Below are positions 1-64,000 of a DNA stretch of 64,000 nucleotides, in pieces (within the stretch, counting starts at the first letter, position 1; every line of letters begins with the position of its first letter). The notes under the pieces were generated by a model. It did not search any database. It worked only from the letters and a program-made list of their open reading frames with translations, and had not been told where the DNA came from. The DNA comes from Desulfovibrio aminophilus DSM 12254 (GTDB lineage Bacteria; Desulfobacterota; Desulfovibrionia; Desulfovibrionales; Desulfovibrionaceae): contig NZ_AUMA01000003.1 of assembly GCF_000422565.1 (NCBI RefSeq), forward strand, positions 248,001 through 312,000, given 5' to 3'. The translations under genes were made by a program, and so were the position numbers.

Positions 1-529
1 CTCCGGTTCGTTCTTCGCCATGCTGGATACCTACCATATCCCCAAGAGCATGGATTCCATCGTTTACACCCGGCGTGGGCATCTGCGCGACGAGCAGCTG
101 AACTGGCTGGACGAGAAGCTGGTCGAAACCAAGGCCAAGCACCGCTTCGTCTTCGGCCACAACCCGGTGTTTTCGCCGCTGGATCCCCAGCAGACCTGCG
201 CCGGAAACTGGTGCGACCTGTGGCAGATCATGAGTCGGGGTGGCGTTCGCGTCTATTTTTGCGGCCATGACCATCTCTATTCCCGCAAGGTCGTCGAAGC
301 CGGCACCCACCCGTCCGCCGAGTCCGGCATGTTGCAGGTCATCACGCCCACGGCCGGAGGCAAGCCCACCAAGCTCGACAAGCTGATGTTGGACGACTCC
401 TGGCATCTCTGGAGCGGCCACGGCTTTGTATTGGTGGACGTGGTCGGCGATACGATCACGGTCACGGCCTGGGGGCGCGGCGCCCACGGCTGGGAGCAGA
501 TCGACGGATTCGACATCAAGTCGTATTGA
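1..529 (+). CDS. Calcineurin-like metallophosphoesterase, C-terminal part
   Basis: The gene enters from outside the window. The frame is open from base 2 (SGSFFAMLDTYHIP...), so the ATG at 20 is internal. The visible part (about 175 residues) has the metal-binding FGHNP segment near residue 50 and the CGHDH motif (GHxH) near residue 90, as in purple-acid/calcineurin-type phosphoesterases, where these histidines bind the dinuclear metal centre. After the motif comes a short beta-rich end. The substrate cannot be told. The next gene begins about 250 bp later behind its own promoter, so this gene is probably not part of the exopolysaccharide operon. The N-terminal metal ligands and any signal peptide lie outside the window. 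Confidence 0.8.
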   Translation, partial: SGSFFAMLDTYHIPKSMDSIVYTRRGHLRDEQLNWLDEKLVETKAKHRFVFGHNPVFSPLDPQQTCAGNWCDLWQIMSRGGVRVYFCGHDHLYSRKVVEAGTHPSAESGMLQVITPTAGGKPTKLDKLMLDDSWHLWSGHGFVLVDVVGDTITVTAWGRGAHGWEQIDGFDIKSY

Positions 530-718
530 TGCGTTCGCGAAAAGTCGACATGCTCCTGGATTGGCTGCGCCGCCCAGGCACAGCCTCCATTCAAGTCGAA
601 CACGGGGAATGGCCCCATGAACGTGGGGCGGACGTTTCGTCGAGACGTCCGTCGTCTCGTCTTTTGCCGGGCCTTTCAGGATTCCCGGCCATCGGCCACC
701 TTGAACATCTGATCATCT

Positions 719-748
719 TTGACAAAATTCTCTAGAGTCGTGTAATAA
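719..748 (+). promoter_or_regulatory. Sigma70-type promoter of the exopolysaccharide operon
   Basis: A perfect -35 TTGACA (719-724) and a -10 TAATAA (743-748) are separated by 18 bp. Transcription would start near 755. That leaves almost no leader for an ATG at 757 but a normal leader for the ATG at 778, which has GAAGG 8 bp upstream. This decides the start of the next gene. Confidence 0.6.
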
Positions 749-777
749 GTGTAGCTATGAATCCGAAGGCCCGACAA

Positions 778-1251
778 ATGGCCATATATGCCCTGCTGCT
801 CCTGGTGGCAGCGAGTTCGGCGATCTGGGTCTATCCTCGGCTTCGTCCAGGACCGGTGGCGCTGCATCGGGCGGAACGTCTGCTGGCGAGTGGAGGATCT
901 TCAGCGGTCTTGCCCCTTCTCCGGGAGGCCGGGCAGGCCCGCGGTTTGTCTCTTGAAGAGCGGTTGAGGGTCGCCGCCGCGTTGCGTGACGCGGGCGATT
1001 ACGCCGAAGCTGAACCCCTGTACCGGAGGCTTCTGGGCACTCGGGTGGATGGGGAGGCCCGTTTTCGTCTGGCCGAGACCTTGGCCTGGACAGGACGGTT
1101 TCTGGAGGCTGCGGACCTTTGTAGGGAGATGCTCACGCGCGATCCGTCCGATCGGCGTGCGCGCCTGCTCCTGGCTCGCGTTTTGTCCTGGGACGGCCGC
1201 CTGGAGGAATCCATCGTCCAGTATCGTGCTTTGTTGGGGGAATCGCCGTGA
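778..1251 (+). CDS. Membrane-anchored TPR protein, first gene of exopolysaccharide operon
   Basis: 157 residues. An N-terminal hydrophobic segment (MAIYALLLLVAASSAIWVY) is followed by helical repeats of TPR type: ALRDAGDYAEAEPLYRRLL, RLAETLAWTGRFLEAADLC and ARVLSWDGRLEESIVQYRAL, each with the small/large residue pattern of TPR helices A and B. The upstream ATG at 757 has no ribosome site, whereas 778 has GAAGG at the right distance. The stop overlaps the next start (GTGA, 1248-1251), so translation is coupled. The repeat signature (L.W.GR..E) is shared with the next two proteins, suggesting they arose from one another. Role inferred from context: periplasmic scaffold for polymer export, as TPR proteins serve in alginate, Pel, PNAG and cellulose systems. 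Confidence 0.75.
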   Translation: MAIYALLLLVAASSAIWVYPRLRPGPVALHRAERLLASGGSSAVLPLLREAGQARGLSLEERLRVAAALRDAGDYAEAEPLYRRLLGTRVDGEARFRLAETLAWTGRFLEAADLCREMLTRDPSDRRARLLLARVLSWDGRLEESIVQYRALLGESP

Positions 1252-1856
1252 TCAGAATTTTTCTGCTCTTGCTCGTCGCGCTGCTGGCCATGCCCTGTCC
1301 TGCGTCGGCCCAGGATCCGGGCCGGGTGGCTCCAGCTGTGGGGCAGGAGGTCCAGGACTGGCGGGCCCGGTTGGAAATGGCCCGGTTGCTGGGCTATTCC
1401 AAGCGGTATGATGAGGCCTTGGGCGAATATCGCAAGGTGCTTGTCGAACAGCCGGACTCCCGCGAGGCCCGCATTGGCATGGCCCAGGTACTCTTTTGGA
1501 CGGGGCGCAACGTCGAGGCTTCCGAGGCGATCAAAGGTCTGGACGAGAACGGCTTGACCGCCGAGGAGCGCCTGCTCTGGGCGGATCTGGCGGTGACCCG
1601 GAAGGATTGGGCTGGAGCCGGGCGGCTCTATCGGGCCTATCTGGTCGATCATCCCGGGGACCAGGCGGTGCGCTTCCGGTTGGCCGAAGTGCTCTCCTGG
1701 GACGGCAGGTTCAAGGACTCCATCAAGGAATACGAAAGCCTTCTGGCTGCGGCGCCCGGCGACAGGCAGATCCGCAGGAAATATGCCCAGGTCCTGGAAT
1801 GGGCGGGCAGGCGGGACGATGCCATCAGGGAATACCAGAAAAGTCTCGCGGACTAG
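1248..1856 (+). CDS. Exported TPR protein
   Basis: 202 residues, starting at a GTG that overlaps the previous stop. A signal peptide (MIRIFLLLLVALLAMPCPASA, cut after ASA) leads into at least four TPR-like units, with recurring LLGYSKRYDEALGEYR, VLFWTGRNVEASEAI, VLSWDGRFKDSIKEY and VLEWAGRRDDAIREY. The protein is therefore probably periplasmic. The next gene begins inside this one in another frame, so the two are translationally coupled. No catalytic motif is visible. Together with its neighbours it probably forms the periplasmic part of the polymer export path; the specific partner is unknown. Confidence 0.75.
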   Translation: MIRIFLLLLVALLAMPCPASAQDPGRVAPAVGQEVQDWRARLEMARLLGYSKRYDEALGEYRKVLVEQPDSREARIGMAQVLFWTGRNVEASEAIKGLDENGLTAEERLLWADLAVTRKDWAGAGRLYRAYLVDHPGDQAVRFRLAEVLSWDGRFKDSIKEYESLLAAAPGDRQIRRKYAQVLEWAGRRDDAIREYQKSLAD

Positions 1857-4317
1857 CTGGGCGTTGCTGCCCGCGCTACTGGCCGTATTCCTGCTGGCGG
1901 CCTGGGAGGGCGAGGCGCGCGCCGCAAGCCTGGTTCCCGAGTCCGCACGCATTTCGGATTACCAGGCCCGTCTGGCCATGGCCCGGCTGCTGGCCCTGAA
2001 GGACGTCGATCTCAAGCGCGCCGAGGCCCAGTATCACATCCTGCAGCGGTCCAGACCTGGAGACCGGACGGTGAGGAGCGAGCTGGAGGGCGTTCGCGCC
2101 CGTTTGGCCCGTCTGGCTGCCGTCGCTGCCCCGTCGTCCCCGCTTGCGTCCCGGCTTTCGGCCCCGCCGTCGGACCCGGATATGGAACAGGCCCGGGAGC
2201 TCTTCTACCAGGGCGATTTTTACGGCGCGGAACGTCTGCTGCGTCCCCGTTCCGTCCAGGGGGACCGCGCGGCCACCTTGCTGCTGGCCGAGATTCTCGA
2301 CGCGGGACAGCGTCGGACGGAGTCCGCGTGGATACTGGAGGATCTGCTGCGCCGCGATCCCGGGGATCGCGACGCCCGTCTGGCCCTGGCGCGGGTGCGC
2401 CTGAACGAGGAACGTCCGGCCGAGGCGCTTGAGGCCTTGGCCCCATTGCAGCCGGACGACGCCGGGGCCGCGTTGTCGCGCGCCCTTGCCGAACGTCGCC
2501 TTGGGCGGCCGGACGCGGCCCTGGTTGTTCTGGCGCGGGTTCCCGTCTCTTCCGGGATCGACATTGAACGGGGGCGCATTTTGCGCAACCTGGATCGCGA
2601 TGCCGAAGCCCGGACCGCGTTCGCCGAGGCCGCCCGCCTGGCTCCGGACGATCCCGAGGCGGCCTACGAGGCGGCCGCACCCGATGAGCGTACTGGCGAC
2701 GCCTTCACGACCGCCCTGGTCGCCCGGGAAAAACGGGCCAATGCCCTGTTACGTTGGGCCACCCTTTACTCCCGCGACGGCGCGCACGAGCCAGCCCTGC
2801 GCTGCATCGACGCGGCCCTGGCCCGGGAGCCGAAGTCCTTTCCGGCCCGCGAGGCCCGCGCCGAAACCCTGGCATGGTCCGGACGACGGGAGGCATCCAT
2901 CCACGAACTCAAAGTCCTGGAACTGGAGCATCCCGATAATTTCAAGGTGCTTCTGGCGCTGGCGCGGGTTCTCAGTTGGGATCGCCGTTACGAGGAGGCC
3001 CTGACCACATATGCCCGTCTGCGCGACCTGAACCCTTCCGATCCCGTACCCCAGCGCGAGGCCGCCCGCGTGGCCTACTGGGGCAAGATGCCGGAACGGG
3101 GCGCGGACCTTTACGCCTCAGCCGGGGAGCTTCTGCCCGAGGCCGCCCGCGAGGGAAGGGCCAAGGCCTTGCTGCACGACGGTAGGTTCGCCCGGGCCCA
3201 GGCCGAGTATGACGCCTTGGTCGACGAAGAGCCGGCCAACCAGGAGGCCCTTTTCGACCGAGGACAGTCGGCCTGCGTTTTGGGGCTCCGAGATCGTGAA
3301 AGGGAGTCCTATTCTCGCCTGTTGGACCTGGACCCCCTGCACGGACAGGCCGGGCAGGCCCTGCGGCGACTGGATGTGCGCGAAGCTCCCGCCGCCCTGG
3401 TCGGAGGCGAGTACTGGCGCGAAGACGGGCATGGCGACCTGTCCCGCATCGAGCGCGTACGTTTCGACGCCGGCCTCTCCGCCCCGTTGGGCGAACGTTT
3501 CCGCATGCGACTTGTCCAGCACCTTTGGCTGGACAGCCCGGAACGTGAATCCACGACCTACGACGCCGTGGGGCAAACCCTCGGATTCGGCGGAGCCGTC
3601 AACGAACACCTTCGGCTGGACGCCTCCTGGACGAACAAGCGATACGGGAACAGAGGCCTGGACAATCTCGATACGGGACGGGTCCGCCTGGAGTTCAATC
3701 TGAACGACGCGGCTCGCCTGGGGCTGGGCGCCGAGCGCATGGAGGAGTTGGCCAACGGCTACGCCCTGCGAAAGGGCATGTATTCGGACAATGTCTTCCT
3801 CGATGCGTCCGCCAACCTGACCCGACGGCTGGACGTGAGCGCCGAGGTGCGCGGCAGGAATTATCGCGATGGCAATTCCGGCGATTCCCAACGGCTGGCC
3901 GTGGGGTACGCCTTCACCGACCACCCCCGCACTCTGCGCCTGCTTTTGTCCGGAGAGCGTCGGGACACCAAGGACAAAAGCCTGTCCCTGTATTCCGGCC
4001 CCACCCTCGTGGATATCGTGCATCCCTACTGGACGCCCCAGGACTACTACGCCGGCTGGGCTGAGTTGCAGTGGGAGCACGACCTGTCGCGTGAATTCTA
4101 CTGCGGCTCGGCGAAGAACGTCTACGGGTTGGCCCTGGGCGGCGGCACGGACACGGACGACAACCCGGCGGTGCGCGTCTCGGGCCGCTGGCGCTATGAG
4201 TTCCTGGAACGCTGGAATCTGGAGGCTCGCGGCCAGATGCACCGCTCCCCGCAGTGGGACGCCGACGCCATATCCCTGTGGCTCGGCTACGCCTTCACCT
4301 CGGAGGAACGTCCATGA
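1819..4317 (+). CDS. TPR and outer-membrane beta-barrel exopolysaccharide export porin (PgaA/BcsC-like architecture)
   Basis: 832 residues if started at ATG 1819, inside the previous gene; a start at 1783 is possible. The N-terminus carries a signal peptide (SWALLPALLAVFLLAAWEGEARA). Residues about 35-510 are alpha-helical TPR-like repeats (e.g. ALARVLSWDRRYEEALTTYARL, ARALAREPKSFPAREARAE-type units). From about 530 to the end the sequence switches to alternating amphipathic strands rich in aromatic residues (LRLDASWTNKRYGNRG, LDVSAEVRGRNYRDGNS, NLEARGQMHRSPQWD) and ends in WLGYAFTSEERP, typical of an outer-membrane barrel. This is the PgaA/BcsC layout, a periplasmic TPR superhelix plus export pore. 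The stop overlaps the synthase start by ATGA. Sequence identity to any named system cannot be judged here. Confidence 0.8.
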   Translation: MPSGNTRKVSRTSWALLPALLAVFLLAAWEGEARAASLVPESARISDYQARLAMARLLALKDVDLKRAEAQYHILQRSRPGDRTVRSELEGVRARLARLAAVAAPSSPLASRLSAPPSDPDMEQARELFYQGDFYGAERLLRPRSVQGDRAATLLLAEILDAGQRRTESAWILEDLLRRDPGDRDARLALARVRLNEERPAEALEALAPLQPDDAGAALSRALAERRLGRPDAALVVLARVPVSSGIDIERGRILRNLDRDAEARTAFAEAARLAPDDPEAAYEAAAPDERTGDAFTTALVAREKRANALLRWATLYSRDGAHEPALRCIDAALAREPKSFPAREARAETLAWSGRREASIHELKVLELEHPDNFKVLLALARVLSWDRRYEEALTTYARLRDLNPSDPVPQREAARVAYWGKMPERGADLYASAGELLPEAAREGRAKALLHDGRFARAQAEYDALVDEEPANQEALFDRGQSACVLGLRDRERESYSRLLDLDPLHGQAGQALRRLDVREAPAALVGGEYWREDGHGDLSRIERVRFDAGLSAPLGERFRMRLVQHLWLDSPERESTTYDAVGQTLGFGGAVNEHLRLDASWTNKRYGNRGLDNLDTGRVRLEFNLNDAARLGLGAERMEELANGYALRKGMYSDNVFLDASANLTRRLDVSAEVRGRNYRDGNSGDSQRLAVGYAFTDHPRTLRLLLSGERRDTKDKSLSLYSGPTLVDIVHPYWTPQDYYAGWAELQWEHDLSREFYCGSAKNVYGLALGGGTDTDDNPAVRVSGRWRYEFLERWNLEARGQMHRSPQWDADAISLWLGYAFTSEERP

Positions 4318-5939
4318 GCCGCCTGGGGAAAATCATTCTCTCCCTGACTGTCGCCGCGGGCATCGCCTCAATCCTGCTCTATCTCATGGCCCGCACCGTG
4401 CTTTTCTTTCTGGCCCCCGTGCTCTGGTACGAAAAGAGCCTGGCGGCGTTTCTGCTCCTGGCCGAAGCATTCACCATGGTCCACGCCCTGGGCTACTTCC
4501 TGAACATCCGCCATGTGATAGCCGCTCCGGACCGGCCGCGTTTCTCCATGGACAACGTGCCCGAGCTGACGACCTATCCACCGGTGGCCATCATCGTTTC
4601 TTCCTTCAAGGAACCTCTGGAGGTCATCGAGGCCACGCTGACCTGTTTCTACAACCTGACGTATCCCAACAAGCATATCTATTTCTTGGACGACACGCGC
4701 TACGATCTGCCTGGGCAGGATCCCCAGCTCATGGCCTCCTACCGCCACTCGGTGGACGACCTCTGCCGCCGCATCGGCGTGAACCTCTTCCGGCGCAAAT
4801 GGCGCGGGGCCAAGGCGGGAATGGTCAACGACTTTCTTGACTTCCTGGCCGGAAGACCCAAGGCGGGCTTCGAGTTCACCCCGTTCGAGGACATTCCGCG
4901 TCGCGAGACCGAAAAGTACGTCATTCTCTTCGACGCGGACATGAACCCGTTGCCGGACTTCGTGGAGCCGTTGGTGGCCTTCATGGAGGCCAATCCCCGC
5001 TTGGCCTTCATCCAAACCCCTCAATACTATTCCAATTTCTTGACCAATCGCGTGGCCCGCGCCGCCGGGCTCCAACAGGCCGTGTTCTACGAATACATCT
5101 GCGAGGGCAAGAGCATCCAGGACGCCATGTTCTGCTGCGGCACCAACGTCATTTTCCGGCGTGAGGCCTTGGAGAGCGTCGGCGGGTTCGACGAGTCCTC
5201 CGTGACCGAGGATTTCGCCACCTCGCTCAAGTTCCACATCACGGGCTGGAGCTCGGCCTATCTGAACAAGGTTTGCGCCTTCGGCCTCGGCCCGGAGGAT
5301 CTGGGCGGCTACTTCCGGCAACAGTTCCGCTGGGCCCTGGGTACCGTGGGCCTGCTGCGCACGATTCTCGGAACCTTTCTGCGCGGCCCCGGACGTCTTC
5401 CGGCGGCCAAATGGTGGGAGTATTTTCTCTCCGGTTCGCATTATTTCGTGGGGTGGGTGCTGTTCATCATGATGCTCTGCCCGGTGCTCTATCTCATCAC
5501 CGGAGTCCCGAGCTTCTTCGCCCGGCCGGAACTGTACCTTCTTTTCTTCCTGCCCTACGTGGTTCTGACCCTGGTTCTCTTCGTCTACACCATGACCCAG
5601 CGCCGCTACCGTTTCAAGGAGCTGGCCGTGGGCATCATTCTCCAGGCGCTGACCTTTCCGGTGTACATGAAGGCATCCCTGCTGGGCATTCTCGGATATC
5701 GAGGCACGTTCAAGACCACGCCCAAGGGCAGTTCCAAGGCTTTGCCTCTGTATGCTCTCTGGATTCAGGTGGGCATGGCCGCGGCCTGCGCTTTCGCCCT
5801 GGCCTTCGGGGGCATGCGCCTGCTCAACGGCGACGGGCCCGTTTCGGCCTTGCTGGCCAACGGATTCTGGACTTTCTACCACCTGGGGCTCCTATCCACG
5901 GCCCTTTATTTCAACCATCCCGAGGAGCCCCGACCATGA
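4314..5939 (+). CDS. Processive GT2 glycosyltransferase, cellulose-synthase-like polysaccharide synthase
   Basis: 541 residues; ATG overlaps the upstream stop. Two N-terminal membrane helices (residues about 5-65) precede a GT2 domain: VAIIVSSFKEPLEVIEATL starts the Rossmann fold, DADMNP (near 205) is the D-x-D metal/UDP-sugar motif, TEDFATS (near 305) is the TED catalytic base motif, and QQFRWALG (near 345) is the Q-x-x-R-W acceptor/polymer motif. Three or four C-terminal helices follow (VGWVLFIMMLCPVLYLI, LYLLFFLPYVVLTLVLF and others), giving the translocating-synthase topology of BcsA and PgaC. There is no fused PilZ domain; a separate PilZ gene lies two genes downstream. The likely role is to polymerise a UDP- or GDP-sugar into an exported glycan. 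Which sugar is used cannot be read from the sequence. Confidence 0.88.
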   Translation: MSRLGKIILSLTVAAGIASILLYLMARTVLFFLAPVLWYEKSLAAFLLLAEAFTMVHALGYFLNIRHVIAAPDRPRFSMDNVPELTTYPPVAIIVSSFKEPLEVIEATLTCFYNLTYPNKHIYFLDDTRYDLPGQDPQLMASYRHSVDDLCRRIGVNLFRRKWRGAKAGMVNDFLDFLAGRPKAGFEFTPFEDIPRRETEKYVILFDADMNPLPDFVEPLVAFMEANPRLAFIQTPQYYSNFLTNRVARAAGLQQAVFYEYICEGKSIQDAMFCCGTNVIFRREALESVGGFDESSVTEDFATSLKFHITGWSSAYLNKVCAFGLGPEDLGGYFRQQFRWALGTVGLLRTILGTFLRGPGRLPAAKWWEYFLSGSHYFVGWVLFIMMLCPVLYLITGVPSFFARPELYLLFFLPYVVLTLVLFVYTMTQRRYRFKELAVGIILQALTFPVYMKASLLGILGYRGTFKTTPKGSSKALPLYALWIQVGMAAACAFALAFGGMRLLNGDGPVSALLANGFWTFYHLGLLSTALYFNHPEEPRP

Positions 5940-6937
5940 GGCGTCGTCCCGGTCTGCTCCTGGTGATCCTCTGCCTGCTCACCGCCTGTTCCTCGGAGAA
6001 ACCGCCCCTGGCTTTCGGAGTGGCGCTGCACGGCGCGGTCACGGCCGAGGCGATGGAGCGGGCCGCCGCCCTGGCCGGAGTCACGCCCTCGCTGGTGATC
6101 TTCTATGTACAGTGGCCTGGCGAACCCCGTGCCGAAGGATTCCCCGCGGCATGTCTTGAGACGGCGGAACGTGCAGGGGCCGTAGCCTGCGTCACCTGGG
6201 AACCCATGAGCGTGGCGGGGGACGTGGAGAACGCCGTTCCGGCCGGGCGCATCCTTTCCGGCGAATACGATCCCTACATCGATCATTTCGCCCGCGCGGC
6301 GCGGGACTTTGGACGGCCGCTCATCCTGCGTTTCGCCCACGAGATGAACCTGGCGCGCTACCACTGGGGCACCTCGGCCGAGGAATACGGCCCGGCCAGC
6401 CCGGATCTCTATAAGCGCATGTTCCGGCATGTGCGCCAACGGTTCCGGGCCCAGGGCGCGGGCAACGTGCTCTTCGCCTTCTGTCCCAATGCCGAGTCCA
6501 TCCCCGCCGCCCCGTGGAATACCTTGGAAGCTTGGTTTCCCGGGGCCGACGAGGTGGATGTGCTGGGGATGGACGGCTATGATTGGGGCCGGACGCGCAC
6601 CCACGCGGAACATGGCTGGGACAGTTCGCCGAGAAGTTTTGTGAGCGTGTTCAAGACTGCCCGCAAGGCTCTGCTGCCCTTGGACCCGGGCGCCCCGTTG
6701 CTCGTGTTTGAAACCTCCTCGGCCGATGCGGCGGGCAAAGCCGAATGGCTTGCCTCGGCCGTGAAGACTGCCGGAGACTGGGGACTGGCCGGTCTGGTCT
6801 GGTTCCAGGCCGAGAAGGAAGCGGACTGGCGACTGCCGGAGGGTGGGGTGCCGGAAAGGCTGCGCGACCGCCTGGCCGCGCCCCGGACTTGGCGGGTCTG
6901 GCTCCACTCGCTAGCGATCGAGCGACGGGGAGGCTGA
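5936..6937 (+). CDS. Lipoprotein with GH26-like glycoside hydrolase domain
   Basis: 333 residues; ATG overlaps the synthase stop by ATGA. A lipoprotein signal (LLVILCLLTACSS, lipobox LTAC) anchors it in a membrane. The body resembles GH26 mannanase-like TIM barrels: RPLILRFAHEMN contains the HE pair expected at the acid/base position, and LLVFETSSAD lies where the nucleophile glutamate is expected on the later strand. WGRTRTHAEHGWDS and VDVLGMDGYDWG give aromatic platforms. Synthase-dependent exopolysaccharide operons commonly include such a trimming hydrolase (BcsZ, PslG, PgaB roles), so this is probably the polymer-processing enzyme. A mannose-containing backbone would fit GH26 but is not proven. 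Confidence 0.7.
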   Translation: MRRRPGLLLVILCLLTACSSEKPPLAFGVALHGAVTAEAMERAAALAGVTPSLVIFYVQWPGEPRAEGFPAACLETAERAGAVACVTWEPMSVAGDVENAVPAGRILSGEYDPYIDHFARAARDFGRPLILRFAHEMNLARYHWGTSAEEYGPASPDLYKRMFRHVRQRFRAQGAGNVLFAFCPNAESIPAAPWNTLEAWFPGADEVDVLGMDGYDWGRTRTHAEHGWDSSPRSFVSVFKTARKALLPLDPGAPLLVFETSSADAAGKAEWLASAVKTAGDWGLAGLVWFQAEKEADWRLPEGGVPERLRDRLAAPRTWRVWLHSLAIERRGG

Positions 6938-6939
6938 AG

Positions 6940-7764
6940 ATGGGCGCTGAGGACAAAAGACAAGAACCGCGCGTGGACGTCTGCTCGGTGGTCCTGCCCT
7001 TTCTGGGCACACGCGTGGAGGATCACCAGCCGTTTCAGTATCTTTTGCAGGACGTGAGTCCCGGCGGCATCCGCATCGCCCTCCCTCGTTGGGTTGCGAG
7101 CCGGGAATGCCTGAAGATCGGGGATGCCATCGATTTTCACGTGCCCTTCCGCATGGGCGCGCACATCCTCTCCATCGGGACGGTGAGTTGGCAGCGTTGG
7201 GACGCGGAATACGAGGCCCAGATCCTCGGCGCGTCGTTGACCCGCAGGGCTCCGGCCTTCTATCCCGTGCATCTTGAGGTGGAAACGCGGGACGTGACCC
7301 TGAACCTCACGGACTTCCGAAGCGCCGACGATATGTTGGTCAAAGTGGTCAAGGACGCCGCGTTCCTCAAACGGGGGCTGCTGATCTATCTCGGGCATTT
7401 GGAAGCGTTTTTTTCCCGGGTGGGAGGGCTGTCCGCCGAGGAGTACGGGGAGTTCCAGGAGCAGATACTGGAGGATGTGCGGGCCAAGGTCCGACGCAAT
7501 GCCGTCTGGCTGGACGGCCTGCTGGAGCGGGTGCGCGGAGGGCTGGGCGTCGGCGGTCTGGACCTGGAGGAACTGCGGGCGGTCATGGAGCCGGAGATCT
7601 ATCTGGACATCTTCCGGTTCGCCCTGGGTTCCCAGACCACCCGGCTGTACATGGCGGCCATGAAGGAACTCGAGAAAAAGACCTATTCGGCCTACAACGC
7701 CATCGTCATGCTCTATATCAGCGCGTTGGGGGGAGCCTCCTCTTGCGCAATGTCAGCTCATTGA
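6940..7764 (+). CDS. PilZ-domain c-di-GMP receptor protein
   Basis: 274 residues, starting 2 bp after the previous stop behind GGGGAGG. The N-terminal half has PilZ signatures: KRQEPRVDV supplies the R-x-x-x-R-like element and DVSPGGIRI the [D/N]-x-S-x-x-G element that wraps c-di-GMP. The C-terminal half (from about residue 115) is a helical extension without a recognised motif. As the last gene of the operon it probably supplies c-di-GMP control that in cellulose synthase is fused to the enzyme. The 3' end overlaps the convergent RsbW-like gene by 47 bp, so the two transcripts are antisense there. Confidence 0.8.
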   Translation: MGAEDKRQEPRVDVCSVVLPFLGTRVEDHQPFQYLLQDVSPGGIRIALPRWVASRECLKIGDAIDFHVPFRMGAHILSIGTVSWQRWDAEYEAQILGASLTRRAPAFYPVHLEVETRDVTLNLTDFRSADDMLVKVVKDAAFLKRGLLIYLGHLEAFFSRVGGLSAEEYGEFQEQILEDVRAKVRRNAVWLDGLLERVRGGLGVGGLDLEELRAVMEPEIYLDIFRFALGSQTTRLYMAAMKELEKKTYSAYNAIVMLYISALGGASSCAMSAH

Positions 7765-8164
7765 CGCCGTCCCGGGAGGAGTAGCGCACTTCGTCCATCG
7801 TTTCGACCATGATCTGGAGACCCATGCCGCCCCTGGCAAGCCGGGACGGGCCGCCGGGCATCGGGAAACCGCCTCGCGTGGGGAGGGGCTTGGTCAGGGC
7901 GCGTCCCGTGTCCCGCACGACGACATCGATTCCGTCGGCCACCGGACTGGCCAAGATTTCCACCGTTCGTCCGGGGGCACCCTCGTAAGCGTGGCGGATG
8001 GCGTTGTTCACCGCCTCGCAGACGGCCAATTCCAGCTCGTCGGACGCCTCCGATGGCAGGCCGACGCTTCGGGCGAATTCGGCCACGGCCCGGCCCGCCC
8101 CGGCCACCTGTTCCAGATGGCTGGAGATGCGCAGGCGCAACAGCGGCCGGTCGTCCTTTTCCAT
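7718..8164 (-). CDS. RsbW-like anti-sigma/serine kinase (GHKL ATPase)
   Basis: 148 residues with the HATPase fold used by RsbW/SpoIIAB. ELAVCEAVNNAIRHAY (near residue 45) is the N-box, VVVRDTG (near 80) the G1 box and GGMGLQIMVETMDEV (near 112) the G2 box. It starts 3 bp after the upstream STAS gene stop, with GAGG as ribosome site. In partner-switching systems this kinase phosphorylates the STAS protein and binds a target, often a sigma factor. No sigma factor is encoded nearby, so the target is elsewhere or is not a sigma factor. Its 3' end overlaps the PilZ gene. Confidence 0.85.
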   Translation of the reverse strand: MEKDDRPLLRLRISSHLEQVAGAGRAVAEFARSVGLPSEASDELELAVCEAVNNAIRHAYEGAPGRTVEILASPVADGIDVVVRDTGRALTKPLPTRGGFPMPGGPSRLARGGMGLQIMVETMDEVRYSSRDGVNELTLRKRRLPPTR

Positions 8165-8167
8165 GAG

Positions 8168-8509
8168 TCAGCCTCGCAGGGCGTTCACCATCTCTTCGAC
8201 ATTATTGAAGATGCGGAAAACACCCCGGTCCAGCCTAGTGATGGCGAACAGCTTGCTGACTTTTTCGGAAAGCCCGGCAAGAACGATTTCGCCCGAGCCT
8301 CCCAGGGTTTTCATGGTCGAGAGCAGAGCGGCCAACCCCGTGGAGTCCATGAAGTCCACGTCCGAAAAATCAAGCGCCATGCGGAGTTTTCCGGAGTGAA
8401 TGAAGTCCACCATGGCACTCTTGAAAACCCCGGCGGACGCGGCATCCAGACGAGGCCCCTCCACGCGGACCACGAGAATATCCCCCTCCATTCGTGAACG
8501 CAGGGTCAT
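8168..8509 (-). CDS. STAS-domain anti-anti-sigma factor
   Basis: 113 residues, a single STAS domain. MALDFSDVDFMDSTGLAALLSTMK contains the conserved DSTG loop; the serine (near residue 56) is the usual phosphorylation site. A strong ribosome site (GAGGAGG) lies 4 bp before the ATG. It sits between a PP2C-type phosphatase gene and the kinase gene, the standard order for a phosphatase, antagonist and kinase switch. In its unphosphorylated state it should bind and sequester the kinase. Confidence 0.88.
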   Translation of the reverse strand: MTLRSRMEGDILVVRVEGPRLDAASAGVFKSAMVDFIHSGKLRMALDFSDVDFMDSTGLAALLSTMKTLGGSGEIVLAGLSEKVSKLFAITRLDRGVFRIFNNVEEMVNALRG

Positions 8510-8518
8510 GTTTCCTCC

Positions 8519-10429
8519 TCAGCAGCGAGTTATGGGCGTGTAACGCAGGCAGATCATGCTCAGGTCGTCCTCCGGATCCCAGGACGCCCCGTGGGCTCGC
8601 AAGGCCTCTTCCAGCCTTTTGATCACGTCCTTGGCTTCCTTGCCACCGGGGGCAGTCATCACTTGTTTCATCCCCTCAGTGCCGAACTGGACGCCGTCTT
8701 CGTCCTGATGTTCGATGCAACCATCCGTGTACAAGAGCAACGAGTCTCCTTCGCACAGGGTGAGAACTCCGCCCTGTTGCGGCAAGCCCAGGCCGATCAT
8801 CGGCCCGCCGGCGTCCAGATGTTCCATCCGGCCGTCGCCGCACAGAAGCAGCGGGGGAGGGTGCCCGGCGTTGGCATAGCGCAGCCGCCCCGAAGGGATG
8901 TGCAGGATGAGGCAGATCATGGTGAAGAACATGTTGAAGCGCTCCAGGGGATATTCGCGCTCCAGGCGGGCCAATATCTCCTCCGGTGCAGCGAACGCCT
9001 CCTCTGGAATCGCGGAATCCCAAAGCGCCGACCCAGGCCGTAGAGCGTGCGCCAGGGAGGTGGACACCAGGGCCGGGGCCACGCCGTGGCCGCTCACATC
9101 CACGAGGCAGGCGGCCGCGTGATCTCCGTCCAAGGCGAAGAGGGAGAACCAATCACCGCCGACGATGCGGCTGGGATGGTAGGACCAGGCCGCATCCAGA
9201 CCGGCGAAGCAGACGTCGCCTTGCGGCAGCATGGTTTGTTGGATGGCGGCGGCCATGGACAGGTCGCGGTCCACCTCGGCCTGCCGGGAAGCCAGCTTGC
9301 GGTGGGCTGTTTCCAAGGCCTCGCGGTCGGCCTTGCGTTGGGAAATGTCGCGCAGGATGCCGGTGAAGAGCACCTCGCCCCCACTGCGCAGCACGCTCAC
9401 GGCGAGTTCCAGATCCACTAGGGAGCCGTCCCTGCGTCGGCCAGGAACCTCCCGGCCTCCCTTGCCTATGACCCGGGTCACGCCCAGGGTCAGGTAATTG
9501 GCCATGTACTGGGGGTGCAGGGTGCGATGGGGTTCGGGCATGAGGTCAGTGAGCGGACGGCCTTCCAATTCTTCGGGGGCGTAGCCGAAGATGCGGGCCG
9601 CGGCCAGATTCGCGGAGCGGATGATTCCCAGGACGTCCACCGTGAAGATGCCATCCACCGCCGTGTCCAGGATGGCTTCCAGCTTGGCCTCGCTGTGGAG
9701 TAGAGCTTCTTGGGCGGTTATTCGATCCGTGATGTCAACGGCGATACCAAGAAATCCAATGAGTCGGCCGTCAACGTCGCGTCGCGCGGTGACGGACAGC
9801 TCCACTTGGAGATTCCGCCCGTCCTTGCGGACGTAGGTCCATTCCCGGGTGTCGTGGCGTCCCGTGCGGGCCAGGGCCACCAAGACCTCGAATCCCTGGG
9901 CTTCGATTCCATGTTCCTGGCGCAAGACATCCTCATGCGCTCGGATTTCAGCCGCGAGATGGAACGTCTCTGGCGTCGCCTTGCCGATCATCTCCTCGGC
10001 GGTGAAGCCGAGCAGGTTTTCGGCCCCGCTGTTGAATACGGTGATCGTACCCCGCTGGTCCGTGGCGATGATGGAAACCTGGGAGGCGGCGTCCAGTACG
10101 CCGTGAAGTTCGGCGTTCCGAACGGCCAGTTCCGCCCTGTCCCGATCATGCTCATCCAGTTCGTCTTGAAGATGTTTGACGGCGCCTTCCAAGGCCACAG
10201 TCCTGCGCGCCAGGGAACGTTCCGTCTCTTTCAGGCGTTGGAGCACCACAGCCAGCAAGATCGCCGCGCCAAGGGAACCCGTGCCGACCACCAGAAAGGA
10301 TACGGGCCTGGGACTCACGCCGGCCAGGAAGTATGCCAGAGCCGAGGCTCCGAGCATGAGGGCCAGATATACCAGGCCGTGCGCCAGTACGCGGTTCAAG
10401 AATTTGGAAGTGTATGGAGGGTGCCTCAC
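8519..10429 (-). CDS. PAS-domain PP2C/SpoIIE-type serine phosphatase
   Basis: 636 residues from a GTG start. Two N-terminal membrane helices (LVYLALMLGASALAYFLA and FLVVGTGSLGAAILLAVVL) are followed by a coiled coil (about 65-110), two PAS domains (about 110-235 and 240-365, with ITVFNSGAENLLGFTAEE and IIRSANLAAARIFGYAPEE) and a C-terminal RsbU/SpoIIE phosphatase (about 390-636). Metal-binding aspartates are visible in VGGDWFSLFAL, ACLVDVSGHG, LLLYTDGCIE and PEDDLSMICL. It probably senses a signal through PAS and dephosphorylates the STAS protein encoded next to it. It lies 500 bp from the integrated element and belongs to the ancestral chromosome. Confidence 0.9.
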   Translation of the reverse strand: MRHPPYTSKFLNRVLAHGLVYLALMLGASALAYFLAGVSPRPVSFLVVGTGSLGAAILLAVVLQRLKETERSLARRTVALEGAVKHLQDELDEHDRDRAELAVRNAELHGVLDAASQVSIIATDQRGTITVFNSGAENLLGFTAEEMIGKATPETFHLAAEIRAHEDVLRQEHGIEAQGFEVLVALARTGRHDTREWTYVRKDGRNLQVELSVTARRDVDGRLIGFLGIAVDITDRITAQEALLHSEAKLEAILDTAVDGIFTVDVLGIIRSANLAAARIFGYAPEELEGRPLTDLMPEPHRTLHPQYMANYLTLGVTRVIGKGGREVPGRRRDGSLVDLELAVSVLRSGGEVLFTGILRDISQRKADREALETAHRKLASRQAEVDRDLSMAAAIQQTMLPQGDVCFAGLDAAWSYHPSRIVGGDWFSLFALDGDHAAACLVDVSGHGVAPALVSTSLAHALRPGSALWDSAIPEEAFAAPEEILARLEREYPLERFNMFFTMICLILHIPSGRLRYANAGHPPPLLLCGDGRMEHLDAGGPMIGLGLPQQGGVLTLCEGDSLLLYTDGCIEHQDEDGVQFGTEGMKQVMTAPGGKEAKDVIKRLEEALRAHGASWDPEDDLSMICLRYTPITRC

Positions 10430-10941
10430 GTCTCAATCCTTGTAGAAGGTTTATCAGTTTGCCGCCGTCATGGGAATGCCCAAGACCCTGTAGGCGCACC
10501 ATGTCTCGGCTGCGCGTTCTTTTCGGCCCGTGTTTGAACGCCGCGCTCTCCAAGCCAATGAGATCGTGCGCATGCTCGTGGTGTGGGCGGCTGTCTTCGC
10601 CCGCCCTTCTGCCCGGCATGTCCTGTTGTTCGTTCAGGACTGGCCTCCTTGCGTGGGGGGCCGCGTTTGGAGTAGCTTTCGTCGGTCGGCCGCTCGGGCG
10701 TGGATCCGTTCCCGGCTCGCTTCCCGTGGATAGGAGCGATGAACCCTGGGCCATGGCATCGACCGGGTGCTTTTGGAGTTTTCCAATTCGTATGCCCAGA
10801 GCCGCCTGAGGGCTTTATCCTCGTGCATCTGGTCCTGCGCGGCAGCGTTTGTCGGCCTTTCTCAGGTCATCGTGGGTCGAAAATAGAGGAAGAAATGAAG
10901 CGGCGAGAAAAATAAAGAGAGGAATATTTTATTGATATTAC
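10430..10941. other. Intergenic region between phosphatase gene and element boundary
   Basis: About 510 bp in which no convincing gene is seen. Several short open frames overlap on both strands but none has a ribosome site or a recognisable product. It should hold the promoter of the leftward phosphatase operon. The last 30 bp are AT-rich and run into the duplicated tRNA end. Confidence 0.5.
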
Positions 10942-10995
10942 GGGAAAATTGGCGCGCCCGGGAGGACTCGAACCCCCGACCAAGAGCTTAGAAGG
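10942..10995. repeat. Left attachment site (displaced tRNA-Arg 3' end)
   Basis: 54 bp matching 30100-30153 with a single difference (A at 10979 against G at 30137). It covers the anticodon-arm side, variable loop, T arm, acceptor 3' strand and CCA of the tRNA, plus 8 bp beyond. It is not a functional tRNA: the 5' half is replaced by element sequence after 10995. Confidence 0.92.
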
Positions 10996-11058
10996 GTCAA
11001 TTTATATTGACTCAACCTGCCAATATTTCTATTATAAAAAATAATTCGTCGACCTCAT

Positions 11059-11075
11059 AGGACAATTTCAGGACA
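11059..11075 (+). repeat. AGGACA repeats beside left attachment site
   Basis: AGGACA occurs at 11059-11064 and 11070-11075, an 11-bp period (one helical turn), 63 bp inside the left core site and just upstream of the integrase start. The same hexamer, with the same period, lies the same distance inside the right core. They are candidate arm-type sites for integrase or excisionase. Confidence 0.55.
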
Positions 11076-11096
11076 GTGCAATCAAGGGGAGGGGGC

Positions 11097-12074
11097 ATGG
11101 CTTCCATCTCAAGGCAGACTTCTGGCAGGTGGCAGGCGAAGGTCAGAAAAGTCGGCTTTCCATTGCGCTCCAAAACCTTTGCGACCAAAGCGGATGCCGA
11201 AGCCTGGGCCAGGGCCCAGGAGCGGGAGATGGATCGCGGGGCCTTCCTGCCCACGGACGCGGCCGAACGCACAAGCGTCGCCGCGATTCTGGATCGCTAC
11301 ATCCTTGAGGTGTTCCCGAGACTGGCCGGGGAGGGGAAGAACTTTCACGCGAACATGGCCCGGATGAAGGCCGAAATCGGCGGAATCTCCCTGTCCGCGC
11401 TCGATCCCTCACACATCTCCGCGTATCGGGACAAGGCTCTGACCCTGGTGAGCGCGCAGACCGTGCGGCATGACCTCGGCTTGCTCAGCCGGGCCTTGAA
11501 GATGGCCGTCATCGACTGGGGCATCGCGCTTCCGCGTGGGCTGCCCACCGCCCTGGTAAGGCTCCCGAAAGTTCCCCGGTCCCGAGACAGGCGTCTGAAG
11601 TCCGGCGAGGAGGCGAAGCTTCTCAGGGCGGCGGAGGCCTACGGTGGGGAGATAGGGGATGTTATCTCCTTTGCGCTGGAGACGGCCGCCAGGCGCACGG
11701 AGATCGCTTCCATGCGCTGGGAGCATGTAGATCTGAAAAGTCGAGTAGTGACCTTCCCAGAGACGAAAAACGGGGAGATCCGTCGGGCTCCGCTTTCCCC
11801 TCGGGCCCTGGAAATTCTCAAGGCCAGAAAACGGGATCTGGGACCGGTCTGGAGGATGCGGCCGGACTCCATCTCGCAAGCCTTTGAGCGGGTCTGCGCG
11901 AAGGCCGAGTTGGAGGATTTGCGGTTTCATGATCTCCGGCACGAAGCCGTTTCCAGGCTTTTCGAGAAGGGGCTGAACACGATGGAGGTCGCGGCGATCT
12001 CTGGACACAAAACGCTGGCGATGCTGAAGAAGTATACGCATTTGCGGGCGGAGGATTTGGCGGCGAAGCTGTAG
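11097..12074 (+). CDS. int: Tyrosine recombinase/integrase
   Basis: 325 residues from ATG 11097, which follows a purine-rich GGGGAGGGGG; an upstream GTG at 11076 lacks such a site. The N-terminus (ASISRQTSGRWQAKVRKVG) resembles the AP2-like arm-binding domain, the middle (about 60-160) is a SAM-like core-binding domain, and the C-terminal catalytic domain shows AARRTEIASMRWEHV (catalytic Arg near 198), HDLRHEAVSRLF (H-x-x-R near 277-280), ISGHKTL (His near 303) and KKYTH (nucleophile Tyr near 312). It lies 100 bp inside the left attachment site and should catalyse integration into the tRNA-Arg 3' end and, with an excisionase, excision. Confidence 0.95.
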   Translation: MASISRQTSGRWQAKVRKVGFPLRSKTFATKADAEAWARAQEREMDRGAFLPTDAAERTSVAAILDRYILEVFPRLAGEGKNFHANMARMKAEIGGISLSALDPSHISAYRDKALTLVSAQTVRHDLGLLSRALKMAVIDWGIALPRGLPTALVRLPKVPRSRDRRLKSGEEAKLLRAAEAYGGEIGDVISFALETAARRTEIASMRWEHVDLKSRVVTFPETKNGEIRRAPLSPRALEILKARKRDLGPVWRMRPDSISQAFERVCAKAELEDLRFHDLRHEAVSRLFEKGLNTMEVAAISGHKTLAMLKKYTHLRAEDLAAKL

Positions 12075-12113
12075 TGCCTTGACGTGTAACCAATTTTAGG
12101 CTACCAAGTAACC

Positions 12114-12395
12114 ATGACCTGGGATGTTCAATTCACATCGAAGGCTGACAAGCAAGCCAAAGCGCTTCCGCAAGGCATCCGGGAAAGGCTTATGGCTCTG
12201 GTTCAGGCTCTTCGCCTTGCCGGGCCAGTTCAAGCGAACATGCCGAACTACGGGAAGATCAAAGGGCAGACGGATACTCACCACTGCCACTTGAAGAAAG
12301 GGAAGCCTACTTACGTGGCCGTCTGGCAAGCCTTCAAAAAAGCAAAACAGGTGGTGCTGACCTATGTTGGAACTCACGAAAACGCCCCATACTGA
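12114..12395 (+). CDS. RelE/HigB-family toxin-like protein
   Basis: 93 residues. MTWDVQFTSKADKQAKALP and the later YGKIKGQTDTHHCHLKKGKPTYVAVWQAFKKAKQVVLTYVGTHENAPY match the layout of RelE-superfamily ribonucleases: helical N-terminus, then a beta-sheet with basic residues ending in a YxGTHExAPY-like tail common in HigB-like toxins. Its 3' end overlaps the downstream Xre-type antitoxin gene by 32 bp, the toxin-first order of higBA. Expected action is mRNA cleavage at the ribosome, stabilising the element. Catalytic residues were not assigned individually. Confidence 0.8.
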   Translation: MTWDVQFTSKADKQAKALPQGIRERLMALVQALRLAGPVQANMPNYGKIKGQTDTHHCHLKKGKPTYVAVWQAFKKAKQVVLTYVGTHENAPY

Positions 12396-12720
12396 CGGAA
12401 CGGTCTGCCTGACCGTCACTGTGCCCAAGGAACAGGCGGAAGGCGTTGCGGCCGCCCTCGAAGGCATTTTGCGCCTCGTGGGCGAGGTCTCCGGAAAGAC
12501 TGTCCCGGCCGCCGAGGTCTTGCCGGACATGACTCCCGGGAAGGTCTTGCGCGGCGCCCGGAACCTGCGCGAAATGACCCAGGCGCAGCTTGCCGATGCC
12601 CTGGCCATCTCCAAGTCCAATATCTCCGAGATGGAACGCGACGTGCGGCCCATAGGCAAGGAGATGGCGAAGCGTCTGGGTAAGGCCTTGGCGATGCCGT
12701 ACAAGTCGTTTCTTTTCTAG
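12364..12720 (+). CDS. Xre-family antitoxin
   Basis: 118 residues, starting inside the toxin gene. The C-terminal half contains a Cro/CI-type helix-turn-helix (LREMTQAQLADALAISKSNISEMERDVRPIGKEMAKRLGKAL, about 70-110), which should bind the operator of the pair. The N-terminal 60 residues probably contact the toxin. The long overlap indicates coupled translation. The 3' end runs into the 0.43-kb direct repeat region, where no T-run terminator is seen. Confidence 0.85.
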   Translation: MLELTKTPHTDGTVCLTVTVPKEQAEGVAAALEGILRLVGEVSGKTVPAAEVLPDMTPGKVLRGARNLREMTQAQLADALAISKSNISEMERDVRPIGKEMAKRLGKALAMPYKSFLF

Positions 12721-12765
12721 CAATACAGCCTGGCCCGAAGCCGGGCCGGGCCGAAAACATCACCT

Positions 12766-13198
12766 TTGAGAGGGCGCGGTCTGGGGTTGGTGGTCGTTCC
12801 ACCGGCCCCTTTCGCGTCTGCGGCCTCTGGCGGCCCGTCTGCCGGCTCCAAGCGCCCGGGGCGCTCCCGCACGTCCCGGCCTCGCCTTCGGCTCGCCCTG
12901 GACCCCCGGGCGGAGAGGGAAGGTGGGATTCATTTGGGATCCCGGCGCTGCGGGCTGGTATCCATCTTGGTCCTGAAGTGCTCGAATGCGATGCCGATCT
13001 TGGACTGGAGCGTTTCACGCCTGGCAGCGGCCCCTCGCTCAGACTCCTTGAGGACTTCGGCCGAGAGCTCCTCGATGAATGTCATGGCCTGGTCTTCGGT
13101 GAGATAGCGGCCGCCAATTGGGCCCGCTTCGGATTTTGCGTGAGACTTTTGGACAATATTTTCAATCGGTTGGCTTACTTTTTCGCTCGTCAGCCCTG
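12766..13198. repeat. 0.43-kb direct repeat, copy A
   Basis: This copy aligns with 14508-14939 at an offset of about 1742 bp, with scattered substitutions and one or two single-base gaps. It covers the last part of a leftward gene plus about 160 bp of GC-rich sequence after its stop. Between the copies lie two leftward genes. Copy A holds only the 3' fragment of the duplicated gene. Confidence 0.9.
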
Positions 13199-13206
13199 TT
13201 TCTTTG
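12930..13206 (-). pseudogene. 5'-truncated copy of the gene at 14671-15060
   Basis: Reading leftward, this fragment encodes GLTSEKVSQPIENIVQKSHAK... through TEDQAMTFIEELSAEVLKE to FEHFRTKMDTSPQRRDPK and stops at 12930-12932. It is nearly identical to the C-terminal 85 residues of the protein at 14671-15060. It has no start codon or ribosome site of its own and begins within the end of the upstream gene in another frame. It is a duplication remnant. Confidence 0.85.
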
Positions 13207-13489
13207 AAATCTTGTGGCCTTTGGGTCGGCCACCGCCAAACTGCTTGTTGAGGTAGTAGTCCAGGGTCGCTTCGGCGGCTATGACGTATGTCTTTCCGAC
13301 CCGATCAGCGCGAAGCTTCCCTTTTTTGAGATCCCGCTGCACCACGAGGAGATTGAGTCCCAGCTCTTTGGCTACTTCCGCCGATGCGAGGAGTTTCCGG
13401 CCCGGGCCCTCGCGCAGCAAAAGCCTCGCGTTCTCGCGCGAGATATTCCCGGCTTTGGCCTTCATCACAATCTCAGCCCACAGACTCAT
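13190..13489 (-). CDS. Small putative DNA-binding protein
   Basis: 99 residues. The centre (RKLLASAEVAKELGLNLLVVQRDLKKGKLRADRVGKTYVI, about 30-70) resembles the winged-helix/MerR-like fold of excisionases and plasmid regulators, with a positively charged tail (GGGRPKGHKISKKQG). The ATG overlaps the stop of the preceding gene by 4 bp (ATGA), so the two are co-translated. It belongs to the two-gene cassette between the direct repeats. No family is recognised with confidence, so a regulatory role is only suggested by the fold pattern. Confidence 0.6.
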   Translation of the reverse strand: MSLWAEIVMKAKAGNISRENARLLLREGPGRKLLASAEVAKELGLNLLVVQRDLKKGKLRADRVGKTYVIAAEATLDYYLNKQFGGGRPKGHKISKKQG

Positions 13490-14436
13490 CGCTCTTCCCG
13501 CCCTACCACCTGGAGGATGCTGCTCTTTTTCTTGATAATTTCTTCCCCGTCTTCGAAGACGACATAGACGCGTTCGCCTGAAAAATATAGGTCCACGCCC
13601 TCAGCCTCGTATTCCTCGGCCACGAACTTTCCACCCCGCCTGCTCCATTCATTCCAGACGATGGTCACGTTTTCCCTGCACTCCATCCCCGCCCTGCGCT
13701 TCTCCTTCCTCTTTTGCAGCCGGGCGGCTTCCTTCTTGGCCTCTTCGTCCCGGTGCTCTTGCTCCAGGCGGGCTTCCTCGGCCTGGCGTTCGGCCTTCTT
13801 CTTGGACTCGTTCCTCTGGCGCTCATTCTCCTGGGCCAGCCTGGCGACCTCTTCCTCGGTGGGGAGCTGGATCAGGTGGGCCTCAATCCAGGCCTCCTTG
13901 AGGCCGCGAGGCCAGACCTGGGACGGGACGGGGAGGCGCCGCGCCCCGAATCTCCTGTTGCTCCTCTCGCTCGTTCTCTCCAGACCCTTTTTCACGAGCC
14001 AGCCCGGGCAGTAGTGCTCGCGGCCCTCCTGGTGCAGTTGGGACTTGGGCGCCCAAAAGGTGCAGTTGTGCTCCTGGCGCTCCACGTCATGTTCCTTTCG
14101 CCTCTCCTCCTCATTCTCAAGCAGACAAGGGATCGAGCACTGCACGCTTTTGCCCCCTGTGCTCTCTTTTTTGCCGACCTTCACCAGGAGCCAGCCACCT
14201 TTTTTTTCACACATGTCTTTTTCAATCTCGTCGGCCCGCTGGACGATGTTTTCCTTCAGGGCCGCCAGGGCCTCGAGTGTGGGGGAGTGGAGGTCGAGGC
14301 TGGAAAAGTCGAATAGGTCCCTCCCGGCCCAGCCCTTCCCGCGAACATCAACAAAATCCGAGGCCGTCTGAGGGAGAACGTCTTCCAATGCAAACACACC
14401 AAAAACTATTGTCTTTCTCGCGATCAGCTTGGCCAT
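13486..14436 (-). CDS. Hypothetical protein with charged coiled coil
   Basis: 316 residues from the ATG at 14436, preceded by GAGGAGG; upstream in-frame ATGs lack a ribosome site. Residues about 1-60 (MAKLIARKTIVFGVFALEDVLPQTASDFVDV) are globular. Cysteines occur in VQCSIPCLL and EHNCTFWAP...HYCPGW and might bind metal. Residues about 205-260 form a strongly charged Glu/Lys/Arg coiled coil (ENERQRNESKKKAERQAEEA). The C-terminal 55 residues look beta-rich (VDLYFSGERVYVVFEDGEE). No known family is recognised. It is the first gene of the cassette flanked by the direct repeats, so it may be exchangeable cargo. Confidence 0.65.
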   Translation of the reverse strand: MAKLIARKTIVFGVFALEDVLPQTASDFVDVRGKGWAGRDLFDFSSLDLHSPTLEALAALKENIVQRADEIEKDMCEKKGGWLLVKVGKKESTGGKSVQCSIPCLLENEEERRKEHDVERQEHNCTFWAPKSQLHQEGREHYCPGWLVKKGLERTSERSNRRFGARRLPVPSQVWPRGLKEAWIEAHLIQLPTEEEVARLAQENERQRNESKKKAERQAEEARLEQEHRDEEAKKEAARLQKRKEKRRAGMECRENVTIVWNEWSRRGGKFVAEEYEAEGVDLYFSGERVYVVFEDGEEIIKKKSSILQVVGREER

Positions 14437-14507
14437 GTTTTTCCTCCTCTTGTTAGAGATAATAGTATGCCGTCGCATATATTTTGTCAAGTCGGCCTAA
14501 TCCTTCC

Positions 14508-14939
14508 TTGAGAGGGCGCGGTCCGGGGCTGGTGGTCGATCCTCCGGCCCCTTTCGCGTTTGCGGCCGCTGGCGGCCCGTCTGCCGGCTCCAAGCGCCCG
14601 GGGCGCTCCGCACGTCCCGGCCTCGCCTCCGGCTCGTCCTGGACCCCCGGGCGGGGAAGGAAGGTGGGATTCATTTGGGATCCCTGCTCTGCGGGCTGGT
14701 ATCCATCTTGGCCCTGAAGTGCTCAAAGGCGATGCCGATCTTGGACTGGAGCGTTTCACGCCTGGCGGCCGCCCCGCGCTCAGACTCCTTGAGGACTTCG
14801 GCCGAGAGCTCCTCAATGAATGTCATGGCCTGGTCTTCGGTGAGATAGCGGCCGCCGATTGGGCCAGCTTCGAATTTTGCGTGAGACTTTAGCACAATGT
14901 TTTCAATCGGTTGGCCTAGTTTTTCGCTCGACAGACCTT
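14508..14939. repeat. 0.43-kb direct repeat, copy B
   Basis: The partner of copy A at 12766-13198. This copy contains the complete 3' part of the leftward gene at 14671-15060 and appears to be the source, because the open frame continues upstream of the repeat boundary, whereas in copy A it is cut. Confidence 0.9.
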
Positions 14940-15060
14940 GTTTTGAAACAAGGTCGGCCGTCCGGTCTTTGGGAAAGCCCAGAAGCGCATCCATGCCTGC
15001 GGCCCGGAGCACCGGCCCCTCGCCCTGCTTGATGTCCATGTGCCGCAGCAGGTCGAGCAC
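14671..15060 (-). CDS. Hypothetical protein, half-length paralogue of the upstream gene
   Basis: 129 residues from a GTG start; the frame is open back to about 15160 without a better start. Segments DLLRHMDIKQGEGPVLRAAGMDALLG and FEHFRAKMDT parallel NLLRHMVVDADRGVLLRDRGLADLLG and FEHFETRVDT of the protein encoded just upstream (15113-15853), so the two are tandem relatives. In the upstream extension, QHIEKIVQVKRAKF repeats QPIENIVLKSHAKF of the same protein, showing that the module has recombined internally. Function unknown; no membrane segment or catalytic motif. Confidence 0.55.
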   Translation of the reverse strand: MLDLLRHMDIKQGEGPVLRAAGMDALLGFPKDRTADLVSKQGLSSEKLGQPIENIVLKSHAKFEAGPIGGRYLTEDQAMTFIEELSAEVLKESERGAAARRETLQSKIGIAFEHFRAKMDTSPQSRDPK

Positions 15061-15112
15061 CTGTCCGCCGGGACTTCTGACGAATTTTGCGCGTTTTACT
15101 TGGACAATTTTT

Positions 15113-15853
15113 TCAATGTGTTGAGGTGAAAACGCGATACGGTCCAGGCCAGCTCGTCAGCAGCCGGGCCCCCTCGGCCTTGGCCTGGTTCGCGGCCTGG
15201 GCCTTGCCCAGCCGGCGGGCGCGCTGGCGGAAGGGATTGGTGTCGACCCGGGTCTCGAAATGCTCGAAAGCGGCGGCCACAGCCGCCTTCAGCTCCTCGC
15301 GAGGGGCGGGGAGGTAGGGCTGCGGATCGTCCGGCCCGGCGCTTTTTTCCAAGAAAGCTCCCACCTGATCGGAAGCGTAAAACCTATTACTTGGCCCTCC
15401 CCCCTGGGGACGGGTTGATGATGCGCTTGAACCATGGTCCAGAGTAATTTCAATAGGTTGATTTAGTTCCGCGTGGTCAACTTTCTTCTCCTCCGCATCG
15501 CGGTTCACATGCTTCGCCTGCTTCCCCAACAGGTCCGCAAGGCCCCGGTCCCGCAAAAGCACGCCCCTGTCCGCGTCCACGACCATGTGGCGCAGGAGAT
15601 TGTCCACCCTGGGGTTGCCCGTGGCGACCGCCCGGGGGATCCCCGGCAAGCCGGACTCGCCGGCCACGAGCTGCACCACGTTCATGGCGCCGCCCAGCTC
15701 GCCCAGGCGTTCGTCCAGCCCTTTCCGGGAGGAGATCAGGTCCTGGCCGCGTTCGACCATAGGGCCCATGGCCACCAGGGCGTCCCTCCGGCGGGCCAGA
15801 TCCCGGGCCTGCCGCTCTCCCTCGATCTGGGCCCGGACCGGGCTCGTGTCCAT
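15113..15853 (-). CDS. Hypothetical helical protein, paralogue of the downstream gene
   Basis: 246 residues from ATG 15853; no clear ribosome site precedes it, and an in-frame TAG lies about 40 bp upstream. The N-terminal half is helical and charged (GERQARDLARRRDALVAMGP), the middle has NLLRHMVVDADRGVLLRDRGLADLLGKQ, and the C-terminal half has FEHFETRVDTNPFRQRARR. The opening residues MDTSP recall the MDTSP near the end of the downstream paralogue, as if a junction between module copies had been moved. The last 15 residues (SWPGPYRVFTSTH) lie in a different frame from the homologous continuation seen in the next gene. It is possibly a decaying family; function unknown. Confidence 0.55.
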   Translation of the reverse strand: MDTSPVRAQIEGERQARDLARRRDALVAMGPMVERGQDLISSRKGLDERLGELGGAMNVVQLVAGESGLPGIPRAVATGNPRVDNLLRHMVVDADRGVLLRDRGLADLLGKQAKHVNRDAEEKKVDHAELNQPIEITLDHGSSASSTRPQGGGPSNRFYASDQVGAFLEKSAGPDDPQPYLPAPREELKAAVAAAFEHFETRVDTNPFRQRARRLGKAQAANQAKAEGARLLTSWPGPYRVFTSTH

Positions 15854-15893
15854 GCGCGGGTCGCGGCGGCCGCATTCTGGGAGCTATTGAGCG

Positions 15894-16490
15894 CTAACGT
15901 ATGGCCAGGCGGCCGGACCCCCTTCGGGGGAGGGAGCGGCCTCCAAATTTGCCCCGCGTTGCGTCGAGGTCTGGACTTTTGCTTTAGCATGCCCTATCTC
16001 GCATCTACGATCCTCGGGCCATTTCCGGGCCTTCCAGGGGGTCATTTTCAAGCAGCCTCCACTGCAGACCTCGCAAGAATCTCGCAAGAATCACGCAATG
16101 TATCATTTCTGCACCACAACTGTAATTTTAGTGCAGTATGCTGCACATGCGCGATTCTGCGCGATTCATCAATCTACCTGTGAAGAGTCGGGACAAAGTC
16201 TAGATAATGCACTGTGAGCTGTGTTGCATGGGTCAAAATGTGTCCCCGTCGTCCATATGGTCCTGTGTCAGCCGCAAGCGGCCCTGTACTGCATCGCTCG
16301 TGTCGTGCATAGTCGGCATGCTGCATCCGTCTTGAATGCTTTCCGCGCGGCTCTTCCGCGCCGAAGGCGCGTGCGGGAGCGGAGCGCGGCTCTTCACCCG
16401 TTCTTGGCGGTCTTCAGGCCCGGCCCTGCGCCGGGCTCTTTCCAGGCACCGGGCTCCTCAAAGCGGTCCTTAGGAGCCCGCATAAGGCGC
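15894..16490. other. Repeat-rich non-coding region
   Basis: About 600 bp between the leftward cassette genes and the terminator of the transfer operon. No convincing gene is seen. It holds tandem repeats (annotated separately), an inverted CTGCAC/GTGCAG pair around 16121-16147 and a CGCGCC-GAA-GGCGCG hairpin near 16359-16373. It should contain the promoter for the genes at 15853 and leftward. Confidence 0.5.
16071..16168. repeat. Tandem and inverted GAATC-CGC repeats
   Basis: TCGCAAGAATC occurs twice in tandem (16071-16081 and 16082-16092) followed by a partial ACGCAA. The unit GCGCGATTC occurs twice in the opposite sense (16149-16157 and 16159-16167). The 10-11 bp periods and the inverted arrangement suggest a binding site for a dimeric or multimeric protein, such as an operator or accessory replication/partition site. 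Confidence 0.5.
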
Positions 16491-16495
16491 AAAAA

Positions 16496-16519
16496 AAGCC
16501 CCCCGAAGGGGGCTCTGGA
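16496..16519 (-). terminator. Rho-independent terminator of the transfer operon
   Basis: Read leftward, AGCCCCC-TTCG-GGGGGCT forms a strong hairpin followed directly by seven T. It stands just after the last small open frame of the leftward transfer operon (stop at 16534). Confidence 0.88.
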
Positions 16520-16533
16520 GGGGGGCGGGATGG

Positions 16534-16812
16534 CTATTCCTCCCGGTCGTGCCAGGCCTGCACGGCTTCCCGCTGCGAGTCGTTCAAGCGGAAGCTCCAG
16601 GCCTTCCAGGGGGCGTTCCGCCAACCCTCGGGAGCCTCGTCCTAGCGATCCAAGGCCATGGCGCACATGATGAGCTCCGAGGTACTGCCTTCCATCTGCT
16701 CCCTGTCCGCATGTCTTTCAGGGAGTGGCCGCTTTCGTCCGCCCACAAACCCGCCAACGGCTCGGAGACGAGTTCCCTCTCTGCGCGAAGCCTTCCCTTC
16801 AGCGTTCTTCAC
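16534..16812 (-). pseudogene. Small ORF at end of transfer operon, interrupted by an in-frame TAG
   Basis: From a GTG at 16812, 8 bp after GGGGAG, the frame reads 56 residues (ending ELIMCAMALDR), meets TAG at 16642-16644, then continues open for 35 more codons (DEAPEGWRNAPWKAWSFRLN...QAWHDREE) to a TAG at 16534, 15 bp before the operon terminator. The second half looks like genuine protein (Trp-rich, balanced charge) but lacks its own start. Either the gene is broken, the product is 56 residues, or the amber codon is read through. No homologue is recognised. Confidence 0.5.
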
Positions 16813-16831
16813 GATTTCATCTCCCCTTTTT

Positions 16832-17923
16832 TTAATGGGAAACCCTTTGCGCTTCGGCGCGGTCCCTCCAGTCCACGATGTTCCTGTTCATCTCTTCATG
16901 GGCCCGCGCGGACTGGTCCTGCGCCATCATGTAGGCGACCTGCTGCTGCAGCACCAACTGCCGCTTCGAAACCTCGAGCAATGTCCCCATTATCATGGCG
17001 AGTTCCTGCAAAAGGGCGCGTTCTTCTTTCTGCACGAGTCCCGTGTACCAGTTCACGTTGGCGAACCGGGTGTCGGTCAATAGATTGATGAGCGACATCG
17101 CCGACAGGCCATCGGAATTGATATAGGGGCAGGCGCCTTCACGCCCCATGGCCTGCCACTCCTCCTGCGCCCAAGTCTTCAGGGTCGTGTAGGCCGGTGC
17201 ATTGGCCGCCAGGATGTCGGCCTGAACCTTCTGGGGGACGGCGAGCCGGGCCTCCTTGACCCTGAGCAGCCGTTCATAGGCCCTGCCCTCATCCGAATTT
17301 TTCGCCGTCCCGGACAGCTGCCTGTCCGGGAACGGATTGCTGACCAGATTGCTCAAGATGAAGCCCTGGCCAAGCTGCTCGCTCGTGAGAACGCCGTTCT
17401 CCGGAAACACCACCGATCCGTTGAGGGACTCGGGGGGCAGCTCATCCATTTCATCCAGTCGCTGTTTCTGGTCCTGCCAGGAGGCGGCCCGGTTTCTGCC
17501 GGCGGATCGGCTCGCCAATTCCTTGGCCACGCCGGCCTCGGTCTCCTTGCCTAGGGTGACTCCGGCCCCGAGGGTCGGGGAACCGCAGGCGGAATCGGGC
17601 CGGCTGCGCAACGCGCTGCCGAATTTCGCGTAGTTCTGGTTCAGCTGCCTCTCCGCGGCCTGCGCCTTGAACAGTTCGATGAGCAGCGTGTTCTGACTTT
17701 GGAACTCCTGGTGGGTGACCTCGGTGTTCCGCTTGACCTCCTGTTCCAACACCCGGCCGACCTCTCTGATGGCCTCGATGATGGAGGAGCCCATCCAGTT
17801 GAGTTCCGAAGTTGTGGCGATCTCGCCGCTGCCGCAATCGCCCGTCACATACGTTCCACCGAACGCCTGTCCGGTGGAGATCACCATGGACAGGACCACG
17901 ATGCACGCCTTTCTCCAGCTCAT
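16832..17923 (-). CDS. Exported protein of transfer operon, VirB5/TrbJ-like coiled-coil protein
   Basis: 363 residues from ATG 17923, preceded by GGGAGGGG; the ATG at 17944 overlaps the previous stop but lacks such a site. A signal peptide (MSWRKACIVVLSMVISTGQAFG) is followed by a small Cys pair region (TGDCGSGE), a long helical segment (about 35-100), a central region with two more cysteines (SACGSP, GACPYIN) and a C-terminal coiled coil (ALLQELAMIMGTLLEVSKRQLVLQQQVAYMMAQ). Exported, coiled-coil proteins of this size next to conjugation genes often have VirB5/TrbJ-like or TraW-like roles at the outer face of the channel. The specific assignment is tentative. Confidence 0.6.
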   Translation of the reverse strand: MSWRKACIVVLSMVISTGQAFGGTYVTGDCGSGEIATTSELNWMGSSIIEAIREVGRVLEQEVKRNTEVTHQEFQSQNTLLIELFKAQAAERQLNQNYAKFGSALRSRPDSACGSPTLGAGVTLGKETEAGVAKELASRSAGRNRAASWQDQKQRLDEMDELPPESLNGSVVFPENGVLTSEQLGQGFILSNLVSNPFPDRQLSGTAKNSDEGRAYERLLRVKEARLAVPQKVQADILAANAPAYTTLKTWAQEEWQAMGREGACPYINSDGLSAMSLINLLTDTRFANVNWYTGLVQKEERALLQELAMIMGTLLEVSKRQLVLQQQVAYMMAQDQSARAHEEMNRNIVDWRDRAEAQRVSH

Positions 17924-17940
17924 TTTTCCCCTCCCTTGGG

Positions 17941-18474
17941 TCATGCCTTTTCTTCCTTGTCGATGCGCGGTCGGGCGGGCCGCAACTCGCGGCTGCGCCG
18001 TCGCCAGAGCCAGACCAACGCAGCCATGCCCGCGCCGCTGAACAAGGCCCCGCTCAGGCCCAGGGGCCAGGAGTATTCCTGAGGGCCGCGCTCTTTCTGC
18101 ATCGCGATTTCAGGCAAGCCCATGGCCTTCAGCTGGGCCCGCTCATCCTCGGGCAGGCCCGAACTCAGGCCCAGGAGCATGGCCGCCAGAACCAGGAGCG
18201 CGGCCAGGCCCATTCCCTTCTTCTTCCTCGGCTTCGCCTCGGCGGCCCGGGATGTCTGCCTCTTATCCCAAAGCTCCGCAGCCAGGGTCGCCAGGCTGAA
18301 GAACAGAGTCAGAATGGCCAGGGGCCTTTTGGAGGCGGGCTCCAAACCGACAGTGGCCATGTCCCAGGCCCAAAGCGCGATGCCGACCAGGACGGCCATG
18401 CCGAAAAGCCAAACCACGATGCGCTTCACTCTCAACATACCGCCCCCGGTTTGACGTGCCGCAACGTCTTTCAT
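17941..18474 (-). CDS. Multi-pass membrane protein of transfer operon
   Basis: 177 residues from ATG 18474 behind GGAGG. Four hydrophobic helices can be read: IVVWLFGMAVLVGIALWAW, LAILTLFFSLATLAAEL, GLAALLVLAAMLLGLS and GLSGALFSGAGMAALVWLW. They are separated by a basic loop (RQTSRAAEAKPRKKK), and the tail is Arg/Lys-rich. The gene starts 10 bp after the preceding stop and ends with an ATGA overlap. No family is recognised; its place between the DotA-like gene and the exported protein suggests an inner-membrane part of the transfer apparatus. Confidence 0.65.
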   Translation of the reverse strand: MKDVAARQTGGGMLRVKRIVVWLFGMAVLVGIALWAWDMATVGLEPASKRPLAILTLFFSLATLAAELWDKRQTSRAAEAKPRKKKGMGLAALLVLAAMLLGLSSGLPEDERAQLKAMGLPEIAMQKERGPQEYSWPLGLSGALFSGAGMAALVWLWRRRSRELRPARPRIDKEEKA

Positions 18475-18484
18475 CTCAGTCCTC

Positions 18485-18721
18485 CTATGTCCGGTAGAGG
18501 TGTTCATCGGCCCGGGCCTGCCAGTAACCCACCCAAAACCCGAATTCCGGGCTCCGGCGGGCCTCGGCGTCGGCCATGGCCAGGATCCGGCCCGATGCTT
18601 CCAGGTCCGGCTCCAGGGTGGCCAGGCCGGCCATGTCCAGCCGGTCCTCCAATTCCTCGGCATTCAGCTGCCCGCTCCCGGCGGGCCTGGGCAGCAAGTT
18701 TTCAAACCACATCTCACTCAT
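18485..18721 (-). CDS. Small acidic hypothetical protein of transfer operon
   Basis: 78 residues. The start at 18721 is 7 bp after GGAGGAG; the ATG two codons upstream is too close to that site. Sequence MSEMWFENLLPRPAG then a helical acidic body (ELEDRLDMAGLATLEPDLE, ILAMADAEARRSPEFGFWVGYWQARADEHLYRT). No membrane segment or known domain. It is tightly packed between the DotA-like gene and a membrane protein gene, so probably co-transcribed with them. Confidence 0.65.
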   Translation of the reverse strand: MSEMWFENLLPRPAGSGQLNAEELEDRLDMAGLATLEPDLEASGRILAMADAEARRSPEFGFWVGYWQARADEHLYRT

Positions 18722-18757
18722 ATGCATTCTCCTCCAATGTTGTGGTTGGCGTTGTGG

Positions 18758-20896
18758 TCACGTTGTGGAATCGTTGTTCTTGCGTTGTGGACTTGCGGGA
18801 ACGTCCACTGAAGTCATGGCAAGGTCGTCATCACTGACCTTGACGCCGCTCTGGCCGTTATCGCGCGAGGGCGCCTGCCCCGCCCCAACGCCTGCCCGGC
18901 CGCCCACGCCCGCGGCGTGCTCGGACTTCGCGATCACGCCCGCAAACGTGTGTGAGGTACGCGCCTCATCCGAGGCCTCACCCAGGTCGTGACGCTGCTG
19001 GCCGATCCAGCAGATGACGCGTTCCGGCAGCCAGGTGATAAGCCCGAAGATCTTGTGGCTCAGGACCACGAAAAGGCCGCCCAGGATCACGGTCAGGGCC
19101 ACGGTGGAGATGAGGCCGCGGGGATCCTCGACACTGAGCCCGGCCGCGAAGGTCGAGAATCCGGCGCCAACGAACGCGCCCACGGTCTTGATGAGCGCCA
19201 GGGCTGCCACCAGTCCCGCCACCATGAGCATGGGACGGATCAGGATGCCCAAGTAAAGCATGTAGCCCTGCCGAGCCCGCTCGCCGGCCAAACCCTCGCC
19301 CTCTGGCAGGGCATGGGCGGCCACCCAAAGAGGCGCGGCCACCAGGGATTCCACGACCACGACGAGCCAGCTGACCACGGCGCAGATCCAAAGGATATAA
19401 GGGATTGAAGGCAGGTAGTAGGCCAGGAAGAACCCCAGACCCATGAGGCTGATGAGAGCTGCCCGGACGATCCCACCGATCTCCCGGATCACGGCGGCCG
19501 CGCCGCTGACGGCGGCGTTGGAGGCTCCAAAGCTGATCAGGCCTACGGCTTTGCCGGCCAGGCTGTCACTATGGCCCTTGGCCGCGCCGGCAAGCGCCAC
19601 CGCTCCCAGGTAGCCTGTGCCGGCCACCAAGCCGCCGTTGATGATGGTCCCACCAAGGTCGGCCAGGGTGATGACCGGATCTCCGGAACCCATCCGCCGG
19701 GCGACCGCATCCACCTGCCAGGTCACGGCGCGGCCAAAGAATTGATAGAGCCGATCGTTCCAGGCATCGCCGCCGCCAGTCTGTGCCGCCGCGATGCGTG
19801 CCGCCTGGATCATCTTCGCGTAGGAATCCGCGCGTACCAACGCCCCTGAAACAAGCTCCCCCGGAAGCCCAGGGAGAATCCCGGGGATGTTCGGTTCCTG
19901 CATGGTCGGGGTCGCGAGAACCACCCGGCGAGCCCGCTCGTGCAGGCGGGAAATCGTCCAGTAATAGCTCCCTGCTGAAGCCCAACCGTCAATCTTGGCC
20001 TGATTGGCGAACTGCCGCAGGTCCTGAACGAGTTGGGAGTTTTGGGCTTGCAGCCAGGCGCCCAGATGGGGGATCACGGCCGCATCGTGGGCCTCAACCG
20101 CCCTCAGAAAGTCACTCGCGGAAGGCACTTGCTGGTCAGGGTCCGCCAGCCGTGCGGCCAGGGAGTCCATTTCCTGGGCCAGGCGCGTCAGGGCCGTGAG
20201 CCGGGTCTGGCAAACCTCGTTTTTGCCGCCCGGGCAGGGCAGGTGGATCCGGCCGAACTCGCCCGAGTCGTAGCCTCCGGTGGGAAGGAACGTCAGAATG
20301 TAGGCCCCGCCTTCTCCCCCGGGGACAAACTCATAGGAAAGCAGCTCGCCGCGCTCCTCGTGCTGGTCAGAAAGCGCCTTGGCGCGTGCCCATGTGCGGG
20401 CCCGCAGAATTCCGCCGGCCACCTGCCGGGTGGATTCCTCCACGCTGGCCGGAGCCTCGGCCACGACCATGCCGCCCGAGTCCACGAGTTTGTCCAGCAC
20501 AAGGGCCCAGCCGGTGTTGGCCATGGCGATGGACTGCCCCAAAGTCCACAGCAGGGCCATTTGCATGAGGCTGATGCCACCCGGGCCGACAGGGGCAAGC
20601 AGGGATGTTGAAAAAGCAAGCCTGAGCGGTGTCCAGAAGGTGTGATAGGCTCGGCCCAGCGGGCGGCCATCGTGGGCCGTCCCGACGATTCCCCGAGTCA
20701 TTATCCAAAGCAACAAAATCGAGACGGCGGCCAGGGCGATCGCGTTGAAGTAGCCGAGCAGGTTGAACAGGATGTTGGTCGCCGCGGCCGCCCCATCCCC
20801 CGGCACCAGGGCCTCCCAACCGGCCCCGAAGAGAGTATCCAGAAGTCGAACTGACGCGTCGTCCGGGCGCGGCACCGTCACATCAGACAGGCTCAT
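18758..20896 (-). CDS. DotA/TraY-family integral membrane protein
   Basis: 712 residues. Start chosen at 20896, which has GGAGGT 8 bp upstream; longer frames begin inside the CRISPR-like repeat. An N-terminal helix (FNAIALAAVSILLLWIMTRGIVG) leads into AHDGRPLGRAYHTFWTPLRLAFSTSLLAPVGPGGISLMQMALLW, which matches the conserved DotA/TraY segment. Then comes a large soluble loop (about 130-420), followed by at least four C-terminal helices (e.g. VRAALISLMGLGFFLAYYL, WICAVVSWLVVVVESLVAAPLWVAAHALPEGEG). In Dot/Icm and IncI systems DotA/TraY is an inner-membrane channel-associated protein. Its presence without a VirB4-like ATPase suggests it works with, or modifies, a helper channel. Confidence 0.82.
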   Translation of the reverse strand: MSLSDVTVPRPDDASVRLLDTLFGAGWEALVPGDGAAAATNILFNLLGYFNAIALAAVSILLLWIMTRGIVGTAHDGRPLGRAYHTFWTPLRLAFSTSLLAPVGPGGISLMQMALLWTLGQSIAMANTGWALVLDKLVDSGGMVVAEAPASVEESTRQVAGGILRARTWARAKALSDQHEERGELLSYEFVPGGEGGAYILTFLPTGGYDSGEFGRIHLPCPGGKNEVCQTRLTALTRLAQEMDSLAARLADPDQQVPSASDFLRAVEAHDAAVIPHLGAWLQAQNSQLVQDLRQFANQAKIDGWASAGSYYWTISRLHERARRVVLATPTMQEPNIPGILPGLPGELVSGALVRADSYAKMIQAARIAAAQTGGGDAWNDRLYQFFGRAVTWQVDAVARRMGSGDPVITLADLGGTIINGGLVAGTGYLGAVALAGAAKGHSDSLAGKAVGLISFGASNAAVSGAAAVIREIGGIVRAALISLMGLGFFLAYYLPSIPYILWICAVVSWLVVVVESLVAAPLWVAAHALPEGEGLAGERARQGYMLYLGILIRPMLMVAGLVAALALIKTVGAFVGAGFSTFAAGLSVEDPRGLISTVALTVILGGLFVVLSHKIFGLITWLPERVICWIGQQRHDLGEASDEARTSHTFAGVIAKSEHAAGVGGRAGVGAGQAPSRDNGQSGVKVSDDDLAMTSVDVPASPQRKNNDSTT

Positions 20897-20916
20897 ATCC
20901 ACCACCTCCATTTCCT

Positions 20917-21177
20917 TTTTTGCCCCTGCGCGCAGGGGATTCACGAAGGAGTCCAGCGGCCCGCCCCGTTGGAACCTTTTCTACCCCTGCACGCAGGGGG
21001 TTCACGAAGGGAGCGGAGAGCCGGTCAAAATGGTGTATTTTCTACCCCTGCACGCAGGGGGTTCACGATGACGCGCGAAAGACAAAATTTCTACCCCTGC
21101 ACGCAGGGGGTTCACGTCGTCTCCTTGGCGCGCGGAAAAGCCTCCAACTTTCTACCCCCGCACGCAGGGAGCGCTCA
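20917..21177. CRISPR. Short CRISPR-like array, five repeats, no cas genes
   Basis: Five 29-bp units at 20917-20945, 20978-21006, 21039-21067, 21088-21116 and 21149-21177. The middle three are identical; the first has four differences and the last six, mostly at its end. Each has TTTCTA, the stem CCCCTGC-AC-GCAGGGG, then GTTCACG. The four spacers are 32, 32, 20 and 32 bp and unrelated to one another. Read on the minus strand the repeat starts GTGAAC and ends TAGAAA, recalling type I-F format; the 29+32 spacing also suits type I-E. The array sits between the relaxase and DotA-like genes, so the operon transcript would include it. The last unit overlaps the relaxase stop codon. Confidence 0.65.
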
Positions 21178-23829
21178 GGGCGTCATCTCCATCTCCTGGT
21201 CCATCCCCTGTTCGGGCCCCAGGACCGGGCGGCCGTCCGGCCGCTGTGGCGCGTCCAGAAGCGGACCGTATTTGTAAACTTGTGACTCTTGTACCATATA
21301 TTTTTGATCTGCACAATGTACTTTTTTATTTTTGTTTGGTGTTTGTTCTTTTATGCAATAATCCAAAGACGTGTCTTTCTGTCTAAGTGCGGACATTTGC
21401 TTGATAGTATCAAGAATATTTGAATGTAACGTTTTGTCCTTTCCAAGACACTGAATGACTTCTCTCTCGGCATCCTGCCGTTCAACATAGATTTGAGCCG
21501 TCTTGCGATGGCGGCTCATCTGCACGTAGGAAAGTTCGCGCGAGGCCATGCTTCCGCCCGCCAGGACGTGGGCGTGATCAACCGTCACGCCCTGGGCCTT
21601 GTGCGTGGTCACGGCGTAGCCGTGGGCCAGGGCCTGGTAGTCGGCCAACGGCACGCGGGTTTCCGCGCCCGAGTCCAGGCGCACCAGGAGGGAATGCGCG
21701 CCGGGCGCGCCGGTGATGGTCTTGATGGTCCCAAGGGTGCCGTTGGAGACCGCGAACTTGCGGTTGTTGCGGGTGAAAAGGATCCGCTCTCCCTCGGCCA
21801 GCCGGAGCCTGCCGCTGGTGGTCTCGGCCTCGATCTCAACCGCTCCAAGGCGGCCCTGCGCCTTCAGCTCCGCGCGGGCCGCCCGATTCAGGGCGGCCAC
21901 TTCGGCTCTGGTGCCGGCCAGCATGATGTGTTTTTCAAAGCCGTCCCGGGTCACGCCTTCGCAGTAAGCCCCGGCCATGGACTGGATCGCGGCCGTGCGG
22001 TTCTCCTCGATGTGCAGCAAGCCCCGCTCGGCGTAGGCGGCCAATCCCTCGGCCGCGCGGCCGTCGGCAAAGTCCCGCACGGCCTGGACGGCCCAGCCTT
22101 CGCGTTGCCGCCGGATTTCATCCATCTCCACCGCCCCCAGGCGCGCGGCGAGTGCGCGAAACGCGCCGCCCGCATCGATGGGCTGAAGCTGTCTCGCATC
22201 GCCCACCAGCACGACTTTCGCGCCTGTCTCCCGGGCGCGCTCCAGGAGCGTGGCCATCTGGCGCGAGCCGACCATGCCGGCCTCGTCCACCACGAGCACG
22301 GTCCGGGAGTCCAGGAGCGGTGCGGCCCCTGGGGAAGCCGGGGCCTCCAGGCCCTGGAGCAGGGAGTGGATGGTCTGGGACTTGATGCCGCTGCCTTCCT
22401 CGAGCCCGGCGGCGGCCTTGCCCGCCAGGGTCGCGCCACGGACGTGGTAGCCGCCCGCCTCCCAGGCCGCGCAGGCCGCGCCCAGCATGTAGGATTTGCC
22501 CGCGCCGGCCATGCCCTGCACGCAGGTCACGCCGTCGGGGCCCATGATGTGGGTGAGGGCCCGGTCCTGTTCCCGGGTCAGGGTCCGGGCGGCCCGGGCC
22601 GCGGCCATGGCGGCCGGGGTCACCTGGTGACGAGCTTCGCCGCGCCGGGCTTGGGCGTCTGCGGCCAGACCACGTTCCAGGTCCAACATTTCGCGGCTGG
22701 TGTAGCGGGTTTCCCCGTTGGCGGCCTGCAGGTGGATCAGGTCGGGATGTTGCAGAAATTCGTCCACGGCTTGCTGGATTCCGGCCGCGTCCAGAATGCC
22801 CTGGCCCTCCACGGCCAGGAGCCGGTAGACGTCCGCCGCGCGGACGGTCGAGGCCTGGGCCGTCAGGGCGGCCAGGAGTTCGGCCGCGGTGGGCATCTGG
22901 CGGGGCTCAGCCGTGGCCGCTTGGGCGGCCTCCAAGATTTCCGGCGTCCAGCCCAGATCCCGGGCCCGGGTCTGCCACTCCTCGAAGAGTTCCGCACGGG
23001 GCCGGGCCTCCTTGGCCCTGCGGGTATCCAGGGCCGCCACCTCGGCCGCGCGGGCGGAACCCAGACCTGCCTCCTCCAAGGCGTCTTCGATCTGCTCCCG
23101 GCGTTGGCTGAAGGCCGCGCAGATTTCGGCGGGCACGCCGGCCACGGCGAAAGAGTCCCCATCCCGTTCCACCTGGAAGCCCAGGGTCTGCACCTGGGTG
23201 GCAAGCTCGGCTCGGTAGATGGCGCCCGCCGCCATTTTGTGCCGGTACATCTCGCAGGGTTCCAGGCTGCCCCAGGATCCATCCTGACGAGGGGCCAGGT
23301 TGGCGATCAAGCAATGCGTGTGCAGCTGGGGATCTTGTTCCCTGCTGGTCCCGTGTTCGAACGTCGCCGCGATGATCCCCGCGGGCCGCTCCTGTTCCTG
23401 CCCGCCATGGCCTCGGCGAGAGAGGGCGGCGTTGCGTTCCAGGTGCTCCAGAGCTGATGCCACGGCCTTGGCCTGGGCCGCCTGCAGGGCCCGGCGCAGG
23501 TCTTCCGGGGCTTGGCTCCAGACCACGCTCACGGACTTGGGCGCGGAGAAGCAAAAATCCCAGCCCGGCCGATGGTCCGGGCCCGCGCCCTGGACCAGGG
23601 CCGACCGGCTGTCCGGGTCCAGCCCCTGAAGCACGGCCCGCAGATCCTCGGCCACGACCTGGCCGCCGGCCATGGTCAGGCCCAGGGCCTCCGCTCCTTG
23701 CCCGATCCAGCGGCCGGGGGGCTCGCCCCCCGCCAGGTAGTAGTCTTCCCGCGCCAGGTTGAGCCAGTAGCTTCCAGCATCGTAGCTTCCAGCGTCACCG
23801 TCAGAGGACATTTTGGCGATGGACAGCAT
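21175..23829 (-). CDS. traI: MobF-family conjugative relaxase/helicase (TraI/TrwC-like)
   Basis: 884 residues. The relaxase domain (1-300) has N-terminal tyrosines Y16, Y21, Y30 and Y31, and the HUH histidines H159, H170 and H172 in [16 protein letters not shown]. The RecD2-like helicase follows with Walker A GMAGAGKS (439-446), Walker B VVDEAGM (513-519) and the late motif [18 protein letters not shown]. It should nick one strand at oriT, stay covalently bound to the 5' end and unwind DNA for transfer. The start has GGAG 7 bp upstream and lies 3 bp after the previous gene. The C-terminal 85 residues (DNA about 21280-21470) are encoded by distinctly AT-rich sequence unlike the rest and look like a recent replacement. 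The stop lies in a CRISPR-like repeat. Confidence 0.93.
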
Positions 23830-23832
23830 GGC

Positions 23833-24339
23833 CTACTCCTTCTTCTGGTCCCAACGTCCGAGGATGAAATCTCTGAAAAACATGAAACGGCGGTTGGCCA
23901 GAACCACGTAACGGTAATAGGTGGTGACGATTCCCGTGACGCAAACCAGGGACAGGATCACCAGATACATTGCGCGCAGGGTTGGGCTGCTCGGGCCGCT
24001 CCAGACCATGAGCCCGAGGAAAACGGCCCAGACCGCCCACCAGGTCGCGAGGGTCCAGCGCATCTCGCGGAGCACACGGGGAAGCTGCTCCTCCGTCAGG
24101 CCCCAGTGTTCCAAGACCTGGCTGAAATCCTTCAGGTCCGGGGCTCCCGGGGCATGCGGGTCGCGGCCAGCGTGCAGCCTGCGCAGGTAGGCCCAGAGGC
24201 CGCGCGAGTCCCGGCCTACCTGTGTCCAAAGAGCCTTGTGCTGGTCGATGGCCAAGCCCTGTTTCAGGGCCGAAACCGGGGTCAGGCCCCGGGCGGCTGA
24301 ACGGCCAAGACGCTTGGTCAGGTCAAGAAGCTTACCCAT
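23833..24339 (-). CDS. Two-helix membrane protein of transfer operon (TraX-like candidate)
   Basis: 168 residues from ATG 24339, behind GAGGAGG and overlapping the coupling-protein stop by 8 bp. The first 100 residues are soluble and helical (KDFSQVLEHWGLTEEQLPRVLREMRWTL). Two membrane helices follow (WWAVWAVFLGLMVWSG and AMYLVILSLVCVTGIVTTYYRYVVL), then a cytoplasmic end RRFMFFRDFILGRWDQKKE. The size and topology recall TraX of IncI-type systems, which neighbours the DotA homologue TraY, but this is only an architectural resemblance. Position between coupling protein and relaxase implies a transfer role. Confidence 0.6.
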   Translation of the reverse strand: MGKLLDLTKRLGRSAARGLTPVSALKQGLAIDQHKALWTQVGRDSRGLWAYLRRLHAGRDPHAPGAPDLKDFSQVLEHWGLTEEQLPRVLREMRWTLATWWAVWAVFLGLMVWSGPSSPTLRAMYLVILSLVCVTGIVTTYYRYVVLANRRFMFFRDFILGRWDQKKE

Positions 24340-26410
24340 GGTGTTCCTCCTCTTCCTCCTCGGGTTCAATCTCCCGAGGGGCACGTGGTTGGCTGATCTG
24401 TTGAATGTGCTGACCGCCATGAGCCGGCGCGGCGAGTTCGGCCGCCTTGGCGGCCAAATCGAGAAGCTCAAGCCCCGCCCCCAGGCCGGGTACAGCGACA
24501 TCCAGGGCGTTTTGAGCCAGCTCTTGAATTATCTCCTCCCCGGCTTCCTCGGTCGGGCCCGGCTCCTTCTGGTCTTCAGGTCCATCCTCCTCAGGCGCCA
24601 GGAGTTCCGCCGCCGGGGCAAACTCGGCAGCCTGCATCGCTTCAGGCTGTCGGCTGCGTTCCTGGCGAGCCTGGACTGAAGGCGCCGCGGCCCGCAGATC
24701 CTCGAGATCAGGAGTCTCGGAAGCCGAATCGACCTCGGCCGCCTCCTGAACGGCCGCCTGGAGGGCGGCCTGGCTCGCGCCCGCAGCCAGGGCCGGATTC
24801 TCAATGAGCTGGGGGCGGAACTCTGACTTTGTGGGGTAGGGCCAGGTCAGGAGGTAGGCGAAGGGTCCACCCGGGAACCAGATGGCCTGGACGCCTTTCT
24901 TCACTGGGCCCAGGAGAGTGGTGATTTCGTCTGGGCGGACGACAGGCAGTTCCTCGGGCTGGTAGGCCGTGGTCCGGCCGCCGCCCTCGGACTGGGTGGC
25001 CGTCCAGCGCAGGACTCGGCGCGTGCCGATCAGCCTGGAAAGCCAGGTGGGGGTTTCCACGCCCTGGGTCCGGCAAACCACGAAACTGCCGACCATCGAG
25101 GACCAGGCATCCGCCGCATCCCGGCTGTACAGCTCGCGGATCTGGGCAACATCCTGGAAGCCCAAGACGCAGCGCAGGCCCTTCGATCTCCCGACCTCAA
25201 GGAATCCATCAAAATCATTGAGTTTTCCAAGCTGCTTGAACTCGTCCAAAAAGAGCCAGATACGTCTGGCCCGCGAATCCGGGCACCCCGGATCGCAGAT
25301 GATGCTGGCCAGAGTACTGACAACCGCCTGAATGTAGGCGCGGCGCAGGGGTTTGTAGCGGCCGGAGCCCTGCAGGACGAGAGTCTGAACTGGGTGACGG
25401 GCCTCAGGGCTCTTCTGGTCCAGGATCCAGCGGCGCAAGCTCCACTTCGGCCGTCCAGCCCAGGCGTCGGCCAAGTCGCAGATGTGGCTCAGCGAAGTGC
25501 TGATGTTGATCAGGAAGCTCTGGACCGTCTTGCCTTGATGCTCAACAGCCCGAAATCCTTCAGGATAATAGGTGAAAACGATCTTTTGCAGATCCTCGAA
25601 CGGCGCGCTCGCCGCGGTCAGGAGATCCTTGAAGTCCCAGTCCTGCCCCTGGGTCTGTTGAAGCATCACCAGCAGGGCCACCAGTATGGCCCTGGCGCCG
25701 TCAGCCCAAATCGGCTCCTTGGTGTCGGGAATCAGCTGCTCGGCCAAGCGCCGCGCGTCCGCGCGGTTCAGGCAATCGGCAGCCACATCCCAGGCGAGAC
25801 ACCTCCTGTCCCAAGGGGCAAACAGATGGCCTTCGATTGAGGAAGTGAAGTCGCCCTTATTGTCGTAAATCAGCAGCTTATCGCCACGTTCCTGGGCTTC
25901 CTGGATCAAGGGCAGCATGACGACTGTTTTGCCCCCGCCGGTCGATCCCAGGATCATCAGGTGGCGAGTCTCGCGATCCAGGGAGAGGGCGATTCGCGGA
26001 TGGATGAGCACTCCCTCTCCACTGACCTTGGCCTCCTCCAGGGCCTCCGCCTGCGCCTCACGCAGCGCCTCCTTGCCCGTGAGCAGTTCACGGCCTGCCT
26101 CATGGATTTCTTCGTCTACCGGGGCCGAGAGCCGCCAGCCAAAAAGCGCCCCGAGGCTGGCCAAAATCGCCGGCAGGATCCAAAAAAGCGGGCCCAGGGT
26201 GAGCATTTTGGGGGTCAGGGGCCCCCAATTCCGCAGGGGGTCGGTCCAGGCGGCCAAGGCCGCCTTGGCCCAGAGCTTCACGCCCCAAGGCCAAGCGCCG
26301 AAGGCCTGGGCCAGCACGTAACCCAAGCCGAGGCCGAGGAGCAGGCCCAGGGCAGCCAGCAGGCCCATGAGGGCCAGGGTCGAACCGGGATCACGGACGG
26401 GTCTAAGCAT
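24332..26410 (-). CDS. traD: VirD4/TraD-type type IV coupling protein
   Basis: 692 residues. Two N-terminal membrane helices (ALMGLLAALGLLLGLGLGYVLA near 13-35, and ILPAILASLGALFGW near 78-92) precede the ATPase: Walker A GSTGGGKT at 155-162 and Walker B IWLFLDEF at 384-391, with VLGFQDVAQIRELY and VVCRTQG further on as in TraD/TrwB/TraG. The last 160 residues are acidic and Ala/Glu/Pro-rich, ending EPEEEEEEHHG, like the acidic TraD tail that contacts the relaxosome. It should recruit the relaxase-DNA complex to a secretion channel. The ATG overlaps the RHH gene stop by 8 bp and the 3' end overlaps the next gene. Confidence 0.93.
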   Translation of the reverse strand: MLRPVRDPGSTLALMGLLAALGLLLGLGLGYVLAQAFGAWPWGVKLWAKAALAAWTDPLRNWGPLTPKMLTLGPLFWILPAILASLGALFGWRLSAPVDEEIHEAGRELLTGKEALREAQAEALEEAKVSGEGVLIHPRIALSLDRETRHLMILGSTGGGKTVVMLPLIQEAQERGDKLLIYDNKGDFTSSIEGHLFAPWDRRCLAWDVAADCLNRADARRLAEQLIPDTKEPIWADGARAILVALLVMLQQTQGQDWDFKDLLTAASAPFEDLQKIVFTYYPEGFRAVEHQGKTVQSFLINISTSLSHICDLADAWAGRPKWSLRRWILDQKSPEARHPVQTLVLQGSGRYKPLRRAYIQAVVSTLASIICDPGCPDSRARRIWLFLDEFKQLGKLNDFDGFLEVGRSKGLRCVLGFQDVAQIRELYSRDAADAWSSMVGSFVVCRTQGVETPTWLSRLIGTRRVLRWTATQSEGGGRTTAYQPEELPVVRPDEITTLLGPVKKGVQAIWFPGGPFAYLLTWPYPTKSEFRPQLIENPALAAGASQAALQAAVQEAAEVDSASETPDLEDLRAAAPSVQARQERSRQPEAMQAAEFAPAAELLAPEEDGPEDQKEPGPTEEAGEEIIQELAQNALDVAVPGLGAGLELLDLAAKAAELAAPAHGGQHIQQISQPRAPREIEPEEEEEEHHG

Positions 26411-26741
26411 GGCTTTGTCCCTGCCCTTGAATCGCCGCCTGCACCTGCTTCATGGCTTGGATGGTCGCGGCCTGGGCCGTACGACCAGCGACCTCGGCCA
26501 CCTGGTCCAATCGGGCGGTAAGCCGCTCCTCCAGGGCGGCCAGGGCCTGGCCCTGGGCCTGGAGAATGGGGGTCAGGTCCACCTGGGCGGCCTGGGCCCC
26601 GGCGACTTCGAGTCGCTGAGCGGCGGAGCGCAGGAGGCCGCTCACCGTGTCGCCGCGCTCCCCTGCCAGCCGCTGAAGGTTCTCCAGGTCCGCACGCGCC
26701 AGCCAAACAGTGATGCATCTCCCACCTTTTTCCTTTTCCAT
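26403..26741 (-). CDS. Small relaxosome accessory protein, ribbon-helix-helix type
   Basis: 112 residues from ATG 26741, 7 bp after GGAGGT. GRCITVWLARADLENLQRLAGERGDTVSGLLRSAAQRLE (about 7-45) fits a ribbon-helix-helix DNA-binding domain: a beta strand then two helices. Residues 50-110 form a Gln/Ala/Glu coiled coil for oligomerisation. Such proteins (TrwA, TraJ, NikA) bind near oriT and repress their own operon. As first gene of the leftward transfer operon, next to repeat-rich DNA, it probably binds the 10-bp repeats upstream. Confidence 0.72.
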   Translation of the reverse strand: MEKEKGGRCITVWLARADLENLQRLAGERGDTVSGLLRSAAQRLEVAGAQAAQVDLTPILQAQGQALAALEERLTARLDQVAEVAGRTAQAATIQAMKQVQAAIQGQGQSHA

Positions 26742-27212
26742 TTTTTTACCTCCGACAGACTTTGATGTTGCCTGATAGCTTGAGATAGTTGTAACCCTGA
26801 TAAAATTTGAGGCGCGACGACAGAATATGATATTCAACGATAGTTGCAATATCTCGTTATATTTCTTTTTATCACTATAATTACTTTATTTTTGAAAATT
26901 TTTCGGGGCACAAAGGAAGATAGTATAGGACATGCTGCGATAGTCTTTGGCGTGTTGAGCGCAATATGCCCTGGTGGTCTACGGTAGTATGTGAAACAAG
27001 AATCCAGGCCGCCCGGAGCGATAGGCTGCGATAGGCTGCGATGCTTTCCATCCCCACCAAGGGTGCGTCGGGTGTGAGGGAAACCCTCTGCCTTTGGACC
27101 TTTGGAGGGGGGCGAAGGGGGGCGAAGGGGAGGAAGGCTGGGGAGTTTCGTGCGTCCATGCCTCAGTAACATTTCTGTTGCTTTTTTGTGGACAACACTT
27201 ATGTTGTGTTCA
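26742..27212. other. AT-rich promoter region of transfer operon and repeat-rich segment
   Basis: About 470 bp without a convincing gene. The part next to the RHH gene (26760-26930) is strongly AT-rich and should hold the operon promoter. The part from about 26934 to 27130 is repeat-rich and contains the candidate oriT, annotated separately. A perfect palindrome GTTCATGAAC lies at 27208-27217 at the broken hicA junction. Confidence 0.6.
27018..27126 (-). promoter_or_regulatory. oriT: Candidate origin of transfer (oriT)
   Basis: GCGATAGGCT is repeated in tandem at 27018-27027 and 27028-27037, with a partial GCGATGCT after it and an outlying GCGATAGTCT at 26937-26946. GCGTCGGGTGTG at 27065-27076 (plus strand) differs by one base from the F-plasmid nic core GCGTGGGGTGTG recognised by MobF relaxases. 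A GAGGG-AAA-CCCTC hairpin follows at once, then two 10-bp units GGGGGGCGAA (27107-27126). The arrangement of nic-like core, hairpin and repeats, upstream of RHH, coupling protein and relaxase genes, is typical for an oriT. Strand polarity is not certain. Confidence 0.5.
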
Positions 27213-27326
27213 TGAACGCACGTGACGCTCAACGGGAAAAAGACTCAGTTGCCGATGCACGGCGCGGCCAAGGAGCTTGGAACCGGGCTGGTGGAAAAGA
27301 TATTGAAAGACCTTGGGCTCAAGTAG
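27213..27326 (+). pseudogene. hicA: hicA toxin gene, 5'-truncated
   Basis: Just upstream of hicB, a frame opening after TGA at 27213-27215 encodes THVTLNGKKTQLPMHGAAKE then LGTGLVEKILKDLGLK and stops at 27324-27326. The TQLPMHG...KELGTGLVEKILKDLGL pattern is the C-terminal part of HicA mRNA interferases. The N-terminal part with the catalytic GSHH segment is missing; upstream sequence is unrelated. A GTG at 27222 could at most give about 34 residues. The toxin is therefore dead. Confidence 0.75.
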
Positions 27327-27338
27327 CCCGGAGGGACT

Positions 27339-27755
27339 ATGTTTGCATACCCCATCGAACTGATCGCCGACGATAACGGCACGTTCCTTGTCACATGTCC
27401 GGATCTGCCGGAAGTGACCACCTTTGGTGAGGATGAGGTGGACGCGGCTTTGCGGGCGCTGGACGCCATAGAAGAGGCCGTAGCAGCACGGATCGCCGGC
27501 CGTGAGGATATTCCGCTGCCCAGCGAAGCGAAGGGACGCACTACGGTCGCCCTCCCCATTCAGGCCGGCCTCAAAATCATGCTCCACCGGGAAATGCTCG
27601 CGGAGGGTCTCCGCAAGGCGGATTTGGCGCGCAGGCTCGACGCGCACGCCCCGCAGGTGGACCGCTTGCTTGACCTTCGCCACGCCTCTCGCCTGGATCA
27701 GATGGAAAAGGCGTTCAAGGCTGTGGGCAAGCGCCTGGAGTTCCGCCTGGCGTGA
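27339..27755 (+). CDS. hicB: HicB-family antitoxin
   Basis: 138 residues, 12 bp after the hicA remnant with GGAGGG as ribosome site. The N-terminal half (MFAYPIELIADDNGTFLVTCPDLPEVTTFGEDEVDAALRA) is the HicB partial-RNase-H-like fold, with the usual CPDLPE turn. The C-terminal half holds a helix-turn-helix (LRKADLARRLDAHAPQVDRLLDL, about 90-112) for operator binding. It is full length although its toxin is broken, so it may act as an orphan antitoxin or simply persist. Its 3' end faces the leftward gene 10 bp away. Confidence 0.88.
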   Translation: MFAYPIELIADDNGTFLVTCPDLPEVTTFGEDEVDAALRALDAIEEAVAARIAGREDIPLPSEAKGRTTVALPIQAGLKIMLHREMLAEGLRKADLARRLDAHAPQVDRLLDLRHASRLDQMEKAFKAVGKRLEFRLA

Positions 27756-27764
27756 CCCATCGGG

Positions 27765-28673
27765 TCAATGTAGCCTTTCGGCCCTGGGTCTGCGGAGGAT
27801 GTGGTCCAGGGCCCTCCGGCCTAGAGGGGTGAGCCCCGGGGCTTGGGCCTGGCGGGCGGCCGCCTGGCGCTCCTCCTCGCGGGCGGCCTCCAGGTGGGTC
27901 GCCTCCTGGGAAGCCTTGGCCTGGGCTAATTCCTGGGCGGCCAGGGCCTTGGGGCCGCTCCCCCGCTCCAGGGCCCTATCGATCCAGGCCAGCGGCCGGG
28001 GGATCCCCCGCCCCGCCTGCCGGGCGGCCTCGGCCGCCAAGGCCAGGGCCTCAGGCAGGCGGCCGGTCCTGGCCCAGAAGGCCAGGCGGCTGCCGAACTC
28101 CCGGGATTTTGCGGCCGAGGCCGCCAAAGTCGGCCCCAGCGCCTCGAGCATGGAAGCCTTGGCCTGGGCCAATTCCTGGGCGGTGACCAGGAGCGGATGC
28201 GCGCCGGGCTTGAATTCCTCGCCTTTCCCCTCTCCCGGGCCGCCTGCAGGGCCCGGCCTTGCGCCGGGCTCCCCCTCTTGCCTCTCCCCCAGACCAAGAG
28301 AAAGACCGGCCGGTTTTTCTCTTGAATTTAAAGCCTTTATCTTAAAACCGGATTTAAGATTATGAGGCCGGCCGCCCTGGCCCTCGCCCTGAAGGTCGCC
28401 CCTGGGGTCGCCCTTGGCCTGGACGCCCAGGGCGGCCAGGACCTCCAAGCCCTGGGCCGTGAGGATTCCCAGGGGCAGGCGGCCGCGCGAGCGTTGGAGG
28501 GCAAGGAATCCCTGGTCCTCGGCCCTGGAAAGCGCCACGCGCCAGGCCTTTTCGGAAGTCTCGGCCGGGCGGCGCAGGGGTTCGCCAGCCGCGGCCTGGA
28601 GGAGAAGATGGAGGAGATGGGCCGGAAGGGCCAGGGCCGCCCGGCGCGCGGCTTGGGCCGCGAAGCCGTCCAT
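27765..28673 (-). CDS. Hypothetical helical protein, co-transcribed with the Xis-like gene
   Basis: 302 residues, ATG 3 bp after the previous stop with GGAG as ribosome site. The N-terminal 80 residues (ALALPAHLLHLLLQAAAGEPLRRPAETSEKAWRVALSRAEDQGFLALQRSRGRLPLGILTAQGLEVLAAL) look like a winged-helix domain. A Gly/Pro-rich linker follows, and a helical C-terminal region repeats AQELAQAKAS at about 170 and 255. It is probably a DNA-binding regulatory or replication/excision protein of the element, but no family is recognised. Confidence 0.55.
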   Translation of the reverse strand: MDGFAAQAARRAALALPAHLLHLLLQAAAGEPLRRPAETSEKAWRVALSRAEDQGFLALQRSRGRLPLGILTAQGLEVLAALGVQAKGDPRGDLQGEGQGGRPHNLKSGFKIKALNSREKPAGLSLGLGERQEGEPGARPGPAGGPGEGKGEEFKPGAHPLLVTAQELAQAKASMLEALGPTLAASAAKSREFGSRLAFWARTGRLPEALALAAEAARQAGRGIPRPLAWIDRALERGSGPKALAAQELAQAKASQEATHLEAAREEERQAAARQAQAPGLTPLGRRALDHILRRPRAERLH

Positions 28674-28676
28674 GGT

Positions 28677-28928
28677 CTAGCTCTCCTTGGCGGCCTTGCG
28701 GGGCCGCCCGCGGCGCCGGGCGCCGGGCGGGGGAGGGGGCGGAGTGGAGGAGGCACCCTCAAACTGTCTATCAAGCCAGGATTGCACATCTTTTTCCCTC
28801 CAGAACAGCCGCCCCCCTATCAGTTTGGCGGGGGGCAGATCGGCCCCCCGCGAGCGGCGGATTTCAATTCCCCGGACGGAAGTTCGTAGGTAGGCGGCTA
28901 ACTCCCTGATATCAAAAATCTTTTCCAT
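28677..28928 (-). CDS. AlpA/excisionase-like DNA-binding protein
   Basis: 83 residues from ATG 28928. IFDIRELAAYLRTSVRGIEIRRSRGADLPPAKLIGGRLFWREKDVQSWLDRQ is a MerR-like winged helix-turn-helix of the AlpA/Xis type: helix-turn-helix, wing with GRLFWR, then an entry helix. A Pro run (PPPPPP) and a basic AT-hook-like end (RRRGRPRKAA) follow. It lies 1.2 kb inside the right attachment site. It may be the recombination directionality factor or a regulator of element genes; the choice is not settled by sequence. Confidence 0.72.
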   Translation of the reverse strand: MEKIFDIRELAAYLRTSVRGIEIRRSRGADLPPAKLIGGRLFWREKDVQSWLDRQFEGASSTPPPPPPGARRRGRPRKAAKES

Positions 28929-29058
28929 GACAGAACCCCTTGTCTTTTTGCTGTCACCTCCTTTTCATCTTTTTTTCACTGCTATTTCTTCTTCATAGTT
29001 TGAGTAGGCCGGTAGGTAATTCTTGACAGCACTATTATTTTATATTAGTAATCAAGTT

Positions 29059-30000
29059 ATGGAAAAAGAAAAAGGCACAAAAGACGTTGAAAAACGCGGC
29101 AGGAAGAAAAATACTGACGTAGATTACTTGAGAACGACTGCCTGGGCGCATTGTGTTGCGCGGTATGTGTCATCTGTTCGTAAAGAAAAAAAACTGTCGC
29201 GATCCGAAAGGAAGGATGATGCTGACAAGTACATTAATATTGAGTCGCCTTACTTCCTCCAGAAACACTTCAAACATGCTATAGACAAAGCTGCGTGGCA
29301 CAAGTACTTAAACGTCGGGAAGCCGAACGTTGGCGAGAGTCGGCGAAACGCCGTTGATAAATGTCTTGGAACAGATTTCAGGTCCATCTACGACAAAGGT
29401 ATTCCAGTAACGACTGATCCATCCTCGCCTTACAAAAAATTCATCCTTCCATTCTGGGCGATCTTGGACGAATACACCGAGAAGCACATCAGCAAGCCTT
29501 CTTTTGAAAAAAAATACCCAAAAAAAGATTTTGAAAAAGACCTGAACGGTCATATTGAAAGGGCCATGAATATCGTCGCGCGGCAGATACTCGAGGATAA
29601 ACGCTCTTTGCCTCCTTTATGTTCGGTAGAAAAAGCACAAATGGAAATCTTGTTTTATGACAAAAATGATTTATATGAACTATTTAGACCACATACAGTC
29701 ACAGGATTGAATTATGGATTCCCGCTCGTGACGTTCTTCGCCATGATACTTTTCAAAAAGACCGTCTCCGTTGAATTGTTGGCCTCCGTAAACGAGGAGC
29801 TTAAACATTACGGCTTGACCGCTGAAAGAATCCTCGCTGTCATCCCTCCTCCCCCGCCACCCTCGGCCGCCGATGAGGAAATGGAAATTCTTTTTAAGGA
29901 ATTGGAGGCGGAGTTCGCTGCAGCCTCTTTTGAGAAGATGAAGGGAACCTCCTGGGACAAATCTAGTGGAAAGCGGGAGGGCGGCGGAAGAAAGTCGTAG
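29059..30000 (+). CDS. AT-rich orphan cargo gene of unknown function
   Basis: 313 residues from ATG 29059; a TTG at 29023 would add 12 residues but coincides with a -35-like TTGACA. Base composition is much more AT-rich than its surroundings and the protein is Lys-rich (KEKKLSRSERKDDADKYIN). It is largely helical; residues about 225-245 (GLNYGFPLVTFFAMILFKKT) are hydrophobic. The end has PPPPPP and a Gly/Arg/Lys tail. No known domain is recognised. It lies alone at the right end of the element between the Xis-like gene and the attachment site, a typical place for cargo such as a defence or anti-phage gene, but nothing in the sequence shows that function. Confidence 0.65.
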   Translation: MEKEKGTKDVEKRGRKKNTDVDYLRTTAWAHCVARYVSSVRKEKKLSRSERKDDADKYINIESPYFLQKHFKHAIDKAAWHKYLNVGKPNVGESRRNAVDKCLGTDFRSIYDKGIPVTTDPSSPYKKFILPFWAILDEYTEKHISKPSFEKKYPKKDFEKDLNGHIERAMNIVARQILEDKRSLPPLCSVEKAQMEILFYDKNDLYELFRPHTVTGLNYGFPLVTFFAMILFKKTVSVELLASVNEELKHYGLTAERILAVIPPPPPPSAADEEMEILFKELEAEFAAASFEKMKGTSWDKSSGKREGGGRKS

Positions 30001-30035
30001 GACAATTCCAGGACAATTCTAGGACAGTCAGGACA
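29999..30035 (+). repeat. AGGACA repeats beside right attachment site
   Basis: AGGACA occurs at 29999, 30010, 30021 and 30030 (spacing 11, 11, 9 bp), starting in the stop codon of the preceding gene and ending 64 bp inside the right core site. The same motif and period are present beside the left core. Confidence 0.55.
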
Positions 30036-30099
30036 AAAAAAGAGGGGAAAATAGGCTTTCAAATAAAGATTTATGATTCATATAACCATTGGATTTGTT

Positions 30100-30153
30100 G
30101 GGAAAATTGGCGCGCCCGGGAGGACTCGAACCCCCGGCCAAGAGCTTAGAAGG
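30100..30153. repeat. Right attachment site within tRNA-Arg
   Basis: 54 bp matching 10942-10995 with one mismatch. It overlaps the 3' two-thirds of the intact tRNA gene, so integration left the tRNA functional. Confidence 0.92.
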
Positions 30154-30184
30154 CTCCTGCTCTATCCACCTGAGCTACGGGCGC
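30108..30184 (-). tRNA. tRNA-Arg (anticodon TCT)
   Basis: Read leftward, 77 nt with a 7-bp acceptor stem GCGCCCG/CGGGCGC, D arm GTAGCTCAGGTGGATAGAGC, anticodon loop CTTCTAA (TCT), a T arm with GGTTCGAGTCC, discriminator G and encoded CCA. It is the integration target of the element. Confidence 0.96.
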
Positions 30185-30248
30185 GCGCGGGGAGGATATT
30201 TCTAATCAAGCGGACGGCGCGGGTCAAGGCCCGTCGATATGGAGCGGC

Positions 30249-31478
30249 ATGAGACGATTCAAGGATTTCCCGGAATTCGAAGCGCATCTGGACACCCTCG
30301 GCCTGTTCCGCATGGACCTGACATTGGGCCGCATGGCGGCCTTTTTGCGGGCCGCGAGCGATCCGGATTATCCAGCGGTCCAGGTGGTGGGAACCAACGG
30401 TAAGGGCTCCACGTCCACGTTCCTGGGGACGCTGCTCTCGACTCACGGCCTGCGTGTCGGAGTGTACACCTCACCGCATTTCGTGAACGTGCGTGAGCGC
30501 CTGCTCGTGGATGACGCCATGCTTTCCGAAAACGAGTGGGTCGAGTTGGCGAATGAGGCGGCCGTTTGCTCCGAAGGTCTGGACCTGACCTATTTCGAGA
30601 TGCTGACCGCCATGGCCGTACTCGGATTTCGGCGCGCCGAGGTCCAAGCCGTGATCTGGGAGGCGGGGCTGGGCGGAACCTGGGACGCCACCCGTGCCCT
30701 GCCCGCGGACATCGTGCTCTTCACTCCCATCGGTCTGGATCATGAGGCGATCCTTGGCCCGGGTCTGGAGCGCATCGCCTGGGACAAGGCCGGGGCCATG
30801 CGGCCCGGCGGTCTGGCCATTACCGGCCCGCAGGAGCCATTGGTGATGGACGTCCTGTGTCGGCGGGCCGAGGAGCTGGGCGCGACCCTGCTGCGCTCCG
30901 CCGACCTGGAGGATCTGCCGCCCGCCGGAAGCCTGGGGTTGGCCGGTCCGCACCAGCGCGAGAACGCCCGTCTGGCCCTGGCGGCCTGGCGGTTGCTGGC
31001 GGAAGGGCAGGACTGGAAACGAGATGCAGCGGCACAAGCCAAGGGACTATCGCGAGCATTCATCCCCGGCCGGATGCAGAGTGTGGCCTACGACCCGCCG
31101 CTCATCCTGGACGGAGCGCACAACGCCCACGCCCTGGCCGCCCTGGCCGCCGCGCTGCGCGAGGGCGGGGTTCGCCCGGCCACGACGATCTTCGCCTGCC
31201 TGACGGACAAGAACCTGGAATCCATGATCCCGTTGATCTTGAGTTTGGGTGACGGTCCAATTCTGGTGCCGGGCATCCCGGGCAATGAGCGGGCCATGCC
31301 ACCCGATAAGCTTGCCGCGCGCCTGGGGCCGCGCGCCTGGCCATGCGTGGATTTGTGCGCCGCATTGAACCCGTTGACGGGTTCATCCGGCCCTGTCCTG
31401 GTCTGTGGTTCCTTGTATTTGCTGGCCGAGTTCTATAAACAAAACCCTTGGTCCCTCACGCGGCCCCAGGCCGCCTGA
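30249..31478 (+). CDS. folC: Folylpolyglutamate synthase/dihydrofolate synthase
   Basis: 409 residues. It has the Mur-ligase-like fold: P-loop VVGTNGKGSTSTF (near residue 46), the FTPIGLDHEAILG motif near 160, and ILDGAHNAHALAALAAAL near 285, all diagnostic of FolC. It adds glutamate to dihydropteroate and to folates in the cytoplasm. The gene follows the tRNA-Arg promoter region and lies 17 bp before selA, so the two are probably co-transcribed. Confidence 0.95.
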   Translation: MRRFKDFPEFEAHLDTLGLFRMDLTLGRMAAFLRAASDPDYPAVQVVGTNGKGSTSTFLGTLLSTHGLRVGVYTSPHFVNVRERLLVDDAMLSENEWVELANEAAVCSEGLDLTYFEMLTAMAVLGFRRAEVQAVIWEAGLGGTWDATRALPADIVLFTPIGLDHEAILGPGLERIAWDKAGAMRPGGLAITGPQEPLVMDVLCRRAEELGATLLRSADLEDLPPAGSLGLAGPHQRENARLALAAWRLLAEGQDWKRDAAAQAKGLSRAFIPGRMQSVAYDPPLILDGAHNAHALAALAAALREGGVRPATTIFACLTDKNLESMIPLILSLGDGPILVPGIPGNERAMPPDKLAARLGPRAWPCVDLCAALNPLTGSSGPVLVCGSLYLLAEFYKQNPWSLTRPQAA

Positions 31479-31495
31479 CATACGAGGAGTTTTCC

Positions 31496-32896
31496 GTGGC
31501 CAGTCTGTACCGGCATCTGCCCCCCGTGGATCATTGCTTGGCGGCCCTGAATCGCGACCAGGAGTTCGCCGGCCTTCCCCGGCCCCTGCTCAAGGAACTG
31601 GTGAACCGATTCCTGGACCTTTGCCGCGAGGAAATCCGCTCCGGCGCGCTCAGCGAGGCCAAGGCCTTGAAACTGGACGCGCTCCTGCCGCGTCTGGAGG
31701 CTTATGCCCGCAGCCATTCCCGGTCGCGCTTCCGGCGTGTTCTCAACGCCACGGGCGTGGTGGCCCACACCAACCTCGGGCGTTCCCTGTTGGCCGAAAG
31801 CGCGGTTCAGGCAGTGACCGAGGCCTGCCGCCATTATTCCAACCTGGAGTTCGACCTGGACACCGGGCGTCGCGGCAGCCGCTACTCTCATGTGGAGGAT
31901 ATGCTCCGCCGTCTTACCGGGGCCGAGGCCGCCCTGGTGGTCAACAACAACGCCGCAGCCGTGCTCCTTGTCCTGGAAACCCTGGCCAAGGGCCGTGAGG
32001 TGGTCGTTTCGCGCGGCCAGCTGGTGGAGATCGGGGGTTCGTTCCGCATCCCCGAAGTCATGGCCCGTAGCGGCGCGATCCTGCGCGAGGTGGGGGCCAC
32101 CAACCGCACCCATCCCCGCGACTATGAGCAGGCTGTGGGCTCCCAGACCGCCGCCCTCATGCGCGTACACGCCTCCAACTACCGCATCCAGGGCTTCACC
32201 AGCGAGGTGGGCCGCGAGGATCTGCGTATCCTGGCTGACCGCTACGGCTTGATGCTCATCGAGGATCTGGGCAGCGGCAGCCTGCTCGATTTCTCCGAGT
32301 TCGGCCTGCCCGGTGAGCCCACGGTGCGCGCGGTGGTGGCCGCCGGGGTGGACGTGGTCACCTTTTCTGGGGACAAGGTCCTGGGCGGGCCCCAGGCGGG
32401 GGTCATCGTCGGCCGGACCGAGGCTGTGGAGGCCATCAAGCGCAACCCATTGAATCGGGCCTTGCGCATCGACAAGATGACCCTGGCGGCCCTGGAGGCC
32501 ACCTTGCGGCTCTATCTGGACCCGGAGCTGGCCCGGCGCGAGGTGCCGACCCTGCGCATGGTGGCCACGCCCCCGGCCACGCTCAAGACCCAGGCCGGAC
32601 GGCTGGCCCGGCTGCTCAAGTCCGATCTTTCGCATCATCTGGAGGTGTCCACGCGCGCGGGCGTGTCCCGCGTGGGCGGAGGCGCCTTCCCGGAACAGGA
32701 TCTGCCCACGGTCCTGGTGGCCCTGACGCCCCGCGACGGGCGCGGCGTGGAGGCCTTGCGCGAGGCCCTGCTGCACACCGACCCTCCGCTGGTGGGCCGG
32801 GTGGAGGGAGACGCCTTCTGCCTGGACCCGCGCACGTTGGAAACCAAGGAGTTCGCCCTGGCGGCCCGGGCCCTGGCCCAGGCGCTCGGGGCATGA
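31496..32896 (+). CDS. selA: L-seryl-tRNA(Sec) selenium transferase
   Basis: 466 residues from GTG 31496, 6 bp after GAGGAG; a longer frame from 31448 lacks this. NATGVVAHTNLGRSLL (near 80) and VTFSGDKVLGGPQAGVIVG (near 283-300, containing the PLP lysine) are SelA signatures. It converts seryl-tRNA(Sec) to selenocysteyl-tRNA(Sec). selB lies one gene downstream on the same strand. The tRNA-Sec gene is not in the window. Confidence 0.96.
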   Translation: MASLYRHLPPVDHCLAALNRDQEFAGLPRPLLKELVNRFLDLCREEIRSGALSEAKALKLDALLPRLEAYARSHSRSRFRRVLNATGVVAHTNLGRSLLAESAVQAVTEACRHYSNLEFDLDTGRRGSRYSHVEDMLRRLTGAEAALVVNNNAAAVLLVLETLAKGREVVVSRGQLVEIGGSFRIPEVMARSGAILREVGATNRTHPRDYEQAVGSQTAALMRVHASNYRIQGFTSEVGREDLRILADRYGLMLIEDLGSGSLLDFSEFGLPGEPTVRAVVAAGVDVVTFSGDKVLGGPQAGVIVGRTEAVEAIKRNPLNRALRIDKMTLAALEATLRLYLDPELARREVPTLRMVATPPATLKTQAGRLARLLKSDLSHHLEVSTRAGVSRVGGGAFPEQDLPTVLVALTPRDGRGVEALREALLHTDPPLVGRVEGDAFCLDPRTLETKEFALAARALAQALGA

Positions 32897-32909
32897 CGAG
32901 GAGCGCATC

Positions 32910-34292
32910 ATGACCAAGAAGACCCCGGAACTGGAGTTGAAGCCGCGAAGCTGCTGGGATGTCTACGCCTCCAAGGCCCAGCGGGAGGCGATGGACGAGG
33001 TGGCCGGACGCTACGTGGACTTTCTGTCCCGGTGCAAGACCGAACGCGAGACCGTGGACTACGCCGTGGCCCGGGCCGTCAAGGCCGGATTCCGCGAGGA
33101 GTTCAAGGGCAAGGCCGTGTACCGGATCATGCGCGGCAAGAGCCTGTTCCTGGCCCGCAAGGGCAAGCGGCCGCTGTCGGCTGGTTTCCGGCTCGTGGGG
33201 GCCCACGGCGACACGCCGCGTCTGGACTTCAAGCAACACCCCCTCTACGAAGAGGTTCAGGTGGGTCTGGCCAAGACCCACTACTATGGCGGCATCCGCA
33301 AGCACCAGTGGCTGGCCCGGCCCCTGGCCCTGCACGGGGTCGTGGTCAAGGCCGACGGTCGGGTGATTCCGGTGACCCTGGGCGAGGAACCGACGGACCC
33401 GGTCTTCACCATCGCCGATTTGTTGCCGCACCTGGCCTACAAGCAGGTGGAGAAGAAGCTTTCCGAGGCCTTCGAGGCCGAGAAGCTGAACGTCATTCTG
33501 GGCCACGCCCCGGCGATCAAGGGCAAGGACGACAAGGAGAACGGCCGGATCAAAAAGCGCCTGCTTGAATTGCTGCACGTGCGCTTCGGCATCGTCGAGG
33601 CTGACCTGCTGAGCGCCGAACTGCAGGCTGTGCCCGCCGGACCGGCCCGCTTCGTGGGCCTGGATGGTTCGCTCGTCGGCGGCTACGGTCAGGACGACCG
33701 TTCCTCGGTGTTCTGCGCCCTGGAAGCCCTGTTGGCCGAGAAGACGCCCGAACATACCCAGGTGGTGGTCATCTGGGACAAGGAGGAGATCGGCTCCGAA
33801 GGCTCCACCGGGGCCCAGTCCCTGTTCCTGGAGTACTGCCTCCAGGATCTGCTGGACGCGTGGGAGTCCGCATCCCGACTGTCCAAGGTATTCCTGGCCT
33901 CGGAGGCGATCTCGGCGGACGTGCATCCGGCCGTGGACCCGGACTATCAGGATGTGCATGAGAAGCTCAACTCCGCCTACCTCGGCTTTGGTCCCTGCTT
34001 CTGCAAGTATACCGGCCACCGGGGAAAGGTCGGGGCCAACGACGCCCACCCCGAATACATCGCCCGCCTGCGCCGCGTGTTGGACGGCGCGGGCGTCCCC
34101 TGGCAGATGGCCGAACTGGGCAAGGTGGACCTGGGGGGCGGCGGCACCGTGGCCAAGCACTTGGCCCGCTATGGTCTGGACATCATCGACATGGGCACGC
34201 CGGTGCTCTCCATGCACAGCCCGTTCGAGCTCACCAGCAAGGCCGACATCCACGCCACGGTTCTGGCTTTGCGGGCGTTCTTGAAGAGCTAG
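32910..34292 (+). CDS. M18-family aspartyl/metallo-aminopeptidase
   Basis: 460 residues. LVGAHGDTPRLDFK (near 94), GLDGSLVGGYGQDDRSSVFCALEALL (near 250), IWDKEEIGSEGSTGA (near 290) and TPVLSMHSPFELTSKADIH at the end carry the His/Asp/Glu metal ligands and catalytic residues of dinuclear-zinc M18 aminopeptidases. Length matches the family. It sits between selA and selB, 13 bp after selA, so co-transcription is likely; a functional link with selenocysteine insertion is not known. Confidence 0.92.
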   Translation: MTKKTPELELKPRSCWDVYASKAQREAMDEVAGRYVDFLSRCKTERETVDYAVARAVKAGFREEFKGKAVYRIMRGKSLFLARKGKRPLSAGFRLVGAHGDTPRLDFKQHPLYEEVQVGLAKTHYYGGIRKHQWLARPLALHGVVVKADGRVIPVTLGEEPTDPVFTIADLLPHLAYKQVEKKLSEAFEAEKLNVILGHAPAIKGKDDKENGRIKKRLLELLHVRFGIVEADLLSAELQAVPAGPARFVGLDGSLVGGYGQDDRSSVFCALEALLAEKTPEHTQVVVIWDKEEIGSEGSTGAQSLFLEYCLQDLLDAWESASRLSKVFLASEAISADVHPAVDPDYQDVHEKLNSAYLGFGPCFCKYTGHRGKVGANDAHPEYIARLRRVLDGAGVPWQMAELGKVDLGGGGTVAKHLARYGLDIIDMGTPVLSMHSPFELTSKADIHATVLALRAFLKS

Positions 34293-34323
34293 CGGCGGAC
34301 GTTTCCGCCGCGAAGGAGCGATC

Positions 34324-36243
34324 ATGCCGGTCATCATGGGCACCGCCGGTCATATCGATCACGGCAAGACGAGCCTGGTCAGGGCGCTCACGGGCATCGA
34401 CTGCGACCGCCTGGCCGAGGAGAAGCGCCGGGGCATCACCATCGAACTCGGGTTCGCCTTCCTGGATCTGCCGGACGGCAGTCGTCTGGGCATCGTGGAC
34501 GTGCCAGGACATGAACGCTTCGTGAAGAACATGGTCGCTGGGGCCGCAGGCATCGATTTCGTGCTTCTGGTCATCGCGGCCGACGAGGGAATCATGCCCC
34601 AGACCCGAGAACACCTGGAGATATGCTCGCTCCTAGGCGTTCAGGCCGGGCTGGTGGCCCTGACCAAGGCGGACATGGTGGACGAGGAGTGGTTGGAGAT
34701 GGTCCGTGACGAGACCGCCCGTTACCTGGAGCCCACCTTTCTCGGCGGGGCCCCGATGGTGCCGGTCTCGGCCGTCACGGGCCAGGGCCTGGACGAACTG
34801 CGCGCGGCAATCGCCGCGTTGGCCGCGGACTTCGCGCCCCGGCGGCGTTCGGACCTCTTCCGTCTGCCCGTGGACCGCGTGTTCAGCATCAAGGGCCACG
34901 GCACCGTGGTCACAGGCACGTCGCTGGCGGGGAAGATCGCCGTGGGCGAGGAGGTTCAGGTCTATCCCAAGGGCCGCAAAGCCAAGGTTCGCGGTCTGGA
35001 GTGCCACGGCGCGATGGTGAACGAGGCCCCGGCAGGGGTGCGCACGGCCGTGAATCTGGGCGGGCTGGAAGTGTCCGAGCTGGAACGCGGTGACGTGCTG
35101 GCCCGGCCGGACAGCTTGTTCCCCAGCCAGGTCTGGGACGTGGAACTCACCTGTCTGGCCTCGACCCCCAGGTCGCTCAAGCACCGCAAGGAGGTGCATT
35201 TCCACCACGGCGCGCGCGAAGTCATGGCTCGGGTCTACTTCCTGGACCGCGAAGAGCTGAAGCCCGGGGACACGGCCCTCTGCCAAGTGCGTTTCGAGGA
35301 GCCTCTGGCCGGGGTCTACGGCGATCGTGTGGTGCTGCGCTCGTTTTCGCCCCTGCGGACCATAGCCGGTGGTCGCATCGTCAATCCCCTGGGACGCCGG
35401 GTGCGGCGCTTCTCGTCCCAAGCCAAGGGCATCGAGGCCCTGCGCCTGGGGCAGGGCGAGGACGTGCTGCGGGCCCAGCTTGAACTTGTCGGTCCCTCGG
35501 GCTTGACCCAGGCCCAGCTCCTGATCCTCACGGATATGGAGTCCAAGGCCCTGGAAAAGGCTCTGGGCCTGCTGGGCGGCCGCCAGGAGGCCCTGCAGTT
35601 CGACCGCGAGACGCGAACTTACGTGGCAGGGAGCGTGGTGGCGGGACTGATCGATTGCCTGACTCGCTTCCTGGGCGAGTTTCACCGCCGCGAACCCATG
35701 CGGCCGGGCCTGGCCCGGGGCGAACTGGCCTCCACCTGGGGCCGCGAGCTGCCCTCTAAACTCTTTCACTTCCTCGTCGAGCGCGCCGCGCGTCAGGGAA
35801 CGGTGACCTTGGAGAACGACCTGTTCCGTCTGCCTGGGCATCGCGTGTCCCTGGCCTCGGACACGGCCAAGCTGCGCGAGGCCGTGCTCACGGCCTACGA
35901 GGCAGGAGGACTGACCCCGCCGAACCTCAAGGACGTGCTCGGCCCACTGGGCGTGGAGTTCAAGGAGGCCGCGCCGGTCTTCAAGATGCTCCAGGACGAA
36001 GGGAAGCTGACCAAGATCAAGGAGGAGATGTACTTCGCCACTCCGGCCGTGACCGGGCTGACCGACCGGGTCAGGGCTTGGTTCGCCGCCGGGCGCGAGG
36101 AGATGGAGCCATCGGACTTCCGCGATCTGAGCGGTTTGTCCCGCAAATATTCCATTCCGCTGCTGGAATGGCTGGACAAGGAGAAGGTCACGGTGCGGGT
36201 TGGCGACAACCGCAGGTTGCGCAAGCGCGATGCCGTGGGCTAG
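34324..36243 (+). CDS. selB: Selenocysteine-specific translation elongation factor
   Basis: 639 residues. G1 GHIDHGKT (9-16), the G2 region [11 protein letters not shown]3 DVPGHERFV and G4 TKAD are all present. After the EF-Tu-like domains the C-terminal 230 residues form the winged-helix array (e.g. [76 protein letters not shown]) that binds the SECIS hairpin of selenoprotein mRNAs. It delivers Sec-tRNA to the ribosome at UGA. A terminator hairpin follows, but its T-run faces the other strand. Confidence 0.96.
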
Positions 36244-36247
36244 GACG

Positions 36248-36276
36248 GAAAAAAGGCCGGGTTGTCGCCCGGCCTT
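36248..36276 (-). terminator. Terminator of tRNA-His
   Basis: On the leftward strand, AAGGCCGGGC-GACA-ACCCGGCCTT is followed by a run of T, 26 bp after the tRNA-His 3' end. The GC-rich stem could also slow transcription from selB. Confidence 0.75.
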
Positions 36277-36301
36277 GGAAGGGGAATGATCCCCGGAAAA
36301 A

Positions 36302-36377
36302 TGGGGTGAGTGATGGGACTCGAACCCACGGCAACCAGAGCCACAATCTGGGACTCTACCAACTGAGCTACACTCAC
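36302..36377 (-). tRNA. tRNA-His (anticodon GTG)
   Basis: Read leftward: acceptor GTGAGTG/CACTCAC, D arm TAGCTCAGTTGGTAGAG, anticodon loop ATTGTGG (GTG), T arm GGGTTCGAGTCCC, C73 and encoded CCA. Base 36378 supplies the G-1 expected opposite C73 in tRNA-His. Confidence 0.96.
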
Positions 36378-36488
36378 CACAGAAGGAAGATGCGTATATA
36401 CGAGGCCCGAGCGGCGGTCAAGTGATTTCGTGCTCCGGGTGCTTATCGAACTCTGGTTCCATCAGCGAAGAAAACAAGGAAAGGTTGC

Positions 36489-37739
36489 ATGGACAAACTC
36501 ATCATCGAGGGCGGCGTTCCCTTGCGCGGTCGCATCCGCGTGAGCGGCTCCAAGAATGCCGCCCTGCCCATCCTCATGGCTTGTCTGCTGGCCGAAACCC
36601 CGGTGCGTCTGAGCAACGTGCCGCGCTTGCGTGATATACGCACCACGCTTAAATTGTTGAATATCCTCGGATGTGAGAGCGAATTCGAGGAGAACGTGGT
36701 GCGGGCTCAGGTCGTGCAGTTGAAGCCCGAGGCTCCCTACGATCTGGTCAAGACCATGCGCGCCTCGGTGCTTTGTCTGGGGCCGTTGTTGGCCCTGCTG
36801 GGCGAGGCCCGGGTGGCCCTGCCCGGCGGCTGCGCCATCGGCGCCCGGCCCGTGGATCTGCACCTCAAAGCCCTGGAACGCATGGGCGCGACCTTCGAGT
36901 TGACCTCCGGCTACATCCTGGGGCGCTGCAAGAAGCTCAAGGGAGCCCACATCACCTTCGATTTTCCCACCGTGGGCGGCACCGAGAATCTGCTCATGGC
37001 CGCCAGTCTGGCCGAGGGCGAAACCGTGCTCGAGAACGCGGCTCGTGAGCCGGAGGTAGCCGACCTGGCGAATTTCCTGAACGCCTGCGGAGCCAGGATC
37101 AGCGGCCAGGGCACGAGCGTCATCCGCGTCGAGGGCGTTTCCTCCCTGCGCGGCTGCGACTATCGGGTCATGCCCGACCGCATCGAGGCCGGGACGTTTC
37201 TCATCGCCGCGCCCATCACCGGTGGAGAATTGGAGATCCTGGACTGCCCATTCCAGGAGCTGGACGCCCTGGTCTACAAATTGCGCGAGATGGGGGTCTG
37301 GGTCCAGGAGGACGGTGAGCGGGTCATCGTGCGCCGGGACGGCGAACTGACCGGCGTGGACGTGACCACCCAGCCGCATCCGGGTTTCCCCACGGACATG
37401 CAGGCCCAGATCATGGCTCTCATGTGCGTGGCCAGGGGTGCGGGGTCCATTCAGGAGAAGATTTTCGAGAACCGTTTCATGCACGTCCTGGAGCTGGTGC
37501 GCCTGGGCGCGAACATCAAGCTCAAGGACCGTACGGCCGTGGTGCGCGGAGTGCCCAAGCTGGTCGGCGCGCCGGTGATGGCCTCGGATCTGCGGGCCAG
37601 CGCCTCCCTCGTGTTGGCCGGACTGGCCGCCGAAGGCGTCACCGAGGTGCAGCGCATCTACCATCTGGATCGGGGTTACGAGAACATCGAAGCCAAGCTC
37701 TCGGCCGTGGGCGCGCGCATCCGCCGGGCCCCGGAATGA
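36489..37739 (+). CDS. murA: UDP-N-acetylglucosamine 1-carboxyvinyltransferase
   Basis: 416 residues, full family length. [10 protein letters not shown] (near 20) and [14 protein letters not shown], with the PEP-binding/fosfomycin-target cysteine in its loop near 116, are MurA signatures; the second half has [16 protein letters not shown]. It makes the first committed step of peptidoglycan synthesis. It lies about 110 bp after tRNA-His on the opposite strand, with AAGGAAAGG as ribosome site. Confidence 0.97.
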
Positions 37740-37811
37740 GGAAGCGCCGCGTCGGGGCGGGACGCCGAGAGAGGGGAGGGACTCCTCCCCCGGCCCCCTC
37801 CGCGCGCGCGA

Positions 37812-38096
37812 TCACTTCAGGCCGGAATAGTAGGCGGCCAGATCCTGGATATCGGCGTCCGAGAGTTTTTGGGCGATGCCGATCATGGACTTGGGTTCGC
37901 CCTTGCCTCCCTTGTAGTTCATCATCAGGCCGGTGAACTTCTTGGCGTCCATGCCGTCCAGGTTCTTCTTGGCGTTGTGGCAGCTGCACTTCTTGGCCAG
38001 GGCCTTTCCCGCCGCGGGATCGGCTGCGGACGCGATGTTCAGGCCCACGAACAGGCCCAGGGCGATGATGCAGGATGCGAGGAGCATGCGTTTCAT
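37812..38096 (-). CDS. Small periplasmic monohaem cytochrome c with a CxCH motif
   Basis: 94 residues. A signal peptide (MKRMLLASCIIALGLFVGLNIASA) is cut before ADPAAGKALAKKCSCHNAKKN. The C-terminal part has PKSMIG with the likely axial methionine and DIQDLAAYYSGLK, the usual last helix of class I cytochromes c. The haem site reads C-S-C-H, one residue short of C-x-x-C-H; the DNA is unambiguous on this reading. It resembles cytochrome c-553-type electron carriers of sulfate reducers. GGAGG precedes the ATG. Confidence 0.85.
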   Translation of the reverse strand: MKRMLLASCIIALGLFVGLNIASAADPAAGKALAKKCSCHNAKKNLDGMDAKKFTGLMMNYKGGKGEPKSMIGIAQKLSDADIQDLAAYYSGLK

Positions 38097-38156
38097 GGAA
38101 GCCTCCTGTTTTGAGGCACTCTATCATTTTTCCGTGAAAAGCACAGGGCCGACTGC

Positions 38157-40619
38157 ATGGTGCCGTATGAACGTCGGCGGCTTTGCTGCATGAGCCGGGG
38201 GACGCCGCCGGAGGCCGTTCGCCCCGCCCCAAGTCTCTTCGCCTGGCAGATCCTGTTCCTGGCTTTTTGTCTCGGTCTGTTCTCCCTGGACCATCCAGAA
38301 GCCGCCCTGGGCGTGCCCCTGCTTTGGCTTGCCGGGCGCGATCTGCGGGCACGGCCCCTGGCTGCTTGGCTTCTGCTTCTGGCCTGGGCCCTGGGGCTGG
38401 GCTACATGGTTTTGCGCGCGCCCGGCCCCGCCCCCGAAACTCCCGCATGGGTGGAGAAACGCGGGACCGTTCCCCTGCGCGGGGTGGTGGAGGAGGTCCA
38501 GTCGCGCCCCGGCAAGCGGCTCGTGATCCTGCTGCGCGACGTGACCTGTATCGTGGACGGAATATCCTGGAGGCCGCCCGGCATGGTGGCTTGGACCTGG
38601 GAATACCCTTCGGCCCGTCCACGGCCAGGCCAGGAGGTCGAGTTTCCCGCGCGTCCGCGTCCGGTTCGAGGCTTCGGCAATCCCGGAACCTGGGACTGGG
38701 AAGGATTCTGGGAGCGCCGGGGAGTTGGTTGGCGCGTCTACACCCGGGGAGACGACGACGGCGTGGTTCTCGGGCGGGAGCCCGCGGCCAGCGTCGGTGG
38801 TCTGCGGCTCTCCCTGCGGAGTGCAGTGGAAATTCTGACGCCGCCGACCCAGGGCGGCGCCGTGGTCCTGGCCGTGACCACGGGCGATCGTTTTCTGCTG
38901 GAGCCGGCCACGCTGGAACTCATGCGCGACGCCGGGCTGTCCCACAGTCTGGCGCTGTCCGGCCTGCACCTCGGCTTCGTCTCGGCCCTGGGATTGGGGC
39001 TGGCTCACATCCTCGGGTTGCTGCGGCCGGGCTTGCTGCTGCGCCTGCCCCGACCCAAGCTGGCCGTGCTCCTGGCCGCACCCCTGGTGCTCGGCTATGC
39101 TTGGCTGGGCCAACCCGCGCCCTCGCTCATCCGGGCCGCCTGCATGTTCGCCTCCTGGGCCGTTCTGCTTCTCCTGGACCGGGAGCGTGTGCTTCTGGAC
39201 GGCCTTTTCCTGGCCTTGGCCGTGATTCTTCTGGTCGATCCTCTGGAAATTCAGGAATTGAGCCTCCAGCTTTCTGCGGCGGCCGTGGCCGGAATCGCGG
39301 TGTTCCTGCCGCCGCTGTGGCGGCTTCTGCCCGGTCGAAATCGGAGACTTTGGCTGCCGCTGCGCTGGGCCCTGGGCCTGCTTCTGGTGAGTTTCTGCGC
39401 CAACCTGGCCATCCTGCCGTTGCAAGCTTGGCATTTCGGCGCCGTGAATCCCAACTTCCTGGCCAATCTCGTCTGGCTGCCCGTGCTGGGATTCGGGGTC
39501 ATGCCCTTGGGATTGGCGGGTCTGCTCCTGGCGCCGGTTTTGCCGGATCTCGCCGCGCCTTGCCTGTCGACGGCGGCCGCCCTGGCCGACTCCGTGATGG
39601 AACTGTTGTCCTGGGCCGATGGCCGGGGCTGGCTGCCGCTGGTTTTGACCCTGCGCCCGCGTTGGTCGGAACTGCTTGGGGCCGCGCTGCTCCTGGGCTG
39701 TCTGCCGGTGTTGCTCCGGGCGCGGCGGGTTCCCGTCCGTCTCCTGGGGGTCGGTCTGGGGCTTCTCCTCGGCCCGCATCTTTGGATCACGGTTTCCGAC
39801 GCCGTGGGCGGGGCGCGCCTGGACCTTCTGGACGTGGGGCAGGGCCAGTCGGCGCTCATCGGTCTGCCGGGCGGGCGGCGCGTGCTGGTGGACGGAGGGG
39901 GATTCAACAGCCCGACCTTCGACGTCGGCGCGGCGGTGGTGGCCCCGGCCCTGACCTGGGGACGGCCGCCCCGGCTGGAGGCGGTGCTCATGAGCCACCC
40001 GGATACGGACCATGCGCGGGGGTTGGGCGCGATTTTGCGGGGATTCGACGTGGGCCTCTTCGCCTCGGCCGCCGAACCGCCCGAAGCCTTGCGCGAGGCA
40101 ATCGCGGCGCACGACGTGCCCCAACGAACTGTCCAGGCCGGGGATGCCCTCGACCTGGGGCGCGGCTTGCGCCTGGAGGTGCTGCACCCGGAACTGGACG
40201 ATCCAAATCGTTCCAACCGCGATTCGTTGATTCTGCGGTTGACCTGGGATGGCCGGGGACTCCTCGTTCTGCCCGGGGACGTGGACCGTGTGGGGCTGCG
40301 GCAGGCGCTCGGCTCCGGCCGTGATTTCCGGGCCGAGGTGCTCGTATTGCCGCACCACGGCAGCAAAGGGTCGTTCCTGCCGCGTTTCATTGACGCCGTC
40401 AGTCCGTCCACGGCCTTGGTTTCCTGCGGTTTTCTCAATGGTTACGGATTTCCCAATGAGACCGTGGTGGACGATTTCAGACGACGCGGGGTGGCTCTCT
40501 GGAGCACCGCCGCGAGCGGCCGACTGGAAGTCCGCTGGTCCAGCCCAAGCTCTCCGGGTGTCCTGGAGCCGTTCCTGCCGTCGTCTCCCGAGACCACATC
40601 GCTTGGTCTATTGCCATGA
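38157..40619 (+). CDS. comEC: ComEC/Rec2-family DNA internalisation channel
   Basis: 820 residues (or 809 from the ATG at 38190). The N-terminal domain holds PLRGVVEEVQSRPGKR (DUF4131-like, with OB fold). The competence domain carries about ten membrane helices and the motif LSHSLALSGLHLGFVSALGLG (near 265). The C-terminal metallo-beta-lactamase-like domain has LDVGQGQSALIGLPGGRRVLVDGGG, MSHPDTDHARGLG (HxDxDH) and LPHHGSKGSF. It should import single-stranded DNA across the inner membrane and possibly degrade the other strand. No other competence genes are in the window. Confidence 0.92.
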   Translation: MVPYERRRLCCMSRGTPPEAVRPAPSLFAWQILFLAFCLGLFSLDHPEAALGVPLLWLAGRDLRARPLAAWLLLLAWALGLGYMVLRAPGPAPETPAWVEKRGTVPLRGVVEEVQSRPGKRLVILLRDVTCIVDGISWRPPGMVAWTWEYPSARPRPGQEVEFPARPRPVRGFGNPGTWDWEGFWERRGVGWRVYTRGDDDGVVLGREPAASVGGLRLSLRSAVEILTPPTQGGAVVLAVTTGDRFLLEPATLELMRDAGLSHSLALSGLHLGFVSALGLGLAHILGLLRPGLLLRLPRPKLAVLLAAPLVLGYAWLGQPAPSLIRAACMFASWAVLLLLDRERVLLDGLFLALAVILLVDPLEIQELSLQLSAAAVAGIAVFLPPLWRLLPGRNRRLWLPLRWALGLLLVSFCANLAILPLQAWHFGAVNPNFLANLVWLPVLGFGVMPLGLAGLLLAPVLPDLAAPCLSTAAALADSVMELLSWADGRGWLPLVLTLRPRWSELLGAALLLGCLPVLLRARRVPVRLLGVGLGLLLGPHLWITVSDAVGGARLDLLDVGQGQSALIGLPGGRRVLVDGGGFNSPTFDVGAAVVAPALTWGRPPRLEAVLMSHPDTDHARGLGAILRGFDVGLFASAAEPPEALREAIAAHDVPQRTVQAGDALDLGRGLRLEVLHPELDDPNRSNRDSLILRLTWDGRGLLVLPGDVDRVGLRQALGSGRDFRAEVLVLPHHGSKGSFLPRFIDAVSPSTALVSCGFLNGYGFPNETVVDDFRRRGVALWSTAASGRLEVRWSSPSSPGVLEPFLPSSPETTSLGLLP

Positions 40620-40710
40620 GACTGGCGACAGGCTATGGGAAGTGTCTGATGCTGAGCACAACCTCCATAGGCTCGTGCGGACGGGGTTTCCGGCCCGTCA
40701 GGAACGGCTC

Positions 40711-41565
40711 GTGATCGTCCGTTGCTGGGGCGCGCGCGGCTCCATCGCCGTTTCAGGGAAGGAGTGCGTCAAATACGGCGGCGATACCGCCTGCATCGAG
40801 GTGCGCGCCCGCGACGGCCGAGTCGTCATCGTGGACGCCGGCTCGGGAATCCGCCGTCTGGGCAATCGCCTCCTGGCCGAGGGCATCCTCGACTACGATC
40901 TGCTCTTCACCCACACCCACTGGGATCACATTCTGGGGTTTCCCTTCTTCAAGCCCATCTATATGGAGCGGGCCGCGTTGACCATTCACAGCTGCCGAAG
41001 CCTCCAGGGCGATATGGGCAAGCTGCTGGCGCGGATCATGGCTCCGCCGCATTTTCCCGTGCCGTTCGGCGAGATTCGGGCCAAGCTGGACTTCGTTTCC
41101 ACCTGCGGCGATGTCCTGCGCCTGGGCGGGCTGACCGTGCGGGCCATCCCGCTCTCGCACCCGAACATGGGCGTGGGCTATCGTTTCGAGGAGGACGGGG
41201 CGGCTTTCGTCTTTCTTACCGACAACGAATTGTCGCACCGCCATCGCGGCGGCCGGAGCGTGGAGGAATATGTGGAGTTCTGCCGGGGGGCGGATCTGCT
41301 CTTCCACGACGCCGAATACACCGAGGAAGAATACCTCCAGAAACGGACCTGGGGCCATTCCCACTCCCGCGCCGCCCTGGATCTTGCCGTGGCCGCGGGC
41401 GTCCGCCGCTTCGGCCTCTACCACCACAACCAGGATCGCGACGACGCCGGAGTGGACCGCATGGTCCGCGCCTGCCGCGAAACCGTGAGCGTCCTGGGGA
41501 GCGGTCCGGAATGCTTCGGCGTGCGCCAGGACGCCGAGTTCGAGGTCAGGCCGCTCCCGTCTTGA
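40711..41565 (+). CDS. Metallo-beta-lactamase-fold hydrolase
   Basis: 284 residues from GTG 40711, 7 bp after AGGA; the frame is open upstream but without a better start. VRCWGARGSIAVSGKECVKYGGDTACIEV and FTHTHWDHILGFPFF (HxHxDH, near 70) plus LSHPNMGVGYRF, DNELSHR, LLFHDAEYTEEEY and TWGHSHSRAALDLA supply the metal ligands of the PhnP/RNase Z-like MBL group (cAMP/phosphodiesterase-like, often near response regulators). A receiver-domain gene follows 72 bp downstream. Substrate unknown; a cyclic nucleotide or phosphodiester is plausible. Confidence 0.85.
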   Translation: MIVRCWGARGSIAVSGKECVKYGGDTACIEVRARDGRVVIVDAGSGIRRLGNRLLAEGILDYDLLFTHTHWDHILGFPFFKPIYMERAALTIHSCRSLQGDMGKLLARIMAPPHFPVPFGEIRAKLDFVSTCGDVLRLGGLTVRAIPLSHPNMGVGYRFEEDGAAFVFLTDNELSHRHRGGRSVEEYVEFCRGADLLFHDAEYTEEEYLQKRTWGHSHSRAALDLAVAAGVRRFGLYHHNQDRDDAGVDRMVRACRETVSVLGSGPECFGVRQDAEFEVRPLPS

Positions 41566-41636
41566 TTTTCACTGCCCACCGCCTTACAAGATACTTCGTT
41601 TCGTCAGATTCCGACCTTTTTCTCCCGGGAGGACGC

Positions 41637-42041
41637 ATGCGGGTCTTGATCGTTGAAGACGATTTCTATTGCCGCACCATGCTGCACGATATCCTGCGGC
41701 CCTTCGGACAATGCGACATCGCCGTGAACGGCGAGGAAGCCGTCTTCGCCTTCAAGCGCGCGCTGGAGGAGACGCGGCCCTACGACCTCATCTGCCTGGA
41801 TCTTGTCCTGCCGGAGATGGACGGACATCAGGCCCTGCGGGAGATCCGCGCCCTGGAGAGCGATCGGGGAGGGAATTCCGGCCAGGAGGTCAAGGTCATC
41901 GTCACCACCATGCTCGACGACAAGAAGGAGACGCATGACGCCTTCTTCCTGGGCGGAGCCGCTTCCTATTTGGTCAAGCCCATCTCCGAGGAGGCCCTGC
42001 TGGAAGAATTGCGCAACCTGGGTTTCCTCTCCGTCGAATAG
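41637..42041 (+). CDS. Stand-alone response-regulator receiver protein
   Basis: 134 residues, a single receiver domain: VLIVEDDFYCR (acidic pocket), ICLDLVLPEMDG (phospho-acceptor Asp near 53), VIVTTMLDD (conserved Thr) and LVKPISEEALLEEL (conserved Lys). No output domain. GGGAGG lies 4 bp before the ATG. Probably a CheY-like signalling partner; the cognate kinase is not nearby. Confidence 0.9.
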   Translation: MRVLIVEDDFYCRTMLHDILRPFGQCDIAVNGEEAVFAFKRALEETRPYDLICLDLVLPEMDGHQALREIRALESDRGGNSGQEVKVIVTTMLDDKKETHDAFFLGGAASYLVKPISEEALLEELRNLGFLSVE

Positions 42042-42144
42042 GCACGTCGCGGCTCCCGGCCTGTTTGCTGTTTGCGTTGATCTGGGGTAAGGCTCTCCAC
42101 TTGCTCGACGCCGTCGTGGGGCCACTTTGTCTGTGAAGGAATGC

Positions 42145-43179
42145 ATGAGTCAAATACTCGGTGTAAAGTTCAACGATTACGGACAGGTGTATTATTTCAC
42201 CTCGGGCCCGTTCGTGGTTCAGGCGGGCCAGTCCGTCATCGTGCGCACGGAGCAGGGCATGGGCCTCGGCACGGTCATTGATGTGCGGCCCGGCGAGGTT
42301 TCGGCCGAGGGCGAGGAGCAGGACTCCGAGATCAAGCCCATTTACAGATTGGCCAATGAGGAAGACCTGCGTTCGGCGGCGGAGAACGAGCGTCTGGCCC
42401 GTGACGCCTACCGCTTCTGCCGCGACTGCATCCGTCGGCTGAGCCTGGACATGAAGCTGGTGGACGTGGAGGTCCATTTCGATCGCGGCAAGATGATCTT
42501 CTACTTCACCGCTCCCGGCCGCATCGATTTCCGCGAACTCATCAAGGATTTGGTGCGTGAGTACCGCACCCGCATCGAGCTGCGCCAGATCGGCGTGCGC
42601 CATGAGACCCAGATGCTCGGGGCCATCGGCAACTGCGGTCAGCTTTGCTGCTGCCGCCGTTTCCTGCGCAAGTTCGCTCCGGTGACCATCAAGATGGCCA
42701 AGGAGCAGAACCTGTTCCTCAATCCCACGAAGATATCCGGCATCTGCGGCCGCCTCCTCTGTTGCCTGTCGTACGAGCAGCAGGGCTACGAGGAGTTCCA
42801 CAAGCAGTGCCCGAAGATCGGCAAGAAGTACCAGACCACGCTGGGCCAGGTGAAGATCCTGCGCTCCAACTTCTTCAAGAAGACTCTGACCCTGTGGGTG
42901 GAGGGACTGGAGGAGAAGGAGATTCCCCTCGAACAGTGGCAGCAGATTTCCAAGAAGGGCCAGCAGCAGGCCGAGGAGCGCCAGGAACCGGCTTCCCGGC
43001 CGGAAGCCGCCCAGGCCGAAGGGGAGATCCTCGACGAGCCCGTCGACGCCCTGGCCGAGGAGGGGGAGGCCCCGCGTGAATCCGGAGCCGACGGGACCGA
43101 AGAGCCCCGGCGCGGCAAGCCCCGCAAGCGCCGCCGTTCACGCCGTCCCGGGCGCGGCCCCAAGCCGGAAGAATCCTGA
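42145..43179 (+). CDS. PSP1/RicT (YaaT)-like protein
   Basis: 344 residues from ATG 42145 behind GGA. The PSP1 core (about 1-260) includes LGVKFNDYGQVYYF, VDVEVHFDRGKMIFYFTAPGRIDFRELIKDLVREYRTRIELRQIGVRHETQMLG and a cysteine-rich part with GNCGQLCCCRRFL and GICGRLLCCLSYEQ, which bind iron-sulfur clusters in the RicT/YmcA/YlbF complex of Firmicutes. The C-terminal 70 residues are an acidic then Arg/Lys-rich tail (RKRRRSRRPGRG) that may bind RNA. RicT regulates RNA processing in Bacillus; the role here is inferred. Confidence 0.85.
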   Translation: MSQILGVKFNDYGQVYYFTSGPFVVQAGQSVIVRTEQGMGLGTVIDVRPGEVSAEGEEQDSEIKPIYRLANEEDLRSAAENERLARDAYRFCRDCIRRLSLDMKLVDVEVHFDRGKMIFYFTAPGRIDFRELIKDLVREYRTRIELRQIGVRHETQMLGAIGNCGQLCCCRRFLRKFAPVTIKMAKEQNLFLNPTKISGICGRLLCCLSYEQQGYEEFHKQCPKIGKKYQTTLGQVKILRSNFFKKTLTLWVEGLEEKEIPLEQWQQISKKGQQQAEERQEPASRPEAAQAEGEILDEPVDALAEEGEAPRESGADGTEEPRRGKPRKRRRSRRPGRGPKPEES

Positions 43180-43208
43180 TCGTTTTCCAAGCCAAGGAGT
43201 GACGCGTC

Positions 43209-45134
43209 TTGGAACGCTTTTTCGTCTCCACGCCCATCTATTACGTCAACGCCAAACCCCACCTGGGACACGCCTACACCACGGTGGTGGCCGACACCCT
43301 GACCCGCTTCAATCTGCTCATGGGAGCCCAGACCTATTTTCTCACCGGCACTGATGAGCACGGGGACAAGATCGTCAAGGCCGCGGCGGCCTCGGGCCAG
43401 TCGCCAAAGGAATACGCGGACCACATCAGCTCCCTGTTCCGCGACCTTTGGCCCAAGCTGGGCATCGCCAACGACCAGTTCATCCGCACCACGGATCCCA
43501 AGCACGTCAAGGTGGTTCAGGAGGTGCTTCAGAAGGTCTACGACGCCGGGGACATCTACTTCGGCGAGTACGGCGGGCATTACTGCTTCGGCTGTGAGCG
43601 CTTCTACACCGAGAAGGAGCTGGTGGACGGCCTTTGTCCGGACCACCAGACCAAGCCGGAGTACATCGCGGAGAAGAACTACTTCTTCCGCATGTCCAAG
43701 TACCAGGGCTGGCTCATCGACCACATCAAGGCCAACCCGGACTTCATCCGCCCCCGCCAGTACCGCAACGAGGTCCTGAGCCTCCTGGAGTCCGGCGCGC
43801 TGGAGGATCTTTGCATCTCGCGGCCCAAGTCCAGGCTGACCTGGGGCATCGATCTGCCGTTCGACTCGAACTACGTTTGCTACGTCTGGTTCGACGCGCT
43901 CATCAACTACCTTTCGGCCCTGGGCTGGCCGCGAGGGGAAAAGTTCAAGAAATTCTGGCCCTTCGCCAACCATATCGTCGCCAAGGACATCCTCAAGCCG
44001 CACGCCATCTTTTGGCCGACCATGCTCAAGGCCGCCGGACTGACGCCGTACCTGAGCCTGAACGTCCACGGCTACTGGCTCGTGCGCGAAGCCAAGATGT
44101 CCAAGTCCCTGGGCAATGTCATCGAGCCGTTGAAGATGGTCGACGCCTACGGAGTGGACGCCTTCCGCTATTTCCTGCTGCGCGAGATGGTCTTCGGCTC
44201 GGACGCCGCGTTTTCCGAGGAAGCCCTCGTGGGGCGGCTCAACGCCGACCTGGCCAACGACCTCGGCAACCTCTTCAACCGCTCCCTGGCCATGTGTCAC
44301 AAGTACTTCGGCGGCAAGATCCCCATACCGCAGGAGGAGGGGCCGGAGGACGCGGAGATCAAGCGTCTGGGCCGCGAGGCCATGGAGAAGTTCCAGCGGC
44401 ACTTCGAGGAATTTCAGTGTTCACGCGGCCTGGAAGGCCTCTGGGAGATGGTGCGCGGCCTGAACAAGTACATCGATTCCACCGCACCTTGGACGCTTTT
44501 CAAGAACAAGAACACGGCCCGACTGTCCACGGTCATGTATGTGCTGCTGGAGAACATGCGCAAGATCGCCGTGCATCTCTGGCCGGTCATGCCCGCGTCC
44601 GCCGAGCGCATGCTGGCTCAGCTGGGCATGACCTTCGATAAGGAGAAGGTCTATCTGCCCAAGGAGTTGGACGCCTGGGGCATCCTGGACAGCGGTTCGC
44701 AGGTGGCCGAGTCCTCCAATCTCTTCCCGCGCGTGGAGCTGCCCGAGCCCGCGCCCACGCCCAAGCCCGAAGGCGCGCCCAAGCCCGCGCCCAAGGCCGA
44801 GCCCCTGGCCGAGGCCGAGTTCGAGGATTTCCAGAAACTGGACATCCGCGTGGGCACCGTGCTGGAAGCCCTGCGTCATCCGGACGCGGACAAGCTCCTG
44901 GTGGTGCGCGTGGACCTGGGCGAGGCCGAACCCCGACAGATCGTCTCGGGCATCGCCGAATTCTTCAAGCCCGAGGAACTGCCCGGCCGCCAGGTCGTGG
45001 TCGTGGCCAACCTCAAGCCGCGCAAAATCCGCAAACAGCTCTCCCAGGGCATGATCCTGACGGTGAAGACCGAAGCGGGCATGGAACTGCTCGCCACTCC
45101 GGGCCAGGTTCCCGGAGGGAGCCGCGTATCCTAA
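43209..45134 (+). CDS. metG: Methionyl-tRNA synthetase
   Basis: 641 residues from TTG 43209, 8 bp after GGAG. STPIYYVNAKPHLGHAY holds the HIGH-type motif, CFGCERFY...LCPDH the cysteine cluster, EAKMSKSLGN the KMSKS loop, and the C-terminal 110 residues (FQKLDIRVGTVLEALRHPDADKLLVVRVDLG) the EMAP-II/tRNA-binding domain. A Pro/Ala/Lys linker joins them. A strong terminator follows. The upstream gene ends 30 bp before, suggesting co-transcription with the PSP1 gene. Confidence 0.97.
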   Translation: MERFFVSTPIYYVNAKPHLGHAYTTVVADTLTRFNLLMGAQTYFLTGTDEHGDKIVKAAAASGQSPKEYADHISSLFRDLWPKLGIANDQFIRTTDPKHVKVVQEVLQKVYDAGDIYFGEYGGHYCFGCERFYTEKELVDGLCPDHQTKPEYIAEKNYFFRMSKYQGWLIDHIKANPDFIRPRQYRNEVLSLLESGALEDLCISRPKSRLTWGIDLPFDSNYVCYVWFDALINYLSALGWPRGEKFKKFWPFANHIVAKDILKPHAIFWPTMLKAAGLTPYLSLNVHGYWLVREAKMSKSLGNVIEPLKMVDAYGVDAFRYFLLREMVFGSDAAFSEEALVGRLNADLANDLGNLFNRSLAMCHKYFGGKIPIPQEEGPEDAEIKRLGREAMEKFQRHFEEFQCSRGLEGLWEMVRGLNKYIDSTAPWTLFKNKNTARLSTVMYVLLENMRKIAVHLWPVMPASAERMLAQLGMTFDKEKVYLPKELDAWGILDSGSQVAESSNLFPRVELPEPAPTPKPEGAPKPAPKAEPLAEAEFEDFQKLDIRVGTVLEALRHPDADKLLVVRVDLGEAEPRQIVSGIAEFFKPEELPGRQVVVVANLKPRKIRKQLSQGMILTVKTEAGMELLATPGQVPGGSRVS

Positions 45135-45154
45135 TCGGAGCGGGAATTGTATTG

Positions 45155-45187
45155 AAAAGGCCGTCCGGTTCCGGGCGGCCTTTTTTT
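45155..45187. terminator. Bidirectional terminator after metG
   Basis: AAAAGGCCGTCCGG-TT-CCGGGCGGCC followed by seven T, with four A on the other side. It can end metG and the convergent DUF523/DUF1722 gene. Confidence 0.9.
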
Positions 45188-46152
45188 CAAGCATGATTGC
45201 GCAGCTTCAGTTCCAGGGGGTGGGGATTGAGGTAGACCTGCCCCGCCAGATACTCCTGGCCGTATTTGCGCACGTAGTGGTTGAGCAGGGTCACGGGCAC
45301 GATGAGCGGCGTCAGCTCCCGGCCGTAGGCCCCGATGACCTCCAGCAACTCCCGCTTCTCGTCGGGCTCGAGCACTTTCTTGAAATAGCCCATGATATGC
45401 TGGAGCACGTTGACGTTCTTCTTTACCGTCGAGAGCAGGCTGAGCGTGGGGAAGAGCAGCGTGGCGTAATCCCCCGCCAGGGCGCCCAATTCCTCGCCCC
45501 GGGCGGCGGCCACCATGCGGCCCAGTTCGCGGTAGGCCGGGATGGCGTGGGCCATGATCAGGAGCTTGTGCCGGGTGTGGAAGTCCACCAGCTTTCCGGG
45601 GGTGGGATCGTTTTCCAGGAAGTCCCGCCAACGGCGCATGACGAAGATTCGGGTCAGGAAGTTTTCCCGCAACGCCGGGTCGTGCAGTCGTCCCTCATCC
45701 TCCACGGGCAGCAGCGGAAAGCGTTCCATGAAGAGCCGGGCGAAGAGGCCCACTCCGCGCTTGGACGGCACTCCGCCATCGGGAGGGTAGACCTTGACCT
45801 GGGACATGCCGCTGGAGGGGGAGCCGTACTTGAAGATGAAGCCGCACAAGTCTTCGGACTCCAGGCGGTCCAGGGCGGTCGCGGCCCAGGCCGTCATGCG
45901 CTCCGTGTGATCGATGCCGGTTTTCCGGGTCAGCAGGCGCGGGCGTTCGGGATCGCCCACCAGACGCATGGCTTCGCGCGGCACGGGCAGGCCGCACTCC
46001 ACCTCCGGGCAGACCGGAACGAACTGGACGAAGGGCCCCAGGGTGTCACGCAGGAAATGGTCCAGTTTGTGGCCGCCGTCGAAGCGCACGTTCTCGCCGA
46101 GCAGGCAGCGGCTCACGCCGAGTTTCAGAATGGGGGCGGCTGGGGCGTTCAT
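45187..46152 (-). CDS. DUF523/DUF1722 protein (YbgA-related)
   Basis: 321 residues. The N-terminal domain (LGVSRCLLGENVRFDGGHK, FVPVCPEVECGLPVPREAMRL, CGFIFKYGSPSSGMSQVKVY) is the DUF523 cysteine-rich domain. The C-terminal domain (LVDFHTRHKLLIMAHAIPAYRELGRMVA...YFKKVLEPDEKRELLEVIGAYG) is DUF1722. The fused form is common in proteobacteria; roles in thiouridine removal (DUF523/TudS-like) have been shown for relatives. The cysteines could bind an iron-sulfur cluster. Confidence 0.88.
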   Translation of the reverse strand: MNAPAAPILKLGVSRCLLGENVRFDGGHKLDHFLRDTLGPFVQFVPVCPEVECGLPVPREAMRLVGDPERPRLLTRKTGIDHTERMTAWAATALDRLESEDLCGFIFKYGSPSSGMSQVKVYPPDGGVPSKRGVGLFARLFMERFPLLPVEDEGRLHDPALRENFLTRIFVMRRWRDFLENDPTPGKLVDFHTRHKLLIMAHAIPAYRELGRMVAAARGEELGALAGDYATLLFPTLSLLSTVKKNVNVLQHIMGYFKKVLEPDEKRELLEVIGAYGRELTPLIVPVTLLNHYVRKYGQEYLAGQVYLNPHPLELKLRNHA

Positions 46153-46207
46153 TGACCCAGAAAAGCACTGAAGAGCCGAAATGGCAAGGGGGGCGAGAGC
46201 GGTCTGC

Positions 46208-46519
46208 TCAGGCCGGACAGACAGCTTCCTCGACGGCCAGGATCTTTTCGGCGATGCCGTGCCCCACCACGAGGTCGGAGCCGCGCACGCGGAGACGGCA
46301 GGGGCCGGGGCTGGAGGAGAGTATTTCCACCGTGGTGCCCGGAGTCAGGCCCAGGGCGAAGACCCGGCAGCGGGGGCAGGCGCAGTCCTCCACGCGGGCG
46401 ATGCGCACGATGGATCCGTTTGGGAAGGAAGCCAGGGAGCGGAGCCCGTCCTGGCCGTGCCCCGAATGATGCTGGTGGTGCTTCGATACGCCGTGGCAAC
46501 CGCAGTGAGGAAACTTCAT
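46208..46519 (-). CDS. FeoA-domain protein with His/Cys-rich N-terminus
   Basis: 103 residues from ATG 46519. The first 22 residues (MKFPHCGCHGVSKHHQHHSG) contain seven His and Cys residues, suggesting metal binding. From residue 30, LRSLASFPNGSIVRIARVEDCACPRCRVFALGLTPGTTVEILSSSPGPCRLRVRGSDLVVGHGIAEKILA is the SH3-like FeoA domain, with another Cys-Pro-x-Cys in place of the usual loop. FeoA supports ferrous iron uptake by FeoB, which is not encoded here. A Fur-like sequence lies just upstream. Confidence 0.8.
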   Translation of the reverse strand: MKFPHCGCHGVSKHHQHHSGHGQDGLRSLASFPNGSIVRIARVEDCACPRCRVFALGLTPGTTVEILSSSPGPCRLRVRGSDLVVGHGIAEKILAVEEAVCPA

Positions 46520-46524
46520 GGACG

Positions 46525-46541
46525 TGAGAATAAGAATCAAT
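46525..46541 (-). promoter_or_regulatory. Possible Fur box upstream of the FeoA gene
   Basis: TGAGAATAAGAATCAAT is an AT-rich run resembling three imperfect GATAAT-type hexamers of Fur boxes, a few bases before the FeoA start. The match is partial; support comes mainly from the gene it precedes. Confidence 0.3.
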
Positions 46542-46743
46542 TTCGTGGCTGTCAACAGGTATCGCGTGAACTCTGAAAGCCTTGTGGGACAAGCCTCGTC
46601 TTGGATGTTGCCCCCGTGGCGGTTCTGGGCTATCAGGGGGGCCGTGCGTCAGCTCTCCCCACTTGCCCTTCGACTCGTGAATGCTTACCATCCGGTGCTT
46701 CCGGAGCATCCCTCGGAACCATCAAACCGACCCGGCGGAATCC

Positions 46744-49986
<3,243 letters not shown>

Positions 49987-50007
49987 CGCTCCAGGACGGA
50001 TTCGCGA

Positions 50008-51426
50008 ATGAAGAAGGAATACTGCGGTCTCTTCGGCATTTATGGCCATCCCGAGGCCGCGCGCATGACCTATTTCGGCCTCTACGCCCTCCAGCACCGG
50101 GGGCAGGAGTCGGCGGGCATCGTCTCCTGGGACGGGACCAAGCTCCGCGAACAGCGGGGAATGGGCCTGGTTGCCGAGGTCTTCAACGAGCGGCACCTGG
50201 GCAAGGAACTCAAGGGCAATGTGGCCATGGGCCACATCCGCTACTCCACCACGGGCGTCTCGCTGCTGCGCAACGCCCAGCCCTTCATGGTCCGCTTCGG
50301 CGACTACCGTTTGGCCGTGGGGCACAACGGCAACCTCGTGAACACCTTCGAGCTGCGCCGTGAACTGGAAGCCCAGGGGTCCATCTTCCAGACCACCATG
50401 GACACCGAGGTCTTCGTCCACCTCATCGCCAAGAACATGAACGGCTCCACTCTGGAGGAGGCCGTCATCAAGGCCTGCCAGAAGATCAAGGGCGCATACT
50501 CCTTGCTCATCATGGCCAACGACAAGCTCATCGCCGTGCGCGATCCGAACGGCTTTCGGCCCCTGGCCCTGGGCCGTCTCGGCACGAGTTACTGTTTCGC
50601 CTCCGAGACGTGCGCCTTCGACCTCGTGGAGGCCGAATATCTGCGTTCCGTGGAGCCCGGCGAAATGGTCGTGATCCAGGGCAACCATATGCAGAGCTAC
50701 CGCATCGCCGAGCCCGGACGCACGAGCCAGTGCATCTTCGAACTCATCTACTTCGCCCGGCCCGACTCCCTGGTCTTCGACGAGGTGGTCTACGAGCGCC
50801 GCAAGGAGATGGGCAAGATTCTGGCCCTGGAAGCCCCGGTGGAGGCTGACTACGTCATGCCCTTCCCGGACTCCGGTTCCTACGCCGCCCTGGGCTACGC
50901 CCAGGCCTCCGGTCTGCCGTTGGAATTCGCCATGATCCGCAACCACTACGTGGGGCGCACCTTCATCCAGCCCTCCCAGAACATGCGCGACTTCGGGGTG
51001 CGGGTGAAGCTCAATCCCGTGCGGAGCATGATCGCGGGCAAGCGCATCCTCATCGTCGAGGACTCCATCGTGCGCGGCACGACCATCCGCACCCGCGTGA
51101 AGAAGCTGCGGGAACTGGGAGCGCGGGAGATCCACATGCGGGTCGCCTGTCCGACCATCAAGTTCCCCTGCTTCTACGGCATCGATTTTTCCTCCAAGGG
51201 CGAACTCATCGCGGCCAATACGCCGGTGGCCGACATCGCCCGCTTCATCGGTCTGGACTCCCTGCACTACCTCTCCATCGAGGGACTTCTCTCCTCGGTG
51301 AAGAGCAGGGATTCCTACTGCCTGGCCTGCTTCAACGGGGACTATCCCGTGGCGTTGCCGGACCACCTCGGCAAGATGTGCCTGGAGGATCAGGCCGCTC
51401 CCGGCATCATCAAGCAGTTCTGCTAG
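50008..51426 (+). CDS. purF: Amidophosphoribosyltransferase
   Basis: 472 residues. The N-terminal glutaminase has Cys6 in MKKEYCGLFGIYG, close to the start; relatives process to expose this Cys as nucleophile. GHIRYSTTG and GHNGNLVN follow. The C-terminal phosphoribosyltransferase has ILIVEDSIVRGTTIRTRVKKLRE (PRPP motif) and ends with Cys residues (DSYCLACFNGDYPV) that may hold an iron-sulfur cluster. First step of purine synthesis. Confidence 0.97.
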   Translation: MKKEYCGLFGIYGHPEAARMTYFGLYALQHRGQESAGIVSWDGTKLREQRGMGLVAEVFNERHLGKELKGNVAMGHIRYSTTGVSLLRNAQPFMVRFGDYRLAVGHNGNLVNTFELRRELEAQGSIFQTTMDTEVFVHLIAKNMNGSTLEEAVIKACQKIKGAYSLLIMANDKLIAVRDPNGFRPLALGRLGTSYCFASETCAFDLVEAEYLRSVEPGEMVVIQGNHMQSYRIAEPGRTSQCIFELIYFARPDSLVFDEVVYERRKEMGKILALEAPVEADYVMPFPDSGSYAALGYAQASGLPLEFAMIRNHYVGRTFIQPSQNMRDFGVRVKLNPVRSMIAGKRILIVEDSIVRGTTIRTRVKKLRELGAREIHMRVACPTIKFPCFYGIDFSSKGELIAANTPVADIARFIGLDSLHYLSIEGLLSSVKSRDSYCLACFNGDYPVALPDHLGKMCLEDQAAPGIIKQFC

Positions 51427-51433
51427 GAGACGC

Positions 51434-52459
51434 ATGCCAATGAACAGCCTGGCCCCGGAACGCGACTGGCTGGCCCTGGCCCGCGAGGTTCTGGACATCG
51501 AGGTCGAGGGACTGGCCGCCGCGCGCGACCAGATCGGCCCGGGATTCCTCCAGGTTCTGCGGAACATGGCCCGTTGCACCGGTCGCGTGGTGGTCACGGG
51601 CATCGGCAAGTCCGGGCTGGTGGGGCGCAAGATCGCGGCCACCTTGTCGAGCACCGGTACGCCGTCCTATTTCCTCCACCCCGTGGAGGGGGCGCACGGC
51701 GACATGGGCATGATCCGCTCCGACGACGTGATCCTGGCCCTGTCCAACAGCGGCGAGACCGACGAACTGCTGAACATCCTGCCCGCGTTCCGAACCCTGG
51801 GCGCGTTCATCGCGGCCCTTACCGGCAATCCCGAATCCTCCCTGGGGCGTTTGGCCGACGCGGTCATTCCGGTGCATGTGCCGCGCGAAGCCTGCCCGCT
51901 GGGCTTGGCCCCCACGGCCAGCACCACAGCGACCCTTGCCGTCGGCGACGCCCTGGCCGTCTGCCTCATGGAGTACAAGGGTTTCGACACGAACGACTTC
52001 CGCCGCGTCCATCCGGGCGGCAGCCTGGGGCGTCAGCTCTCGCTCTTCGTTCAGTCGCTCATGCACACGGAGAACCTCCCTCTGGCGCGGCTCGGAGCGC
52101 CCCTGTCCCAGGCCCTGGAAACGCTCAACCGGGGCGGGCTGGGCTTGGTGGCTGTTTTGGACGCGGACGGCCGCGTGAGCGGGGTGCTCACCGACGGCGA
52201 CGTGCGGCGTATGGTCTGCAAGGGCGGCTTCCAGGCGAAAGATCCGGTGGAGGCGCATATGACCCGCAACCCCCGGCGCGTCCGCGTGGGGGACTCGGCG
52301 GCCCGCGCCCTGGACATCATGGAGGCGCACCAGATCCTGGTCCTGCCCGTGGTGGGCGAGAACGAGCGACTGGCCGGGCTCATCCACCTCCATGACCTGT
52401 TGGGCAAGGGCCGCTTCCGCTTTGCCTCCGGTTCGTCCAGCGGCGGTGTCGGCGACTGA
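51434..52459 (+). CDS. kdsD: Arabinose-5-phosphate isomerase
   Basis: 341 residues. The SIS domain (about 40-190) has TGIGKSGLVGRKIAATLSSTGTPSYFLHPVEGAHGDMGMI and LALSNSGETDELLNILP; two CBS domains follow (LSQALETLNRGGLGLVAVLDADGRVSGVLTDGDVRR and ALDIMEAHQILVLPVVGE). It converts ribulose 5-phosphate to arabinose 5-phosphate for Kdo of LPS. AGGAG precedes the ATG, 7 bp after purF. Later kds genes are not in the window. Confidence 0.95.
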   Translation: MPMNSLAPERDWLALAREVLDIEVEGLAAARDQIGPGFLQVLRNMARCTGRVVVTGIGKSGLVGRKIAATLSSTGTPSYFLHPVEGAHGDMGMIRSDDVILALSNSGETDELLNILPAFRTLGAFIAALTGNPESSLGRLADAVIPVHVPREACPLGLAPTASTTATLAVGDALAVCLMEYKGFDTNDFRRVHPGGSLGRQLSLFVQSLMHTENLPLARLGAPLSQALETLNRGGLGLVAVLDADGRVSGVLTDGDVRRMVCKGGFQAKDPVEAHMTRNPRRVRVGDSAARALDIMEAHQILVLPVVGENERLAGLIHLHDLLGKGRFRFASGSSSGGVGD

Positions 52460-52460
52460 C

Positions 52461-53030
52461 ATGGTGACGGCCCACAGCCAGGCGGGCGATCCGGGCGTCT
52501 GCGCCCGCTGCGCGCTGCAAGGCCCCACCTGCTGCCGCACCGAAATCGGGCGGGAAGAGTTCTGCTTTCCCCTGTCCAAAGTGGAGCAGGCCCGCATCCG
52601 TGACATTCTGCCCGCGTCTGGAGGCTTCGCCCTCCAGGACAACACGGCGGCCTTCGTGGACGGGGTCTGCCGCCTGTTCCCGGGGGAGGAGGCGGAGGTC
52701 CGGGCGCTGTTTCCGGCCCGCAAGCAACATTTCCGTCTGGCCTTGGACGAACGGGGAGCCTGTCGGCTCCTGGGAACCCAGGGCTGCCTGCTGCCTCGCG
52801 AGGGGCGGCCCTATTACTGCCGCCTGTTTCCGCTGTGGGTCACGGGCGTGGAGATCACGGTGTTCGACGCCCAGGGGTGCTTGGTCCGCCGGGAATCCCG
52901 GAGCGTCGCCGGGCTTCTGGAGCGGCTTGCCATGACCCGGGCCGAAGTTTTCGACCTGCATGGGCGCCTGCGCCTGGCCTGGGGCCTGCCGCCCCGACGC
53001 GGCCTGGCGCCGGTCCGGCGCGGTTTCTGA
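52461..53030 (+). CDS. YkgJ-like Cys-cluster metal-binding protein
   Basis: 189 residues, starting 1 bp after the kdsD stop. VCARCALQGPTCCRTEIGREEFCFPLS and ACRLLGTQGCLLPREGRPYYCRLFP contain the Cys pattern (CxxC-type clusters and C...YYCRLFP) of the YkgJ/UPF0153 zinc- or iron-chelating family. It ends with a basic tail (PRRGLAPVRRGF). Function unknown; it lies between kdsD and a PBP gene and is probably co-transcribed. Confidence 0.8.
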   Translation: MVTAHSQAGDPGVCARCALQGPTCCRTEIGREEFCFPLSKVEQARIRDILPASGGFALQDNTAAFVDGVCRLFPGEEAEVRALFPARKQHFRLALDERGACRLLGTQGCLLPREGRPYYCRLFPLWVTGVEITVFDAQGCLVRRESRSVAGLLERLAMTRAEVFDLHGRLRLAWGLPPRRGLAPVRRGF

Positions 53031-53043
53031 GGACGAGGATGTG

Positions 53044-55392
53044 ATGAAGGTTCTACGAGTTCTGCTGGTTCTTCTGGTTTCCGGCCTGCTTCTTTCGGCC
53101 GCCGGACTGTACATGCTCGTGCATTGGGCTTCCCGCGACCTGCCCGGGTTCCAGAAGATCACCGACTACCGGCCGCCCCTGGTGACCACGGTGTATTCCT
53201 CGGACAACCATGTCCTGGGCTACTTTTACCGCGAGAAACGCTTCCTGGCCCGCCTGGATCAGATGAGCCCTTGGCTGCCCAAGGCCTTCCTGGCCGCCGA
53301 GGACGCGGGTTTCTACCAGCACGAGGGCGTGGACATCACGGCCATCCTGCGCGCCGCGCTCATCAACCTCAAGTCCGGGCACATCCGCCAGGGCGGCAGC
53401 ACCATCACCCAGCAGATCATCAAGCGCCTTCTGCTGACCTCCGAGCGCAGCTACGAACGCAAGCTCAAGGAAGCCATCCTGGCCTACCGCTTGGAGCACT
53501 ACCTGACCAAAGACGAGATACTCACCATCTATCTGAACCAGATATTCCTCGGCTCCAACGCCTACGGCGTGGAGGCGGCCGCCCGGGAGTACTTCGGCAA
53601 GCACGTGAACGAGCTGACCCTGGCCGAGTGCGCCATCCTCGCGGGATTGCCTCAGGCCCCCAGCCGCTACAGCCCCAACCGGGATCCGGACCTGGCCAAG
53701 AACCGCCAGAAGTACGTGCTCGAGCGCATGTTCGAGATGGGCTGGATCAACCGCGCGCAATACGAGGAGGCCTTGGCCCAGCCGCTGGTCTACAAGAGCA
53801 TGCCGGACATCTCCTGGAAGGTGGGCCCGTACTACCTGGAGGAAGTGCGCCGCTGGCTCATCGACAAGTTCGGCGAGGACGCGGTCTATGAGGGCGGTCT
53901 GCACGTCTCCACCCCGTGCGATCTGACGCACCAGGCCGCGGCCGACGCCGCGCTCAAGCAGGGCCTGCTGGATGCGGCCAAGCGCCGCGGCTGGGACGGG
54001 CCGGTGCAGCATCTTGAGCAGCACCAGTTCCAGGCCTTCCTCGGCGACACGGACTACGGCCCGGAGGACATCTGGCCCGGCCGCTGGATCAAGGTCCTGG
54101 TCACGGCCGTCGCGCCCGGTCAGGTGCGGGTGCAGTTCGGCAAGCAGCAGGGGATCATTCCGGTGTCCAGCATGGGCTGGTGCCGGACGCCCAATCCCCG
54201 CAGGGCCCCGGAGGACGTGCCCAAGGTCACGGACGCCACGCGCGTGCTCAAACGCGGCGACGTGGTCTGGGCCACTCTGTCGGAGAAGCCCTCGCCGGAG
54301 AAGGGCGTACATCTGTTGGATCTGGAGCGTCTGCCCGGTCCCGAGGGCGCGCTCGTCTCACTCAAGCCCGACACTGGCGACGTGGTGGCCCTGTCCGGCG
54401 GCTTCGGTTTCGAACTGAGCCAGTTCAACCGGGCCACCCAGGCCTTGCGGCAGCCCGGTTCAGCCTTCAAGCCCCTGGTCTACTGCACGGCCATCGACAA
54501 CGGCTTCACTGCGGCCTCCATGGTGCTGGACGCGCCCATCGTCTTCGAGAACGTGGAACTGGGCAAGATCTGGAAACCCGAGAACTACGAGGGCATCTTC
54601 TACGGGCCCACACTCCTGCGCACGGCCCTGGTCAAGTCCCGCAACCTGGTCACCATCCGGGTGGCCCAGAAGATCGGGGTACGCCGGATCATCGAGCGGG
54701 CCAAGGTCATGGGCCTGACCGCCGACCTGCCCGAGGATCTTTCCGTGGCCCTGGGCTCGGCTTCGGTGAGCCTGCTCAATCTTTGCCAGGCCTATACGCC
54801 CTTCCCCCGGGGCGGCACGACCATCAAGCCGGTCATGGTCCACCGGGTGCTCTCGGCCTGGGGAGAGGAGCTCTATCGCTCCATTCCCGAGGTCAAGGAC
54901 GCCATCAGCCCCCAGACCGCCTTCATCATGGCCACCATGATGAAGGACGTGGTCCAGTTCGGCACTGGCTGGCGGGCCAAGGAACTGGGCCGCCCCGTGG
55001 CGGGCAAGACCGGCACGAGCAACGACGAGCACGACGCCTGGTTCATGGGCTACACGCCGTATCTGCTCACCGGGGTCTGGGTGGGCTACGACCAGCTGCA
55101 GCCCATGGGCCGTCTGGAAAGCGGATCACGCACCGCCAGTCCCATCTGGGTCGCTTACCGCAAGCAGGTGGAGGACAAGTTCCCCTACCAGGACTTCGAG
55201 CAGCCCACGGGCGTGGTCATGGTCCATGTGGACGCCAAGAACGGCCTTCTGGCCGGTCCCGGCACCACCGAGGATCTCTTCCTGCCCTTCAAGGAGGGTA
55301 CGCAGCCCACGGAAGTCTCGCGCGGCGGAGGCGACGTTTCTTCGGGCGGCGCCTCGGGATCGGAAGAGGACTTGTTCAAGCAGGTCTACTGA
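53044..55392 (+). CDS. mrcA: Class A penicillin-binding protein (PBP1A)
   Basis: 782 residues from ATG 53044. One N-terminal membrane helix (VLRVLLVLLVSGLLLSAAGLYML) is followed by the GT51 transglycosylase with AAEDAGFYQHEGVD (near 80), QGGSTITQQIIK and RKLKEAILAYRLEHYLTKDEILTIYLNQ, an OB-like insert (about 315-430), and the transpeptidase with PGSAFKPLVY (S-x-x-K, near 475), SRN (near 538) and GKTGTSNDEHDAWFMGYTP (KTG). It polymerises and cross-links peptidoglycan in the periplasm. Confidence 0.95.
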   Translation: MKVLRVLLVLLVSGLLLSAAGLYMLVHWASRDLPGFQKITDYRPPLVTTVYSSDNHVLGYFYREKRFLARLDQMSPWLPKAFLAAEDAGFYQHEGVDITAILRAALINLKSGHIRQGGSTITQQIIKRLLLTSERSYERKLKEAILAYRLEHYLTKDEILTIYLNQIFLGSNAYGVEAAAREYFGKHVNELTLAECAILAGLPQAPSRYSPNRDPDLAKNRQKYVLERMFEMGWINRAQYEEALAQPLVYKSMPDISWKVGPYYLEEVRRWLIDKFGEDAVYEGGLHVSTPCDLTHQAAADAALKQGLLDAAKRRGWDGPVQHLEQHQFQAFLGDTDYGPEDIWPGRWIKVLVTAVAPGQVRVQFGKQQGIIPVSSMGWCRTPNPRRAPEDVPKVTDATRVLKRGDVVWATLSEKPSPEKGVHLLDLERLPGPEGALVSLKPDTGDVVALSGGFGFELSQFNRATQALRQPGSAFKPLVYCTAIDNGFTAASMVLDAPIVFENVELGKIWKPENYEGIFYGPTLLRTALVKSRNLVTIRVAQKIGVRRIIERAKVMGLTADLPEDLSVALGSASVSLLNLCQAYTPFPRGGTTIKPVMVHRVLSAWGEELYRSIPEVKDAISPQTAFIMATMMKDVVQFGTGWRAKELGRPVAGKTGTSNDEHDAWFMGYTPYLLTGVWVGYDQLQPMGRLESGSRTASPIWVAYRKQVEDKFPYQDFEQPTGVVMVHVDAKNGLLAGPGTTEDLFLPFKEGTQPTEVSRGGGDVSSGGASGSEEDLFKQVY

Positions 55393-55417
55393 GCGCCGCC
55401 GGCGGCGGGGAGGAACG

Positions 55418-56203
55418 ATGGAACTCGAACTCTTCCAGGTGGACGCCTTCGCCGACCGGGTCTTCAGCGGCAACCCGGCGGCCGTGGTGCCGCTGAGGAA
55501 GTGGCTTCCCGACGCCACGCTCCAGGCGATCGCCTCGGAGAACAACCTCGCCGAGACGGCCTTCTATCTGAAGAAGGGCGAATACTACGAGCTGCGCTGG
55601 TTCACCCCCGAGACCGAGGTGGACCTCTGCGGCCACGCCACCCTGGCCACCGCGCACGTGCTTTTTGAGCACAAGAAATATCCCGACGCCTGCATCGTCT
55701 TCGAAACCCAGAGCGGGCGGCTGTTCGTGGAACGCGAGGGCGGATTGCTGTTCATGGACTTCCCGGCCTGGGAGCCGAAGCCCTTTCCCGTGCCTGAACG
55801 GGTGATTCGCGGCCTGGGGGCCAAGCCCCGGGAGATGTGGGCCACGCGTGACTACCTGGCCGTGTTCGACTCCGAGGAGGAGGTTCGGGCGCTTCGACCG
55901 GACATGGGCCTGCTGGCCGAGCTGGAGACCATCTGCGTCATTTGCACGGCCCCTGGCGGGGACTACGATTTCATCTCCCGTTCCTTCGCCCCGGGAGTGG
56001 GCATTCCCGAGGATCCGGTCACGGGTTCCTCGCACTGCACCCTGGCTCCCTACTGGTCCCGCAGGCTGGGCAAGAAGACGCTCACCGCGTTCCAGGCCTC
56101 GTCCCGGGGCGGCGAGCTCTTCTGTGAGGCCATGGGCGATCGGGTCAAGATCGCGGGCCACGCGGTCTGTTACCTGAAGGGCGCGATCCGCCTGCCGGAT
56201 TGA
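55418..56203 (+). CDS. PhzF-family isomerase/epimerase
   Basis: 261 residues. VDAFADRVFSGNPAAVVPL near the start, ENNLAETAFYL (catalytic Glu region near 47), LRWFTPETEVDLCGHATLA and the second half GVGIPEDPVTGSSHCTLAPYW are PhzF/diaminopimelate-epimerase-like signatures. Substrate unknown. AGGA lies shortly before the ATG, 25 bp after the PBP gene. Confidence 0.92.
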   Translation: MELELFQVDAFADRVFSGNPAAVVPLRKWLPDATLQAIASENNLAETAFYLKKGEYYELRWFTPETEVDLCGHATLATAHVLFEHKKYPDACIVFETQSGRLFVEREGGLLFMDFPAWEPKPFPVPERVIRGLGAKPREMWATRDYLAVFDSEEEVRALRPDMGLLAELETICVICTAPGGDYDFISRSFAPGVGIPEDPVTGSSHCTLAPYWSRRLGKKTLTAFQASSRGGELFCEAMGDRVKIAGHAVCYLKGAIRLPD

Positions 56204-56207
56204 GGAA

Positions 56208-58205
56208 TCAGAGCAGTCTCAGGCTCCAATTGAACCGCCCCTGGCGGTCCGAGTGCGGCACGGTCTTGGGCCAGAACTCCCGGATGGTCAGCAGGCAGGA
56301 GTAGCCCGCCTTTTCCAATTCCGCCTTGTGCGGCGAGAGATCCAACTCCCAGTTGGGGTAGACCCAGTGGTTCTGCCCGATCCTCCTGACCCAGAAGATC
56401 TCGTTCATGGGGCTTCTCATGGGTTCCTCCAGATGCACGCCGTCGGCCAGATGCCGGGACAGCCCCAAAGGCCACAGGCCCTTGAGCACGATGTGCAGGG
56501 GCAGGGGGCTTTGGCTCGGCAGGGCCAGGAGGTCTTCAGCGGGCAATTCGGGGCTCGCGTAGGCCGAACCGAAGCCCATGGCTCGAAGCTCTTCCAACGC
56601 CAGGGCGTTGGAGATATTGCAGAAGGGCCCGGCCGCAAATTCCAACCCCTTGCGTTCGGGAAAGAGCGCGATCTGCCAGGGCGCGTTGCAGACGAAGTCC
56701 CGCGCGCCTTTTCGACGCAGGGAATCCGCGGCCTCGGCGTAACGGGCCTCTTCCTCGGGCCAAATCACGGGCGGCAGCCACCATTGGACACGCGCGGCCA
56801 TGCGCGGCGGCAGGGTGTGCAGGGCCTTGGGCTCAAGCCAGAGCGACGGTTCGCCGTCCAGGCGGCCCTTGGGCAGAACCCGGCAGAGGGTCCGAAATTG
56901 GGATCGGCGGCGCGGGGCCGGAGCGGGCAGGGTGGGGCGGAATTCCGAGGCGGCCTCCTCGCGCAACGGTCCCGAGGCCACGACCACGCGTTCCAGTTCG
57001 GCGATGGCCCGGGCCAACTCCGGTTCGCGCCGGTCCACCAGGAAGACCGCTCCCCCGGCAGGCGGCGCGGGCAGGCCTTTCTCCGGGCGCAGATCCAGGC
57101 GGCCACGCTTCGGCACATGCTGGCGGACCTTCACCGTACGGTGCCAGGGCTCGTCCTCGTAACCCAGGCGCAACAGGTCGCCGGGCAGCAGTTCCTCGCG
57201 GGACTGGAAGGAAATGCGGGTGATGGGCCGTCCGCCGGCCTTGGCCGTCTCGCGTTTGAGCGTGCCCAGGAAGAGCCCCGAGCCGGTTTCCTGGGAGCGG
57301 TCCACGGGCTTGTGCGGTCGCTGGGGCAGAAATCCGGCATGAGTCCGGGGCCGTCCCAGAGCCTGATCCAGCAGACTCAGCGCGGTTTTGCGGGCCTCCG
57401 GGGTATTGCCCTCGTCGCGCAGCAGGCGGTAGGCCTTGACCGTGTAGTAGACGTAATGCGGCCCCTTCTTGCGGCCCTCGATCTTCCAGGCCCGCACCCT
57501 GGGCACGTCCTGGAGCGGACGGGCCAGCACGTCCAGGGACAGGTCCAGGCAGGAGAAGAGCCGCTCCGGCTTGCCCTTGGGGCCTTGCCGATAGAGGCGG
57601 CGGCAGGGCTGTACACAGCGGCCGCGCAGACCGCTCTTGCCGCCCAGCCAACTGCTCCACCAGCAACGGCCGGAGACGCAGTAGCAGAGGGCGCCGTGGA
57701 CGAAGACCTCCAGGTCCAGCCCGGCAGGGCAGGAGGAAGCCAACATCTTGATCTCGTCCAGGCTCAGTTCGCGGGGCAGGACCACGCGGCTGGCTCCCAG
57801 TTCCGCCGCAGCCCGCAGGGACGCGCCGTGGGTCAGGTTGGCCAGTGTGGAGAGGTGGATTTCGCCGGAAAAGCCGGTCTGTCGGGCCAGATTCACCAGC
57901 CCCAGATCCTGGACGATGATCGCGTCCGGCCGTACAAGGCGGTTCAGCCGGTCCAGCAGGCGGCCCGCGGCCTCGGGATCGCCGGGCTTGAGCAGGGTGT
58001 TCATGGCCACATAGACCCGGGCGTTCCGGTCGTGGGCCAGGTTTGCCAGCCGGGACAGTTGGCTGATAGAGAAGTTCTCGGCCTGCATGCGGGCCGAGAA
58101 ATGCTTGAGGCCCAGGTAGATGGCGTCGGCTCCGGCCGCCAGGGCGGCCAGGAAGGCCGGAACGTCGCCGGCCGGAGCCATGATTTCGGGTGTCGTATTA
58201 TTCAT
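56208..58205 (-). CDS. U32-family peptidase (collagenase-like/RlhA-related)
   Basis: 665 residues. PEIMAPAGDVPAFLAALAAGADAIYLGLKHFSAR opens the U32 barrel, and VFVHGALCYCVSGRCWWSSWLGGKSGLRGRCVQPCRRLYR is the family motif with its conserved cysteines, which in RlhA/TrhP-type enzymes relate to RNA hydroxylation and iron-sulfur chemistry. A large C-terminal part (about 330-665) has beta-rich modules. Peptidase or RNA-modification role cannot be separated from sequence alone. Confidence 0.88.
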   Translation of the reverse strand: MNNTTPEIMAPAGDVPAFLAALAAGADAIYLGLKHFSARMQAENFSISQLSRLANLAHDRNARVYVAMNTLLKPGDPEAAGRLLDRLNRLVRPDAIIVQDLGLVNLARQTGFSGEIHLSTLANLTHGASLRAAAELGASRVVLPRELSLDEIKMLASSCPAGLDLEVFVHGALCYCVSGRCWWSSWLGGKSGLRGRCVQPCRRLYRQGPKGKPERLFSCLDLSLDVLARPLQDVPRVRAWKIEGRKKGPHYVYYTVKAYRLLRDEGNTPEARKTALSLLDQALGRPRTHAGFLPQRPHKPVDRSQETGSGLFLGTLKRETAKAGGRPITRISFQSREELLPGDLLRLGYEDEPWHRTVKVRQHVPKRGRLDLRPEKGLPAPPAGGAVFLVDRREPELARAIAELERVVVASGPLREEAASEFRPTLPAPAPRRRSQFRTLCRVLPKGRLDGEPSLWLEPKALHTLPPRMAARVQWWLPPVIWPEEEARYAEAADSLRRKGARDFVCNAPWQIALFPERKGLEFAAGPFCNISNALALEELRAMGFGSAYASPELPAEDLLALPSQSPLPLHIVLKGLWPLGLSRHLADGVHLEEPMRSPMNEIFWVRRIGQNHWVYPNWELDLSPHKAELEKAGYSCLLTIREFWPKTVPHSDRQGRFNWSLRLL

Positions 58206-58225
58206 TCTTGCCGGAAGGGTTGTTC

Positions 58226-59008
58226 ATGACGCGACGGACATGCCGCGAGTTGACGGTAGGGGAACTGACCCCGCTTGGTCAATCGGAAAGACCGGGGGAA
58301 TTTTATCGGCTGCGCCTGCTCGGTCCAGGATTCGATGACTGGAAGCCCGGGCAGTTCGTCATGCTCCGGCCGTCGTGCTGGGACTTGGAGCTCTTGTGGG
58401 GGCGGCCGTTTTCCCTGGCCGGAGCGGACGAGGAGGGCATCTCCGTGTTTTTCCAAGTGGTGGGCCGGGGGACGAAGCGTCTGGCCGGTCTCGCCCCCGG
58501 CGACAGGGTCTCGGTCTGGGGTCCGTTGGGCAACGGCTTCGCCCTGGAGTCCGACACGCGCACCCTGCTGCTGGCAGGGGGAGTCGGGCTGGCCCCGTTC
58601 CTGGGCTACGCCGCCGCGCATCCAGCGCCCGGGAAACTGGAGTTGCTTTTCGCCCACCGGCTCCCCCTGAGCTGCTATCCCTATGCGGAAATGGCCGCGC
58701 GTCTACGCGTCGAGGCCATCCACGAGGCGACCCCGGCGGACCTGCCCCGGATCATCGCGGGGATCACGGAAAAAATCGCGGAATACGCCCCAGACGGATT
58801 GGTGCTGGCCTGCGGCCCCACGCCGTTCCTGCGCACCGTGCGCCAGGCCGCCTTGGATCACGGGGTTCGGGCCCAAGTGTCCCTGGAGAACCGCATGGCC
58901 TGCGGCGTGGGCGCCTGTCTGGGCTGTGTCTGCCGGGACGGCCTGGGGCATCATGTCCAGGTATGCACCCAGGGACCGGTGTTCTGGGCTGGCGACGTAC
59001 AGCTCTAG
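58226..59008 (+). CDS. pyrK: Dihydroorotate dehydrogenase electron-transfer subunit
   Basis: 260 residues from ATG 58226, behind GAAGG. The FAD-binding barrel (GRPFSLAGADEEGISVFFQVVGRGTKRLAGLAPGD), NAD-binding part (LLLAGGVGLAPFLGYAA) and the 2Fe-2S cluster motif MACGVGACLGCVCRD plus a later Cys (HVQVCTQGPVF) are all present. It passes electrons from PyrD to NAD. pyrD starts 10 bp later. Confidence 0.95.
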   Translation: MTRRTCRELTVGELTPLGQSERPGEFYRLRLLGPGFDDWKPGQFVMLRPSCWDLELLWGRPFSLAGADEEGISVFFQVVGRGTKRLAGLAPGDRVSVWGPLGNGFALESDTRTLLLAGGVGLAPFLGYAAAHPAPGKLELLFAHRLPLSCYPYAEMAARLRVEAIHEATPADLPRIIAGITEKIAEYAPDGLVLACGPTPFLRTVRQAALDHGVRAQVSLENRMACGVGACLGCVCRDGLGHHVQVCTQGPVFWAGDVQL

Positions 59009-59018
59009 GAGGCGCGGC

Positions 59019-59936
59019 ATGGACCTGACGACGACCATAGCGGGTTTGCGGCTCAAGAATCCCGTGCTCACCGCCTCGGGCACCTTCGGCTTCGGCCTGG
59101 AATTCGAGGATTACGGCGACCTGCGCGAATTGGGCGGCATCGTGGTCAAGGGGCTCTCGCTCAAGCCCCGTGAAGGCAACCCCATGCCGAGGCTGGCCGA
59201 GACGCCGTGCGGCATGCTCAACGCCATCGGCATCCAGAATCCCGGCGTGGAATGCTTCCTCAAGGAGAAGCTGCCGCGCCTGCCTTGGCGCGAGACCGCG
59301 ATCATCGCCAACCTCTATGCCTGCGGGGAGGAGGAGTTCGGCGAGCTGGCGGGAGTGCTTTCGGCCGAGGAAGGTGTGGCGGCCCTGGAGGTCAACGTCT
59401 CCTGCCCCAACGTCAAGGAGGGCGGCGCGGCCTTCGGCCAGGATCCGGTCCAGATCGGACGGGTGACGGAGTCGGTGAAGAGGCGGGCCGGAAGCAAGCC
59501 GGTCATCGTCAAACTCTCGCCGAACGTCACGGACATCACGGCCTGCGCCCGGGCCGCCGAATCGGCCGGGGCCGACGCCCTTTCGGCCGTGAACACGCTC
59601 CTGGGCATGGCCGTGGACGCCCGCACCCGCCGTCCACGCCTGGCCAACGTGGTGGGCGGCCTCTCGGGACCGGCCATCAAGCCAGTGGCCCTGCGCTGCG
59701 TGTTCCAATGCGTCCGGGCGGTCGGCATCCCGGTCATCGGCCTGGGCGGCATCGCCTCGGCCGATGACGCCTTGGAATTTCTGCTGGTGGGCGCGACGGC
59801 GATCCAGGTGGGCACGGCCAACTTCCTGCGCCCCGACTTCGCCTTCGGGCTGGCCCGAGAATTGCCGGAGGCATTGGCCTCGGCGGGCGCATCCAACCTT
59901 TCGGAATACCGAGGAGGGCTGATCCTGCCGGATTGA
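59019..59936 (+). CDS. pyrD: Dihydroorotate dehydrogenase, type 1B
   Basis: 305 residues, a TIM barrel: NPVLTASGTFGFGLEFEDY at the start, ALEVNVSCPNVKEGG with the catalytic Cys of class 1B, PVIVKLSPNVTDI, and GLGGIASADDALEFLLVGATAIQVGTANF (FMN phosphate site). Paired with pyrK, as required for the NAD-linked 1B enzyme of anaerobes. GGAGG precedes the ATG. Confidence 0.96.
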   Translation: MDLTTTIAGLRLKNPVLTASGTFGFGLEFEDYGDLRELGGIVVKGLSLKPREGNPMPRLAETPCGMLNAIGIQNPGVECFLKEKLPRLPWRETAIIANLYACGEEEFGELAGVLSAEEGVAALEVNVSCPNVKEGGAAFGQDPVQIGRVTESVKRRAGSKPVIVKLSPNVTDITACARAAESAGADALSAVNTLLGMAVDARTRRPRLANVVGGLSGPAIKPVALRCVFQCVRAVGIPVIGLGGIASADDALEFLLVGATAIQVGTANFLRPDFAFGLARELPEALASAGASNLSEYRGGLILPD

Positions 59937-59995
59937 AATGCCCTTCGACCTCTTGCCAGGAAAACGGAATTGTATTAGGTAGACCTTCCTCTTGC

Positions 59996-60086
59996 GGAGA
60001 GGTGTCCGAGTTGGCTGAAGGAGCACGCCTGGAAAGTGTGTGTACCTTTACGGGTACCGGAGGTTCAAATCCTCTCCTCTCCGCCA
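59996..60086 (+). tRNA. tRNA-Ser (anticodon GGA)
   Basis: 91 nt with acceptor GGAGAGG/CCTCTCC, D arm, anticodon loop CTGGAAA (GGA), a long variable arm (class II: GTGTGTGTACCTTTACGGGTACC) and encoded CCA. The SRP RNA begins 12 bp downstream. Confidence 0.95.
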
Positions 60087-60098
60087 CATAGCTTTTCA

Positions 60099-60185
60099 GG
60101 GAAGCCGGACGGCGGGTGATTCGAGAACCCCGTCAGGTCCGAAAGGAAGCAGCGGTATCGCCTGATCCCGGGTGTCCGGCTTCCC
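60099..60185 (+). ncRNA. ffs: Signal recognition particle RNA (4.5S type)
   Basis: A 12-bp closing stem GGGAAGCCGGAC/GTCCGGCTTCCC encloses the conserved domain IV core CGTCAGGTCCGAAAGGAAGC with AGCGG on the other side and the GNRA-type tetraloop region. Length fits the short bacterial form. It binds Ffh for co-translational membrane targeting. Confidence 0.92.
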
Positions 60186-60188
60186 TTG

Positions 60189-60226
60189 AATAAGGGCGCG
60201 TTGCACGACTCGCCCTTATTTTTTTT
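60189..60226 (+). terminator. Terminator after SRP RNA
   Basis: AATAAGGGCG ... CGCCCTTATT stem (60189-60198 with 60211-60220) followed by eight T. Confidence 0.9.
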
Positions 60227-60391
60227 CTTTTCCTCTGCATCCCTTCCCACGTTGTCCACCGCCGCATGGCGGTGTTTCTTTTTTTAAACCCGTGCTTGAC
60301 GCATGACATTTTTTTTGAAAATGTGTGCATTCATGTGTGATGAACTGTCCAATCGTATGTTCACGAGACATCAAGACGCGGAGGTGCACCT

Positions 60392-61156
60392 GTGAAACGA
60401 ATTATCTCCACCCTCTCCGCGGCCGCGCTCCTGCTGGGCGTGGCCGCCACCGCCTGGGCCCACTTCGGCATGGTCATTCCGAACAAGCCCATGCTGGCCC
60501 AAGGCGACAAGGCCGTGGACCTGACCATCTCCTTCTCTCATCCCATGGAAATGGTGGGCATGGACATGGTCAAGCCCAAGAATTTCGCCGTGTACGTCGA
60601 CGGCAAGCCGCAAGATCTGCTGGGTAGTCTGACCGAGACCAAGGTCATGGACCACAAGGCCTGGAAGGCCAGTTATGCGGTGAAGAAGCCCGGCGTGTAC
60701 ATTTTCGCGGTGGAGCCCCAGCCCTATCCCGAACCGGCCGAAGACAACTACATCATTCACTACACCAAGACCGTGGTGGCCGCCTTCGGCGACGAGGACG
60801 GCTGGGACGCCGATCTGGGCCTCAAGGCCGAGATCGTGCCGCTGTCCCGTCCCTTCGGCAATTACGCGGGCAACGTCTTCCAGGGCGTGGTCAAGTTCAA
60901 GGGCAAGCCCGTGCCCAACTGCGACGTGGAAGTGGAGATGTACAACAAGGACGGCAAGTACGAGGCCCCCACCGAGTACATGGTCACCCAGGTGGTCAAG
61001 ACCGACCAGAACGGCGTGTTCACCTATGCCTGCCCCAAGGCGGGGTGGTGGGGTTTCGCCGCCCTGAACGCCGACGATGAGAAGATCAACGGCAAGGAAG
61101 TGGAAGTTGGCGCGGTTCTCTGGATATACATGCACGACTTCAAGACCAAGAAGTAA
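60392..61156 (+). CDS. DUF4198-family periplasmic protein, metal-related
   Basis: 254 residues from GTG 60392, behind GGAGG. A signal peptide ([23 protein letters not shown]) precedes [42 protein letters not shown], which is typical of DUF4198 (NikK-like); His after the signal and Met/His residues may bind metal. The C-terminal half is beta-sandwich ([30 protein letters not shown]). Proteins of this family often neighbour nickel/cobalt transporters, and an ECF-type transporter starts 1.7 kb downstream. A terminator follows. Confidence 0.85.
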
Positions 61157-61181
61157 CTGATCCGTTTTCGGATTGAATGCG

Positions 61182-61215
61182 AAAAAGCCGGGAACCCCCG
61201 GCTTTTTCTTTTTTT
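61182..61215 (+). terminator. Terminator after DUF4198 gene
   Basis: AAAAAGCCGGG-AACC-CCCGGCTTTTT followed by a T-rich run. Confidence 0.9.
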
Positions 61216-61477
61216 GTCAGGGATTCCAAAGTGTTCATTCTCCAGGCCGCCAAGCGACAGGAAGACGCTGTCTAATCTTCGGGCAAATGCCCACTTTTTC
61301 TTTACAAATCGTATCGGATCATATAGTTAGCCATGCAAGCGAATACTCGCACCTTGAGGGCCTGTCCCGAGTCCTCCCGCGGGATTTCGCTTTCCATAGT
61401 CATTTCGGCGGTCGCCGCCAGTTCGTGATGGATCGCTATGATTCAGGAATGCGCAGGCCCGAGGAGGGGGAAAGACG
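61216..61477. other. Intergenic region upstream of FadL-like gene
   Basis: No gene seen. A TTTACA with a TATAGT/TAGTTA some 15-17 bp later (about 61301-61330) could be the promoter for the next gene. GAGGAGGGGG before 61478 is its ribosome site. No riboswitch was recognised. Confidence 0.4.
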
Positions 61478-62719
61478 ATGAGAATGTGGAGGGGGGGGCG
61501 GCCGTCCTGGCTGTTCATGTGCATGTTCGTTTGCATTTTGGCCGTGCCCGGGGTTGTCCGGGCCGCCGGTTTCGCCCTGTATGAATACAGCGCCAGGGGG
61601 AACGCCATGGGCGGTGCTTTGGCCGCCACCCAACGCCCCGACGCGTCGGCCATAGCCTTCAATCCTGCCACCCTGGCCCTGATGAGCAAGCCGCAGGCCG
61701 TGGCGGGCGTGACCTTCATCACGCCGTCGGCCACCGTCGTGCGGAACGGTGTGGACCAGAAGCTCAAGGATCAGACCTTCGCGGTCCCGCATGCGTATTA
61801 CGTTCAACCCGTGAACGAGGACGTGGTTCTGGGCATAGGCGAATTCACCCGTTTCGGTCTGGGCACCAAATATCCCTACGACTGGGCGGGCGCGGCCAAA
61901 ATGTACGACGTGCTCTTCGAATCCTATTCCGTGGCTCCCACCGTGGCTTTCCGTTGTTCGGACGCCTTGAGCATCGGCGTGGGACTGGAGGTCATGAAGG
62001 CCGGCGTGGACATCTGGCGGCACATCACGTTTGGCGGCAGTGACTTCGACATGCATCTGCAGTCCGAGGGCGTGGCCATCGGCGCCAACATTTCCGCTCT
62101 GTACAAGTTCAACGAGGAGTGGGCCGCGGGCCTTGTCATCCGAACGCCCATGGATCTCTATGGTTCAGGCTCGGTGAGCTACTCCGGCACCAGGGCGGCG
62201 CCGTTCAACGCCTATCAGGAAGGCGGCATGAGCATGACCACCACTCTGCCCGACAGCTACACCTTGGCCGTGAGTTGGACGCCCAACGAACGTTTCAGCG
62301 TGGAGGCCGGGGCCACCTTCACCCGCTGGGAGCAATACAACAATTTCAATTACGATTTCGACAACAATCCGCCCGCCGACACCACGGACTGGAAGTACTG
62401 GCGCAACGTTTGGCGTCTCAACGTGGGCCTGGAATACTGGGCCATGGATTGGCTGGCCCTGCGGGCCGGTTATGTCTGGGACCAGGAACCCATCCGCGAC
62501 GGCCATGAGGACTACATGGTGACCGCCAACGACCGCCAGTTGGTCACCGGCGGTCTTGGCTTCAAGTGGGATGATCTGACCTTGGACCTCTCCTACCAGT
62601 TCCTCTGGGCCAGGGATCGCGACAACTTCGCGATTTCGGAGCCGTTCGCCACGCCCAATGTGAGCTTCAAGAACAACCGCACACACCTCATCGGCGCGAC
62701 CGTCGGCTATACGTTCTAA
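61478..62719 (+). CDS. FadL/OmpP1-family outer-membrane channel
   Basis: 413 residues. A signal peptide (LFMCMFVCILAVPGVVRA) precedes AGFALYEYSARGNAMGGALAATQRPDASAIAFNPATLALM, the conserved NPA-containing plug region of FadL proteins. The rest alternates amphipathic strands (e.g. RNVWRLNVGLEYWAMDWLALRAGYVW) and ends in the outer-membrane signature VGYTF with terminal Phe. It should pass hydrophobic molecules across the outer membrane. Confidence 0.9.
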   Translation: MRMWRGGRPSWLFMCMFVCILAVPGVVRAAGFALYEYSARGNAMGGALAATQRPDASAIAFNPATLALMSKPQAVAGVTFITPSATVVRNGVDQKLKDQTFAVPHAYYVQPVNEDVVLGIGEFTRFGLGTKYPYDWAGAAKMYDVLFESYSVAPTVAFRCSDALSIGVGLEVMKAGVDIWRHITFGGSDFDMHLQSEGVAIGANISALYKFNEEWAAGLVIRTPMDLYGSGSVSYSGTRAAPFNAYQEGGMSMTTTLPDSYTLAVSWTPNERFSVEAGATFTRWEQYNNFNYDFDNNPPADTTDWKYWRNVWRLNVGLEYWAMDWLALRAGYVWDQEPIRDGHEDYMVTANDRQLVTGGLGFKWDDLTLDLSYQFLWARDRDNFAISEPFATPNVSFKNNRTHLIGATVGYTF

Positions 62720-62745
62720 TCTAATCCACTGCCCAGGATCATGTG

Positions 62746-62775
62746 CGGGGGGACCGAATGGTCCCCCCGTTTTCT
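62746..62775 (+). terminator. Terminator after FadL-like gene
   Basis: CGGGGGGACC-GAAT-GGTCCCCCCG followed by TTTT. Confidence 0.88.
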
Positions 62776-62820
62776 TTCCAGCGAACCCGTGCTAGCTCTC
62801 AAGCTTCGAACCGGATCGGC

Positions 62821-63564
62821 ATGGAACCCCAGATGATCAGCGCCAGCACTCTCGGCTTCTCCTACGACGATACGCCCGCCCTGCACGACGTGAGCTTCGG
62901 CGTCGCGGCGGGAAATCTCGTGCTCCTGGCCGGGGCCAACGGCAGCGGCAAGTCCACGCTTTTAGCCGTTCTCGCCGGTCTGGCAAGCCCAGGCGCCGGT
63001 CTGCTGCGCGTGGCCGATCTTCGGCTTCCGGGCCAGGAGCGCGCGTTACGGCGCATCAGCCGTCTCGTAGTCCAGGATGCCGATCTCCAGATCCTTGGGG
63101 CCACGGTGGGTGAAGATCTCATGTTGGGGCGATCCGCCACGGATGAGGCCATGGTCCGCTCCATGGCCGGGCGTTTCGACCTGGCCGGGGCCTGGGATCA
63201 GCCCGCGCACACGTTGTCCTGGGGCATGCGGCGAAAGCTCTGTCTGGCGGCGGCCTTGCTTGACGATCCGCGCCTGTTGCTCCTGGACGAGCCTTTCGCC
63301 GGTCTGGACTATCACGGGACGCTGGAGATGCGGCGCATCCTTACCGAAAATCGCCGGAAAAGTCTGACCCAGGTGGTTGCGGTCCATGACCTGGACCCGG
63401 TGGCCGATCTGGCCGACCAGATGCTCGTGCTCGACCGGGGGCGGCTGGTCCTGTCCGGTCGGCCCGCCGCCGTCATGGATGGGGTGCGGACCCATGGCGT
63501 ACGTCCGCCGTGCTCCTGGCTGGCGGGAAGAGGGCTTGTCCCCTGGGACGACGGGTATGGCTGA
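62821..63564 (+). CDS. ABC/ECF transporter ATP-binding protein, CbiO-like
   Basis: 247 residues (ATG 62821; ATG 62833 is also possible). Walker A LLAGANGSGKSTLLAVLAGL (near 40), Q-loop VVQDADLQILG, signature THTLSWGMRRKLCLAAAL (LSWGMR in place of LSGGQ), Walker B LLLLDEPFAGLD and switch AVHDLD. The Gln-Asp-rich Q-loop is typical of ECF-type CbiO ATPases for cobalt, nickel or vitamins. It overlaps the CbiQ-like gene by 8 bp. Confidence 0.88.
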   Translation: MEPQMISASTLGFSYDDTPALHDVSFGVAAGNLVLLAGANGSGKSTLLAVLAGLASPGAGLLRVADLRLPGQERALRRISRLVVQDADLQILGATVGEDLMLGRSATDEAMVRSMAGRFDLAGAWDQPAHTLSWGMRRKLCLAAALLDDPRLLLLDEPFAGLDYHGTLEMRRILTENRRKSLTQVVAVHDLDPVADLADQMLVLDRGRLVLSGRPAAVMDGVRTHGVRPPCSWLAGRGLVPWDDGYG

Positions 63565-64000
63565 GGCCGCGCGGCGTTTGCACGGCCTGGACCCCCGGCT
63601 CAAGCTCGGCTGGGCGCTGGCCGCGGGCTGGTTCATCTGGCGTGGCGGCGCGTTCGGGCTGGCGGCCTGGATCGTGGCGCTGTCGATTCTGGCGGTGTTC
63701 TTGCGCCCGTTCTGGCGGGGCATGTCCGGCATCTGGCGGAGCGGGGTGCTTTTCGCGTTGTTCTGGGGGGCGCTCAAGGCCGGACTTTTGTGGCTGGACG
63801 ACCTGCCGTTCCCTGATATTCTGGGACAGGCGTCCCTCCTGACCATGCGGCTCTTCGCCTTGGTGCTGTTGGGCCTGACCCTGGCCTTGTCCACCCCGCC
63901 GAGACAGTGCGGTCTGGCCCTGTCCTGGACCGGACGGCCTCTTCTTGGCCGCCGATCCTGGGAACCGGCCTTGGCCTTGACGCTCATGATTCATTTTCTG
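63557..64000 (+). CDS. ECF transporter transmembrane component, CbiQ-like, 5' part
   Basis: The frame is open to the window end (148 codons visible). MAEAARRLHGLDPRLKLGWALAAGWFIW starts with the LDPRLKL segment common to CbiQ/EcfT proteins, followed by helices (FGLAAWIVALSILAVFL, GVLFALFWGALKAGLLWL, LFALVLLGLTLALS). It couples the ATPase to a substrate-binding component. The C-terminal coupling helices lie outside. Confidence 0.8.
   Translation, partial: MAEAARRLHGLDPRLKLGWALAAGWFIWRGGAFGLAAWIVALSILAVFLRPFWRGMSGIWRSGVLFALFWGALKAGLLWLDDLPFPDILGQASLLTMRLFALVLLGLTLALSTPPRQCGLALSWTGRPLLGRRSWEPALALTLMIHFL

Follow-up and report, generated by a model that had tools for sequence, protein, structure and literature searches.

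CRISPR arrays can travel on mobile DNA without cas genes: 207 orphan arrays were counted among 651 plasmid CRISPR/cas loci, about a third (PMC9071438), and viruses carry mini-arrays whose repeats are identical to the host CRISPR (PMC11656645). Mobile DNA also bears mimics of type I-F repeats, termed Racrs, which shield a targeted plasmid while it is being conjugated; candidates have been found on viruses and plasmids (PMC10651486). A locus with partial likeness to these systems was found in Desulfovibrio aminophilus DSM 12254, in a window (the whole stretch of DNA analysed, 64,000 nt, to which positions refer unless another locus is named) that includes an integrated element with conjugation genes. 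We tentatively read it, with slightly less than even confidence, as a CRISPR mini-array of I-F-like kind, orphaned and leaderless, which an integrative mobilizable element carries as cargo between traI and dotA.

Read along the minus strand from 21176 to 20917, the locus consists of five 28-nt repeat units and four spacers. Units 2 (21088..21115), 3 (21039..21066) and 4 (20978..21005) are identical and give the consensus GTGAACCCCCTGCGTGCAGGGGTAGAAA, from which units 1 to 5 differ at 5, 0, 0, 0 and 4 positions, respectively. Unit 1 (21149..21176; GAGCGCTCCCTGCGTGCGGGGGTAGAAA), the first to be transcribed, is degenerate in its 5' half and shares bases with the stop codon of the relaxase gene; unit 5 (20917..20944; GTGAATCCCCTGCGCGCAGGGGCAAAAA), the last, is also degenerate and is followed immediately by the ribosome-binding site and ATG of dotA. 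Spacers 1 (21116..21148), 2 (21067..21087), 3 (21006..21038) and 4 (20945..20977), all on the minus strand like the units, measure 33, 21, 33 and 33 nt, so that the period is 61 nt, and 49 nt once, where one spacer of the four is 12 nt short. Since every spacer ends in an invariant C, a description as 29-nt repeats with spacers of 32, 20, 32 and 32 nt is equally valid, and in that form the five repeats, three of them identical, and the spacer lengths are as the first-pass annotation had given them. Its bounds of 20917-21177 need a small correction, the far end of the array being at 21176, within the stop codon at 21175-21177.

The spacers are mutually unrelated (best pair p=0.07, i.e. equalled by 7% of shuffles), and a CRISPR array is generally recognized by repeats that are nearly identical and spacers that are unrelated and constant in length, as is the case here apart from one short spacer. 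The locus agrees with that general definition in all but a leader and proof of the origin of its spacers. No leader was found upstream of the first repeat, and because unit 1 abuts and overlaps the relaxase stop codon we describe the array as leaderless. In the 3'-terminal part of the relaxase gene, some 100 bp upstream of the array, lies an AT-rich patch (21270-21480; 26-48% GC in a region of roughly 64% GC), which may be a join left by recombination or a former leader-like sequence.

The array fills the gap between the stop codon of a MobF relaxase and the start of a DotA/TraY gene, and all three are on the minus strand, which agrees with the earlier placement of the array in a transfer operon and in its direction of transcription. 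The relaxase/helicase of MobF (TrwC) type, TraI (21175..23829; 884 aa; Pfam TrwC 8e-86 and a MobF NCBIfam match), has a C-terminal tail that includes a part without counterpart in aligned relatives. The DotA/TraY family protein (18758..20896; 712 aa; TIGR04346, 5e-104) follows the array, and upstream of traI are genes for a small membrane-type protein (23833-24501) and a TrwB/TraD-type coupling protein (24332..26410; PF10412, 1.8e-69), again on the minus strand. Perfect 37-bp att direct repeats bound the 19.2-kb element (10942-30136), which is integrated at a tRNA-Arg gene: one copy lies at the 3' end of that gene (30100..30136, plus strand), and the identical distal copy (10942..10978, plus strand) adjoins the tyrosine integrase of the element (11076..12074, plus strand; PF00589, 1.2e-24). 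Two similar GC-rich stretches within it (12416-13018 and 14487-14816), whose minus-strand frame peptides are alike (RSSPRSAS...SGPRWIPAR.AGIPNESHLPSPPGGPGRA), indicate an apparently duplicated segment.

Among the element proteins scanned there was no Pfam or NCBIfam match to a T4SS ATPase or other mating-pair protein, so the element appears mobilizable rather than self-transmissible. SGI1 reportedly swaps in its own TraG, and by analogy the present element may ride on the MPF-I system of a helper, substituting its own TraY/DotA. As had been noted at first, no cas genes were found on the element, either with Pfam and NCBIfam or with PADLOC.

Three identical, regularly spaced 28-mers are not a product of chance, because a search of the host's own 3.42-Mb genome with the 22-nt core, allowing up to 3 mismatches (<=3), matched only the array units; the reversed-pattern control gave zero matches in that genome. 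The consensus 28-mer had no copy outside the host in 288 family genomes, and the repeat was found nowhere else in the genome collection or in IMG/VR. A dispersed repeat of the REP/ERIC kind was rejected, there being no other copy in the host genome or in the 288 family genomes.

Each unit is predicted to fold as a hairpin of 6 bp or similar, and the minus strand of the array region folds better than 200 of 200 shuffles (z=-4.6); the plus strand, being its complement, also scores z -3.8. Units 1 and 5 both retain six of six stem pairs, unit 1 by means of two G-U wobbles that pair in minus-strand RNA and would break the stem in plus-strand RNA, and when as many changes are placed at random, both stems survive in 2-3% of simulations. 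This is modest evidence that the minus-strand, coding-direction RNA of the array has mattered. Intrinsic terminators were considered and rejected: a single terminator-like site was found, which lies on the other strand, and shuffled sequences have as many. Rfam gave no family for the region, only miRNA, sRNA and lncRNA noise.

So strong a fold, in repeats that exactly fill an operon gap, precede the ribosome-binding site of dotA and have no known Cas partner, would also suit mRNA hairpins or protein-binding repeats that are not CRISPR at all and that set the ratio of traI to dotA expression, mRNA stability or transfer control. We consider this unlikely, as it leaves the unrelated, equal-length spacers and the 28-nt unit with I-F-like ends unexplained, and such repeats are missing from the corresponding places of traI and dotA relatives. 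The minus strand, moreover, has no terminator-like site, and the region has no Rfam family.

The repeats of relatives offered a closer comparison. The nearest, GTGAACCGCCGCATAGGCGGCTTAGAAA, stands beside Csy4 genes in two genomes of the same order (G001 and G020) and is identical to GTGAACCCCCTGCGTGCAGGGGTAGAAA at 18 of 28 ungapped positions, including the first seven and the last six bases. None of 2000 shuffles scored as well (0/2000), but the typing used eight repeats and the shuffles do not preserve palindromes, so we place weight on the identical ends and equal length instead. The predicted stem of the array repeat (positions 7-12 paired with 17-22; 6 bp, 4-nt loop) leaves a 3' tail of 6 nt, as against the 8-nt handle of I-F repeats, and the array period of 61 nt compares with 60 nt (28 + 32) in the I-F array of G001. 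The predicted fold also lacks the C6-G20 pair, a requirement of Cas6f (PMC10651486). Because the stem is shifted, the tail is 6 nt, the period is 61 nt and C6-G20 is unformed, a known Cas6f might not cut this repeat. Of the I-F features tested, a 28-nt repeat with I-F ends is present, the stem and handle and the 60-nt period are not, and a cognate Cas6f/Cas7f was not found in the genome; as three of these four fail, we call the array I-F-like and do not file it as I-F. The resemblance to the I-F format that had been noted earlier is supported.

The array repeat fits none of the I-F, I-E or I-C repeats of the relatives compared. Type I-E was rejected, as the I-E repeat of a congener (G082) differs and the search of the host for Cas6e was negative; type I-C, to which the host's own cas locus appears to belong, was rejected because the I-C repeats of relatives are unlike the array repeat; and type IV was rejected with no Csf2 found and no PADLOC cas match on the element. 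Both the I-C and the I-E arrays of G082 have repeats other than GTGAACCCCCTGCGTGCAGGGGTAGAAA. A scan of 395 phylum genomes for the I-F flanks (GTGAACC-N15-TAGAAA) gave only chance singletons outside the host, and a two-unit version found none in IMG/VR viral contigs. As no other genome has the array repeat, no Cas partner is known for it.

The host genome is 99.98% complete, and its Cas proteins were sought by family searches. Only one Cas1 was found, within an I-C-like locus with Cas3-, Cas8c-, Cas7- and Cas4-sized frames, the type being inferred from frame sizes and order. This locus reaches the end of contig C4 (G000, L045) just after cas1; because it runs into the contig end, the host's own array is not assembled beside it. 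Neither Cas6f nor Cas7f (PF09618, PF09615), the cognate proteins of a type I-F array, was found in the host, and both were found in an E. coli control. Cas6e was not found in the host with a search that was positive in relatives or controls, and Csf2 was not found there with a search whose controls were positive only below the curated cut-off.

Mini-arrays that borrow Cas proteins share their repeat with the host CRISPR, and in this genome the repeat occurs at the array locus only. The first-pass annotation had proposed that the array borrows Cas proteins from its host; with Cas6f, Cas6e, Cas7f and Csf2 not found and a host locus that is I-C-like, this gained no support, nor did a search of the host genome turn up the type I system with the same repeat that it had called for.

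It had also supposed that rival elements are attacked; no spacer target was found in plasmids, phages, IMG/VR, the host or its relatives. Only chance-level matches were returned by exact scans of the four spacers against IMG/VR with every sixth base free, by blastn searches of plasmids and phages with the complete array and, singly, with the 33-nt spacers 1, 3 and 4, and by comparison of the spacers with the host's own genome and 58 relatives. Most true CRISPR spacers are likewise without a database match. One candidate protospacer, in the prfC gene of two congeners, was dismissed: the boundary of spacer 4 and repeat 5 matches the reverse strand over 27 bp in L069 (1500-1527) and 25 bp in L070 (1500-1525), runs 10 nt into the repeat and falls in a conserved coding motif, and we judged the matches in both congeners to be a coding coincidence. 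With neither a matching Cas in the element or host nor a target found, the array is probably an orphan, working only in other hosts if at all, and we expect it to be inert in the present one.

The element has no close relatives by DotA in the named genome collection or by relaxase in IMG/VR. Within the order, the best DotA relative has 36% identity and the best relaxase relative 46%, and no repeat array was found upstream of dotA in the DotA relatives of the order or in the relaxase relatives. In two relaxase relatives a patatin-like gene directly follows traI, and in the dotA-bearing elements compared the neighbour of dotA is a small membrane protein gene or others, not traI; two plasmids with a related DotA have ordinary transfer genes around dotA. 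Because relatives are arranged otherwise and are without the array, the traI-dotA junction with its array is peculiar to the present element among those seen. Past the traI relative, L119 (below 9466, minus strand) and L120 (after 10900) carry a patatin-like phospholipase gene (FQILALDGGGIKGLFSAAILAQLE), and the patatin-like phospholipase after the closest relaxase relatives is of the kind used as a CBASS effector, suggesting that defence genes may be carried as cargo at the downstream junction of traI. In another DotA element, L121 (below 10699, minus strand), short imperfect GTTTTGACATTGAATGTC-like repeats follow traI; they are unlike the array.

Several lines of evidence speak for an orphan array: the regular units, three of them identical, the unrelated, equal-length spacers and the restriction of the repeat to a single locus; the I-F-like ends, the strand-specific retention of the hairpins and the shared direction with the flanking genes; and the variability of the traI downstream junction among relatives. 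Against it stand the failure to find Cas6f, Cas6e, Cas7f or Csf2 in the host, cas genes on the element, a protospacer or a leader, together with the shifted stem, 6-nt tail, unformed C6-G20 pair, period of 61 and one spacer 12 nt short. Some of these same features, namely the shortened spacer, the missing leader and Cas and the degeneracy of both end units (5 and 4 changes), could instead mark a decayed remnant, in which a fragment of an earlier I-F-like CRISPR locus was caught in the element as functionless filler between traI and dotA. A degenerate end repeat is usual in working CRISPR arrays too, however, and here units 2 to 4 are identical and even the degenerate units keep the stem, so decay seems unlikely to us.

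Read-through from traI across the array into dotA, when the transfer genes are on, would yield a pre-crRNA, for whose processing the present host has no known enzyme. Where a recipient has an I-F-type system, each hairpin would be cleaved by an enzyme like Cas6f, giving crRNAs of about 61 nt and one of about 49 nt from the short spacer, and these would load into the recipient's own Cascade and direct it against competing mobile DNA. A more specific version is a transfer-coupled crRNA cassette, which makes guides only when the relaxase/DotA operon is on, has a variant repeat suited to an I-F-like Cas6/Cascade, as yet undescribed, in the recipients it usually enters, and delivers guides against competing elements to hosts that supply the Cas proteins; we regard this as very doubtful. 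Alternatively, should the imperfect repeat prevent assembly, the array could serve as a decoy like RNA anti-CRISPRs, the hairpin RNAs of the repeats, not the spacers, tying up Cas6f/Cas7f of a recipient with an I-F-type system and protecting the incoming element. I-F repeat mimics on mobile DNA do just this (PMC10651486), and an imperfect repeat and the absence of a host system would suit a travelling element, but known Racrs are solitary, five regular units with constant spacer length exceed what a decoy needs, and the C6-G20 pair required by Cas6f is not predicted here, which makes a decoy quite improbable. At the sequence level, targeting, decoy and decayed-remnant versions of the array would look alike.

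Compared with type I-F arrays (repeat of ~28 nt ending in AGAAA, 32-nt spacers, Cas6f/Csy4), the locus likewise has a 28-nt repeat with a central hairpin and spacers of ~32 nt, and its GTGAAC and TAGAAA ends are identical to those of an I-F repeat of the same order; it departs from type I-F in its shifted stem, 6-nt tail and 61-nt period, with no I-F cas found in the host. Integrative conjugative elements with type IV or other CRISPR systems likewise have a CRISPR component on an integrated element, in many cases aimed at other plasmids, whereas no Csf2 or other cas gene was found with the present array. Orphan arrays and viral mini-arrays (PMC9071438, PMC6858448, PMC11656645) are, like this one, short, cas-less and on a mobile element. 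The viral mini-arrays reviewed have host-identical repeats and a spacer or two, for the most part against related viruses, in contrast to the four spacers, lack of host match or known target, and transfer-cluster location seen here. Working guides from the array would mean that mobilizable elements, and not viruses alone, use borrowed CRISPR, and that guide production is tied to conjugation. RacrIF1 (PMC10651486) is likewise an I-F repeat mimic on mobile DNA, solitary where the present array has five units; as a decoy, the array would amount to an RNA anti-CRISPR in multiple copies, deployed during transfer.
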